From: Straminergon stramineum
Taxonomy: Eukaryota > Streptophyta > Bryopsida > Hypnales > Calliergonaceae
Reading direction: 5' to 3'
Length of the DNA: 64,000 nt
NCBI GenBank assembly: GCA_963920665.1
Contig: OY987273.1
Span: forward strand, 14,262,501 to 14,326,500
Positions 1 to 64,000 of this stretch are shown piece after piece. Under the pieces are notes generated by a model. The model was given only the letters and a program-made list of their open reading frames with translations, had not been told where the DNA came from and ran no database searches. Each line of letters opens with the position of its first letter. The stretch's first letter is position 1. A program made the position numbers and the translations under genes.

Positions 1-209
1 ATTCTTTGCGTCATGTCTGCCTTGAATTTGGATGGACACTCCTCTCCATATCTTACATATTTTGTGTCAAGAGACACAGTGGTTTCCGATTCATAGAATT
101 TTGCAATGCATTTGGTCATGAATGCTTTGCATGCATCGGATGGAATTTCCTTACTTGCCACCTCTTGTACCACTTGTTTTCCCTTCACCACCTTCTTCGA
201 TCTTGGCAT
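1..209 (-). CDS. N-terminus of an unrecognised gene, cut by the window edge
   Basis: An ATG at 209-207 on the minus strand opens a frame that stays open to base 1 (about 69 codons). The start reads MPRSKKVVKGKQVVQEVASK and continues with two cysteines spaced by residues of a charged, mostly helical segment ending around KADMTQR. The basic first ten residues could be a nuclear signal. No domain is recognised from this fragment. The opposite strand is also open here but gives a Phe/His/Leu-rich product unlike a protein. The gene lies beside the first GC-rich island and is probably another transposon-encoded protein, but that is inference from its neighbours. Confidence 0.4.
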   Translation of the reverse strand, partial: MPRSKKVVKGKQVVQEVASKEIPSDACKAFMTKCIAKFYESETTVSLDTKYVRYGEECPSKFKADMTQR

Positions 210-379
210 CGTGATAAATTTTTAATACCCGAAATTTGTAACTAAAACTTCAAAGTTTGCTCCAAAAAATGGCAATAGTGGGGCCCCCAAATAAGACTTC
301 CGCCTTCCCGAGGAGAGGAACCAATGGAGGACGAACCACCAAGCTCTCTACTCCACACTTGCAAAACGCAAGGGGCAAG

Positions 380-840
380 GCAAAAGTGATTGCGGACGGC
401 TCATCCCCGTCCACCTCCTCGTGGCCATCCGATTGTGCGGATGGCCTTCCATCCGCCTTGTCGCGGCCGTCCGCCTCGTCAAGACCGTCCGATCGTCCGC
501 GTCGTCGCAGCTGTCTGATCGTTCAGTCGCACTCCGACCGCCTCGAGATGGCCATCCGCCTTGTCGTGGCCGTTCGATTCCGGAGACGGTCTTCCATCCG
601 CCCTGAGCCAACTGTCCAACCGTGCGGATGGTCATCTGTTTGCCTCGAGTTGGCCGTCTGAACAGCAGGACGATCGGCGTCTGCCAAATCCGACGGCCGG
701 CTTGTCACGGACGCCGCGACCTCATCCGTTCGGACGGACAGCAGGCTGTCCGTAGAATCGGACGGTGTGAATGGCATGGATGCGGTAGCCCGTCCGACGA
801 CGACAGACGGATGAAACGAAGTGGACGGAAGAGATGAATT
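380..840. repeat. GC-rich island 1, dense in CGTCCG/CCATCCG
   Basis: This stretch is much richer in G and C than its AT-rich surroundings and is built from short variants of CGTCCG, CCGTCC and CCATCCG, with C-rich bias on the plus strand for most of its length. All overlapping reading frames are open only because of this composition (Arg/Ser/Pro-rich products), so I do not call genes. Similar islands occur at 3416-4080, 5885-6300, 10340-10625 and 14701-14830, around transposon genes. They may be subterminal arrays of transposon ends, but I could not define terminal inverted repeats. Confidence 0.55.
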
Positions 841-1906
841 GCACGATCAGAGATTTTAATTTCTCTTGAACATCTCTAAGTCAAACATAGGTATCATATT
901 CAACATTTTAGTTTCAAACCGAAGTAAGAATCAAGTAAATCATCTATCATGGAAATGAAAAAAAATTATAGAGAGATAGCCGGTGACGTTTGCTTGTTTG
1001 AAATACTCTCACCGTTGAGATTCTCATGTTTATATAATTCTATCTTAAAATTATTAATGTTCTAGTATCTATCTTGAATATACTCAACTTATTAATTCTC
1101 TTATGAATAAAAACTAAACATCTTTTGGGGGAATTTTTCTTCCTACATTCTCATGCTCTCATCTAAATTCTTCAAGTCTTCAACATACAAAATTATAAAA
1201 TAGTACTCACAAGTGGAAATATTTATTGTTTCAATAATTAGAAGCCAAAAATCTAGTCAAGCAAATAGCAAAATCATTTGTTTCAATCACCTTGAATGCA
1301 AATAGCCAAATATCTTACAATCTATGTGGGTTAAGTTTTTGAAATTACTTCTACACATTCATAAATTGCTATAGTACAAAATTGTACAATCCGACATGCC
1401 AAAAACATTGTTCCTACATTTTTTAGTTCTTTGTAATTGAAATGGCAATTCTAAATCACTAAATGGTCTTGGATGAAAAAAAGCCTTCGGACTTCTAGGG
1501 TTTAGGGTTCAATTTCTAATAGCAAATGAAACTAAAATGGTGGTTCTCACTATTCTACAAACCTCTATTGTATATTTGGGACATCCTTTGCATTTGCAAT
1601 TCACCTATTCACATTGAATGATTGAAATGAGAAAATTATAGAAAGTGGTCCAATACATTTTCCATTTTCACAAATACCCATTAACCCATAGTCATACATC
1701 AATGGTATTAAATCCTACAAATTACGTGACATAAATATCGTTTTATTAAAATATAAAAATACAATGTATTTGTATCAAAATCACAAAAATGTGATTACAA
1801 CTCGTCAAGAGCATTGTGCTATATTTGCTGCACTCTACCGTCTATGTACATTACAATGAGTGAACCATATAGTAAAACAAACATAAGATGACTAGAATAC
1901 TATACT
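841..1906. other. AT-rich non-coding DNA with a dispersed repeat
   Basis: No gene is seen. Bases 1439-1510 carry a copy of a dispersed unit (a GAAATGGCA... stretch, then a run of A, then GCCTT...GACTT...AGGG) that recurs at about 4790-4848 and 26742-26797. A short TTTAGGG-like tract sits at 1495-1509. Confidence 0.5.
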
Positions 1907-1919
1907 CTACTTAACTACT

Positions 1920-3029
1920 TTACTCGGAATCCCAATCCGAATCGGAATCCTTGTTGTCATTTGGGCCTGAAGGATGTACCCCAATATATGGTCCACCCCC
2001 ATAGTTGTAACCATATCCACTTGATGCACCTCCTTGTCCATATTCATTTCCATAAGAAGGACCTCCAAAGGTTGGAGGAGGAATTGGAGCACTCTCCCAG
2101 GACCCTCTTTCACTTGATCCGCCATAATAAGGGCCTCCCTGATGCCCATATGAACCATGTGTAGTCGATCCAGAGTAGTATTGAGAGCCTCCTTGGCTAG
2201 AACCACCATACTGACCATAGTGTGTCGGTCCATGGCTTCCTCCTATACTTTGAGAGCCAACTTGGGGGGCATTACCATAATTTGAACCACCTGTCCCATC
2301 TCGTGATCCACGTGCATTATAGTCATGGTAGTAGGACCCATCATGTTGCCGACCCCGGTCTTCCACGCTTCGATGCATGGCCTCTTGTATTTGTTGTTGG
2401 TACTCAATGTCTTCCTGATCTTCTCGACGTTCGTGTCTCTCACCAAATGTCACGGGTGCTAGATCATCATCATCTTCATCTTCATCTGACCAATCATCTT
2501 CAGCATCCTTCAAGACGACCGAAGGAAGTCCTCCATAGCCTCGATTGGACCACTCCGGCATGCAATCGCTTGGTCCAAGCTAGTTAGTAGGAATTATGGC
2601 TTCCTTGCGAGTTAAATTCCTGACATTGCGCCCTACAATCGTGCGCCAATCTACTTCTTTATGGAGTACTATCTCCGCCCAAATCATAGCCATGTTTGAA
2701 TAGTTCATGACGTTTGGTTTGGAGCTTGGTAAACCTGATGCAGATGTTATCTCCTCGTATCGGCGAACAAAGTGTTCGCTCTTACATGTGGACATTTGTC
2801 CCTCCCAATGACGAACTTGCACCTCTGCGCGATCATGTGGCCATAGTTTGGAGAGGTGCGTCATTTTGATGTACTTCTTGCATGTTGTGCAATCCCATAT
2901 TTTCTTGGGCTCCTTTTCCCATCCCTTCTCCGCAACGCAGGTTACGTCTTCCAAATCTCTCCAATTGATCTCTTGGGATTTCCCCTTCTTACTTCCTCCA
3001 CCACTTCCGTGCGATATGATAACCTCCAA
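1920..3029 (-). pseudogene. Transposon-associated gene with CxxC motif and Gly/Tyr/Ser-rich tail, one in-frame TAG
   Basis: Read 3029 to 1920, one frame of about 370 codons is interrupted only by TAG at 2582-2580; the residues either side (PTN/LGPSD) would suit Gln. The N-terminal part has the pattern W-D-C-T-T-C-K-K-Y-I-K-M followed by LWPHD, a later Cys and H-F-V-R-R. This is shared with the plus-strand gene at 6.5-9.9 kb (FKTCKKYVKMYHIDKLWPRD and KHFVHR), so the two are diverged relatives. The central part is acidic (DDWSDEDEDDDDL). The last ~100 residues are Gly/Ser/Tyr/His-rich low complexity ending in an acidic DSDSDWDSE. No ATG is seen at the 5' end, so the start is uncertain. Function is not recognised; a zinc-binding DNA- or RNA-binding accessory protein is only a guess. 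Confidence 0.55.
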
Positions 3030-3415
3030 ACCTCAATTAATAATGAACCGAAAGGATTACAAAGTTTAAATCCAATTTCCGCCCGCTTTGGCTAAATGTA
3101 CCAAATGAAAAGTAAGAATTTGGATTAAAACAAATTCCACCTACTATTACTGACAACCAAATCAACCGTAGACTTGAACACCTTGAGTTTCTGACAACCC
3201 AATCAACTCAAACACAGTTCCAATAATTAAGAACACTAAATGAAGGTCATAAAATTAAACACTTATAAGTTGGGGCAGCCCCCTAATCACTAAAACCAAT
3301 ATGTGATAAAATAAGTTAATACAAACACAATCGTTCACGCACCAAGCCGGAAGGGGCGCGTAGATTCCCGAAGGCACTGGATCACCCACTCCGGAAGGGA
3401 AACGATTGTGAAGAA
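3030..3415. other. Non-coding, nothing recognised
   Basis: AT-rich spacer upstream of the minus-strand gene and next to GC-rich island 2. No motif or reading frame worth reporting; it may contain that gene's promoter. Confidence 0.4.
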
Positions 3416-4080
3416 ATGAGCCGTTCGCGCCGCCATTTATGCGGTCGGCGCTTTAGGGTATGTGGACGTTGCCATCCACATCGGACGGCACGAAGGCGGA
3501 CGAGCAGATCGGGCGGTCCAAAATCGTGGTCCATTGGATCGCACGGTCACCGACAAGCAGCGGACGGAGCAGCGCGGACGCGGACCGGAAATGTGGACAG
3601 ACTCCGGACAAGCGGACGGAAAATGCGGATGGCGATTGTGGACGCGCGGACGGGAACTGCGGACGTGTGGATGGGGACTACGGATGCGCGGACGGGAACT
3701 ACGGACGGGTGGACGGGGACTGCGGACGCACAGACGGGTGGGCGGACAGAGAGGAAGGTGAGAGGGCAGAGGTAGGCGGGGCCACGGGAGGGAGGTGTTT
3801 CTCAATTTCGGAATTGTTACTTGGACTGACAGGCGGGCGAACGGAGAGGAAGGTTAGAGGGGAGAGGTGGGTGGGACCGCGGAGGGAGGTGTTTTTCAAT
3901 TTCGGAATCCTTACTTGGGCGGACAGGCGGACGGGCGGACGAAGAGAAGCATGGGAGGGGAGAGTTGGGCGGGAGGGAGGAGTTTTTCAATTTTTGAATT
4001 GGTGGACAGGCCGATGGGCGGGAGAGGTGTTTTGAACTATGTGGAGATGGGTGGACGGACGGTTTAGCGGGCAGAGCTTG
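3416..4080. repeat. GC-rich island 2, dense in CGGACGG
   Basis: The motif is the same as in island 1 but with the G-rich version on the plus strand (CGGACGG, GCGGACG, GGGCGGACAGGCGG). Between about 3775 and 4030 a unit of roughly 90 bp (GGTGTTT-TCAATTT-GGAATT-GGCGGACAGGCGGACGG) repeats imperfectly about three times. Island 1 lies on the other side of the gene with opposite strand bias, as expected of inverted subterminal regions. The long overlapping frames translate to Arg/Gly/Thr repeats and are rejected as genes. Confidence 0.55.
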
Positions 4081-5884
4081 CATTACATAGTGAATTAAGA
4101 AAAGTAGAGAAATTATTTTTAATATGTTATGTCATGAGGTCTTAAATTGATACAACTATCAAAAGTGACATCCCAAAGTCTCTTGTTTGAAAAATCATTT
4201 GACTTGTAAATAAAAAATTCAAATAAGTGTGTAAAGAAAGTTTGTTTTACATTGGTGCTTTTGTACAAGTTTGTGATGTCAACAATACTTTTTGACTAAT
4301 AGCAAAAGAAATTCGATGTTAAGATTGTAACAAAAGCCTTCGTGGTTCAATTTATAATATTTATTATTTTTTTTCATGCCTTTCAAGGAAAACAATGAAT
4401 CCCTAAACTCCCAAAGGCCCTACACGGCTACACTCTTATACGAGACTCTTGTGATATGTGATCTCAACTAAATGATTTATTTCTAAATTTTTGGTTCAAG
4501 ATTCTTCACTCAAGAGTTAAATTTTTCAATAGGAGATATTCTAAAATGAAATTCATTAGTGTAAAAAATCTAAAGTGAAGAAAATGAGAAGCCCAACAAT
4601 CTAGTATAGCAAGATGGAAGAAAAGATTTCTTGGGCTTACTTTAAATGAAAATACCATGCTCAATGTATGTACTCAAAGTTTTCAAGATGACAAGATAAC
4701 TCAATTAACTTTTATACTAGTCTAGTATAAATTCCTATGGTTAAATATACCCAAAAATTAATTTTTAAGATTTTTGTCTCTTTGCATTCGAAATGGCAGT
4801 TTTGAGTGATATTTGATGGGAAAAAAAGCATGAAGGCTTTAGGGGTTCCAGATTTTAGAAAATCCTAGGCCTACATAACTACAAAACTAACATAAGCAAT
4901 TCAATCAATATTGTAAATTTATAATTTAAAAGATATGATATTATGAACCTTTCTATATAATCATTTGCAAAAAAGTTTTGAGATGAAATACACTTGTAAT
5001 CATTGAAGTATGACCATTTCTAATTTCTTGTAATTGAAAACTCATTATATTTGAAGGTCAATCACATTGTACATTACCTAAGCTCTAATATTTTGGGGTT
5101 GTGATCAATTTATGATCGGTTTACAATTTAGGATGCACACAAGTATACATAGGTATAAGTGTCAAAGTGTGTATGATATGAATTTTCAATTCATTTTGTT
5201 GTATAAATGCTTACTTTAATCTTGTCCACAACATTTCACATTACATTAAAATGCTTGAATCATTTTAGCACCATCCCATACATTCGATAAATGTTATAAT
5301 AGAATAAGGAGATAATATAATTTCTTTTAGTATATTCATAATTTCATAATGGTGTTCTAAACTATGAATACATTCGACAACAACAATTGAAGACACACTC
5401 CAAGTTATAATTGAATGTTCCACATTTATTTAATGGCTCATAATAAAGTGATAATTGAGGTGGTCAATCTTAAGAAAAATTGAAACCTACATAAGTAATG
5501 TACTCACATGAGTACATGACAAAGTAAGAAAGGTCTACATCTGCATTATATTGTCATGATTGCATTCCAAACTGCAAAGGAATCATAGTCTCATAGATAA
5601 AACATATTCCACACATTACATCAATAATTTTGAAAATTCGTGCAATGTTATAAATTCAATATGTACAATTGAGGGTTGTATAATTCTGATTTTTTTGGGA
5701 GGGTCAGGGTTTAGGGTTTAGGGTTTAGGGTATAGGGTTTGGACTTTGGAGAGCATGTTTAAATGTGGGAAGGAATATGTGGAATTTTCTTTTCTTACAT
5801 TAATACTACATTGGATACTTCTAGCATTCAAGAATATTTTTTGTACATGAATCTATCCTTCTCAGAATTCAATGCTTTAGGACT
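4081..5884. other. AT-rich non-coding DNA
   Basis: No gene is seen on either strand. It contains a second copy of the dispersed unit (about 4790-4848) and a degenerate telomere-like tract (listed separately). Base composition and repeat content match 841-1906 and 25.9-27.7 kb. Confidence 0.5.
5707..5741 (+). repeat. Interstitial telomere-like TTTAGGG tract
   Basis: Four to five tandem TTTAGGG units, one changed to TATAGGG, sit inside AT-rich DNA. TTTAGGG is the common plant telomere repeat. The short length and flanking repeats show an interstitial tract, not a chromosome end. Confidence 0.7.
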
Positions 5885-6300
5885 GCAGGCGCACTGCCGT
5901 CAAGTGGGGTCCAAAGTGAGGTGAACAGTGCTGGGTGTCGTTGGTCAGCAACGGGGGGCAGCCAGGTGTGGGGTTGGTCGGCGATGGCGGACGGCTTGAG
6001 CAAACGGCCAGGTCTGCCATTCATGCGGATGGCCTAAGCGAACGGCTAGGTGCGGGGTCAGTTGGGGATGGCAGACGGCTTGAGCGGACGGGATGGTCCG
6101 GGAGTGGCCCGTGGTTCCGATTGGCGGATGGGAGGTCTGGTCGCGGTCTGGAGCGGATGGATAGTTGCCCGTCTGCCATTGAAGCGGGTGGACAGGTGCC
6201 CGTCCGCCAATCCCAATGGTCGCCCCGCATCCACCGCGGCGGACAGCAGGTCCGGGTCCGCTTCGGGGCGGACGTTTTTTAGGTTTAGTGGCAGACGGGT
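5885..6300. repeat. GC-rich island 3, CGGACGG/GCGGATGG
   Basis: Third CGGACG-rich island, G-rich on the plus strand, immediately upstream of the plus-strand gene starting at 6532. Reading frames within it are compositional. It pairs with island 4 (10340-10625, C-rich on the plus strand) to bracket that gene. Confidence 0.55.
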
Positions 6301-6531
6301 ATATGGGGGGATGGCCTCCTCATTTGCTCTCACTTCTACTCTCCTTCGGCGCCAAGTTGGATGTGCTACTACTGCTTTATGTGTCAGTTGCTCCTACAGG
6401 GTTGAGAGTGGGGGTCCTTGAGCTTTTGTTACTATTGCTAATTTACGTTGTTACTTATTTACTAACATCTCACAGTATTCACGCGCCGTGGTACTATTTT
6501 TTGAAGGGCTCAAAAATTCAAATCATCTATC

Positions 6532-9500
6532 ATGGCGAATCAAGGTGTTCCTACCAACAACAGGAGGACTTCAGGAGGTGAAAAAAAGAGAGGGACTAAA
6601 GCGAAGGGGCCCCTCATGGGCTTCACTATGAGATTCTAGATGACTCGAACATCAAAGCGGAGAGCGGTTGGGAGGAGGAGGAAGGGGAATATTGGACCTT
6701 CAAAACATGCAAGAAGTATGTTAAAATGTACCACATTGACAAGTTGTGGCCTCGGGATTGCCACATGGTGCATACACATGGTTTTGTTGTAAGCCACGTA
6801 ATTGCAACAATAAGCATTTTGTGCATCGATCGGAGGAGGTGTGGCGGACGCTATTTGGGGACAAGCCAAGGAGTAAGGGATGCATAAATTATAGTGTGGC
6901 GTCCATGGTGTATGCAAAACTCATTTTAAACCGCAAGGTAGATTGGAGCACTTATCCATCCAAGGTGGATTCTCCACTTTTACTGCAACCCAATCAAAAA
7001 CACATTCCTGATCTGTACGATTCTCAGGCAGAACCAAGTGAACCAATGAAGACCCCAAGAGTATTAAAACATACTACAATGCGTACAACAAAGGTCTTCG
7101 AGGTTTTAGGTGATGTAGTACAAGTAAGGCCCGTAGAAGTGGCACAACCTTGCACGGAAGTGAGCAATGTCTCCTTGGGAGGTGTCAACGGAGAGGTTTT
7201 TGTAACTCCTCCAACATGCTTCACATCCACACCGAATGTGATAACATTGGGTGAACAAAGCATGGCTCCAAGCAAGGAAACTACAACGAATGAAACAACC
7301 TTGGGCGGTCTAGACATGGCTGCAAACAAGGAAACACTGGTAGAAGAACGTGGGTCACCTTTTTCGCCAGATGGAGAGGTCAATGAGGAACAACTTGAAA
7401 GGACCAATGCTAGAATTCAGGTTTACATAGATAGTAAAGCTCTTGAGAGCTTGGTCGAATATGCAACTCTGATTTCTCAGTTGCCAACGACGCCAAGGCG
7501 AAGCCAAACATTGAGCCCAATTCGAATGTTGAGTCCGCATCAAAACGTAAGCCCAAGTCGAAGGTTGAGCCTAAGACAAATATTAAGTGCAAGAACTGGA
7601 GGGCATCCACATTTGGCAACTTTAAGCTCGGCGCAATTGGAGATTCTTTGTTCCATACCCACCGCCAATCAATTTGAAAAGCTGTTAGAATGTTGTAGTC
7701 ATTGGCGAGTACTAGTAGAACAACATCTTCATTCTAATCCCAAAAATGAGGCAGGCAGTTCTAGTTAGCCCACAGGAAAAGGGGGCTAGGGTACTAGTTC
7801 GCAAACTGCATACAGATTGAGAACTTCAGCTCAAATGGTAGTTGAAATTACTCCTTGGGTTAGGGACATGGCAAAGGAATTTTCAAAAATGGCACTTGAA
7901 TTGTTGACTGGTGCCTTGGCTTTTTGCAATTTCATCGAGAAAGTGGCACCAATTCTTGAAGGTGGCGTGATGAACTTAAAAAGTTTGATGGCCTTAGAGG
8001 AAGACATTCATCAGCTAAAGATGAAGTGTGAGGACTTGGAAATGAAGCTACAATTGTCATAGAAAAACATGGAGCAGGAACGTTGTAACAAGGTTGTTCA
8101 AAGAAAGCGCATCGAAGAATTGGAGCTCGTAGTACAAGAGTTGAAGAGGGGTAGGCCTACCATGGACTCCGTGATCATTCCATTTGTGCAAGAAAGTCAA
8201 GAGAGCGATCAACTCTCTCTTCCTTTTGAGAAGGCATAAGCGGTGGAGACGTCCATCATCTTGAATTTGGATGAGGTTGGGAATGACAAGAAATGTGAAG
8301 AAGTAGTACAGACCATCATTCCTAATGTTTCCCATACATTGTAGGATGCTACGACGCAAACGAAAGGTAGTGAGGTGGAGGAGCTACAATTGAAATTAGA
8401 TGAAGCAATTCAAGAGAAAATCCTTGTTGAGTTGGAGTTGGACTGATTCCAAAGAATCATGGGCATGGAGGAATGCATGCCGAAGAGCGGATTAGAGTCT
8501 CGATGGTTGGCATGGGTACAGAAACTCCAAAACAAACCCTCTGTAGTATCTCGAGCAATGAAAGGGCTTATGAAATTGGCAATGAAGTCGGATGAAGAAT
8601 GCAATGCCGTGGAGACCTCTTTGCTTCGGTTCAAGAAAGTATTTGATGAACATCCAAGGGGTTCCACCGAAATTACATGTTGGGGGGACATGGATGACAT
8701 GTTTGAGCAGTTGAACCACGCAAAGAAGGACAATGTTGCACACATTGATTGGGCCTTGGAAGTAGAGGAAGGGTGGGTCCCTTACAACACGCTTTCAGCG
8801 CACATCAAGGAGAAAGAGAAGACAGTAGTGCATGCTTGCGATCCAGCCCCAAGAATCTTGAAGAGTCATTGTAGCCTTTGCCAAGGTCCTTTTGGCCCTA
8901 AAGGAGCCCTAACCATGGGCCAATGTCGCTACACTTTTCACGTGACATGCATTGTGAAAGCATCACTCATTCATTCGGTTTGTGTCAAGTGTCGTTCTCC
9001 TCTAAGCCCTTGGTTCTATGAAATGCTTGGGATCTTGGAAGATATGCCCCCCGGCCACGAATACAACCGATGGACCCTTCCTCTTGATCAAGGGCCATAC
9101 CAGTTCTAGAATTTCTTGCATTGGGGGCGACCTCTCACGTGGGATTCAATTGATTGCTGACATGGATTGTATGAGGAGTCTGGAGAGCTAGTGGATCCTT
9201 TCATGTGGATGACCGTTAACAAAGAGGTGGAGTTGTGGGCCCGGGGAATTGAAGATGGCGAGGCTCATGAATTGTTTTGTCGCAACATGGGGGGCCATTG
9301 GAGTGTGCAACACAAGAAGTTTTTTCGGTTTTCCAACAAAGAAGTGCGAAAAGGGCCCAAAAAAACTTGGGTAGAGGTGGAGCATGCTCAAGAGTTCAAT
9401 GAGCAATATGGGGCTTATAATCACACTTTGATTGGTAGGGCCTTTTTCTTGTCAAAGTTAGAAGAAGTTGCTAAAGCTCATGCTCTTGTTGAAATAGATG

Positions 9501-9922
9501 GGGAAACAACTACAGGGCATTCATTTGTGGAGGTAGCTGGGGCATTTGACAAGAGGATAGGTGACATTATAGCTAAATGGAGGGGGTTTCTATTGGCTAA
9601 TTTTCAACCAATAGGGTTACCCATCGATGCTGATGACGAACAGGTCAATGTGTTCGTAGATTGAGTGGATGCTTCGTTGAGGGCCTTGAAGGTTGAAGAA
9701 GTAGATTTGTCTCCAAAGCGAAGCTCAAAACGGAAGAGAGAGGATGACGATGACGATGACCACTCTCCTGAAACCAAACGACAATTTATAACGGTGGACA
9801 TGGAGGTTAGATCCGAAGGAGGTGTTGTCTACATTCCTGGGTCAAATACTCAACGAATGAGTGCAAGACTTTTGGCTAAGGAGGGACCATCTCATGATTT
9901 AGGAGAGGATAGTGGTTCTTAA
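6532..9922 (+). pseudogene. Large transposon-associated gene: CxxC domain, coiled coil, RING-H2-like finger, NLS; many in-frame stops
   Basis: From ATG 6532 the frame shifts twice (near 6.60 and 6.77 kb), then one frame stays open to TAA 9922 apart from nine stops: TAG at 7766, 7787, 8060, 8342, 9107; TAA at 8237; TGA at 8444, 9158, 9662. Each suits Gln or Arg. The N-terminal segment (TFKTCKKYVKMYHIDKLWP, then KHFVHR...SVASMVYAKLILNRKVDWS) is shared with the minus gene at 1.9-3.0 kb. Next come a Ser/Arg-rich LSP-repeat (7.5-7.6 kb), a heptad-rich coiled coil (7.8-8.4 kb) and a zinc-finger pattern C-x2-C-x14-C-x4-H-x2-C-x11-C-x2-C at about 8875-9000. A conserved-looking 160-residue domain follows, ending in a basic KRSSKRKRE next to an Asp run. 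No transposase catalytic domain is recognised. The role is unknown; the finger resembles a RING-H2. Confidence 0.6.
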
Positions 9923-10339
9923 GTACAAGAGAGGCTTTCCTTATTTTATTATGTTTAAATGTTTAATAGTATAGAAGTATACCGGTGAGTGTGGCTTGAA
10001 TGTTATAAGGGTTGAGCACTACTAGTAATTCATTGTACTCATGATGAATTTTGATTTGTTTTAAAGTTCTTTATATATCCAAATATGAAATATCAATATA
10101 TATATATATATATATATCTTTGAATTAATCATTTGTTTTGCTTTCTTTTAAGTTCATGCTATGGTGATTTATGAAGGGCAACTTTTTGTGAAGTATGTTT
10201 TTTTCATGCTCATCTAGAAATTTTAAATTATAAGACCCTTTGGCAAAACCATAATTTTTTGAAATCTCCTCATTGGCTCATTCCATCCATAAATCCCTAT
10301 TTTGTCCCACATCTCTTGAAGCATTGAACATTTGAACAA
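9923..10339. other. Non-coding spacer with a (TA)n microsatellite
   Basis: No gene. A pure AT/TA run of about 20 bases lies at about 10099-10118. The stretch is the 3' flank of the preceding gene. Confidence 0.5.
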
Positions 10340-10625
10340 TTGAATACGACCTACCTCGCCCGTTTGCCTGACCGCCCGTCTGCCCTAAACCACCCGTCCG
10401 CCCTAAACACACCGTCCGTCGGACCTCCCGTTTGCTCGACCTCCCATCCACCTGATCTCCCGTCCGCCCGTCCACCCGGTCGCAATATCTGTTTGCTCGT
10501 CCGCCTATCTTCGCGTGACTCCATCCGCTTGTCCGCATTGTCCATCCGCCCAACCGTTCGCCCAACTAAACCAACCACCCGACCGCTGGACCGTCCGTCC
10601 GCTGCAGAATCAGGCGACGGCGGAT
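10340..10625. repeat. GC-rich island 4, C-rich CCGTCCGCCC
   Basis: Dense CCGTCCGCC/CCGCCCGTC variants on the plus strand, complementary in bias to islands 2 and 3. It stands between the 6.5-9.9 kb gene and the hAT gene, so it could be the end of either element. Confidence 0.55.
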
Positions 10626-10922
10626 AGTATGTTCTGTGGATTCAAAAATGGTCTCCAACAGTCAGGCAAGTTTGGGAGACTCTAACTGTAGGAAAGAAGT
10701 CATTTGAGAGCACTCTTGAAAACTAAACGCTAAGATTTCCAAGGGCTAGGAGCTGCAATTTCTGTGTCCCTTGCTTGGTAATGTATAGTTCAATGGACGG
10801 GAGGGCCTTGATTTTCAAGGCTTTGTGTAGTCATTTTTTATTATATTTGGACATTGTTCATCTGGTCTTCACATTTTGAATTTGATTCCAATATACGGAA
10901 TTAAAATTTGTGCCTTGCCACT

Positions 10923-13900
10923 ATGAGCAAGGATTGGTCTGGTTGGTATGGTATCCCATCAATCGGTAAGGTAAAGTGCAAGGCTTGCAACTCGGTGTTT
11001 GCAAAGAAGATAAGCCATATGTTGAGCCATTTAGGATATGAAGGCCCATCAGGTGTTCATGATACAGGAGTGAATCTTTATTTGCAATTGATGCTGGATG
11101 TTCGAATCCTATTTCTTCGATCTAATGGGGCATTCCCGCAAAGATCGATCATTGACAATGTAAATGTTGGTAGCATGCATATGGTCGAGAGGGATTTTTC
11201 AAATGAGAGGGGTATGACACGTTCTACTCAAGAGGACTCATGCGCAGCACCGGAAGAATTTGTTGGTGTAGGATCCAAAGTAAACCGAACTATAAAAACA
11301 TCCAGTGATCGTGACACTCCAAGGGCATCAGGTAGTAGACCTCAAAGACAGAGTAGTCTAGTGGATGGCTTTGATTCCGCAGGAAAACGCAATTTGAATG
11401 TAGTGTGGGCCAATTTCTTTTATGCGGCAAACATACCATTTGCCGTAGCTCGAAATCCGACATTTAAAGAAGTAGTGAGAAAAACAGCTGAGTACCGTAG
11501 GCCCTACGCTCCACCATTGTATCATGATTTACGCCATAAATTGCTTGACCAAGCAAAGACCGACATCAAAACAAAGCTTCATAGTCAAATCGAAGATAGC
11601 ATTCGGAAGTTTGGAGCAACATTGTCTATTGATGGATGGAGCTTGGTTACCAATCGACCATTGATAAATGCCATGCTTGTATCTTCTGTAGGTGAGCAAT
11701 TTCTGAGATTGGTGGATACAAGTAGAATCGAAAAGAATGCTCCTTTTTTGGCCTCTATCTTGGAAAATTTTATAGAACAAATAGGCCCCACAAATGTTGT
11801 GCAAGAGACTATAGACAACGCTCCTGTAAATCCAGCAGCATGGAATATGGTGTCTAGTAAATATCCGCACATTTTCTTTCAAGGTTGTGTGGTGCACGCC
11901 TTGAATTTGTTGCTTCAAGATTGGGGGAAGCAAGAATGGTTGAAGGAGCTAGTGGAAAAGGCCCAAACCGTTGTGAAGTTCTTCCGATTGCAGCATATGC
12001 CACTAGCTATATTTCAAAAGCACGAAACGAAGAATAGCTTATTGATGTCGGTGAAAAGAAGATTTGCCTCCAATTTCTTTATGATTTCTCGTTTGTTGAA
12101 GGTCAAGACTGGATTGCAACAAAGTGTGGTGGATTCACAATGGGTAGAATATGTGCTCAAGTTACAGGACACGAAGAACGCAAAATCTCGTACAGAGTCT
12201 CGAGAGGTGAAGAAGACAATTTTAGATGAGCATTTTTGGGCCCGTGCCACTTATTTCCGAGAATTGATGGCTCCTGTGGTGTTTGGTCTACGGGATTTGG
12301 ATGCAAAAACACCATGCATGGGCAAGATATTGCACATCATGAGGAATTTAGAGAAGCATGTCTTCTCTTTACGACAAGAGTCTTTTGGTTTGTCCTTGGA
12401 CTTAGCCATTCCTATCGAAAAGGTGTTTGGTAAGCGACGTGAAATGGTAGAGACCGATCTACATTATGAAGGAGCTCTTTTGAACCCTTACCTTCTTCAC
12501 GATAAAGAACTAGCTAACAATCAAGATGCAACAGATGCATGCAAGCGCATTATCAGGAAAATATGTCAACCAGGAACTTATCTTGACGTAGTGAAGGAAT
12601 TTGTAGCATTTCGACACCGAGATCCTCCGTTCCATGACATGTTGGATCTGGTCAAGCAGAAATTGTCAGCACATACTTGGTGGGATTTTGAAGGTGCATG
12701 TGGTAAGCTCATTGCTCCAATTGCAAAGAGGATTTTGGCCCAACCGGTGTCATCATCTTCATGTGAATGAAATTGGAGTAACTACTCTTTTGTTCACAAC
12801 AAATCCCGAAACAAGTTGAGGCCACAGAGAGGAGCCGATTTGGTATATGTATATACCAATTCCATAGCTGCATCGAAGGAGAAGGATGAAAAGAAGTGGT
12901 ACCATGACAACATGGAGTCCGAAGATTCGGAAGGGCCTATCTCGAAAGACAAGGATGATGAATCTGTATCTGATGATAGAGATGCTGTGAATTATGATAT
13001 GCACAATTCTGACGAAGAAATGTTTGAGACTCCTAATCAAAACAATGAAGACTTCGGAGTCAAGGATGGAGACATGTATGAGTTTCGATCAGATGAGGAT
13101 GATTGCGGGCTTGATGATGATGTACCTTCGATAGCTAGATTTGTGGATGGAACCGGATTCATGAGTAGCAAAAATCTTCTACCAAACGTGGAGGATACGT
13201 ATGTAGAGATAAGGGCGACCAATAGGACAACGGTTGCGAATGATGGGAATCTTGAAAAGGATGAAGTGATTCCCATTTCCGATGCTCCATCCCCGATAAT
13301 GGCGGTAGAAAAAAATGACCAACATGAAGAGAAAGAAGGATGTGAGGTGAACGTTGAAATGAACGTGTCCAATGGAATTGTTGCGTCAATAGTGGTATCG
13401 GCAAGCAAGAAATGTGTTGAAGCAAATATTGGAAATGCCAAACCACACGAAGTACAAGACAATGTTGAAGCATGTTCGATGGAGTCAAGCAGCCCAATTT
13501 TTGTCAACAATGGTGTTGGCAAAATACACCTCATGGAAGATTCTCCCGAACCACCACGTAGCACTCCTCCACATGCACTATTTAAAAGTGATGCCACGAC
13601 ATTGGATGGTTCAAGGAAATCACGGCTTGGAAAAAGACATTTGTCTCCTATGAAAGAGATGAGTTCCGGAGGCAATCCAAGTCGAATCATTTTATCATGT
13701 ACCGATGATGATGATAAGGATGAGACATTGGCTTCAATGTTTATTCAACATCGGGGCCATCCACCACGCCATTCCTTGAAATCATTAGGCCACACATCGC
13801 AGTCTTTCAAGGCAATGCAATTAATTATTCTAGGAGTGCCAAAAGCAGAGATATCACAGGGTGAAGACTCCATTAAAGCTCGTAAAAAAAGAATGATACA

Positions 13901-14225
13901 ACCCTTTGCTACCTCTCCAAGCAAGAGACCGAATGTGGGTAGAACCCCACTTGATACCTATCAAGTGGGGTCAAAGAAGAAAATGAAAACAATCCCTAGC
14001 CTTAAGGAAGGCATTGGTAAGGCTATATTAAGAGCCAAAATGGAGAAGAAGACCGGTAGATCAATGAGATCATTGACATCTACCCAAGTACAAAAAGGAG
14101 TGAAAATTGTACAATCTTCATCAAACGACATGGAAGAGACATCTAGCGATGAAGACGACCAATGGGGAACTAGATGTGAGAGTAGCGGGGCTGAGGTGAA
14201 AGGAGATAGTGATTACAAGCCTTAG
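10923..14225 (+). pseudogene. hAT-family transposase (BED-like finger, DUF659, C-terminal dimerisation), one in-frame TGA
   Basis: One frame of 1,101 codons runs from ATG 10923 to TAG 14225 and is broken only by TGA at 12768 (codon 616). The N-terminus has a BED-like zinc finger (VKCKACNSVF...SHMLSHLG). A DUF659-type RNase H-like core follows with SIDGWS (Asp237), TIDNAP (Asp298) and the C-x2-H of CVVHALNLLL (Cys322/His325), matching hAT catalytic landmarks. WWDFEG...APIAKRILAQPVSSSSCE then meets the stop exactly where hAT proteins have Arg in SSxCERNWS; the family sequence resumes at once (NWSNYSFVHNKSRNKL). The last ~430 residues are an acidic then Ser/Lys-rich tail. The product would cut and paste its element in the nucleus. 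Restoring one Arg codon would give full length, so decay is recent or readthrough occurs; CGA to TGA is the simplest event. Confidence 0.85.
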
Positions 14226-14700
14226 AGATTCAAGGGATGTAGGCTTAGGTGTTTAGGTGCTTATGATAAATTGAGCATGTAATGGCAATTGATTGTTTGA
14301 AGTTTCTATTGCAGTTGGAGTTTGCTTATTGATGTTGAAAATATGATTATTTTTTTTTTAATTGCAAAACCAAGAAGAAGTCCCCCCCAAAATTGATTGT
14401 GTTCCTCTTTCTTTGTATGAAGCATGATACATTGCAAGATACATATACAATGCAACAATTTTGACTTCATGATTGTCATAGAATCATAGATTTGGTAATT
14501 TTCAAGGTGAAGAGAATTTTGAATTTTTTTTTTAATCCTTTCCCTTGATAATTCATAATTGCAATTATAGTGTACAATTTTTTTGGTTGAGTACACTACA
14601 AAGGATAGTTCATAACTCCATATGTTATTGTAAAAAGCATTCAAGGAATCAAAGTTTACTTGAAGGAGTTGAAACTTTGTATTAAATAACTAGCCACTAG
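14226..14700. other. 3' flank of the hAT gene, non-coding
   Basis: AT-rich; nothing recognised. It lies between the hAT stop and GC-rich island 5. Confidence 0.4.
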
Positions 14701-14830
14701 CCGCCCGTCCGCCCGTTTGCATTTACCCAGGGTAAATTTGCAGACGGTGTTTTTTACCCACCGGAGACGCAGCATCCGCAGGGTCCGGACGTCCGGACGT
14801 CTGATTTTTGGACGCGATTTTGCCCGGGAC
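14701..14830. repeat. GC-rich island 5 with two palindromes
   Basis: A short CGTCCG-rich island. It contains a perfect inverted repeat, ATTTACCC (14721-14728) and GGGTAAAT (14730-14737) with a single-base centre, and a doubled palindrome GTCCGGACGTCCGGACGTC at 14783-14801. With island 4 it brackets the hAT gene, so it may be the subterminal region of the hAT element. I could not find an 8-bp target duplication or clear terminal repeats. Confidence 0.5.
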
Positions 14831-15710
14831 ACTCACTTTCGTCAACCCTACTTGTATCCCTACATTGTTTTCTGTTTTGTAGTTGTTCTTGATAATTCTA
14901 TGGTTTGTGCAGCTCCATTTTAGAAAAAAAGTTTCCTATCTATGATTTAGGGTGGATTTTCATGCATGAAAAACCCAATTCACGAAGTCGACATGCATTG
15001 GATTTCAAAGTTTCTCAGCGGCTTTATTGGGGGATTGCAATGAGCATGGCTCCACTACCTGCCATTTAGGCAGCAATTTAGTCTATCTGTGGAGCTCCAT
15101 TTCAACATTCTAATGTGATTGAACGGGGTGGGAAGGGAGGAGTTGAATTGTGTCAAGGCTATCCCTCCTCGTAAAACCTTTGTTTTGGGTATATACTATG
15201 CTTAAGAATTGTATTGCATTTACAATATAGATTTGGATTGCATTGTTTGTTTGTCGTGTTTCTTCATGGTCCAATCAAATGTGTGAATCCTACTTTAGAC
15301 TATGGAGGAAGCCACCGAGCAAACACCAATTCCTAGTTGTACTGTGCATACATTTTGTATGCATTGCATTGTAATTTCGTGCTAGTCATACTATTTTCAG
15401 AGGTGTAGAATTCCCCTTCACTATGATTTCTTCGTATTAGTAGATGGTTTTAGTAAACTTCCACATATTTACTTTTATTTCCTCTCCAAGAAAATGTTCT
15501 AGGTGTAGGGTTTAGATCTCTATGGCATTGTTCTCTATCCACTTTCTCATTTCCCTTACGATCTAATCAAATTCGTTAATTGCACTTTAGGTTATGGATG
15601 ATAGGTCTCACTTAACCCTGCATCCTAGTTGTACTTTGCGTACTCCGCTTCTAAGCATTCTATTAAATTTTCTGATCATGCTTTTAATTTTGGGTGCAAA
15701 ACTAAACAAA
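14831..15710. other. Non-coding, nothing recognised
   Basis: AT-rich spacer upstream of the next element gene. An upstream ATG in the same frame at 15594 gives a hydrophobic leader of about 39 residues, but the ATG at 15711 (MARVRGKGF) looks the more natural start. Confidence 0.4.
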
Positions 15711-17390
15711 ATGGCTAGAGTGAGAGGCAAAGGGTTTGCCTTGATACTGCGGGCACGTTCAACCACAGAGACCTCTAGGGACAAGGAGGTAGTGGAAGAT
15801 GATGAGGAACTTGTAGAAGCGGAGGTGAGTGAGGATAGTAAGGAAGGCGACGAAGGCGAGGGTACTTAGGAGGGTAATGCTAGTGACAGAAGCCAAGACT
15901 GCAAGGGCAGTGATGGCAACTTCAAGGGTGAAGGCTGTGAGGAGGGTGACGGCAACACCAGTGGAGACGATGGGGAGTTCGATGTTGACTATGAGCGGGA
16001 ATAGCTCTCTAAACCCCCACTGCTATTCACCAGGGTTGATTTTGTAAAGAAGTATATATTCAAGGACGAACAACAACTTCCAAATCGCTTAACAAAGTAG
16101 CAAGGCAAACAATTTGATGATAGAAAATGCGTGGCCCTATTTGGACTGCCAATGGGGAAAGGTGGACGTTATGGCTACAATTGGAAGGAAGTGAAGTTAG
16201 AGAGGGTCTAGAAGAGGATTAAAGAGCTCCTATTAGCGCTCTATCAACGAGGATTTCCACGTACTTTGCTTCGTCACAAGATGGCTTGGGGGATTGTTTT
16301 GGAAGAAGAAAATATAGCGGTCAATTAGGCTGCGTATGGGGAAGAAACAAACAAGACTCAACAACAAGCTCACAGGAGAAATCTTATTAGGTTGGAGAAG
16401 ATGAATGCAAAGGTGAAGTAGATTGGTAAGGTAGGTCGCACTGCTTGGGGAAAACTTCACGTGGACCACCGAGAGTTGTAGTTAGAGGTTTGCGAGGGGA
16501 GAGGGAGCTCAATAGGTGGAATAGTTTTGGAGGAAGAAGAGTGCAATTCCAGATTGGAATATTTGGGTCGATTGTTGATGGTGGAGAACTTAGAGCTCAA
16601 GGTAGGGATGGATGCTAAGCAAGAGGCTTCTACAGCAAAAGAATCGCATGTCGAGACTTTGAATCACCACAGGGGAATAGTGAAGATTATGAAGTTGAAA
16701 CAAAAGAGTGACAAGAAACAATTACATGCACTGACTAAGGATGCAACAATGAACTTGAAGTTAAGGGAGAAGGTAAATGTGTACAATGATTTAGTACATG
16801 GCATATAAAAGAAAGTGAAGAAGTTGGAGAAGTCGGCCTCTACTTTAGAAGAGACTCTCTACCTCAAACGCCACCAAGTTGTCAAAATGCGGATGCAGGT
16901 TCATGCTTTGCAGGAGGAACATGCTTACCTTGGCCGTGCATCATGTGGTTTTCACTTGCAACCATTGCCGTTGGTGTACATTGCAAGGGAAGCAGGCAGT
17001 GGAGGAGGTTCCATCCAAGTAGGCGATTGCTTCTTGTGTGGTTTTCCCTTCCCTCATTCAGAGATGGTTGTCTCTACTTGTAGACACCTTTATCACCCAT
17101 GGTGTGCATTGGTAAACTTCACTAAGGGCACAAAATGCTTTGCTTTGGGTTGCAAGCAAATTCAACCAATGGAATGGATTATGAGTTTTGTTTGGAGAGG
17201 TGTTCATGGCTATAGATGTCTTGGAGGTGGAAGTGAAGAGTGGACAAAGTTAACGACAAAGTGTGCAACTACTAGCACTAGAGGATTAGCAACTAGGAGT
17301 GACGTAGCAACAAAATTTTGTACAACCATCCATCAATGTAAAATAGTTGTTAAGGAAGAAGGTGATATTGTTCAACCGCATTTTGATTAG
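15711..17390 (+). pseudogene. Second coiled-coil plus RING-H2-like transposon gene, eight in-frame stops
   Basis: One frame continues from ATG 15711 to TAG 17388-17390 with no frameshift but eight stops: TAG at 15867, 16002, 16098, 16209, 16326, 16419, 16479 and TAA at 16806. No TGA occurs. The order is: a basic start, an acidic Glu/Asp-rich segment, a segment with CVALFGLPMGKGGRYGYNWK, a long heptad-rich coiled coil (about 16.5-16.9 kb), and a zinc-finger pattern C-x2-C-x13-C-x-H-x2-H-x2-C-x11-C-x4-C at about 17030-17155 (FLCGFPF...STCRHLYHPWC). The layout matches the coiled coil plus finger of the 6.5-9.9 kb gene, though sequence identity is low, so they seem distant members of one protein family. 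Function is unknown. A RING-like finger could recruit ubiquitin enzymes, but that is untested inference. Confidence 0.55.
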
Positions 17391-19151
17391 TAAACCTTCA
17401 CACTGATTGGTATACATAGTGAAAGCTATTTACACTTTTGTTACTTTCACGTGGTTTGTTTAGCTTAGGATTGAGAGGAATGTAGATTACGTAGTACTAG
17501 TTGTATAGTTTGTATCAAGCCAAGTCAATTCTATACATTTTTTTTATGTTTTATACAAATATTTATCGAAAGGGTATTTGGAGATCACTACTTTGTACTT
17601 GTTGTTTACTATTGCCCTTCTAGTTGTATTGTTTGTATTCTTATATCTCAAGTTTGTACAATTCAATAATATTTGAGATACATTGTTACACACATGTGTT
17701 CTAGGGGTCCTTAATTTGTACTTCATGTTTTATATTGTCCTTCTTGTTGTACATGATGTAGTATAGTTAATACAATTTGTATAGGTTTCCATGTTGTTAG
17801 TACTTAGGCAGTCATTGTAGTATTCTAGTACATTTTGTTCTGACGTGGATTGTATCATTTGTATAAAGATTCTATATAAATTACACGAAGTTGTACATTT
17901 TGTACTGTGACTTGTAACATGTTTTTAGGTTTGTACCCAAATCTGCAATATAACATGGTTTATTGAATTGAAGATTGTATTTTGGTGTAGGGCTTGTTTC
18001 CTCAGATGGAGAAGGAGGGAGAGGAAATTCCACCGCGGGTATAGTTGATGATTAAGACGGGGGTAGTGAAGAATATAGTAGCAAAGAGGAAGGATCCGGT
18101 TTTAGGGTAGAAGAACAACAAAAGGCAACATTCTTAGCACCGCTAGTATCACCTACACCAATAGCAGCTCGATATTATTTCCGAATCTTCCAGTCAATTT
18201 GTTGTTGTTCTTGTATGTGTGTAGTGTAACCTCCAAAGTACGTTACATACTGGGTTTACAATATGATGTGTTGGAATGTAGGACGGAGGCACTCCCCTCC
18301 AATTCAGCCAATGCTGGAGAAGGGAAGGATCACTAGGTGGTACGGGGCTGTTTTGATTCCTTCTATATTGGTTGTGAGGAATGCACTAGGGCACTACAAA
18401 ATATAGGAGAACACATCCCTGCGTATGATCCCTAAATCCTCAGTAGTTTCTATCCTCTCCTATAAAGTCTTTATATTTTCACAACTTACTAGATATCCCA
18501 ATATGCGTTTTGTTTCTACAGATATTTTATGTGTGTTCCTAGGGTGTGAGAAGGGTTGAAGGAAGAGATATAGGTCAGTATCACCATATAAAGCTTAATA
18601 GATTTAAGGCCTTAGTCGTTTATTTGAGACAAGCTACTGCCTCATTTTAATTCCCTTCTATATTTAGAAAACAAAAGAGTTCATTAAATTGAGACAATTC
18701 AATAAATTGAGACTTTAAAATGTCGAAGTACATATTTAATTAATTTACTATTGCTATAAATAGCAGGAAAAAGCCGCATTTATCTTTTGAACACTTTTAT
18801 TTCATTAAAAATATACACTTTAAATCATGCAAGATGTCATCAATTGAGACATTTCTTGAAATTGAGAGGTGCATCTACGAAAGGACTAATCTTTAGGTTG
18901 TTGATACCAAACTTTAACATCTAAAACATCTTTATTACAAAAAATTCAAATGAATACACTTAATGCAGAACATTGGAGAAAAATAAGAAGATAAAATATA
19001 CTATTAATAGAAATCAACAATTGTAACACAATCAAACTACCTTAATAAAATGGACAAAATATATTTCTGCGAACATCTCAAAACATGTAAATGCAAAGTC
19101 CATGCCACTTCACACCCTACAACAAAAACTACTTATATACCTACACACTAT
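17391..19151 (+). pseudogene. AT-rich DNA with possible exon remnants near 18.0-18.5 kb
   Basis: Most of this stretch shows nothing. Around 18,030-18,190 one plus frame reads GIVDD, stop (TAA), then DGGSEEYSSKEEGSGF and continues open to about SPTPIAARYYFRIFQS, which looks coding. Around 18,285-18,465 a second open segment follows a possible acceptor (GGAATGTAG). They could be downstream exons of the 15.7-17.4 kb gene or part of another element. Neither segment is recognised. Confidence 0.25.
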
Positions 19152-22100
19152 TCATCCTTCCGCCATAGACTCATCATCGTCTGAATTAGCTGTGAAGGCT
19201 TCCACTGATGCTTTGATGATGTCAATTTGTGGCTTCGGAATTACCACCCTTCGATCTAAAGTGCCCTCTCGCATACGTGGCTTCCAAGCGGTCATGATAC
19301 AATTTGTGCTCGACCACGTTGGCTTTATTGCTCGATTTTCTCACCACACATTCCCATTTTTTGTGTCCCATCCTCATATGTTTCAATGTTAATGTGTGGA
19401 TCTGAAGTTGGCATCCAATATTGGATTTGGATCATATTCATATGCCTTGGATCCGGATTTGGATTCGTAATGGCTCTAGCAAGTCGTAATGGCTTGGAGT
19501 CACCATTAGCAAGCTGCACCACAACAAAATAATCTGTGAACATATCGCGATTAACACGGAAAGAAGCACGGGGACGATCATACCTTCGTCCAACAAAGGG
19601 TGCATCCTCTGCATCCCCTTTAGGTAGTGTACCATCCCTATCCCTACGATCTGCCTCATCATGGATGATCCTCAAAGCCGGCCAGAATTCATGTAGTAAT
19701 GTCTCATGCGGCTCTAGAGGTGCATCAAGAGTTGTTCGAACACCTTTCCAATACTCTTTTATAGGGCCATTCTTCCTCCTAAATTCTCTAGATTGGTCAT
19801 CGTCTACCATTCCGCTCTAGTGTGCAATGAAACCGTTCAAACCTCTCTTGATCTCATCGAGAGAATGCATCTTCTTGGAAACTAAAGGTGGTGGATCATC
19901 GCTTGGAACTATTGGACGCCCATCTTTAGTCTCAGACCACAAACAAATTCCGTTGCCGTGCTCTGGCAACCACTTCTTGTCCGTACACAGATTTTTATAC
20001 TCCATCAAAGGCCATCCACTGAAATCCATATAAAACTTGAACTGCTGGGATCTAGAATGACCTTCCAAAAAATCTCCTCCTGTGCCCAAATACCCATCTA
20101 CATATCACTTGAAATTAGGAACTTTCTCGATGAGATGAGGAATGACGGGGTGCATTTGGCAATCCATGAAGGATTTCATGAGTTTCGGAAGTATTGGATA
20201 GTTGTTTGTCTTCAATTTAGTACTCCATCAACCAAAAAGAGCGTCAATGTCTTCATGAGTGTGCCCAACAATTAGGAAATTGATGTACACTTTGCGGAAA
20301 ATCCCTTTGTATACAAGTAGGGAACAAAAAGCAAAAATCTATCTATTCTTATTGTCCCCTAATGCATTATCCAACTGCAAAGTCAATATTGGTGGTAAAG
20401 GTTGAGTTGGAATTGATTCTTCCGAAGGAAGAAAGAGAGATTCCAAGCAAATATTTGCCTCTTCCAAAATCGCCTTAGTTAATGTGGATTGCGTCTCCTT
20501 TTCAGAGAATAACTTGTGCAATGAATTCTTTGGTGGTTCTTCAACATCACGCAACAACTTTGCAATGGACCCAATGGTATGATTTTAGTTTGTTGGAAAA
20601 ATGTCTAAACTGTAGTCTGCATATTGAACATCCCCATGCCCATGAGCAATCATATTCATAATTGCAACGGGTATTTTCATGTAGGAATCTGTTGCTTTGG
20701 TCTTGTGAGAGAAGTGTGGAGAAGCGGTCTTGGAGTGATCCATTTTATCATGGATAATGGTTAGCATCTTCTTAGGATATGTTTCAGAAATATGCCGATT
20801 CACATAGTACAGTTCTGTGAACCATTATATTGGTTCACTATTTAAAAATCCAAAAATATAAACATTAGGCATGAATTTATAAATCTGAAAGTGTTAATAC
20901 TCCGGATTAAGCCATAACCATCAATTAAGGAGTTTTCCGCTAAATAGCAATGGAAACTTCATGAAATTAGGGCAAGATGCTAGAAAATGCAATTAGGAGG
21001 AAATTAGGGGAAACTCTAGGGAAAAAATGGGGAGTTAAAACTAAAAAGAGGTTAAGCAAGAATTGGTAGAGTAACCAAATTAGGCTAATGGTAAAATGAT
21101 GAGAAAATGAAAACAAAAAATGAAAAATGAAAATGAAAACAAAAGACTAGACGTAGGAAATGAAACTAAAAGTAAATTAAAAACCACAAAAATAAGAAAT
21201 AAGAAAAAAAAAACACAAAAGAAGTTAGTTAAACTAAAACTAAGACTTAAACACTGGTGTAGTGGATAAAACACTAAAATAGTGCTACAAACACTAAAAT
21301 AAGATTTTACAGCAAGTTAGAGGGGGGAACACTAAAATAGAGCAATTTACACTAAATTAGCGGATTTACAGTAACCTAGCGCGATTTGCACTAATTTGGC
21401 GCATTTTGCACCAAATTAGTGGATTAACAGTGAATTAGTGTAGGATGAAAGTAGTTTAGAAAAGTAATCTGTTAGGAAGTTGGATATAGGCAAAATTAGG
21501 GTTTGGAGCCCTCTCTCTCTCAACTTTTGTGTGAACTTGAGATGTGTGTGTGTTTTGAGAGGAAGGTTGTGATTTGTGAGCTATTGAAGCATGAATTGCA
21601 AAAGAGTAGGGTAGGGGAAGATTAGGACAATTTGTCAAGTAGGTTTCACCATTTTTTTTGAAAGAAAATGGGTGAAAAATGAAGGGGTGTGAGGTCAGAT
21701 GGGAAAGTGCTTGGGAAGGGGGAAAAATTGTGAGTTGAGATTGAAGGGTCAACTTTGAGGGCTGATTTCAGGAGCGTGGAGAATTTAATGAAGCTGAAAT
21801 TTGGAGGGATGGAGCGCATTGAAATTATCTTTCTGAAAAGCTATGGCTCGCCCAATTCGGAGTCAAAACGCGACGGTGGTAGACGATTTTGTGCGGGGAG
21901 GTTGGCTGCCACAACAATGGAAGACTACCAACTTTGGCGGGCAATGGCGGGAGAACAACATGGCTGAATCAGCTGAAATTTGAAGGGCTGGTGCGCCTTG
22001 AAGTTGGCTTTCCAAAAAGTCTAAGATCGACTCATTTGGAGCAAGGACAAGAAAATGGCGGCTGTTTTTGTGGAAGAGGGTCTGCTGCCCTTGGAGGAGG

Positions 22101-23325
22101 CATAATTTGAGGTTTTTTGTGTAATCCTTCACAATTTTAATTGAATCATTGCAATTTTAATTGCACCTTGCTAAGAAGATATTGTAAGTGTAATGGTTGT
22201 TGAGTGAGGATGGTTGGTGTGATTGCAAGTGCATGAATGTGAATCTCAATTTTTAGGGTTTGGGTGAGATGTGATGTGCTGTGATTAGTACTTAGAATCA
22301 CATTTAGGTCATTTTGAGCCCCAAAATGCACATTTGAGGTAGATTTTGGCATACAAAGTGGTTACAATGTATTTGAGAACTTAATTGGATGATAGTAGGT
22401 TGTTAGTGGGTGTATTTGGTGATGTGAGATGGATTGCCTCCTTCTTACTTAGAATTACTTAGGTCAAATTCATTCAAAAGTCTCATTGTTGGAGTCCATT
22501 GCTCGGAACGCAATCTAGGTAGGTGTCCCATACACTCCCCACTGGCCAACTCTAGGGGGTTTCTCCACCTTGCGGTGGAAAAGCCTCATAAGTTCTCTAT
22601 GGGCCCTTTGGCCCACAAGGTGGGTATCCAAAGCAACGGTCCACCTCTCTTGTGCATACGAAAGTGGATTGCATGTATTCCTCAATTGCTTGTATTTATC
22701 ACACAAGCCACATCGAGCGAAACTGTCTTCATGTGTTTTTGGAGCAAATTCTGGGAAAGAAGCATGTTGAATGTTGCTCAAGCCACTCAAAGAAATTAGT
22801 TGCAAATTTAAAGTTGCATTGGCCTCATTGATTTTTGATAATTGATCACTCCAACAAAATGCAGATGGCAAAACCATTGCAGGGACTTTCTCCCCTGATT
22901 CGAGTGTCTTCATTTTGTGTGGCATTTTGTCAGCTTTAGAAACCACTAATGTTCGAAGTGTCGCAGTAGTTTGTACAGTATGTTTCCTTGGTTTTTTGGA
23001 CCCCAAATTCCCATGCGCCTCTGCTTGCTTCCCATCCTTGGCCATCTCTTTGTACCTATAAAAGGTAGCTTTTGAACCCCCATGAATGGTCCACCATCTA
23101 GTGGACACACTTCCCTTCCTTTCAAGGTAATCTACTCCTTGCCAACAAGATCTTTGTGGATCTACCTATGCACCTCAAGAAGACACTTCTTTCGAGCATA
23201 TACTCCATCGTTTACATGGAGTTGAGAATGAATGGCTTGAATTTGCCCACGTGAAAAAGGTTGCAAACAATTGTTTGGACAACAAGTTTTGGTAGAGACT
23301 TCAGTGATTGCTTGAGGAACAAGGA
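19152..23325 (-). pseudogene. DUF7869-type transposon gene, interrupted
   Basis: Read right to left. From about 23,320 the frame gives TCCPNNCLQPF, a region ending GREVCP, a frameshift near 23.09 kb, then SKATFYRYKEMAKDG and a Cys motif FARCGLCDKYKQLRNTC followed by LDTHLVGQRAHRELMRLF (22.6 kb). After a 1.7-kb gap the frame resumes at 20.8 kb with KKMLTIIHDKMDHSKTASPHF, LQLDNALGDNKNR (20.35 kb), IFAFCSLLV and INFLIVGHTHEDIDALFG (about 20.22-20.28 kb). The D-x2-D-x-x-K, LDN-x2-GDNKN and GHTHEDID blocks are the hallmarks of the DUF7869 family, widespread in element-like proteins and of unknown biochemical role. The C-terminal half runs to TGA 19152 after a shift near 19.3 kb and ends in an acidic SDDDESMAEG. 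In-frame stops (about five TAG, one TAA, two TGA) again sit where Gln or Arg is plausible. Confidence 0.65.
20805..22514. other. Non-coding insert or intron inside the DUF7869-type gene, with an imperfect duplication
   Basis: This stretch separates the Cys-motif part from the DUF7869 core. Bases about 21,765-21,900 and 21,955-22,085 are an imperfect direct duplication; both contain AAATTTG(G/A)AGG followed by GCGC(A/C)TTGAA(A/G)TT. At 21,250-21,430 short ACACTAAAAT(A/T)AG units recur. It may be a large intron or a later insertion; no splice sites could be assigned with confidence. Confidence 0.4.
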
Positions 23326-24028
23326 TGGTCTTTCTTTTGGATTAACTAAGCTCCATTCTCTCTCAAAAGCTTTCATAGGATCGAAACCCCTTTACAAATT
23401 CTTCTATTAGTAGCATTCATGGCCGTGTTGTAAATATGCATCTGGTCATGGTCATACAAACTGACACCGAAAAAAAAACTCGCTTGAAGTGCCAGGAGTG
23501 AATTGATCACATCCACCCGGTTGGGACTTTTGCCTCATGCAAGGACTGTGCAATTTGAATGGAAACTCGATCATTGCCACGAGGCTTCCCGTCGTTGTCT
23601 ACCACAACATCTAGATCAACACTCTATAAGACTACATTTGCGACATCATCCCTTGCTTCATTACAGAGAGTGACTAGTTTAAAGTTCCATTTTGCATGAG
23701 GAATCCCGTCACATGTACAAACATCAGGGTGTAACGTAGGCACCGAGTTTGCAAAATCTTCAAGTTTGTGAATATCCATTTTGCGGACTAGACCCAATTA
23801 GTGAATGAGAACGATTATCTCAGATACGAGAACAACACATGATCGTCTAAATGTGTCACACTCAATTTCAAACAGAAGACTATATGAAATATACGTTATA
23901 CACAATCTATTTTGAATATATTACAAAGAGAATTCTTATCCTCAAACTGATCTGAACTATTAATCAATTGGAATTGTAGATAACACAAATCAAATTGGCT
24001 GACAGAATAATCACAAAATACATATGTC
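23326..24028. other. Non-coding or degraded DNA upstream of the DUF7869-type gene
   Basis: Nothing firm is seen. Short open minus-strand segments may be remains of that gene's 5' exons. The 19-bp palindrome cluster begins just beyond. Confidence 0.3.
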
Positions 24029-25067
24029 TATCCTCAAACTGAGGATAGAAAAAAGAATTGTCTTTAACTCAAAATTGGTAACTACAAAAAGTTTCCTTGT
24101 GAATAATTTCTAAAAGTATTGTTCATGTGAAGTAATAAATTCAGAAAGACTTCAAGCAACAACACAAAAATCATTGGTCCAATAATGTATAGGAAATTTT
24201 GACTATTTCTACATGACGTAGAATTTGACTCTTGATTATTTATCAAGTTCTTAGTCATATTCGAACTAGAATATGACTCTCGAAGTTAGAAATGGGTATC
24301 GTCAACTCAACAATAATCATGTGTGAATCCAAAAATATAAACCTTCCAACATTATCATATGAAGGGCTTATTGTCAATTACGATATATAGAAGATATTAA
24401 TTGTGAATATATAAATTTCACATTCATGAGTAAATAGTTAATAAGACTAATGTATTCTAAAATGAAATAAATATCATCGAATCGAGGATAACAAAACCTC
24501 TAAAGGGACATTAAGGCTATCATCAAATCCAAGATAATGTGTCAGAGACATTCCAAGGAACACCAACAAAACATAGTCGAATAATGTACGGAAGTATATT
24601 ATATTATATAAACTCAATTTGTAAAACAAAGGAAAATTAGAGGATTATGCACGAAGTAAAAATGAGTATCACTGAGTCAACAATATCCTCTTGAGAATAC
24701 AAATATATTAACCTTCCTTAGTTATAATCTAACTTGGAGTCCAATAAATTCTTATCGATAATAGAGATTATTCTTGAAAATGTGACTTATCCTCAAGTCA
24801 ACGATATGACCATTACACAAAATATTTCTCTAAAATATTTTACAATTTATAAACTAGGGACCCAAATTATGAGATTTAAATATCATCGAGTCGACGATAA
24901 AACTTCTTGAAATATAAACCTTCCATCAGTAGATTTTAAGATGGATATCGTCCATTACAATATAAAATCGATATCATTTGTAGGAATATAAAACTAAGAC
25001 CTATCCTTGTGTCGACGATAAGACCCACATATTACTAAATTAAATAGATATCGTCGACTCGAGGATA
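24029..25067. repeat. Cluster 1 of a spaced 19-bp palindromic motif
   Basis: At least nine copies, each exactly 19 bp, fit TATCRTCGASTCGAYGATA with few changes: 24029-24047, 24297-24315, 24472-24490, 24518-24536, 24667-24685, 24788-24806, 24881-24899, 25002-25020, 25049-25067. A weaker one is at 24946-24964. The half-site TATCRTCGA is mirrored, so each copy is a near-palindrome suited to a dimeric DNA-binding protein. Spacing varies from about 45 to 270 bp and the DNA between copies is AT-rich and unrelated, so this is not a tandem satellite. The same motif recurs around the ParB/methyltransferase-like gene at 50.5-54.4 kb. Confidence 0.8.
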
Positions 25068-25719
25068 TACTCTATATTGATATAATATAGGATCCTCCAT
25101 AATTTTCGGCGAAAATTTCGAGAGATGCATATCTCACCATCTCGATGATGCATAACACCAACACTCTCATCGGACACAATAGCAATCAAATTTCTATGTT
25201 TCACTCTTTTGCTAATGAAACTACTAATCGAAAATCAATGGGATGTCAAGTACAACAATAACAGGAAGTAGTGCGTATTGTACAAATCAGAAGTCAAAGC
25301 ACAATACTACTTACTAGCAACTGTAGTCAATGTACACACTCGTCTTCTTAAAGTCCCCACTATCTGAACAAGCCTATTGGCAACAAAGGTGGATTGGAAA
25401 TGTGGAAAACAAAATGCTGAAGCATCTTGTAGGTTAGAGATGAGCAACTAAAAAATGAGAACAATCAAATCGCGCGGCTATGCAGGCAAAACACAGTTGT
25501 GACATGAAAGTTGCAAAGGAGAGAGCTTGAGCTTCCGCCAATCGAGGGGCATAGAAGAATTGGCACGGGAATTCAAATTCTTTGGAAATACATGGCATCT
25601 AACAATGTTCATGGTCCACTTTTTGTGGCAACACTTAAATGCCTGTTTATGTACTGCTTTCTGTCATCTTTGTAGCATAAAGATGCGGCTAAAGAACAAA
25701 AGTAGCCTCGAAAGGGTTT
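25068..25719. other. Non-coding, nothing firm
   Basis: AT-rich DNA without a recognised gene. A 74-codon frame at 25527-25751 has no recognisable features and runs into the tandem repeat, so it is not called. Confidence 0.35.
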
Positions 25720-25897
25720 CTCTAATACCAGCCCAAAAAAGGCTTCATTAAGACCAACCAAAAAAGGCTTTACTAATACTAGACCAAAAGGCTTTACTAA
25801 TACCAACCAAAAAAAAGCTTCACTAATACCAACCAAAAAAAGTCTTTGCTAATATCAACCAAAAAAAGGCTTTACTAATACCAACTAAAAAAATTCG
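25720..25897 (+). repeat. Tandem repeat, about 27-28-bp unit, six copies
   Basis: Units of the form GGCTTTACTAATACCAACC followed by a run of A are repeated about six times with small changes. It is a minisatellite. Confidence 0.75.
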
Positions 25898-27667
25898 TTC
25901 GTTTATAGTGTATCTGCTATTCATGTCATTGTTTTAATTTTTGTTCATGTGACTCTCATTACTAGGGGATTCCTAATAATTGCTTCTTTGCTTATACTTT
26001 GTCCAGTGTTCGAGTTTCTTAAAAAATCCTTCCTTCGACGGTTTGGGATCCTAATTATGTGCAATGCAAGGTTCACGCCTTAGGGGTTAGGGTTAGGGTT
26101 TAGGGTTTAGGATTATGAACAATTCTAGATTTTTGGAAAAGAAATTTGGAATCTCCTAAGTTTCTTAGGAGATTGAATTTATGTGAAGTTCATCGCTTGA
26201 TTGTATGAAAGTACTCTTTAACCCCTAAAGTCCAAATGTGCTTACGGGAGACAACATGGATTTCAAGTAGGTTCCTATGAGCTCATTTGTTAGTGATTTT
26301 TTTAAAACTTTCTCGTAAGATATAAAAACTTATTAGCTTTTGGGGAATATAATTTGTATTTCAATCAATGGTCGGAAGCAAAAGATATGCCACAATAACC
26401 TAAAAATGGGGAGAGTGGGAAGCAAACAAAATTTGTAAAAAATTGAAATATTTTTTTTATTATTTTATTCTTGTAGATTATATTTTTTTCTAAATGGGAA
26501 GCTTTGATTCATCCCATTTGGATTACTGATATGAAAGATATAGAGTTTCTTATTTAGCAAGCAATTGGATTGTCTTATTCAAAACAAAAAATTCTTTCAC
26601 TGTGACTGCTAATATCTTTCAATGCATATGGTCAAATATCATGAAATTTTTAGTACATGATCCAAGAAATGTTTGGTAGAAGATGCTATAGTTAGATTCT
26701 AAAAAAAGTATTTTTTTTTATTCCTTACATAAATGCAGTAGAAGTAGCAGTTTTGAGTGGTTTTTGAAAGAAAAATGGCCTTGGGACTTTAGGGGTGAAA
26801 AGCTTAGTATTTTAGGGACATTTTTTACTACAATGTTTTCCATAATTCATTTACTGTCATTTGTGAGCGGTTTCATGTAAACATGAAATATGGCAATCCA
26901 TTTACAATTATTGTATGCGACAGTAATTTGTCTCTTACTCTAAGTATGAATACTGCTTCATATATTCAATATGGAATATTTGATATGAATTCAATATTTC
27001 AATTGTACTACAATTCTGTGTTTTTCTGTACTTACATAATTCTTATTCATTGAAATGTAAATTCAATTTGTAGTATTCATTTGTAGTATACTTGTAGGGT
27101 TTAGGATTTAATGATATGTATTTGTCAAGTGATTTGCATATGTCATTCCATAATGGCAATGTAATATGCATTTGAAATTCTAGTAGTATTGGAATCATTG
27201 TTTGTTATAATGATTTAACTCTTCAAAAGAGTAATGATGACATTAAGCATTATTTTGGTGTACACTAAACAATTTCTACTTGTATGGTGAGATGAAATCA
27301 TGCTCCTTTGTACTCATAGTTTTATTACTAGAAATAATAAAATAATCATAAACCTTGAATATTTGAACTCTATAAAATATTCTTCATTGCAAAGAAAATA
27401 ATTTCATGGAATGCAAGTACTTATACTTTTTTTCAAACTTTAGACTTCTAACAAATTAATTAATTTACATTACACTTCAATGAAGTTAGTGGCGCAATCA
27501 ATATTGTCATAGGACATTGAAGAACTATGGACATAACCTTCATATAGATGTTCATGCATTGGTATGAATATTATTGATTGATATAATTAATGCCTAATTT
27601 CCTTTATGTATAATAAGAGTATGTGATTGAAATCAATGATGTCCTAGAAGCACCATGATGCCATAAT
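25898..27667. other. AT-rich DNA forming the left flank of the CACTA insertion
   Basis: No gene is seen. It contains a telomere-like tract at 26080-26112 (TTAGGGTT and TTTAGGG units) and the third copy of the dispersed unit at 26742-26797. Together with 46,414-49,100 it would form one continuous AT-rich tract if the CACTA element were removed. Confidence 0.5.
26080..26112 (+). repeat. Interstitial telomere-like tract
   Basis: A short run of (T)TTAGGG and TTAGGGG units inside AT-rich repeat DNA, similar to the tract at 5707-5741. Confidence 0.6.
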
Positions 27668-27680
27668 CACTAGAAGAAAA
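27668..27680 (+). repeat. Left terminal inverted repeat of the CACTA element
   Basis: CACTAGAAGAAAA, preceded by AAT. It pairs perfectly over 13 bp with 46401-46413. CACTA termini define the superfamily. Confidence 0.92.
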
Positions 27681-27920
27681 ACCTGTCCGCCACAACCGAC
27701 TCAAGTGCAACTATGTGTCCTATACGACTATTCTACAACTATAGCCCTTTGTATTTGCACCAAATTTGACATGTATGTTGTGGTTGCAAAGTAGTTGTAG
27801 AATGATGTGTAGGGTTATGGAAGTGTAACAGAGGAGTTAACGTGAAGTATTCTACATCTAGTATTCATCATTGTTGATGATGTGGACAACGCTAGGATTT
27901 GACTAAGAAAAAACTAGAAT

Positions 27921-28240
27921 GCAACTAAAGAACAATTGTCATGCAATTAGAGAACAATTGTTATGCAACTAGAGAACAATTGCCATGCAACTAAAGAATA
28001 ATTGGCATGCAACTAGAAAACAATTGTCATACAACTAGAGAACAATTGTTATGTAACTAGAGAACAATTGTCATGTAACTAGAGAACAATTGTCATGTAA
28101 CTAGAGAACAATTGTTATGCAACTAGAAAACAACTGTCATGCAACTAGAGAACAACTGTCATGCAACTAGAGAATGTCTGGAATACAACTACAGAACAAC
28201 TACAATCCAACTGCAAAACAATTAGAGTTTGTTTAAAAAA
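27921..28240 (+). repeat. Left subterminal array, 22-bp unit, about 12 copies
   Basis: Units of the form GCAACTAGAGAACAATTGTCAT are repeated about twelve times, degrading toward 28,240. Each carries CAACT, part of the TGCAACT word that recurs through the element. Subterminal repeats of CACTA elements bind the second transposon protein (TNPA in En/Spm), so these are candidate binding sites. Confidence 0.8.
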
Positions 28241-28531
28241 CAACAATAACACCAACTAGAATTTGACTACAAAACAACTAGAATTTTGCTACAAAACAAA
28301 TACACCAAGCCAATCTGAAGTCAACCAAGCCACACACTTCAAAAGACCAAATAAACATGCCTTCTGATATTAATCAATAGTCTATTAAGAAACACTTAAT
28401 TTCTAATTGCCTCTTTGTTCTACAAAGGACAAACAATTGCATATGATTGTATATAAAATTTGTTGGAACTAAAGAACATGAAGGTAGTGTCAAAGTTGGA
28501 AACAACAATCTAATATTTTGCATAAATGCTT

Positions 28532-30440
28532 TTAGTATCTTGCAGATGCTAAGAGACTATCTTCTATAGATAATTCTATGGCTCCAACTAAAGACGGGAT
28601 AGTAGGTAGAGGAGGCACATCCTCTGGAGCAGCTAGACCAGAAGCTTCTATAGTGGTGCTTACAAATACGTCTGATGTGTCCACAAATTCTCGTCGAGCA
28701 CGAGCTTCTTTATGCAAAACTACTTTCCAACCTTCTTTCCTTATATCATCTGCAAAGAACACTTGAGTTGCTTGGCTTGGAAATATAAAAGGATCAAGCA
28801 TCCTACGCATTTTGTGGCGGAAATTCACTACAAGGAAACCAGCGTCATCCCTAATGTACGTTGGATTTCCTTGGTTGTCTGTTTTCTTCACCCATTCACA
28901 CTGCATTAATATCACAAGGTTGGTGAGAGATCCATAATCTAACTTCAGTATATCTTTCACTACTCCAATATAGTGCACTGACACGTCTTGAAGATCAGGA
29001 GCTGGAATTTGGAATACAGATGCAACACCGCAATCATATGTTTGTAATTGATTGGAGGTGTTGTCATCTACCCTAAAATGGTTTCCAAAAGCTTTCATAC
29101 GAGAATATCGATGTGCCTTCTAAGATGGTTTTTTGGATAATAACATCCTATCTGTGTCCTCTAAAGTATGAACATCACTCTCAATGTTGTGAACAACCAT
29201 TTTTATCCACTCATGAAGCGGTGTTGTGCTTGGATCTATTTCACATTCTTCCTTCCACTTCCTACACATGCATGAAAAAAATTAAAACCAAGAATATCAA
29301 GATTTCCTAAGTAGCAACAACTACAATTGCTCAACTCCATCCACCTATTACAAACATTAATTTTGGTGACAATAGTTGCATGTTAGTTGCATGTTCATTG
29401 CTTGCTAGTTGCATTCTAGTTGCTTGCTAGTTGCCTTCAAGTTGCCTACTAGTTGCATTCTACTTGCAATATTTCCTTGTTTTATTAATAGATTATGCAC
29501 GATGAAGAGGCTAGTACAACTTACTTGACGAGTGGCTCCAAAATAGCAACATCGTTCAACACATAATTATGTGTTGCATCCCGCAATGCGATAGACATTA
29601 TAAACGGTTGACCCACACCCTCAAGAACTTCTTCAGCATCACCAAATTCTTCCTCTGCATCCCACACACGCCTCTTGACTACATCAAATCTTTGCAAATA
29701 CTCTATTACAAAGTCAAGGCATTCTTCCTTCAAGTACCCTTCTGCCATGGATGCCTCTAGTCTAGCCATGCTTCGGACATAATTCTTCAATGTTTTCATA
29801 TATCTTTCAACTGGATACATCCACCTTGTGCTCACTAGTCCACATAAGTCAAGTTCTTGCACTAGATGATATGGAAGGTGTGTCATCATGTCAAAAAATG
29901 ATGGTGGAAATTCCATCTCTAGTAGAGCCATACTTTCAGCCACATCTAATTGAAGAGATTCAAACTCTGCTGGATTATAAACTTTTGTGCATATTCTCCT
30001 AAATACCTTACACATTCGCATAATGGCCATACGAGGACCAGACTTCAATAGCCCCCTCAATGCCAATGGCATCAATTGTTGCATTAACACATAATAATCA
30101 TGTGATTTGAGGCTTCCAAATTTTTTAGCCTTTATATGCTTCCCAAATGACGAGGAGTAACCTGAAGGAAGCTTCATGGAGGCAATAATGTCTACAAATT
30201 GCTCATACTCTTTCTTAGAGAGAACATATCCTGCAGCTGGTTTCAACATCTTACCAGCTTTGCGAGGGTTTGGTGTTAGCCACAAGTGCTTTCGTATGCC
30301 TCTTCTTTGTAGATCCCGTCGCACTTTCACTATATCTTTTTCCCCGCTTATTGTTTTCAAAAAATTCTTGGCAAGATTCATCTTGCAATGCATGACATCC
30401 AATGTATAGTGGATAAGAAGTCTCTGGCCACATGAACATT
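28532..30440 (-). pseudogene. C-terminal half of a TNP2-like CACTA transposase (DUF4218, DUF4216)
   Basis: Exon a runs 30440 to 29525, after a polypyrimidine tract and AG and ending at a GTAAGT donor. Exon b runs 29261 to 28532, and joining them restores a Lys codon across the junction. Exon a opens with LLIHYTLDVMHCKMNLAKNF, the block that ends the Transposase_21 region, then the DUF4218 region (YYVLMQQLMPLALRGLL, MEFPPSFFDMMTHLPYHLVQ, STRWMYPVERYMKTLKNYV, ASMAEGYLKEECLDF). Exon b has PS, TAG, KAHRY and then DUF4216 (VHYIGVVKDILKLDYG, LMQCEWVKK, DPFIFPSQATQVFF). The one in-frame TAG sits where Gln is usual. The upstream catalytic part of Transposase_21 is absent: beyond 30,440 there is unrelated DNA and then captured host sequence. 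The gene cannot encode an active transposase. Confidence 0.85.
29350..29475. repeat. AGTTGCA-rich stretch in the CACTA element
   Basis: GTTGCATGTTAGTTGCATGTT and CTAGTTGCATTCTAGTTGC variants lie just upstream of the exon b/exon a intron region. This is another cluster of the same word found in both subterminal arrays. Confidence 0.55.
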
Positions 30441-31549
30441 CTTATCAAATTAACATGGGAATGACAAAGGAAAAAGAAAAACACTATGTAGACACATTCA
30501 ATCACTTGTACATCTTCTTCCTTGATGGATTTATTATCATTCCATCTCTCTCAAAAAACGTATAGATGATTTTGGTAGAAAACCTTGTTTAATTGTAGTA
30601 TACTATAGTCTATAGATACTTCAAAGTCCACTACATGCAATAATTACAAACACAATGCTACCACATCTATGACACAATTTATGTGCAACTACAATACAAC
30701 TAATATGTGACTTTGAGACAACTCATATGCAACTTTGTCACTATTGATATGTGGCTACTCTACAACTGATAATCAACTTCTCCATTTCAACAGGCAAGAG
30801 TGTGGGAATCTCCAATTCTGCCCGTTGATCTATTATTTTGTTTGTGAACTACGTTTATGGTAATAAAATTTGGAAGTCACGATGCTTATAGAAATGGAGT
30901 TTTTTGCAGTTTCGAGGATATATTGACATGCTTCGCCAATTTCCATATGCATCATGACTGCAGCAAGTACACTAGGTGTGCACTCTGCCTTCTCTTTTTG
31001 GGTCATTCTACTTCATCCTGTGAGATTCCAAGTAGTGGAATGCACGTAGAAATTTCGGATTCACGTGATCACAACGAGTTGTGTGTCAACGATTTTCAGT
31101 AGCAACACTCATGTGACAAAAATACTCTGCTTCAGCTTCCGAAGATTTGTTAAGTCGATTGTTTCTTGATGAGAAGTGGATTGTTTGTGCAAAGGTTGTG
31201 TGGCGGAGGAAGATTCTATAGTATGGTAGTCAAAGGATTTGTACACATCCCAAATTTCTGAATGTATCATTCGCAGTGCATAGGATTTGAAGTTACATCG
31301 CTATATATTAATTCTGCGATTCTTCATTGAAAGTTTGATTACTAGTCAGCTTGTACTATTCATACTACAAAGTCAACGAGAGGCCCAGACAAGGATGTTG
31401 ACCTTGTTCTTCACTATCTTGCTGTAGGGCTTAAGAAATTTTAGGTCATGTTTGCTCTTTGGTTTGCGAGCACAGAGGTATTGGTGTTCCTGGAAGCTTA
31501 GGATTCAAAGGATTTTGTTGGTGTTTTGAGATGAAATTAGTGACTAGAG
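30441..31549. other. Junction between the truncated TNP2 gene and captured DNA
   Basis: Nothing matching the missing TNP2 exons is seen. A run of (T)GCAACT words lies at about 30,670-30,780. A plus-strand frame at 30857-31102 (81 codons, Cys/His-containing) may be part of the captured DNA but is not recognised. The left breakpoint of the capture lies somewhere in this interval. Confidence 0.4.
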
Positions 31550-32410
31550 ATGGCAGGGGATGGGAAGAGAGATTCAGGGACTCGAATTCTGGTAGTAGTA
31601 ATTGGGGATTTTGGAGTTGGCAAATCTAGCATGATTTTGGTAGTCGGGACTGATTTGTTTGCGTCCACCCCCCTACACATTTAACTGCGGATTTCTATCC
31701 TGACTGCATACTCGCGAGTATTTACGATACTTCATTGTCGAGGTGAGAATCTCATGCCTTTTGTTGCTCTAATGAAATGAAACGTTGAGAGTTTAGATTG
31801 CAAACTTTGAGAGTTTGGGACCGAAACATTGAGAGTTTAGGACCCAAACCTTAAGAGTTTGGGACCGAAATGTTGAGAGTTTGGGACCCAAACCTTGACA
31901 GTTTGGCACCAGAACCTTGACAGTTTGGGACCGAAACCTTGAGAGAATGAAAGAATCCAAAGTAGTCTCCAAAAAAAAAGGTTATGCCTCAACCACTCCC
32001 AAACCAAGTCCCGATTTTACGTTTTCTCTTTCTTTCTTTTTTTCTCGGAAGGGTCCCAATTTATTTAATGCTTTCCCATTTCTTTTCTTTCTAGATCGCT
32101 GTGACTTGTTGTACTGGTGGTGATTGGGACTTGTGTCGTGAAGCTCACTATTTTTGCAGTCTAGATAGGGTTGACAGTATTGCAATGAAATGAAGAGGCA
32201 AGAGGGAAATAAAACTATTCAACGTGGCTTATTCTGTATTTAGGGTTTAGTTAGATCTTAGTACTCTATGTGCATTTTTGTGGACAGAGTTGAAGGTAAG
32301 ATGAAGTTGGAGATGGAGCTTAGAAAAGCAAACATGATAGTATTGATGTATGCCTGTGATCAACCAAAAACACTTGCTCGTTTGTCTAGCTATTGGCTAC
32401 CAGAAATTCG
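31550..32410 (+). pseudogene. MIRO: Captured Miro (mitochondrial Rho GTPase) gene fragment, exons 1-2 with intron
   Basis: ATG 31550 begins MAGDGKRDSGTRILVVVIGD, followed by FGVGKSSMI, a GTPase P-loop. After a one-base frame change (near 31.67 kb) LTADFYPDCILASIYDTSLS matches the Miro switch region (DFYPD...IIDTSS). The exon ends at 31742 with AG|GTGAGA. Exon 2 follows an AG acceptor at 32287 in the matching phase (AG + A = Arg) and reads VEGKMKLEMELRKANMIVLM then YACDQPKTLARLSSYWLPEI, the Miro ELR.AD.VVL.YACD...RLSSYWLPE block. It stops matching at about 32410 without a splice donor, which marks a capture breakpoint. Miro proteins are mitochondrial outer-membrane GTPases; here only about the first 100 residues remain, so this is a non-functional copy. 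Confidence 0.8.
31785..31948 (+). repeat. 22-bp tandem repeat inside the captured Miro intron
   Basis: About seven units of TTGAGAGTTTGGGACCGAAACC with small changes lie within the intron between the two Miro exons. Whether the donor gene's intron has it too is unknown. Confidence 0.75.
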
Positions 32411-33607
32411 ATGTTTGCTTTCGAGTTTCGCACCCTTATAGCCCCGGTGTCTACTTCGAGAGCGAGTCCCGCGGACTTCCCTTCGTTGAGTGCAACCGCT
32501 GTTGGCATCAAAGCTAGTTCGACAAAGGCCAAGAATCCAGCAAGTAGTAAAGGTAGGTTTGACTATGTTGCGCGTCCCTCGCGGTTTATGGGCTGTTCAT
32601 TGAATGAAGGAGCTGCGCCACATTTCAGATCGCGACTTTTAGCATTCTGATGTTTCTAGCAGTTTTCAAATGGGCAATGTGGTTACTAGGGAGACTTGAA
32701 AGATTTGGTTGTTGGGCCATTGGGCCGTTTCTTACTAGATAGATTGTTATGTCATGGATTGGTCTGAAGTGGTGGATTGAGATGTGAAGTCTACCTGTGT
32801 ATTCCGATGAGTCACAGTGTTGAACGCTTGTTGATGGTCTAGTTTGTGTGGCCTCTTGGATTAGGATAGCTTTAGTAGTGAGTGCGGAGGCGAAGGCGTT
32901 GAGGCAATGGTGCGAGAATCAACTAAAGAAGTTGAGTATGAATGAAGGTATATTAGAAGTATGCTTTGGAGGGGTCGAATGAATTGGGTTGTCGGGACAT
33001 GTGTTGTAGGCTTGGCAGGGAGCCCGCGCTTACCTGTAGATGTGTCCTATGGTTTTCAAATGTGAGCAATGTGGACTTTTCCATTGTGGATTTCTGCATC
33101 TCTTTGCCGTTTGTGAGTGAAGCGAGTGACTACCTTTCTCAGTACATGTCCACTCTTCTTAGGGCATGAGATTGTGGACATGACTCTTAACAAGACATGG
33201 TGCTACTTTGGGTTCCGCCGAGACCGTGGGGAGATGCTTGTTGCCACGCATGGCAGTGGCGTCATTGCATGAATTTGGTGCAGTGCGGGGGAGTGAGTGC
33301 GAGAGGCGGAATAATGGACGGCTTTGAGTATTGATTGGGCAAAGAATCAAGTGGAAAGGACGATGTGAGGTGCCGAGTGGAGGGAAATGTCGTGCTTATT
33401 TTTTGCAGATGAGGTTGGAACTGAGTTGGATCGTTTGAGCGGCAGGAATTTTGTGGAGAGACAATTGCACGATGGCAGCGGAAGAGAAACAGTTTAACTG
33501 GGAGTGAGAATTGAGCGAGACAAGCACGCGGATTGGTGCTCCGAGGATTGGGAATCTGAGGTGACGGAGACCATGGCGACGTCCATGGTGTCTGACTTGG
33601 AGGCAGC
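32411..33607 (+). other. Probable captured DNA of unknown origin between the Miro and PCF11 pieces
   Basis: Immediately after the Miro match, 32,411-32,547 reads FAFEFRTLIAPVSTSRASPA and on to KAKNPASSK before a possible donor (AG|GTAGGT). This looks like a 5' exon, perhaps a Ser/Ala-rich targeting sequence. At about 33,412-33,607 another coding-like plus-strand segment follows a pyrimidine tract and TTTTTTGCAG (ADEVGTELDRLSGRNFVERQ, then one in-frame TAA, then GVRIERDKHADWCSEDWESE). Neither is recognised. The Pro/Ser-rich minus frames at 33.2-33.8 kb are their shadows. Confidence 0.35.
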
Positions 33608-36600
33608 ATGAGGATACCTCGCGTTTCTTTTGCAGAGCGTGAGAGGGAGCTGAGAAAACTTGGGAATTATTCGACCAAGCAATTGGTCGTGGAGGGTGGA
33701 GAAGCGAGACAACTAGGTGGCCTCGCAATGACTGATAGGGAAAGGGTTTAGGAGAACAACCAAGCGATGAGAGGGCCAGGCACAAAACGAGAGGAGGATT
33801 CCGCAGTAGAGGAGCTATTGGAACTCATCGTGTAGTACAAGTTCGCATTGGCGGAGTGGACCTTCAACTCAAAGCCCATCATCACGAATTTGACAATTAT
33901 AGCCGCGGAGAATGCACACGCTGCTCATGGCATTAGGAAAGCCATCTGTGACCACATTAGTGCGGTATGTCTTTCAGTGAAACTCGGTTCAGTTTTCTCC
34001 ATCCTTCACGACCTAAAACGACCTTGTCCGTGTTTGGTCGTGTAGTTAGAATGAGCAGAATGAGGGGCAAGCATCACCAATGGTTTAGGGTTCTTGATGA
34101 GTACCTGACATTTTCGCCTGAGCCGGCGGTTTGGATTTCACGGAACTGGGATGCACCAGAATTTTGTTTTGGTTTAGGGTGTTTCCTGTTCGGGGCTTAG
34201 GAGGATAATCATCTCGGAGATACTTGGAAGCATGAATTGGATGCATCTGGTGTGAGCTTAATCTTCTTCTATAGGCGTGAGTTATAGCAGTTGAAGGAGA
34301 GATGTCCGGTAGCAAAGCAGTTTTTTGGTCGATTGGAAATAGTGGTTTTGAGAGGGCAGGGTATGATAATGGGGTGTGGAAGCTTCGAAAGCACGTGTCT
34401 TTCTATTTTTTGTGGTTTCCTTGTTCCATCATTTACAGAGGTGCGGATTGTGCATTAAAATTCGTGGGTGATAATTCTCTCTACTTGACGAGGCACCGTG
34501 ATTCGGTGATTCCTTTTGTAAATGGTGGCAGCATTTGTGAGAGTTCGGTTGCCTCGATTATTTGTTTTCAATGGAGTAGTTCATCAGCCATAGGTTCCTG
34601 GGAACGTCCGCGATGTTTTCCTTTCGAGTTGGTCAACTGGATGGTAGTTTTTTGGTTTAGCATTCGAAGTTGATGAAATCACTGATGTCGGTGGCCCTTG
34701 GGTTAGGTTCCTTCAATCCTCACAAACGAATGTTTGGTTCACAAGGTTGGGGATTTGGGGAAATCCACTCCTCGTTTGTCATGAACCTTGATCTTATGGA
34801 GTCCCTGACTCTCTGATGACGGAATGCCACGACTTTACCCTTTCACTCCGACTCTCACGTTTGCATATGGTCACTTATATGTTTGGGTGGTTTTAGTCTA
34901 TGGTCGATATCTTCCGGCATGGTAAACTATCCAGTCTCTATTCTGATGGCTATGGTGGCTTTCTGATTTCGAGGTTCCAAAGGAGCAGAAGCTTCCGTCT
35001 TTGTACCTCGTGGACAATATCAATCAGAGCATCGGAGGTGATTATGTTAAATGTTTTGTTGCACGACTCCCCGAGGTACTCTCTAGACATAAGTGGGCCA
35101 TTTATCCTTGTCTGATTAGCTCTATGCCAATAGAGTTATGTGCCTGCGTCTTCACAGTGGTTGCTTGTCGTGTTGGTCTCCTATTTTCTTGCAAGACGGC
35201 GTCTTTGGGATAACGTTCCTTACGGGTGGGAGGTGGTGGTTACAGGTTAAGGTCGATTTGTCATGTTGCAGGACCATTTGCCTACTTGTACGCAGCATGT
35301 GTGACTCCGTGAGAACCGCCATCACCAGTTGAGTCTTTGTCGTCGGTTTTGGTCACGAGCTTGACAGTTGGATGCGCTTGGGACTTTTCCTCGTTGGTGT
35401 GTGGGATCCACATGCACATTATCCTAGGTCGGGCAACATATCAGCCTCCTTTTAGTGAAGTTGCATTGATGATATACGATGTTATGGACGAAGCTTCTTG
35501 GCTTGTGCCAGGCATTTGAGCAGCGAACCTAGACTGGTTGAGTTGGTCTTGTGATTTGGTGTGTTTCGTGAGGTGCAACTCCACATTGTTTAATTTGGAT
35601 CTGATGCTGTGTGTAGGTGTTTTGTAAGCATACAGGCATGTGGATCCTAGTCTGTATATGGCGATGTAGCATCTATTTTGGACTTGGCGGGGTGTGTTTC
35701 CACCGATTCCTCTACGAACGATCGAGACGAAGCTTCAGTTGAATCTAGAGCCTGTGGGACCTGCAATTGGCAGTCAACCTTCCAGAGCCATGGAACCTCC
35801 TGTACGTCCTAGACATGGTATACATGTGAATCCAAAGTACTTAGAACAATGTCAACTTTTACAACAATCGAGAACTCGCAGGGTCTGCATTTCATACTTA
35901 CCATATTTTGATGTATGCTAGATGTGTAGTCTTTATATACTTGCTTGCTCTGGAAAGTTACGGTAGGCAGATGTTTTTCTTGTGTTCCTCGTGTCAAGGA
36001 TGTCTATTTTCCCCCTAGTTATTGTTATTGTATTCATGAGTGTAGTTCTTTGTTTTTGAAATTAGCTAATGGGGTTGCACCTGTAGAGCACATCGCATCG
36101 GCGATGGGCAAGTTAGGCAAGACCGAGCTCTGCTGAAGGAGAATTCAAAGGTGTGGTCGGAAACGCAGAGGTCTATGGTACGAATTCAGCAATGATTTGG
36201 CCGTTGGAAAGCTCCTCCTCAGCATGTTCCTTTGCTTGCATGTCTCATTTTCTGCTGGACTTTGACTCACTTCTGCCGTGTGCTAGTCAAGCCTATCAAT
36301 AATTTATTTCTTGACGACAGATCTTGTAGAGGTCTTCTTGGTTTGTCGAAGTCGGCTGTGTTCTTTAATGGATGGGTTGTAAATTGTGGGGCAGATCAGG
36401 AACCTCAATCACAAGTGTTTTGGTGATGGCGGTTACACCAAAGATTACCCCGATTATGAGTTTGAGAGGTGAGGGGGAGTATGGCCTGACCTGGGTAATT
36501 CGAAGAACCTAGATGGACTAGATCAAGGAAAGAGCAGTGCATGGATTTGTGATGGGGACATTGGTAAGGGCAATGGAGTTCCTAATGAGAGGATACAACC

Positions 36601-38828
36601 ATATCCTCCTTGAAATGGCTACGCCCCTAGAACATCCTCTGGAGAGTAGGGAGCGCCAACTAACCAAAGTAGGGAGCGCTTTGCTAGCTGACCAGTTCTC
36701 TGGTTCAGTAGAAATGCGGCAGCTCTTCGCAGAGTAGGGCTCTCACCTGGACTATTGTCATGGGTTTGTTTTTGAGGTCATGCATGACAATTTGTTGTGG
36801 GAATGGTTGGTCTTTGTGCACTTTCAATGGCTATGTTGTTTCATCAGGGAATAGTTCCTCTTGTAATGACATGTTTGGAGCATGAGGCGTGAGGTCTGAA
36901 TTTGACCATAGAAGCATAGTCTTAGCGTAGCCCATTGTGCGCAACTTGCTTTTACTTCGTTCTAACGTGAGTCTTGCAATGTTGTTTGTCAACAGGAGTC
37001 GGAGGAGCATAGCCGCCTTGCCCTTCCCCAATCCGGTCATGATTCTCATGCGAAATTGGAGCCTGACATGGAGTCTATGCATCCTACACATTCCAAGTTG
37101 GTTACACTTCAAGTACTTGAGGGCGGCATTATATAGGGATATTTAGTGCCAGATGGATTTTCGTGTGGGTCTACAATATGTAATTTATGACCCTTGCTTA
37201 GTTTGGACAATGTCGAGCGTGGATCCAGTTATTGTCGTTGTGTTTAGGAATTCGAGATATGGCTTCTTCTGGTGGATCCTTGTTGAGCTTGTTATGATGA
37301 AATTGCCACCTTGCAATCCGTATCCCTTATGTGCAGGCAAATCTTCCAAATTTCAGTATGCCATTAGCTGCATCGAATGTACTACCCCAACCAGGGACTA
37401 CTCCACTTCCGTCCTCAGCCATAGGGGGCGTTGTCTTAGGTGTCCAAGGGGAGTATGGATTGCGTCTCAGCTATCCTCCAAATTTGGAGCTACTCCCACC
37501 TTATAGTAACCCCAGCACTGTGACATTTTTTCAAGGCCAGAGCGATGGGCTGATGACTCTAGGTAATCTGCCACTGCCCCTGTAGCAACAACAAATGAAC
37601 AAGGATCAGAACCACTCATCGTGTGAGCTTCGACCTCCGATGTCATTGCCTCAAGTGTATGGAAGCGCACTATCCCAGTTGCCCATGTTCTCTCTGGGGC
37701 AGCAGAAAACCCTTGTTCAGATTGCATTGATGTCTCAACAGACGTCACACATAAGTGTAGAAGGCTTCATCAACCCATTTTTGCAACAGTCCCAAGCCAC
37801 AACAATGGCCTCGTTGCAAGCTCAACAATCTCAAGGGAACCAATTCCATCAACCAACGCAAGTGGTTTCCGATCTACCAAGTAGCCAACCCGACATGCTA
37901 CCCCTCAATAGTGCCGCCATTTCTGAGCTGCTGAAGATGGTCCAACAACTGCCAACTCCCTAGAATCAAATGCAACAACAACAATCCGTTGCAGTGACCT
38001 AAACCCAGGTACAAACTGTAGTACCAAGTGAGGTGTTGCAACCCGCTTCAGGTGCACCTCCCTTGCCGAACAGTCCACCTCCAACATTTATGCAAATAGC
38101 ATTACATAAATTCCTGATACAACAGGGAGTGTAGTACCCGATAGGACAAGGTCAGCTGCCGCCTCCAATGGTGTACTCAAGCCAACAACAACCTCATTTG
38201 AACCAACACCCTCTTCCTCCTGGTCCTCCCCCACGATCTGCTTTGGCAATGAATCCCACTCCTACCCCAACGCCAATGAATCAATGTGACACTCTGTTTA
38301 AGTCACTGCTAGCCCAAGGGTTGATATTAGGGTCTACTTCGACAGCTGCTATCAACTTTCAACCTCTAGGTGTGAACCTTCAACAAGGCATGAATGTTGT
38401 AAACACAAGTTCGACGTTCTTCAATCCAAGCGCTCTTCAAGTGGGCAAAATTCACAGAAGAAGGTTTCCGGGAAGTGGTTTGTGAGTGAGAAAGATTGGC
38501 TTAGTGGGACAGGGTCCTCGACCACACAATCGTCTCCTTCCTTCTTTGCTGCAAAGGTCAGGGCAGTTCTGCCCAAAGTTGATGAGGGAGAGAATTTGGA
38601 TGTTCCAGCAGATTATAATCAAAGTGTTTGTGCATTATGTGGAGAACCATTTGATGACTTCTATAGTGATGAGAAAGATAAATGGATGTACAAGGGCGCA
38701 TTGTATATGAATGTTCCCACAGGTGCTCCTATAGAGGGATCAATACTACGACTTTGGGCCCCATTGTCCATGCAAAGTACCAGACCAAATCAGCAGCTAC
38801 AACAGATTTGACTAATGACAAGGAAGAG
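33608..38828 (+). pseudogene. PCFS4: Captured PCF11/PCFS4-like pre-mRNA cleavage factor gene with introns
   Basis: Exon 1 (ATG 33608 to 33964, donor GTATGT) holds the start of the CTD-interaction domain: FALAEWTFNSKPIITNLTII, AAENAHAAHGI. Exon 2 (34974-35075, exactly 34 codons) is [15 protein letters not shown]...[11 protein letters not shown]. Exon 3 (from 35617) has AYRHVDPSLY, HLFWTWRGVFPP and HGIHVNPKYLEQ. Further pieces follow near 36.4-36.7 kb. A long Pro/Gln-rich segment from the acceptor at 37,330 to 38,470 follows, then FVSEKDWLSGTG and the zinc-finger block PADYNQSVCALCGEPFDDFY...KWMYKGALYMN and, after a frameshift near 38.74 kb, LGPIVHAKYQT, ending at GAG|GTAAAT (38828). PCF11 links RNA polymerase II CTD to 3'-end cleavage. 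This copy has about six TAG, one TAA, a TGA, several frameshifts and Tyr for a zinc-ligand Cys (HAKC to HAKY), so it is dead. Confidence 0.88.
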
Positions 38829-38870
38829 GTAAATTGTATGATATTATTTGTTGCACAAGCTCCATGGCAG

Positions 38871-39035
38871 GTGATACAACCCTTGGTGGCATTAGCTTGT
38901 CAGGGAGGGAATCTGGAGATTGTAGATACAGCTGCAAATACAATAACTACGTCATTTGTTGTGCACAATAATCAGACTGTTTGTGGTGTACGCTGGCTTG
39001 GGAATACACAACTTGTCTCATTTTCCTACATTGAG
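38871..39035 (+). pseudogene. WDR11: Captured WDR11-like exon
   Basis: Exactly 55 codons between AG (38869-38870) and GAG|GTTCTG (39036) read VIQPLVALACQGGNLEIVDT...TSFVVHN...GVRWLGNTQLVSFSY. This matches the plant WDR11-type WD-repeat protein block (IDVVDVSANAVA.SF.VHNG.VRGLRWLGN.RLVSFSY). There are no stops or shifts. It sits 42 bp after the end of the PCF11-like piece, so two unrelated host genes were joined. In the window's reading frame the PCF11 exon could read straight through into it. WDR11 acts in endosome-to-Golgi trafficking; only one exon is present here. Confidence 0.72.
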
Positions 39036-41375
39036 GTTCTGCAATTTCTTCTAGCTTGAGATGCATTAGTGCATATTCATCTTTCATCAAATGGCGATAT
39101 TCATTGTGATATTGAATGGCTTCTAATCTATTCATTTATAAATTGACTGATTTTATTCATTTGTTATATTTTGCCAACCTTTTCTACTTGTTTTGGCCGA
39201 TTAGTACACGTATCTGGCTCTATTTGAAGCTTTTCTTGATTCCCTGTGTATTTGTGTTATTATTTCTTCATTTGTTGTGAACTATTGAGCATTTTATTGT
39301 GTGCTATGTTGCGAAGGACAGAATCTCATGATCGAGACCATTAGCTCAATTTATTCAATGTAATACCAATTTGTAGTTTTAAAAGGGAAATGGATTTGTC
39401 AGCAACAACACGTGCATTCGAGTAAACCAACAGTTTAGGGTTTGTTTATGGCTCTACAATCTCCCGCAAAAAATAGTTATATAAGAAACTCATACATATT
39501 CAAATTTTTTTTGATCCCAATAGATCTCTCGTACCCATCCAGCACTCTAGTAACTTTTTGTCGACATCCCCAAATTCCAGCCTTACATGCTAAAATGTTC
39601 AAACTGATGGAAATTGTATCCTCCAATGTACAAGACCATATAGCAGGATTGTAGATAACGCATATTAGCGCAATCCACCTTTCTCAAGCTTATAGAGGAA
39701 AGAGACTTAGTCCAAGTAATAGTAATCAATCCTAGGTAGTCCTTATCCCGTGCAGTTAGCATGGCATTGACTTCTTAGGGTTTTGTACAAACACTTTGTA
39801 TCGGAGACATGGTTTCCGTTCCGTGCTTTAGTGGTGTGCTTTACTGTTGTGGTTGACATGGAGTGCAATCCATGCTTCAGTTCATCTTGCTGCATTATTG
39901 CGTCAAGCTGTTGAGGTAAGGAAGGAGGCGCTTGTGGGTTTGCTATCTGAGAGGCTTTTGGGTTTTTTCAATTGATAGCAATTGAAACTTCTTTCGAAAC
40001 AGAAGTAGAGTGCGTACTTCAATTTGTCTTGTGCATTGTCTATTGTGGTTGAGGTAAGCAAGGAGGTGCTTGAGGGTTTGATACATGTGAGGCATTTGAA
40101 TTTTTTCAATGGACACCTTAGTAAACGAAACTTCTTTGGAGACAGGAGGTGTAAGGATATGCCGCCAAGAGTGTTGGTACAGTGGTATTGTAAGAGGATG
40201 GTTAGCATTTTTGAAGGGGGTGGTTAGGTTGTCTTATGTTATTCAAAGGTGGATTGAACTACTGCACTAGAAATTTAGTTGGACAAGAATTTCGAGTTCA
40301 GCAAACGTTCTTCTTGGTTGTGGTTACAATCAGTAGTAGTCTCAAGGCTGCTTTCATTTGGGGTTTCAATTTAGGGTTTCATGATCTTCACTTGCAATGT
40401 TTTTCTGTTCTGGGTATAGGGCTCTCCAATGCTTTTTTTTATGTGTGCTTGAGGGGCTAGCTATTGATAGTTCTCTTTTGAGGAGGTTTTCCACTTTTTT
40501 TCCCTTTTCCCTCCCCTAGCTACGGATGGATCTATTTAGTTATTGTGGACACTAAGAAGCATAGGAATTGTGCTCTTTAGAGTTAAGGTTTTCCAATACA
40601 GTAAGAGTTTTGGCTCCCATGGACTCACTTAAATTAAATTTGAGATAGAGCCAAGACAAATTTCAGTAGAGGATGACTTTCAAGTTGCTCTTGCCCTAAT
40701 GCCCAACTCTGTAGGTTTCAAGAGAACAATCTTTTGCCACATGCTAAACTAAAGGAGTTCAAAGTGATTTGCCAACAATAGTTCTATATGATCTTGCTAT
40801 TTTATCAATGTGGCTTAACTTTGTGGTCATTTGTGGTGCAATGTTGGAGCAATTGTAGGGAATTCAAAGTTCTCTCAGGACTTGTGCAAAAGGTGATTTG
40901 GAGAAAAAGCTCTTCACTATGGTAGTCTGATTTTGCATCGCCATTTTGTCATTTACTAGTTTTGCTTCAAATAGATATTGCTAAAGTGGTGACCTTGTAT
41001 GGTAACAATTGAAGTTCATGATTCTTGTTGGGATGCTTCATCTAGGAATTTAATGGCTTCAGTCAGCATGGTTTGAACATTTAGTTGAGATTATGAATAA
41101 CTTCTAAGTAGATCTTATTGGATATGATTATACTTGAGGCTTCCTTGATTGATAATGACAGTACTTCTCTTCTTTGTAGAGTTCATGAGGTTTTGAATAG
41201 TTCATGAGGTTTTGAATAGTTCATGTCAATTTGTCAACAACGTAGAATAGTAGTTGTCTTGATGCATTCTCTTGTGCTAGCAATAGAAAGAGTTCTTGAA
41301 GAATTGTATGATATTGTAATTGTTCATTGAACCATTTTTTTGACTTGTTAGGTAGGTGAGTGAGAATCACTTGAC
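39036..41375. other. Non-coding interior of the CACTA element
   Basis: No gene is recognised. An imperfect direct duplication of about 120 bp lies at about 39,910-40,010 and 40,045-40,150 (GAGGTAAG(G/C)AAGGAGG(C/T)GCTTG followed by TTTTTTCAAT and GAAACTTCTTT). The right breakpoint of the captured DNA lies in this stretch. Confidence 0.4.
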
Positions 41376-41639
41376 ATGGATTCTAGTGACTAACAAAAGA
41401 CGGAGATGGAATTACGTCAAGATGCTAGAAAAGTAGAGCTAGCAATACAAATACAACCAATGGAAGTAGCAATAGAAGCAGCAGCCAAGAATTTGTAAGT
41501 ACCTCTTCAAAATTTGGAGATTGTCTTTAGTCTTCCAATGATGTTTACTATTAGGTGGTTGCAATATTTTTGCTTACAGTTAGTATTACAATAGTTTTTA
41601 TAAGAAGTTCCTTGAATATTACAAAAATAATTGAATTGA

Positions 41640-41790
41640 AGTAGTTTTGAACTTGCTCCAGTTGTCATATAATTGCAAACTAGTTGCCATCTAGTTGTTG
41701 TATAGTTGCAAACTAGTTGTCATCTAATTGTTGAATAGTTGCAAACTAGTTGCCATGTAGTTGCAAACTAGTCATCTTGTTGCAAACTGG
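41640..41790 (+). repeat. TAGTTGCAAACTAGTTG repeats in intron 1 of the second CACTA gene
   Basis: Variants of TAGTTGCAAACTAGTTGTCATCT are repeated about four times. It is the same AGTTGCA word as the subterminal arrays. Confidence 0.65.
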
Positions 41791-43439
41791 ACCAATGGAA
41801 GTGATGTCATAAATCTCCATGTATTATGTGGCTACCTAAATAGATGATTGTTTTTTATATCCTTTCCCTTTAAAGCTATAATGTTAAAGCTATAATGTTG
41901 GTTTGTTTGCAGTGGAACTTCAATTGCAAAGCCTAAGGCCAAGAATGTGAAGGAACAGCGTCCTCGAGTTCCGCCATTCGCTAGGCATAAGAGTGCTAGA
42001 ATTAGTGGTAAAGACCCAAAAGCTATCAACGAAGATGTGAGTATTGAAGATCATATGTCAGCTTTAGAGAACTCTCATAGCACTAAAGAACGTGAGTTTA
42101 TAAAATTTTACTTTCATTAAACTTCCTTTAAAGAAAGTGAAAGGTTCTTCCACGTAAGATTATTTTTTCTTTTATACATTACTTCTAATACTACTATTGT
42201 TATTGTAATCTTTTAGGGAATGAGGACAGCCAATCTGAAGAGGATGATGGTTGCATATATGGAGAAGCCTCTGGTAGCAAAGACAAACGGATGAGATTAG
42301 GAGTATCCTCACCTCCTCTTCATGGTGGATTCGAAAGACAACCAAGGCACCAAAGCCTAATTGGACAATGGTAGTGGCAATGGGTACCACCACAGTTTGT
42401 GCCACCACCACCTACTGAACCTCCACAATGGGCAATGGTTGAATCTCATATTCCACCGTATTTAGCTTCAGGACAAGGGCATGAGCAATCACAAAAAGTA
42501 ATGTGTAAGTCTAATAGCATTGGACGTTCTATTAGACACAAGAAGGAAAAAGAGTTTGAGAAGAAAGCAGAAGTAAGAAGCAACAATGGCAGAAAACCAA
42601 ATGAATTACATGTGCACTCGAATGGTGAAATTGATGCTTCTTCTTCTGGGAAGACTACTTGGGACCGAAGTATGAGGGCTTATGCCTCTTTGATACTTGA
42701 CATGAGCGTTATTGACTGGGATAAACACAAGCCACAAACTTTGAAGAAGCTCAAAGACACTATGGATCTTGAGTTTGAATATGTGGGGAATCTTCTTAGT
42801 AGCAAGGGTTTTCGTAATGCAGTGTAGAGGTTATTGAAAGGTGAGCGATGTCGATTGAAGAAATTATCTGATCCTGAAAAAGATGATGACTGTCCAATGA
42901 ATATTGATCCTGAACAATGGAAGCAGTTGAAGTTATATTGGAGCACAGGTGACCAAGTAAAGAAATCGGAGATGATGTCTAATGTTAGAAAACAGTTTCA
43001 AAATGTATCAATTGAAAGCGTGGTCGACGAGGGAAGGCAGGTGAAGAAGCAGATGTGGTGAGTTTTTATTTGAACTTTATTTTGGCTTGTTATCATCCTT
43101 GTGAATCAATTTGTTACTAGTTTTTTGTATTATTCTTCTAAATCATTTTGACAACATCGTGGTAATGTTGGCCTTCTATTAGGTGAAAGAGAGGGAAAGA
43201 AGTCCAGGGCTTAGTAAACTTGTAGATGGTCTACAAGCATTAGGGTCATCGGTAAGTGTTCTAAATGTTATTTTCATTTCAAATTATGCATCATTAATTT
43301 TGATAGGTCTGTGTGTAGGTTGAGTGTGTTAGTTTATGAAGTCAATGAATATAAGTCCTTGTATTTGTAGAGTGGTCAAATATCATCATCTAAGAGAACT
43401 TAGTGGTGTAAGAGTTGTACTGGGATTGTAGAAATGGTA

Positions 43440-43795
43440 GTCTTTGCAGTTGCATATTATGTAGGAGTTGTATAGGAGTTGCATAGGAGTTGCATAACGG
43501 TTGGATAGTAGTTGGATAGGAGTAGCATAGGAGTTGCATACCAATTGGATCCGAGTTGCGTAGGAGTTGCATAATGCTTGGATAATAGTTGGATAGGAGT
43601 AGCGTAGGAGTCGCATACCAATTGGATATGAGTTGGATCTGAGTTGCGTAGGAGTTGCATAATGCTTGGATAGTAGTTGAATAGGAGTAGAGTAGGAATT
43701 GCATACCAGTTGGATCTGAGTTGGATCTGAGTTACATAGGAGTTGCATAACGATTGGATAGGATAGCAGTTGTGTAGGAGTTGCATAGTACTACC
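43440..43795 (+). repeat. Tandem GAGTTGCATAG/GAGTTGGATAG array in intron 4 of the second CACTA gene
   Basis: A 10-11-bp unit (GAGTTGCATAG, GAGTAGCATAG, CAATTGGATAT) is repeated some thirty times, in a higher-order unit near 100 bp. All three minus frames across it are open and give Asn/Ser/Gln-rich repeats, which I treat as an artefact of the repeat. Confidence 0.75.
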
Positions 43796-45419
43796 ATAAG
43801 TGCTTTGTTCAAAAATTAAAAAAATCAAATTGATTTGTGTGATACAGGTAGTATCTTCAAGACTTCATGCAAAAGTCTCTTCCTTGGAAAGTAGACAAGA
43901 CGAATTTGAAAAGTTCAAGGTTGAGGTACTAGCGAGCACTGAGCATAACACTAAGGCTGTCAAAGCATTGCAAGCAACACTAATGAAATTTTTACAGAAA
44001 GAGAGCATCCTTGAAGGAGAAAATGAAGTCTTAACTACTACAAAAACAAGTCCTTCTCCACCTATTGATCCAACAGGTCCTTCTACAATTGTTGAACCTA
44101 TGGAAGATATCAACTTAATTGAGGATTCCTATGAGTTTTCCTTCCATCAGAGCTTGGAGCCTGTCAACAATCCTAGTTTAGAACTTTCAAGCGAACTATC
44201 ATCATTACAAGACACTGACAATGGTAGTACAGAAAAGAACACACAAAAGATTGACGGAATGGAAGAGCAATCCATTGAGGGTCAAAAAAATATTTCTTGC
44301 GGGCACCTTGATGGGAGTGATGAGCCATTCACGAAAGGGATCGAAGTTGAAGGCAAAGCTGGAGCTGATGTAATAGTACTTGATAGCCCAACGATTATTG
44401 ATCAAGTACCAAAGAATGCAAACCAAGCTACAGAATTTTCTATGCAGCTAAGGAAAGGGAAGAATCAAGAGGTGAGGGAAAATCATGGAATATAGAATTT
44501 ACATTTGAAAAAGTGACTAAAAATTTTCATATGAATTTAATACTAACCAAGATTGTGGTATATGGATGCAGAAGCCTAGAATTAAGAAGGAAATCTTGAG
44601 GATAAAGGTATAGCCTACAGGAAGTCAGAAGGTGGAATCTCCTACACGAAGTCGGAAGATGGAACCTCCAAAAAACAATAAAGTGAGAAATCTATATGTC
44701 TAACCCCTTTGCAAATGTCTTTGTTTGCATTGTTTCCTTATTCATTACAAATTTGAAGTGTATATGTGTTATCTTTATGCATCAATGTTATTTTTATTAT
44801 GTGTGCAGTTTACAATTGGACAACAACTTTCACTTGTGAACCCATCTGCCCCAAGGCAAGTAGTGGCCGCTGGAACCATTAGTGCTGTTGGTGGTGGACC
44901 TGGCCCACAACTATATCATAGACAACCTATTCCTAAAGGATGGTGTAGGCTTAACATTGCACATGCACCAGGGGGGTTCCTTAACTTGATGCATCCAAAT
45001 CTAGCTGGAGATGAATTTCAGTTGAAAGATGTCGTGGGAGCAAATACAATTTGGAATGAACAATACATAGTCATCATTCCCCGTGTTACAGGTCCTGTTC
45101 CTTCAAACTCAAAAGGAAAAATTGGAGGAAAATAACTATTGTAATTTACAAAGTACTTGAGGGAGTTAGTAATACTAATTTTGTATCTAGTGATTGTGGA
45201 AGTAGTGTGTGCTTAGTATAGTATGTAGTAGTAGTACTGCATGTGGCATAGGATGTAAAGATGTGGCTAATAACTATTTTATAAATTAGTGATGGTTTGT
45301 GGAAAATGTTCTTCATTATTGTTTAAACAGTAATATTTGCATCACTGTGAGAAGTCATATAGGAGCTACATTTGAATCACCCATGCTCCAAATTACATGT
45401 GAGATAATCGGCTACGAAG

Positions 45420-46150
45420 TGCATGTAAATTGCCAACTAGTTGTAGATGAGTTGGTTGTAAGCTGCAAATGAGTTGTAGATGAGTTAGTTCTAAGTTTCA
45501 AAATAGTTGCATCTAAGTCAGCTTTGAGTTGTAAACTAGTTGTATGTGAGTTGCAAATGAGTTGTATGTGAGTTGGTTCTCAGTTGTGAGTTGGCTTTGA
45601 GTTGCAAACTAGTTGCATCTAAGTCGGCTTCAAATTGCAAACTAGTTGCATGTAAGTTGGTTTTGAGTTGCAAATGAGTTGTATGTGAGTTGGCTTTGAG
45701 TTGCAAACTAGTTGCATGTGAGTTGGCTTTGAGTTGCAAGATAGTTGCATATAAGTTGGTTTTGAGTTGCAAATGAGTTGTATGTGAGTTGGATTTGAGT
45801 TGCAAACTAGTTGTATGTGAGTTGGCTTTGAGTTGCAAATGAGTTGTATGTGAGTCAATTTTGAGTTGCAGTCTAGTTGCATATGAGTTGGAAAATAAGT
45901 TGCATAGAAGCTATAAACAAGTTGCTAGCAAAGAAGTTGCACATGAGTTGAAAACCAGTCGCAAAAAAGTTGTGAAGCTAAAACTAGCCGCAAAAAGTGA
46001 AAGGCAAATTCAAATGTAGTTGTATAGTAGTGGCAAAGAAGTCATACATGAACTCAATGAAGTTGCAAAGAAGTTGCGAAAAAGTTGCATATGAGTTGCA
46101 ATGATGTTCCATGAGTTGCATACCAGTGTTATGTTAGTTGCAAACAAGTC
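45420..46150 (+). repeat. Right subterminal array, 33-bp unit and AGTTGCA words
   Basis: Between about 45,540 and 45,880 a 33-bp unit (GAGTTGCAAACTAGTTGCAT followed by GTGAGTTGGCTTT) repeats about ten times. Flanking DNA to 46,150 has looser AGTTGCA words. The word is inverted relative to the left array, as expected for binding sites reading inward from each end. Confidence 0.8.
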
Positions 46151-46400
46151 GACTACAAGTGTCCAAAGTATTGATTTGAGTAGTCGATCTCATGTGGCAC
46201 TCTATACCACGTAAGCAGTCACGTTAGAACAATTCGTTGATGAAATTCTTTGCATACTGTCGGATGACAAAAAAACCTGTGCCTAGACTGCAACTAGTGC
46301 AACTTGTCCATTGCAACTATGGGCTCCAAATTATCACCTAGTTGTAAACGTCCTTTGCAACTACAAAACGAGTCACACAGTATAGTTGCAAAACCCCTCA

Positions 46401-46413
46401 TTTTCTTCTAGTG
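46401..46413 (-). repeat. Right terminal inverted repeat of the CACTA element
   Basis: TTTTCTTCTAGTG, the perfect inverse of the left end, followed by AAT, the target duplication. Confidence 0.92.
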
Positions 46414-49100
46414 AATTGACATTGCATGGTGTGACAATTTAAAAACTTAGTGCCGTTCTGTAAATACATGAAACACTTTTATTTATGGTGAAGCGCAATA
46501 TGTAGATGCTTTACAAAACTAATGAGAACTTAATCAATGCCACCATAAAGAGACAATCAAAGATTCTTTGTCAAAAAGAAAGAAGTTTAAAAAAGAAAAT
46601 AAGATTATTAAAGGGTTCTCAAGTTCAGAAAAGGCTTTCAACAAAAAGGCATAAGGACATAACATGAAAATCAAAGTGATCCCAAGGAAAAAAATAGGGA
46701 ATCAAAAAAGAAACTCCCGTACAAATGAAGAAATCATGATAAATAATCACTAAAAATGAAATTGCAAATGGATAGCTATTTAGGCCAAAAGGTGATTCTA
46801 ACCAAAGATAAAGAAAGAAACAAAAATTTACCAAATACATACTAGAATATAAAGAACAAAAAATTGAAAAATTATAAAAGAGCCCTAAAATAATATATTC
46901 TCATTTTCATTTAATCCGACTCTTGAATTCACTTATTATAAACCCTAACATTCACATTATTTAGAGCAATGGAAAAAAATTTCAAATCTTGAAGTTTTAC
47001 AAGTACAGTTCCTCAAACTAAAGTGCTTGAACAATCCTATAGAGATATGTCCAACCAAAAAAGCAATTTCCCCTTGGGTTCAATTCAATGATGAATAAAT
47101 TGCTACTACATGTATTCATTTCCAATTTTGCTCCTACCCTTTTAGCAATTACAATTGCTTTTTAATTAGTCCTTATTAATGATAGTCTCTATTTCAGAGC
47201 ACCCACATCTCTTGTCTTCTAACTAGATTGTTCTTCATAAGTATAATTTATCTTAAATGTAGGGTGCAAATAAAATTCTATAAACTTGGTATTTTTTTGA
47301 ATTTCAAATCTTCAAATAATTACTAACTTCTATATGTTTTTTCTCAACTTGATTCCAACAACTTAAATCCATGAGTTCAAAAAAAGAAGTGTAACCATTG
47401 TTTAGGAATATTTCATTTTTGTTTCCCACAAACTTATAGATTAAGGATTCAAAAGCACAAAGGACTAGGAAGTGCAATTCTTCTCCATGATCCCCAAAAC
47501 TAATCCTATGTATAAATACATTTGAGATTGCATAAAAGTAGGAAAAAAATGGATAATGTATATTTTGATTTTCTTGGGAATATGAACTTTGGGCCTAGTT
47601 TGTTGATTTTCTAATTTTAGAATAGCATGATAACTTTTATTTATACCATGCTCTTATGCATTAAAATACAATGGTACTAATATGGTGAAAATTTCAGATT
47701 TTTTGAGTCTATTCACGACAAGTAAGATTTTTTTTCATTTTTCTCTTAAGAATTTCACAATATTTCCAAATAATCTCAAAGTAGAATTTGAAACCTCATT
47801 TGGGGCATTTGTCCATAACTTTGACATCTAGAGCCTCAAAACCTCAAAAAAAAATTTAGAGATTAAACTTAGCTTAATTACCCACTTTTTTTTAGTTCAA
47901 AGTCTAGTGAATAATGACTAGAGGCCATCAATTTTGTCACAATGGCCTTTCTCTAGGTACACCTGACTTGTTCTCTGGGGTTGTATCTCACTACCCAATA
48001 ATACGGATTGACTCCATGGTATACAAACAACTTATTTTAGAACCACCCTACACTTCCCAATTTATCATGTTCAACATTTTTTTTCACTTGGTGTTTTGAC
48101 ATTTGGAAAATATACTTAACTACAATATGTATGATAGGAAATTATTTTGCCTTCAATATAGTCTCTCATTGTGGACCTATAGCCTATTGTATTCTCCTTT
48201 CATCAAAAATATGGTGAAGTAGATGGTGAGTGTCTCCAAACCCTCAGGCGTTAAGGGGTTAAGGGCCTTAAACTTTATAGATGACTTAAGAAAATAATGT
48301 TGCAATCTGTTTTTAGCTAGTGCTAACCAATTTTTCATTCAATGTAGAACAAAAGAAAAATTTGAAATACTCTAAAGATTCTTTGTCAAAAAGCATAAAT
48401 CATACAAAATGCATTGACTTCCAATGAGCACTTCCATTTTCTTACAAATTCATTATGTAATGCATTTTCAAAATTTCCATGGTCAATAGTACGTCTTATG
48501 GGGAATAGAAAATTAACCCCTAAACGTTGCGATGGATGTTTATTGTCCACTAAATGACAAGGAATTTTCCCCTGTAGGTTAGAATTGCAACTATTCATCC
48601 TCAGAATTAGGGGTGGAAAGTAAAGATCTAAAGTGGATGATATCACATGGTTTGAAAATGGCTGATTTCCATGGTCACTAGCCCAGCATTCAAAGGTTAA
48701 CCCCTAAATGCCCCAGGCACCAAAATGTTGTGTTTGCAAAACTTTGGAGTTAAAGAAAACCCTAACAATTTGCTATTTTGAGAAGCTTGTATTTTTGGAA
48801 AGTTCTCTTTGAAGTCTAGTTTTAGAATTACAAATCCGATTTTGAAAATGAATGATATTGATTTTTATATCCAAGATTTTGTGCAAGGTTACCCATTGCA
48901 ATCTTGACTTTCTATAGTGTTGAGGGCTCTTGGAAATGAGCCTCAAATCACTAGATCTTCAAGAAATAATCACATTCAAAATTCATTTAAAAGAATTGTA
49001 GAGTAGATTTTGAGAAGCCACAAATTGATTGGTGTTATGCATGTTAGGCCCTCCGACCTCATATTTTTTTGGTCACTTGTCAAACTTTTTAGATTTGACT
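46414..49100. other. AT-rich right flank of the CACTA insertion
   Basis: No gene is seen on either strand. It is low-complexity AT-rich DNA with occasional AGGGG words, like the left flank at 25.9-27.7 kb. Confidence 0.5.
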
Positions 49101-50528
49101 AGTGAAAAGAGGATTGAAAGGCTTCACATCACTTTTGCAATTTTAACACCCTCATAGTCAAACATTATAATCTTTCACTCCTTGAGTGATTTTTTTTTCT
49201 ATGTGATCTATAACATCTCTACTTTGAATTTGTACAGTTACAATTCAAAAAAATTGATACAACTTATGAAAATGTTGGCATTTTCTTCATCTAAGAGCAA
49301 ATACCAAAAAACTCAAAACAGGCCTTGGTGGGCATTTACAAGTTCTAGAATTACTACAACTCATGTTTGGATCCGAATGTCTAGGTTTGGCGTCAGTTCA
49401 GCTTCGGGAAATTTGACAAACCTCTATATCGCACCTGAGGTTTGGATTCGGTGCGGTTCGTTCGGTGGAGTCTAAACCTGCTAAGGCGGCTCAACGTAGC
49501 ATTGGGAGGTCTTCTCTCTCCCTGCACTACGAGTTTGTTACTGTTGCGTGTTGCGATTGTTAGGAGCTGGAGTCCGAAGTTTGTTTCATTCGATTCGTAG
49601 TGCGGTTTGTTGTTGTTTTCTTCTTGTTTTCTTCAATGCACACCTGTGCGATGTACCTTTACGATTGTTTACATTCCCTTGCTGCAAGCGTTGGAGAAGT
49701 GCATGGGTAGCTTGTGAGTTGGCCTCAGTTTAGTGGCTGTGGACGTAGAAGTTTCAATAGTTGCGGACACTTGCGAGAGGTTGACTTCACTATATTTACT
49801 CAGTTTGCATTGCGTAGTCTTTAGAAGTTGTGATTGAGTTCAAGTTCCTATTCAATTGTGGAGTTCTGGAGTTCTCAAGTACGATACAGTTTTCTCAAAT
49901 TTGTGAGTTTTTTCTTTCTTTCACTAGTTTTGGTAGTTATTCCTATATTGTTTGATTGTTTTGATAATATTGCTAATTTTCTTTTTAGAAGTTGCTTACT
50001 TGATAGTTGATTGTGCTTGAACGTTGGGCACGAAATTTTTTCCAAAGGCTTTTTCTCACTTTGTTTCCAATACTATGGTTGCGCATTGACAAAGTAGAGT
50101 TGTTGTTGTTTCAAAATTGCATTTCTATTGTTGGGTTTGTTTAAGAATTGGGTTTGGATTCTTGGGTTTGGAATTTGTAGTTTTGCTTTCATGAGTAATT
50201 GTTAGGAATAGGGTTTTGAACATATTTTTCTAAAATGTGGTGCTCATGGGTGTTGTTGGATTTCACATGGACTTCTAAAACAAAGTTCAATGTTTCGAAA
50301 TCTTTGAGATTCCTTTTCTGTGCTTATAGGTCTGTATTCCAATAAGGAAGAAGTGCAATTTCAGTCTCCAAAAGCATTCAGGAAGTCTACACCAAAGTGA
50401 GGTTTCAAGTATTCTATTTTATACAAATTAGTCTACAATTTAGGGTTTTAGAATCTTAGTTCAATCTTAGTATTCAGTTTTTGTTTGCAAATTCTCCAAT
50501 TTTAGGGTTTAGCTTATTCGAAGACACG
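49101..50528. other. Upstream region of the ParB/methyltransferase-like element, non-coding
   Basis: No gene is recognised. Bases about 49,370-49,560 are less AT-rich than their surroundings (TTTGGATCCGAATGTC..., GGTTCGTTCGGTGG) and could be an element end or promoter region, but no repeats pair with it in the window. TTTAGGG words occur at 50,442, 50,505 and 50,590. Confidence 0.35.
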
Positions 50529-53500
50529 TATCATCGAGTTGAGGACACACTACAAACCTAGTGAATAGATTATTATGTAGAGTCTACAAGTTTAGGGTTT
50601 TGATTATAAAAGAAACGTATTGTCGACTCAAGGATATAGTCATGCATGATAATGTAAAGAAAAGCTTGATAACTTCCAAAATGTAATTCCCACATTCCCA
50701 CTAAGGAATAACTGAGAAAATTTAATTCACAAAAAAACGTTGCCTCCCAAGTCATCCACCTTATTATCAAGTCGACGATACCCTCTTAGATAAAGAATTT
50801 ACGGAATGACATACCAACAATTTAGGAAAATTTAGCCAATAAGTACCAGTCCCTACCCATATCATCGACCCGACAATACCTTTAGAATGATTTAAAGATC
50901 ATTCCACCAATCAGAAGAGAAAACAGCACAGAATTAATGATCAAAAAGAACCATTTGGACATCATTGATATGAAATATGACTAATTTCATGCCTGAAAAC
51001 CAACATCTGAGGGACAAATTGTTAATATAGTAACAAATGAGTATTAATGTCCATAAAGGTCTATATATCTTGACAATAATTTCAGCCAACAACCTCACCT
51101 AAATGCAGATGTCTTTGAGTCAATCATTTTTAAACAATGTTTAAAAAACGTCACCCAATTGTATGACCAATGGAATTTCTCCTCCAGCAATCCAAATAAA
51201 TTTATTGTCAGATCGATGATAGATCAATTTCTAACAGATACGCACAAATCACTTGGGAGGATTAAAAGATGGAGAAGCTAGACCTCTATGATTATTCCAT
51301 AATAGCGCATCATCTTCAGCCCTTCATAAACCCCATAAACGACGAGCCCTTCATCAATGAAATGGCAAATAGCTACAGAATGGTATGGGAGTTCAAAGAT
51401 CATATCAGTACTTGGACCTTCAGTGTTAACCATTGGAAGAACTATATTTATCTTAGATACTGAATACAGGACAAAACGAGATACCTACCTTAGAATATGA
51501 AAGAGAAGGTGATAGTGATTGAGGATCACCAAAGCAATTATGTTGTCATTGTGCTTTGCGAAGTTGATGAGAATGGAAACGAGAAAGATCATTGTCACTC
51601 CATTGTAATCAATGTAAATTCTCATTACAGGAAGTTTGATCTCGAGAACCTCATGAGATTCTTGGAGGGGTTGCAAATGGAGTCTCTCAATGAGGAATTT
51701 GAGAAATCTGGCTACGTTCCCTAGAAAAATGGCATAGCAAAGTCCAATGTGACTAGATTGCGCCATATTTTCCAATCTCTTGATCGATATGCCTTAGCAA
51801 AAATCGAGCTTGTCCCATCACTTGGTAGAAACCCCGCACAAGATCAGAGAGGGGAATCCGAGAGTCGTCAACAAGATGGGTCTGCAGCCGGTGGTTCAGC
51901 AAGCAAAGCAACAAGACCAGGTCAGACAAAATCGGCGACAAGAAAGAGAGACAACATCTCAACAAAAAGGACCTCTATCTAGTAGGAAGAAAAAGAGAAG
52001 TTTTCCTAGAGGAGTTGCAGGTGTTGGAAGTTTAGGATCTGCGCTCACGATTGTATCAACAGGTCCAGCATCCTTCGATACTCCACAATCTGACTATGAG
52101 AAGTTTTCTTTAATTCAAAGAAACTTCTAGGCTGACCACAAGGCCTATTTTTTACTCGGCCAGGAAATAGTATCCATGGACATCAAACAATGCATCCTGG
52201 CGAGTGATCAATATGTCATTTGAATACTACAAAAGGATATCGTTGCTGCTATGAAGAATGAACTCATTCAACTGATTGACATGAAGCAGAGGCAGAAGGT
52301 GTGCCTTACCCTCGTCAATTCTTATAATCACCTTTTGAAAAAAAAGCCAGAGAAATGGGAAGAAATCATGAATGGACAGTTCATGATTATCAATAGTCAA
52401 CACAACATCACGGCTTCAAAAGAGCTTCAAAAAGGAGGCTGTGGAGAATCCCACCGAGTAGAGCTTCAAACTTGGGATGCTTTTATTGTCTGGACCCTTG
52501 ATCCAAACAAATTAAGAAACATCTCGAAATTCTACAACTGCACTAATCATTTGGATCATGCTCAACCAACGTGGGATAACCAAATCATTAGCTGCCGAAA
52601 CATCTAGCTCGCCTACAATCGTCCCACAAATGTCCACTCGGAGGATTTAACTCAAAAGAACAAATCCGTTTTCAACTTGACAAGATATAAGGTATGCAAT
52701 TGGTCTTCCTCATTATCATTGAGTCGAGGATAACTTCTTCATTTCCTATGAGAATGTAAATGCAAATTGATAATATCGAATATGAATAACTCTACATTTT
52801 ACTACTATTTAGGGAATTACTTTATGTATGGACTATCTACGTTTTTATTAACATAGTATTATCATCGACTCGACGATACTAAGGAAACAAATTCAATCGT
52901 TTTCATGCCGGATTGTAACAGAATTACTGTATTGGAAAGTGCAGAGCTTCATGGATGCAGTTGTCGAGAGATTCCAAAATATTAATCCTAAAAAGGATGG
53001 TGCTTCCATCAAGGGGACTACGGATCTGAAAAATGAAATTCAAATCATCACCTTGCTCGATGATCTTTGGGCATACTAGAATCCATTTTTGACAAGGCAT
53101 TCCAAAGGAGAGTTGATGGAGCCAGTTTCCTTGAAATTGTTAAAGGAAATTAAAGGTTTCAAGATTAAAGCAATGTCCTTGAAAAGAGAGTTTTTCAAGC
53201 ATTGCGGATGGTTCACGGACATTGACTTTGGAGTTTTTGCGCAGCACCTACTAGATGAAACTTTGGGGCGTAAATCAATATACCCGAAAGTCTTTGTTGC
53301 GAGAACAAGAATACTAGTTCCCAACAAAATTATGCACGATGATTGGATAGAGCGGAGGAAACACAAGAAAGTTGTTCTCCAGGATTTGATGGACTTCAAA
53401 CCCTCTCTAAAGTTCATAGACAATGGCGGCGATGTCATTGATATGACCTGGAGAGCATGGAAGGTAAGGCATTAGTTTACTTCCGTGTCGTGGGATTTCC

Positions 53501-54388
53501 TTCTCTCGCATCCTAGTACTAAGTATTTCAAGAAAAGGCTCAGGAATGATGTGTGGCGGAAGTGGGTGAAGGATCTTGAGAAACAATTTCTAGAGGTCCT
53601 ATACATGTTCAAGAGGTTTATGAAGTTGAAGTACCAACTTCCTAAACCTGCCGGAGGAGTGTAGGTATGAGGAATTGACTTCATTGCCAAGGTGCTCGTC
53701 ACCAACACAAATTATACCTATCATCAACGAGAGGTTAAATTAGTAGTGCTGGATATTAGGGTGGTCCCACGATCAAATCCAACTGATACCGAAAGCACTA
53801 CTGACCCCTTTTTGACTTTCCTTGATCAGAAATTAGAACCAAAAGTAACTGAGCCAAATATCTAGCTCTTCATTCTCGGTGGGAAGGAGGACGTGAAGGC
53901 TGTAACTTCTTTTGCAGCTCTGAGGCTTATTGGGTATGACTCCGTCATATCCACTTACGTCCCCAATAGAGCAGAGATGTTGAATAACGTGACGAATAGA
54001 GGAAAAGCTCCGGATGTGCCGCTCCTCTTCCTTTTCAAGAAGGATAATGACTTTGCCACTGCCGCCCGCATGTGCCTCAAATCAAAATATGACACACCTT
54101 CTAGGTGTGTATACTATACCAATCCGTCAAAGAATACAGAAGCAAAGTAGAGGATACATCCTACTGAATTGTGGATGGAATTTTATCTAGAAATACTCCA
54201 AGCCTTTGTAACGCCTGATGAAAATGTTCTTGGCATCTACGCAAGACCAAAGTTCATGCTAGCTGCGAAGGTTAGTGTATCTTCTCTCTTAGAAATCATA
54301 TTCTTGTATCTAGAATTATAGTTCTTTAATTTTTCTCAGCTTCTCTTTGAAGTATGTGCAGTCCATTGTTATCCTCGAGTCGACAATA
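50529..54388. repeat. Cluster 2 of the 19-bp palindromic motif, upstream of and inside introns of the ParB/methyltransferase-like gene
   Basis: Copies are at 50529-50547, 50618-50636, 50762-50780, 50860-50878, 51203-51221, 52714-52732, 52860-52878 and 54370-54388, all 19 bp and matching TATCRTCGASTCGAYGATA with few changes. The first five lie upstream of ATG 51269. Two lie in the intron 52692-52944 and one in the intron 54271-54464. Two weak matches fall in the last exon (55438-55500 and 55650-55668). The restriction to non-coding DNA and constant length suggest selected binding sites. Confidence 0.8.
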
Positions 54389-55934
54389 ATGTCATCTACC
54401 TTGGATATACATTCAGCATTCATTTAGAAATGCAAAATCTAAAATGTTTGTTTGTGATGTGTAGATGTTCGATGCGTACTTCTATGGCTTCAGTGACAGA
54501 AAAGATGCAAAGCCATACTCAAAAATCGCTCTCCTAGCGAATAAGATGGATAAAAATGACTTCATGATTTTGAATTCACCTTATTTGCTACTATACAATT
54601 GTTCCACAAATCTTGGACCTGTGGTCATTCACTCCAACTCACCTCCATCGCCACCCATGACGTTGGAGTCACCGCTAAAAAGTAATGTCATGGGGAACTG
54701 CTAGAGGGAAGCTATCGGGCCACACGTAAGTACTGATCCTGGCGTTGAAGGCATCAATCAATTCTAGACTAACACATTCCAGCTCCACACATGGATGGAT
54801 GCTCCTGCTATTCCAATCGTCTTGCAAAGTCAATATGATGACGAGGATGTAGAAACCGACACTGAGTTTGAGAGACATTGGGAGGAGTAAGCTGAAGAGG
54901 ATCAAGGGAGAGACAATGAGGACGTTGTCATTACCGAGGTGATCGGATCCTAGGGGAATCGTGGAGCTAAAGAGAATCACCCTTCAATGGGATCCGATGA
55001 CCCAATCATCATTAGTGATAATGATGATATCGATCATCTGCATTCATCAGACGATGACGATGACATAGATGGTGTTCCTCAACCAGTCGAGCTAAAACCT
55101 ATCATCGCACCCTCTGGCGTGGTGGTGAAGGTCGAGAAGGATTGGTGGAAGAAAGAATAGGAAGGTAGGGAGAGGAGGATAGCTAGGTAGAAGGAGTAGG
55201 AGGAACAAGAAAGTCTAGTTGCTGAGCTACTGGCGGGCAATAAGGCTGCCAATGAGAAAATGACTAAATTCTTAGAGAAATCGGATGCAAAATATGACGA
55301 GCTACAAAGCCAGTTCACAGTGCTCTTGAGTGCATTTCAATCCTAGAAGAGCCAATCGCAAAGCTGTTTGATTACATTCTCTATTGCTGTGAGACCACAA
55401 CCTCAAGTGCTGTCGGGTAGTGCTCTAGCCATGCAGGAAATGGTGCACTTGGTCAGTGGGCTATCCTATCCTCGAGTCAATGGTAAGGATGAGGTGATCT
55501 CACTAGCATATGAGGACCTCGTCATCTCAACTCCAACATCCCAAATGCCCAGGATACCATCTCCAAATGAAGGGGCCTTCGAAGTCTTGGTTCCTGAGGC
55601 AGCTCTTGACGTTGCTCAACAGGAAGACACCATTGAAGGAGAAGAACATTATTGTCGAGGCAACAATAATGTTGTCAATGAGGCAGCACAAACGTCTACG
55701 GCTGAGCCTCATAATGCAGCGGTGTGTGAGGAATCACGTGAAGTCCTCTTGGAGGTGAACTCACCCCTTTTTGTGGAGGAAGAAAAAGTTCACTATAAAG
55801 GGGATGATGAAGACCTTCTCGACAACGTTCCGAAGGAGAGCGAGAAAGGACAACCTTCAGCAGCAGAAGTGGCACTAGAGGATCTAGAAGGAACTGCTCA
55901 GGTACAACCTTTTGACCCTTATGATTTCAATTGA
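51269..55934 (+). pseudogene. ParB-like plus beta-class DNA (N4/N6) methyltransferase-like gene, three exons
   Basis: Exon 1 (51269-52691) has a frameshift near 51.85 kb, a basic Gln-rich linker, then a ParB-like domain: VSMDIKQCILASDQYVI, KNELIQLID, MNGQFMIINSQHNITASKEL (52.37-52.43 kb). Exon 2 (52945-54270) joins in phase and ends in a methyltransferase-like fold: KLVVLDIRVVP (motif IV place), NIQLFILGGKEDVKAV...GY, VPLLFLFKKD, RIHPTELWMEFYLEILQAF and ENVLGIYARPKFMLAAK (motif I place). Exon 3 (from 54465) continues AYFYGFSD, then an acidic region, a coiled coil and an acidic C-terminus. ParB followed by a DNA methylase is common in bacteria and phages. Catalytic motifs are changed (DIRV for DPPY, GIYARPKF for DPFxGSGT), so activity is doubtful. 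About 16 TAG, three TGA and one TAA interrupt it, most at Gln-like sites. Confidence 0.55.
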
Positions 55935-56435
55935 TTCTAGAACCTTGGAGTCATTCATGATTGTGTTCGGTGACTGAGGCTAGAAAGTCCTCTACTAGTT
56001 ATCGAATCTCATTTGTATCCATGCTTCTTGATAGGATGTCATCGTTGCTACTTGATTGCTTGGCGTTGGCAACGAATCTATTTGTGGCTACCATCCCTCT
56101 ACAATAGTGTAGCATAGTGTTGAGAGTAGTTTTCAGTCGACTAGAGATGTAATATAATTTTGCGGCTGTAATATGTAGACTTTGTAAATAAATTATAACC
56201 AATTTCCATGGATTTGTGCATTGGTCTAATAGTCTTTCGCTTTCAATGTTTCTGTTGCTTAGCTGCGCAAAAATAAAAGCATGCATCGTCCGCTACCAAT
56301 GAAAGCACTTTCTTATAGGAGACCACAATCGATTAGGGTAACTGAATGCTTCTATCTGCTTTCTGAATCTCCCATTTCTGCATTTAAATAGGTAACTCCA
56401 TTTCTTTGTTGTTATGCTCTGATTAGGTAGTAGCA
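55935..56435. other. Spacer between two element genes
   Basis: Nothing is recognised. Short open frames on the minus strand appear to be chance. The next gene starts at ATG 56436. Confidence 0.4.
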
Positions 56436-58320
56436 ATGGGCGGAAGAGAGATCGTGCCCAAGAATGTGCCTCCCGTACTTCCTCCACTGTGGAGGAAGTG
56501 GCTGAACATTGTCTTCGGCTTGAACGGCATACTCTGTCAAACGGCGATGAAGTCCTATGGGGAGAAATTCAAACTGTATAAGCTCGAAGATAATGGTCTC
56601 TACCATAGGAATCCCACAATCATCGGATCCAAAGCGGTATTCGCGCGGCAAAATCTAAGTGAATTCCTCCGACAAGTGTCCACGATTGAAGATAGGGTCT
56701 TAGTGTGGACAACGATGTTGAAGCGTAATGTAGAACTCATTGCTGGACACTTGTTCAATGGTTGTAGAGCACCCTACAATATTCTGAGTTAGGAAAGATG
56801 CAAAAAGATAGAGTACTCTCCGGGGAAGTTCTTTCATCTCAATGAGCAAGTGCATTGTATGAAAGTACTCTCCGAGACCTTGTTTACCAATCCAAGCGGA
56901 AGCACGTCTTCACCTTGAATAATATGCTTCTCATTGACGACTCTCCGAACAAGAGTGTCTGCAATGAGAATGGGAATGCCATATTCCTAGACACTTAGAG
57001 GCACCATAATCGCAGAGATGACGTCCTCAAGGGGAAACTTCTACCATGGCTTAGACGTCTAGATTCGAACTGCCAACCGGGCCAAATGCAGACATACGTT
57101 GAGGAAAACTGCATTGGTTTGAACCCATTGGGAGCTGGGGACTACAAGGTGGAGGAGCTCATAGACGGGATGATCGAGTCCTTGAAGGTCATGGTCTCTA
57201 GATATGAGCTCCCTCAAATAGGCATAATTATAGAACAAGGCCGATGTAGGAAGTACGCTGTAAAGAAGATTCTTTCTAGATGTGAGATAACATTTTGTGT
57301 ATAATCCTTGATTTGTATGCTACGATCTTTTGTAAATAATATATTCAGTTTGCATTTCCCTTGAATCTTTGCCATGTACTCGGGGTTTTATTATACATGT
57401 CTCCTAGTCTCAATTGAAGATGCTTTTGCATTTGTTGGACAGAGGTAATGTGGGTGGGCTTATTGATCATATATGTATTGCAGGTTGGAAGCATTCGCTT
57501 TGTTGAACCACTGAAAAGGCAACGGCTAACTAGAAGTCTCCTCTCTAGATCGGAAAGGTCGCTATCCAACCAGTCAGAATCCGAGGGGGGGAGTTGCAAC
57601 ATCGCTTCGTATTCCAAACTATACCTGCTGCTGTTTGCTGCAGACACTACATCCACAACCATTGACTATTCCAAGGGGGACGTTGAAGATAGGGTCGTGG
57701 ACAACCCCTTGAGTCAAAGACCTATGAGGACTCCCATATGCTCTCTATCGCCATTGAAGCAAGCATCCTCAAGTCATGGGAATTCCTTCTCGCCAAAACT
57801 GCAAACGGACACGGTAACAAGTTGCAAACTAAAACTACCCTTGCATGAAGCGCCAGGACATCCTCGGCTCAAAGATGATGTTCCAACTCCGTCTGTAGTT
57901 CCTAATGTTCGCATCGATGGATTAAAGTTGGTGGCTGCGTTGGAAGATGACAAAGGGGGGGTGTTACAGAAGCCGACTACTCATGTTATTGTTCTTCGGA
58001 TTGAGGATAAGCAACCTCGTCCCTTACAATCTGTAGGAGCCAGACGATCTCCTTTCACCGATAGTCTTTTCAGGCAACGAATTTCCAGAGAACATCACCG
58101 TTCGCTGGACTCCAAAATAATAGGGATTCGACTTTCAAACATAAACAATGTCAATGCGTCGCTACAGAGGCGACCTCCTCGAGGGTCAAGATCGCTTTTG
58201 GGTTCAGGGGACCCCCAAGCCACTCGAAGGTCAAAGCGAAAGGAAAATGGAGCTCAAAGCTTGAGCTTATGCGAGTCTTTGGGGGGGGGGAAGTGGGCCG
58301 CACTATCATTCTCGACATGA
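56436..58320 (+). pseudogene. FCP1/NIF-type HAD phosphatase-like element gene
   Basis: From ATG 56436: WRKWLNIVFGLNGILCQ at the place of the HAD motif I (DxDGT/L), GSKAVFARQNLSEFLRQVST, then RVLVWTTMLKRNVELIAGHL (motif II region). A TAG (56791) and a frameshift near 56.85 kb follow, then KHVFTLNNMLLIDDSPNKSV (the DD motif of FCP1 domains) and KGKLLPWLRRLDSN. This order is that of the FCP1/NLI-interacting-factor fold. Motif I has Gly in place of the first Asp, so phosphatase activity is unlikely. The segment to 57.3 kb (VEELIDGMIESLKVM) is not recognised. A further exon starts after TTGCAG at 57482 (VGSIRFVEPLKRQRL) and runs to TGA 58320 with a Ser/Arg/Pro-rich, probably disordered tail. It lies 0.5 kb downstream of the ParB/methyltransferase-like gene on the same strand, so both may belong to one element. 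Confidence 0.5.
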
Positions 58321-59243
58321 GGATATCTTTAAAGGACTAGCAAAGCTCAAAGCATTGGAAGTAGCTAAGAGCAATTGTATAGAAATAGACAAAGTAAAGA
58401 TTTTGCCATCAACAAGTAAATCAAGCAAGTAAATATTTTGAAGTACTTAGTTTTGAGGTACCCTTTACTATTAATAGTATAGTAAGTAGACATACAAAAA
58501 TATTTTCAGAAATTCAATGCTTCATGTATAAGAAACCACTACGTGGATTCCACTGAATCTTATGCCTTTATAGTTCATTCACTACAAAGAATATTTACAT
58601 ACTCTTTTTGTATTAAACCGCACAAGTAATTCCAACTTACTCACTTTAAAGTGACTCCCTTTCTTTGTATGGAGTACTTCAAGTCCTCTATCTGAAAGAA
58701 AGTCTCACATCTTCTATTGTATTGATGCAATTATAATCTCATGTTTCAAGTCAATTGGAGCATCTTGTTCAAAGCTTTCTATTGTTGTTACATGGCTAGC
58801 TCTACAGATCGTTGGGTTCAACAACTCTTAATTCACAGGAGCTTTGCATCCATTTTTTAAAGTCTCAAAATTGTCATTTTGTCTCAATTTAACGAATAAG
58901 GCCTTATTTATGTCATATTTACTAGGTATTACATCTTTACAGAATACATGCCAAATATATGATTGTTTATGAATTTGTAAATGTATTCTGTTTGGAATGT
59001 ATAGGTGTAGTGGGAAAATTTATTTCATGTATGAATTTTGTATAGTTTTTCTACATATATGTAGATTATTTTCTACATGTAAGAATTTTTGCAAATTTGT
59101 AAATTGTGTTGTTTTTGAAATGTAGAAGCATATCTAGAAAATGTATTTCATGTACAAGTTTGTAAAGTTTGTTGTGTGTGGAATGTATAAGCCATTCAAG
59201 TCAATAGGCAAAATTTAGCAATAAAGACTAGGATGGTGATGAC
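58321..59243. other. AT-rich non-coding DNA
   Basis: Nothing is recognised. A run of ten G at about 58,281-58,290, just upstream and inside the last exon of the previous gene, is a likely site of slippage. Confidence 0.4.
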
Positions 59244-59389
59244 ATGATGGACGGTGATGATGGACACTATAGGAATGAGAAACATCCTAGCGGACTAGGG
59301 AGGGTTGATGCCCTAGTAACCACTATGGAAGGGGTTGTCAAGTGCCTAGTAGCGGTCAATGATTGTGCTGTTGTTGATGAAGCTACGGT

Positions 59390-59640
59390 CGAGACAAGGG
59401 TGAAGATGAAGCTACTGTTGGGATAGGGGTTGTTGTTGAAGCCATTGTCGGGAGAGGGAGTGAAGATGAAGCCATTGTTGGTATAGGGGTTGCTATTGAT
59501 GCCCATGTCATTGTCACCATTGATAATGAAGCCACAGTCAAGACAAGGGGGGAAGATGAAGCCATTGTTGGAATAGGGGTTGCTGCTGAAGCCATTGTCA
59601 AGAGAGGGGTTGAAGATGAAGTCACTATTACAATTTCTTA
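59390..59640 (+). repeat. Minisatellite, about 60-bp unit
   Basis: Units of the form GGTGAAGATGAAGCCATTGT followed by TGGGATAGGGGTTGCTGCTGA are repeated about four times with changes. Minus frames give an Asn/Gly/Phe/Pro repeat and are not called as genes. Confidence 0.65.
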
Positions 59641-60179
59641 CAATACCTCTTTGTTGAAAGACTTTCAAATAAATGTTTCTCTTACAAAACACTCTCTCTA
59701 TTCAATTGTCAAACTTGTAGGCCCACTCACTATTACAACTTTGATGCCAATTATTTTGTGTACTATTGTCAAAATTCCTCTTGCAATGATTCCTTGTTAG
59801 ACTTAGATGTGATACATTTGTCATTGCCTAATAGGAAAAGACCAAGGATGATGTTCTTGAGGTAATCTACAAGGAGGCCAGTGACAATATTCTTGAAGAC
59901 ATACTTCTATAGTTGCACATTCCTCTTTTGGAACATTGGCTAATACAATCGTTTCTTCCTTGGTTTGTGTAGTGGCGGATTTTGTGATCGAATTGTTATT
60001 GTTGGTATTGGTATCTTCTTCTTTGACATCATTTTTTTTTGCTTTCAAGGTTCAAATAGACATTTTTACATTCTATTTTTCAGCACTTAAAAATGTGATG
60101 AACATTGTAATAATTGAATTGTTTACATATTTTGTTGTATTTACTAAGCAATGTACTTGACATGGTAGCAATGAGGCAT

Positions 60180-60960
60180 GCATTCTGTCACATGAGGCAA
60201 AGAACTATGTCTTCCCCCTACTCATGTTCGAGGTGACAAAGAAATGGCTCAATGTTGTTTTGGATTTGAATAGGATACTTTGCATGTGTGAAGATTTGAA
60301 ATGTCATACAAAAGATAAATGATACACCAAATCCAATGAAATATATTTTGATTTTGAAACAATCACTATTGATGTCAAACTATCAACAAAGTCACAATTC
60401 AACCCCATTAATTGATGGTTCTTAGGAAGTTAATCTTAATTGTGAACATTTCGGTTTGGAGCACTATAAATAGGTCTACAACCATGGAAATTTTCAAGTA
60501 TTTGTTCCAAGTCATATAGTCCCCGTTGCATATCTTCGGACAAGAGTAATGCGACATATTGAGGTACAAAGTCAAGCATGGAAGGATAGGCAACTACAAG
60601 GTGAAGGGAACAAACAAAGACTTCTTCCTAAAACCATTGGAGAAGTTAATCTAGATGAGGGATTCCATGTTCTTGATTGAAAATACGAGAACAATCAATG
60701 ACTATCCTATAAAACACATAATTAACCACCCAAAGAAAGTGATTCTAACTCTTTGATACGTGGTCATTTGAAGGTTGTAGAGGGACAATTGAGATGTTGA
60801 TCAATCATCTTCTTCCTTAAATTCAATGCTTGCACCTAGCCAGATCTTAGAAATTGTACCCCTACTAGGAGATGTTTCCTCCTAGTTTAGGAGGACAGCT
60901 TAACTAAGTTTAGGAAGCTAATAAAAACAATTAAGGAGTCCAATACTATTTTCTTTGATC
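60180..60960 (+). pseudogene. Older second FCP1-like copy, heavily degraded
   Basis: Around 60,225-60,300 the plus strand reads EVTKKWLNVVLDLNRILCMC, a clear relative of RKWLNIVFGLNGILCQ in the 56.4-kb gene, here keeping Asp in motif I (LDLN). Around 60,570-60,700 another frame gives GNYKVKGTNKDFFLKPLEKL, resembling the segment before the FCP1 DD motif. Multiple stops and indels separate them. This shows that the FCP1-like protein belongs to a repeated element family in this genome, not a single capture. Confidence 0.4.
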
Positions 60961-61119
60961 GGAAAGTAAGAAATCCTAACCATACATTCTTTTTTGAGGA
61001 ATCGGATAGAATCCAACATAAGGAAGTCAAAGGAGAAGACTCTTGTATGTTTTTTGTCATGTTTTGGAATCACAATGACAAAGACTTATAGGTATTGGTT
61101 GTAGTACTTTAGTTTTATT

Positions 61120-62440
61120 TCAATTCATTTGTATTATATGTAGAATGATGATGTTATGTGCATAATTGTTTTGTCCAATAAAAGAATAAATGACTATATA
61201 CCACATTGCATATTTGTAATTGTATAACTTACCAACCAATGTTTTGATGAACTTACATTTTGTATTTGTTTCTAGTCTTTTCACGGTACTTGAGTCCTTT
61301 AATTTGACTGTGACAACAAGTGTGTTCCCTCTACTTATTCTTTCTTTGACTATAGATAGTTTGTCATATGCCAAAGAAGATTGGGGCACCTCTTGTATTG
61401 GGCAACCACCACACAATTGACAATGGATTTCTTGATGATGCTCATCAATGGCAAGGTTGTCAGTAGTCCTCAAAATGGAATAAAACACCTTCACCCATGT
61501 GAATTCTTTTTCTACATTCAAATGCCGTCTTCAATTGATATTACCTTGGGATTACTCTAAGATGAATTCCATCATGCAAAAAAATCTCTAAGTTGAAGAA
61601 ATGGATGTGGTAGTTGTCCTCTAGGTATAGGGGTTCTGATCTATTCATTTAGCAATCCAATATCTTTTTTCAGGAATATTTGTCTAATGTTTTGGAATGT
61701 TTTCCTATCTTTGTATTTCCTTTGTTTATGAAGGTCAATGATGTATTTGCTAAGTCTATTGTTATCACCTCTAATGGTTTGTAGGAAATGGTGCTTGCTA
61801 ATTCCAATTATCAAGAGCAGGCCACAATATCTAAGGTCTTATGACCTCTTCTACCTTGATGCAATTCACGAGGGGTTGTAAGATGCCAATGCAAGATACA
61901 TGACAGACAACATTGGCTTCATTTGGGTCGCCATCTATGGGATGCTTGGCAATAGAGGTCCTTGAGGAAGCATTTACAGGAGATTGCAAGCCAATTGAAA
62001 GATCCTCGAAATATGTTGGATACAATCAAGGACTAGAAATATTCAAGGCAAAGGAAAAGTTGAAGATCAAGTTGCACTTGTAGTAGTTATATTTATGATA
62101 AGGTAGTCTTCTTGAGAAGATTGAAAATACTAAAATGTTTGTGATTGTTATAAACTTTGGATTTGCAATGCTATGCTATTTTCTAGCAAAAAATCACGAT
62201 TAGAGATAGAATGATGAAGCAACCATAAATTGTTGCATTTGTGGTAGCCAATTACCGCATGTTCAGAGGCTATGTTGGAGGCACCACCACCATCATATGT
62301 AAAGCTTAGAAGAGGAGGCCTCTGGGTGTCTAGAGATTGAAGTGAACGACAAACTTTATGTAGAGTCCAAGTCAATAGTGGACAAAAATTTAGGAAAGAA
62401 GCCAAGCATAGAAATTTTAGAATCAAACTATGGGTCATTC
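61120..62440 (-). pseudogene. Unrecognised degraded coding remnants on the minus strand
   Basis: Several minus-strand frames look coding in composition: 61521-61220 (EKEFTWVKVFYSILRTTDNL, CQLCGGCPIQEVPQ with C-x2-C), 62025-61680 (PIDGDPNEANVVCHVSCIGI, then, past a stop, RKYKDRKTFQNIRQIFLKKD) and parts of 62.2-62.4 kb. They may be pieces of one transposon gene. No family is recognised and the reading frame is broken many times. Confidence 0.3.
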
Positions 62441-62939
62441 TTGTTTACAAGTACTCTCACAAATGGCTATGAGAATGGCATAATTTAATTCTATAATTTC
62501 TAAGTTCCTTTCTTGGATTGTCTCTAGTGTTGACTTGGATTGTAGCTAGAGCTTGCCATCGACTTCATTCTTTGGACACTATGGACTCTTCTTCTCAAGC
62601 AATCGACTTGCAATTGTGGTGATGTCTATAGCATAGTCTATGAACATGAAGTAATCGGCTTCTTGGATTGCAACAATTTATGTTGTCTAGTGCTTCTTGT
62701 TTCCTAGTATGTAGATCCCATACGTGTACATTTGATGATTACTTTCTACAAATTGAAAATTACCTCATGGTATTTTAGAGTTATGGAACTAAATTATGTG
62801 CTTTGGATGTCATTGTGTTGCTTATTTTGTATTTATTGATGACATATTCTCTTCAATTCATGGTTTTTAGTGCTTCTAAACCTCCCATTTCAGTGGAAAA
62901 CTCCCATTTTAATGAATATAATGTTATTAGTACAAGTTG
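62441..62939. other. Non-coding spacer
   Basis: AT-rich; nothing seen. It lies upstream of the last element gene in the window. Confidence 0.4.
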
Positions 62940-64000
62940 ATGGTGAGGGGTCGACCCGTAACTTGGATGGATGATGTTTGGGCGAATGTCTACGGATTCC
63001 AGAAGAAAGGATCTAGACTAGCCTCTCAAGTAGATAAGTTCATGACCAGAAAGTTTAAAAGTCCGGCCCATGCGAAGGAGGGGTATGCTATCAATGACTG
63101 TAAGGATGAAGGTAGAGATGGATGTTAGAATTTTTCATTCTAATCTTGTATCTAAAAAAACCTATCTAGTTTACGGTCATGGTGGTCAACACCATCTTTG
63201 GGGCAATGGAAGGTAGACTGATACATTGGGGGAAGGTTATCGCAGGCATAGTATCCAAGCTCTCTGACTATGTAGGAAAAAACAAGTTCAGCCCCATCAA
63301 TCCTTACCTGTTCCATCTCTACCATCAAGCAGAACTTCTCAGTAGTGTAGAGATGATAGAGTATAATAATAGATCCACTCTCTCGTAGTTTGGCCTCACG
63401 AGCAAAGTGGAGGCGGATTAGCCGGAATTCGAAGAAGAAGAGCCAGAAGAAGAGGAGCAGCTAGTTGATTGTAGGGAAAGGAGGAGAAAATCCAATGATT
63501 TGACATCACGAGGAAAGCTTCTTGTTTTGGAGAAGTAGACGGAAATTGTTTCAGCGTTCTACAAGACTAGAATTGATTGGGTATTGCAAGCATAGGATTA
63601 CCACAACAACTGGGCAGAGCTCTTGATTGAAATTGGCAAGGAGCTTAATGTCGAGCCAGAGAATGTCCTAGATGAAGTAAAGGGACTACCGAATCTAGAT
63701 GAGATGAAATGGAAGGAGGTGCAATTCTAGAACCTAGAGAAGGAACAGGATAACCTCCTATCCCAGGTGAATTGGGCGGATGGAGAGCTTGTAGCGTCGA
63801 AGCAAAGAGAAAGGGAGGCTTTGCAACTCATCAAGAACTTGTCCAATTTGGTGGCAAGACCAACAGAAGTCATCAACAAAGCTACGCTCTTCCAAGACCA
63901 ATTGATTAATGGAGGGCATGTAACCAAATCGTAGATAGTGACAATTCTAGTTGACTTTTCAGCCCGAATGGAATCCGTTTTGAAGGAGATACGACAATTG
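62940..64000 (+). pseudogene. 5' part of an element gene with coiled coil, cut by the window end; six in-frame TAG
   Basis: A first segment from ATG 62940 (MVRGRPVTWMDDVWANVYGF, QKKGSRLASQVDKF) ends at 63128. A second from 63179 (MVVNTIFGAMEGRLIHWGKV, SPINPYLFHLYHQAELLSSV) stays in one frame to the window end, broken only by TAG at 63386, 63419, 63536, 63593, 63728 and 63932, each suited to Gln. After an acidic stretch (EFEEEEPEEEEQ) comes a long coiled coil (NLEKEQDNLLSQVNWADGEL and on). The layout of an N-terminal domain, acidic linker and coiled coil is like the gene at 15.7-17.4 kb, so a zinc finger may follow beyond the window. No known domain is recognised. Confidence 0.45.

Follow-up and report, generated by a model that had tools for sequence, protein, structure and literature searches.

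The stretch of DNA analysed here (64,000 nucleotides of contig OY987273.1 of Straminergon stramineum, hereafter the window) contains a plus-strand region in which a ParB-like domain seemed to be joined to a DNA amino-methyltransferase-like domain. Such a combination is characteristic of bacteria and phages, and the question arose of what kind of gene carries it here and whether its product still modifies DNA.

The gene was predicted from the genomic sequence to comprise three exons (51269..55934, + strand). Exon 1 (51269..52691) has a frameshift near 51980 and six stops (3 + 3); exon 2 (52945..54270), with six stops (five TAG, one TGA), encodes a helical part followed by a methyltransferase-like part from ~53650; and exon 3 (54465..55934), with eight of the 20 internal stops, encodes the YGF segment and, after it, an acidic tail that contains the motif IIISDNDDID. 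Intron 1 is bounded by AAG/GTATGC at 52691/52692 and GCAG/AGC at 52944/52945, intron 2 by AAG/GTTAGT at 54270/54271 and GTAG/ATG at 54464/54465; both are phase-0, in agreement with the matching intron phases reported in a preliminary description of this DNA. The peptides quoted there were also found in place. YVI...KNELIQL and INSQHNITASKEL both lie within the ParB-like domain (52119..52691), which was delimited by the alignment and the predicted fold of relatives and has the loop NSQHNITAS where the family has NGQHSIxAS; the motif IV place, LFLFKK, HPTE, VLGIYARPKFMLAAK and YGF follow each other in this order at ~53740-54500. The window copy is dead, as seen from an EnSpm insertion and a 1.8-kb insertion in the surrounding element, the stops and frameshifts, and C-to-T decay, which is strongly over-represented at CG and CHG sites and can explain the excess of TAG in exons 2 and 3. 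An alternative genetic code was considered, TAG being the commonest stop in these two exons, but was rejected because TGA and TAA are present too.

The gene lies in a transposable element. A left terminal inverted repeat starting with AAGGCCTTA (18606..18632) matches the right one (58879..58905) and the ends of two other copies, and the repeats are flanked by the target-site duplication ATTT (18602..18605 and 58906..58909). Terminal inverted repeats of ~27 bp of the form AAGGCCTTATTCGTTAAATTGAGACAA were found at both ends of three elements, all three with 4-bp target-site duplications (ATTT, TTAA and ATAA). A transposase remnant is encoded on the minus strand, opposite to the ParB/methyltransferase-like gene: residues ~402-873 at 19400..20815, with 84% identity to an open frame of 873 codons in the chromosome-7 copy, and residues ~1-403 at 22590..23797, in two frames with 67% and 80% identity. 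The two pieces are split by the 1.8-kb insertion (20816..22589), which is not present in the C7 and C8 copies, and the open frame of the chromosome-7 copy (L043:129-2747) matched DUF7869 with E=4.3e-46. Most of the 40-kb length of the element is due to a nested EnSpm/CACTA element (27668..46413; target-site duplication AAT; terminal inverted repeat CACTAGAAGAAAA, 13/16 terminal bases matching) with the domains DUF4216 (28535-29119) and DUF4218 (29524-30441); a sister copy is without the part corresponding to 26639-47563, and the nested element is not part of the system of its host. We infer that the host, its class name included, is a giant Sola1-like cut-and-paste DNA transposon. Sola1 transposons have already been published for the moss Physcomitrella; like the window element they have a moss host, terminal inverted repeats, 4-bp duplications and sizes possibly >15 kb, but the published accounts, as far as they were accessible, name no ParB-methyltransferase gene in the moss elements. 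Duplications of 4 bp are described for Sola elements in the accessible part of PMC10741241. The claim of an intron-bearing eukaryotic gene within a transposable element is supported.

The joined 1404-aa read-through was used as the first query of a protein search and gave no match at E<=0.001 among 5010 candidates. Profile searches of public proteins with alignments of the exons retrieved 88 relatives for exon 2 and 209 for exon 1, and the matches to both exons are far beyond chance. For the structure alignments we chose 41 of the 88 exon-2 relatives and 37 of the 120 exon-1 relatives listed out of the 209; the rows omitted were mostly shorter ones or ones similar to those kept. The fold comparison used AlphaFold models of relatives instead of the window protein and predicted a ParB/Srx-like N-terminal fold for exon 1 and a permuted Rossmann methyltransferase fold for exon 2; Foldseek TMq values were low, <=0.36 for the ParB-like and <=0.26 for the methyltransferase-like model, each model being covered in part only, with only two matches per search at E<=0.001. 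In contrast, Pfam found N6_N4_Mtase (PF01555) in 0/41 exon-2 relatives and its ParB models in 0/37 exon-1 relatives at E<=1; the best matches to these two sets (0.03 and 0.011) were to unrelated families and judged to be chance. A PF01555 scan of the whole genome, in which 47 candidates were scored, had no match at E<=0.001, and four pieces of the window gave nothing in Pfam at E<=10. The best matches in PHROGs (0.027) and in the PDB by phmmer (0.58) were judged to be chance as well, and hmmsearch of the PDB with the exon profiles found none at E<=10. Since no sequence profile links the family to those of ParB or the methyltransferases, its folds are assigned from the AlphaFold models of relatives: the two domains named in the preliminary description stand at the level of the fold and fail at that of the sequence profile, where Pfam searches miss the entire family. 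A lack of profile hits was the result by which the preliminary description would have been refuted, and at the sequence level this result was obtained; the relationship is visible by fold comparison only. With this reading, a ParB-like and a beta-class methyltransferase-like fold appear to be joined in one gene. The latter resembles CcrM, M.RsrI, M.BceJIV and other beta-class enzymes in its predicted fold and in the permuted order with motif IV before motif I, with 10-13% identity over the aligned part to the three named; the former shares the predicted fold and the Gly-x-His loop with the ParB/Noc CTPase domain, at 9-19% identity in the ParB/Noc/KorB/PadC rows.

Beta-class methyltransferases have DPPY, or more generally (D/N/S)PP(Y/F/W), as motif IV and the SAM-binding loop FxGxG as motif I; the Pro-Pro-aromatic of the former and the second Gly of the latter take part in binding the substrate and SAM. 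The family has neither motif. At the motif IV place (53752..53760), as located from the sequence and the column counts of the family, the window copy has D-I-R where D-P-P-Y would stand, and the 41 relatives have D-x-R (40/41) or D-x-Q (1/41) and never DPPY. At the motif I place (54226..54252) the family form is [YF]xGxK, the second Gly being replaced by Lys in 34 and Arg in one of the 35 rows with letters (six further rows have a gap), and the window copy, VLGIYARPK, is also without the Gly. The degenerate motifs reported before are real, but decay, one of the causes offered, does not account for them, because D-x-R and G-x-K are family-wide in a protein that is under purifying selection (see below); the stops are the decay of the window copy. 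The CTP-binding pattern of ParB, GERRxR, was likewise absent from the 37 exon-1 relatives, which have NGQHSIxAS in its place (G in 34/37, Q in 36/37, H in 37/37, followed by S in 31 and N in 6). From the motifs we infer that DNA methylation by the usual chemistry is not a function of the protein, although D-x-R and G-x-K could serve another one. The strongest alternative, to which we give a minor but real share of the probability, is that the protein is still a DNA methyltransferase or other modifier for which D-x-R, G-x-K and ELRMEFY make up a functional site of a non-standard kind. Relatives with as little as ~24-31% identity to the first row still have nearly invariant motif columns, which is what one expects of an active site, the Asp of motif IV is retained in 41/41 relatives, and the Ectocarpus protein discussed below is described with a domain for which synthesis of 4mC or 6mA is predicted (PMC12477816, as far as accessible); the loss of the Pro-Pro-aromatic and of the second Gly in every row with letters argues against it.

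The gene could also be an old captured passenger, hitch-hiking without benefit to the element. In the genome, 92 matches to exon 2, some partial, were scored from 494 first-look candidates; 87 of them have at least one stop, which together with the dead window copy would fit a passenger. However, dN/dS was 0.04-0.31 in every computable pair, all well under 1, indicating purifying selection on the protein and already disfavouring this explanation; constraint is less clear for exon 2 of the near-identical, youngest pair C7-C8 (0.30). Moreover, the gene is followed by the same two neighbours in the same order at 6/6 10-kb loci read. The first (56403..57181, +) is a second cargo gene, NIF/FCP1 phosphatase-like and broken in the window by a frameshift near 56909 and a stop; its protein is 85% identical to the C7 copy, which matches PF03031 (E=2.7e-13, 50.3 bits against a cut-off of 21.8), and the broken piece itself had no Pfam match at E<=0.01. 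The catalytic loop of NIF/FCP1 CTD phosphatases, DxDx(T/V), is absent (D-L-N in 6/6 loci, G-L-N in the window). The second, an open frame starting with KRQRLTRSLLSGSERSLS (57418..58317, +), matches the last open reading frame of the other copies, had no Pfam match and may belong to the NIF-like gene as a later exon. A passenger is thus an improbable explanation.

Still less probable are two separate genes or elements whose fusion is an artefact of decay. In the window the exons do not share a reading frame, but the phase-0 splice sites are in register, exons 1 and 2 adjoin in the copies examined, and in P0063 and P0070 a single open frame runs from the ParB-like exon into the first part of the methyltransferase-like exon, with the intron between them looking to be read through; in Ectocarpus, too, both domains are found in a single product of 1104 aa (PMC12477816, accessible part). 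Descent from a giant virus or phage, with the gene as a viral modification enzyme, is the least probable of all: the pairing typical of phages and bacteria and weak matches by fold to phage methylases of COG0863 (none at E<=0.001) would fit it, but it is largely refuted by the inverted ends, the 4-bp duplications and the DUF7869 transposase, nothing in the viral fold library matched at E<=0.001, and no relative was confirmed in viral contigs (one peptide pattern, 18 stretches) or prokaryotes (one peptide pattern, 8 stretches).

We lean, by a modest degree, towards a cargo gene of a giant Sola1-like transposon whose product would be a non-methylating DNA-binding factor serving the element. Against this reading, no fully intact copy of the whole gene was found among the six loci with listed open reading frames. 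As an accessory protein, the product would have the DNA of the element itself as its target: the ParB-like part may clamp or spread on it, and a site in it may be recognised by what was formerly a methyltransferase. Binding could help to unite the ends of the 18-kb element for transposition or keep host silencing off it, and the NIF-like protein may serve the element in the same way, perhaps by acting on transcription.

Counterparts are known from algae. In the accessible part of PMC12477816, the 21.5-kb Sola1-1_Ec32 of the brown alga Ectocarpus has an accessory protein of 1104 aa that combines a ParB-like domain with an N4C/N6A methyltransferase domain, for which 4mC or 6mA activity is predicted and self-modification suggested by the authors; "similar proteins" are mentioned as possible transposon accessory proteins, and the pairing is published for algal giant transposons, a Sola1 element among them. 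Both elements are giant, the algal one being Sola1 and the window one Sola1-like, with the two domains in one protein of ~1100 aa encoded opposite to the transposase, and the window gene, likened by description only, fits what is said of the algal accessory proteins. In the family of the window gene, unlike the predicted Ectocarpus enzyme, the catalytic motifs are replaced and neither domain is found by Pfam, and the window element has a NIF-like cargo, none being mentioned for Sola1-1_Ec32 in that part of the source. With the pairing published in algal giant transposons and Sola1 in Physcomitrella, the suggestion that a modification gene of prokaryotic type had been acquired by an element family new to science was too strong.

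A wider possibility, held tentatively, is that a ParB-methyltransferase without its former catalysis is carried by giant transposons of plants, is exchanged among them as a module and acts as a clamp reading a sequence or a methyl mark; such a protein, derived from a prokaryotic modification enzyme, would counteract silencing or pair the ends, and would be an undescribed class. If the cargo-gene reading is right, a prokaryotic pairing that is in print, in the sources as far as accessible, only for algal transposons would also occur in an apparently land-plant genome, in a form maintained by natural selection without the standard catalytic residues, and the idea that transposons methylate themselves would gain a testable alternative, in which a former modification enzyme is reused as a DNA reader.

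Comparison of two younger relatives of the window copy, which are located on the chromosome-size contigs C7 and C8 and are 97.0-97.7% alike, fixed the exact ends of the element. AAGGCCTTA-like inverted repeats were found at both ends in all three elements compared (window, C7 and C8), and each is flanked by a 4-bp duplication (ATTT in the window, TTAA in C7 and ATAA in C8). In the window, inverted repeats and duplication delimit a giant element at 18606-58905; the C7 and C8 elements measure ~18 kb each. Most of the extra length of the window copy is a nested EnSpm/CACTA element of 18.7 kb (27668-46413) with the TIR CACTAGAAGAAAA, the TSD AAT and ORFs encoding DUF4216 and DUF4218, and a sister copy without 26639-47563 agrees with this insertion. 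A further insertion of 1.8 kb interrupts the transposase.

The transposase is encoded on the left of the element on the minus strand, in C7 as an open frame of 873 codons with DUF7869 (E=4.3e-46). The right side carries, on the plus strand, the ParB/methyltransferase gene followed by a gene for an NIF/FCP1 phosphatase-like product, whose C7 copy matches PF03031 at E=2.7e-13, and the order ParB/methyltransferase gene, NIF-like gene, last ORF was found in 6/6 loci (10 kb each, ending short of the transposase). The catalytic loop of NIF/FCP1 phosphatases is usually D-x-D; here it reads D-L-N in 6/6 loci and G-L-N in the window. We infer the class name Sola1 from the inverted repeats and the 4-bp duplications, both of which match the Sola superfamily. 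According to PMC9033089 and PMC10741241, that superfamily occurs in the moss Physcomitrella.

Outside the element, a 621-codon open frame with DUF659 (10905-12767, E=4.5e-33) was found, which we take to be hAT-transposase-like, and a 220-codon open frame (8447-9106) gave weak RING/PHD-type zinc-finger matches below the cut-off. Beyond the element end at C7 ~20.10-20.11 Mb, on the side of locus L038, an ORF with an Ulp1-protease-like stretch, DSSWECGYWAMKYALAY, was recognised by eye.

The three plus-strand exons of the ParB/methyltransferase gene (51269-52691, 52945-54270 and 54465-55934) are joined by phase-0 splice sites, and the ParB and methyltransferase landmarks named in the preliminary description were found where it had placed them. 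In the window copy the reading frame shifts near 51980 and is broken by 20 internal stops. Counted over exon 2 and ~1.5 kb on either side (C-to-T plus G-to-A), decay affected 35/152 CG, 17/83 CHG and 31/978 CHH sites in the window copy, and 746/4215, 442/2388 and 1227/27852, respectively, in 29 other copies. Such a pattern is the footprint of plant-type cytosine methylation at CG and CHG sites; it can account for TAG, arising from CAG, being the most frequent stop, and suggests host silencing of the element. Exon 3 contains, at 54990-55050, an IIISDDDDID-like motif that looks like a SUMO-interacting motif; across the loci compared it recurs in 25 distinct copies, and it is unmatched in the divergent copy L035.

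In the exon-2 family alignment motif IV keeps its Asp in 41/41 rows, but the Pro-Pro-aromatic is replaced, and an Arg stands two residues past the Asp in 40/41 rows. At the second Gly of the SAM loop, 34 of the 35 rows with letters have Lys and one has Arg. Since these changes run through the 41-row alignment, the replacement is old and family-wide. A codon comparison of exon 2 (nine copies, 36 pairs) gave dN/dS values of 0.04-0.10 between subfamilies (computable in 9/25 pairs), which are approximate, dS being near saturation at 2.3-3.0; raw pN was 0.10-0.37 versus a pS of 0.71-0.89 in all 25 pairs. Within subfamily A, to which the window copy belongs, dN/dS was 0.11-0.21 without the window copy (6 pairs) and 0.24-0.31 with it (4 pairs); the near-identical C7-C8 pair gave 0.30. 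The transposase, compared in two pairs, gave 0.49 (C7-window) and 0.81 (C7-C8), and the NIF core 0.25 (C7-window). Given the low dN/dS of exon 2, the rebuilt protein has been strongly constrained, and it is the window copy that is decaying.

Identity between window and C7 is 83-92% in the left part of the element, 45-71% at 50000-56376, which includes the ParB/methyltransferase gene, 82-90% in the NIF core (56376-57568) and 64-74% at 57568-58723. High identity of this core across subfamilies, with flanks at 64-74%, suggests a recombination or conversion tract. Silent-site differences amounted to 0.21 (transposase), 0.25 (NIF core) and 0.74 (exon 2, saturated), a contrast that protein-level selection does not readily yield. 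The ParB/methyltransferase gene and its neighbours appear to have separate histories, and therefore modules probably recombined between element lineages.

The genome (326.0 Mb, 59 contigs; C1-C11 sum to 324.9 Mb) contains at least 92 scored exon-2 matches among 494 candidates, some partial and, leaving aside the window's own match, 47-86% identical; when a 47%-identical subfamily served as the query, at least 97 among 524 candidates scored, mostly overlapping with this set. One match on C12 scores the same as one on C11. Among the 11 chromosome-size contigs C11 is, at 17.4 Mb, the smallest; it contains the window (C11:14262501-14326500) and carries 47/92 matches versus 4.9 expected from its 5.4% of the genome (binomial p ~6e-35), an excess that might fit a poorly recombining or sex chromosome.

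A ParB-methyltransferase transposon protein is itself of a known kind, as excerpts of the Ectocarpus paper (PMC12477816) document. No such gene in land plants, and no non-canonical constrained active site, NIF-like companion or module exchange, was found in the literature searched, which left out most subscription journals. Both domain folds are predicted from models of relatives. That the protein is a still-active, non-standard enzyme is conceivable and rather unlikely. We somewhat favour a protein that would bind DNA without methylating it and would serve the element, bringing the two ends of the 18-kb element together or, alternatively, countering its silencing.
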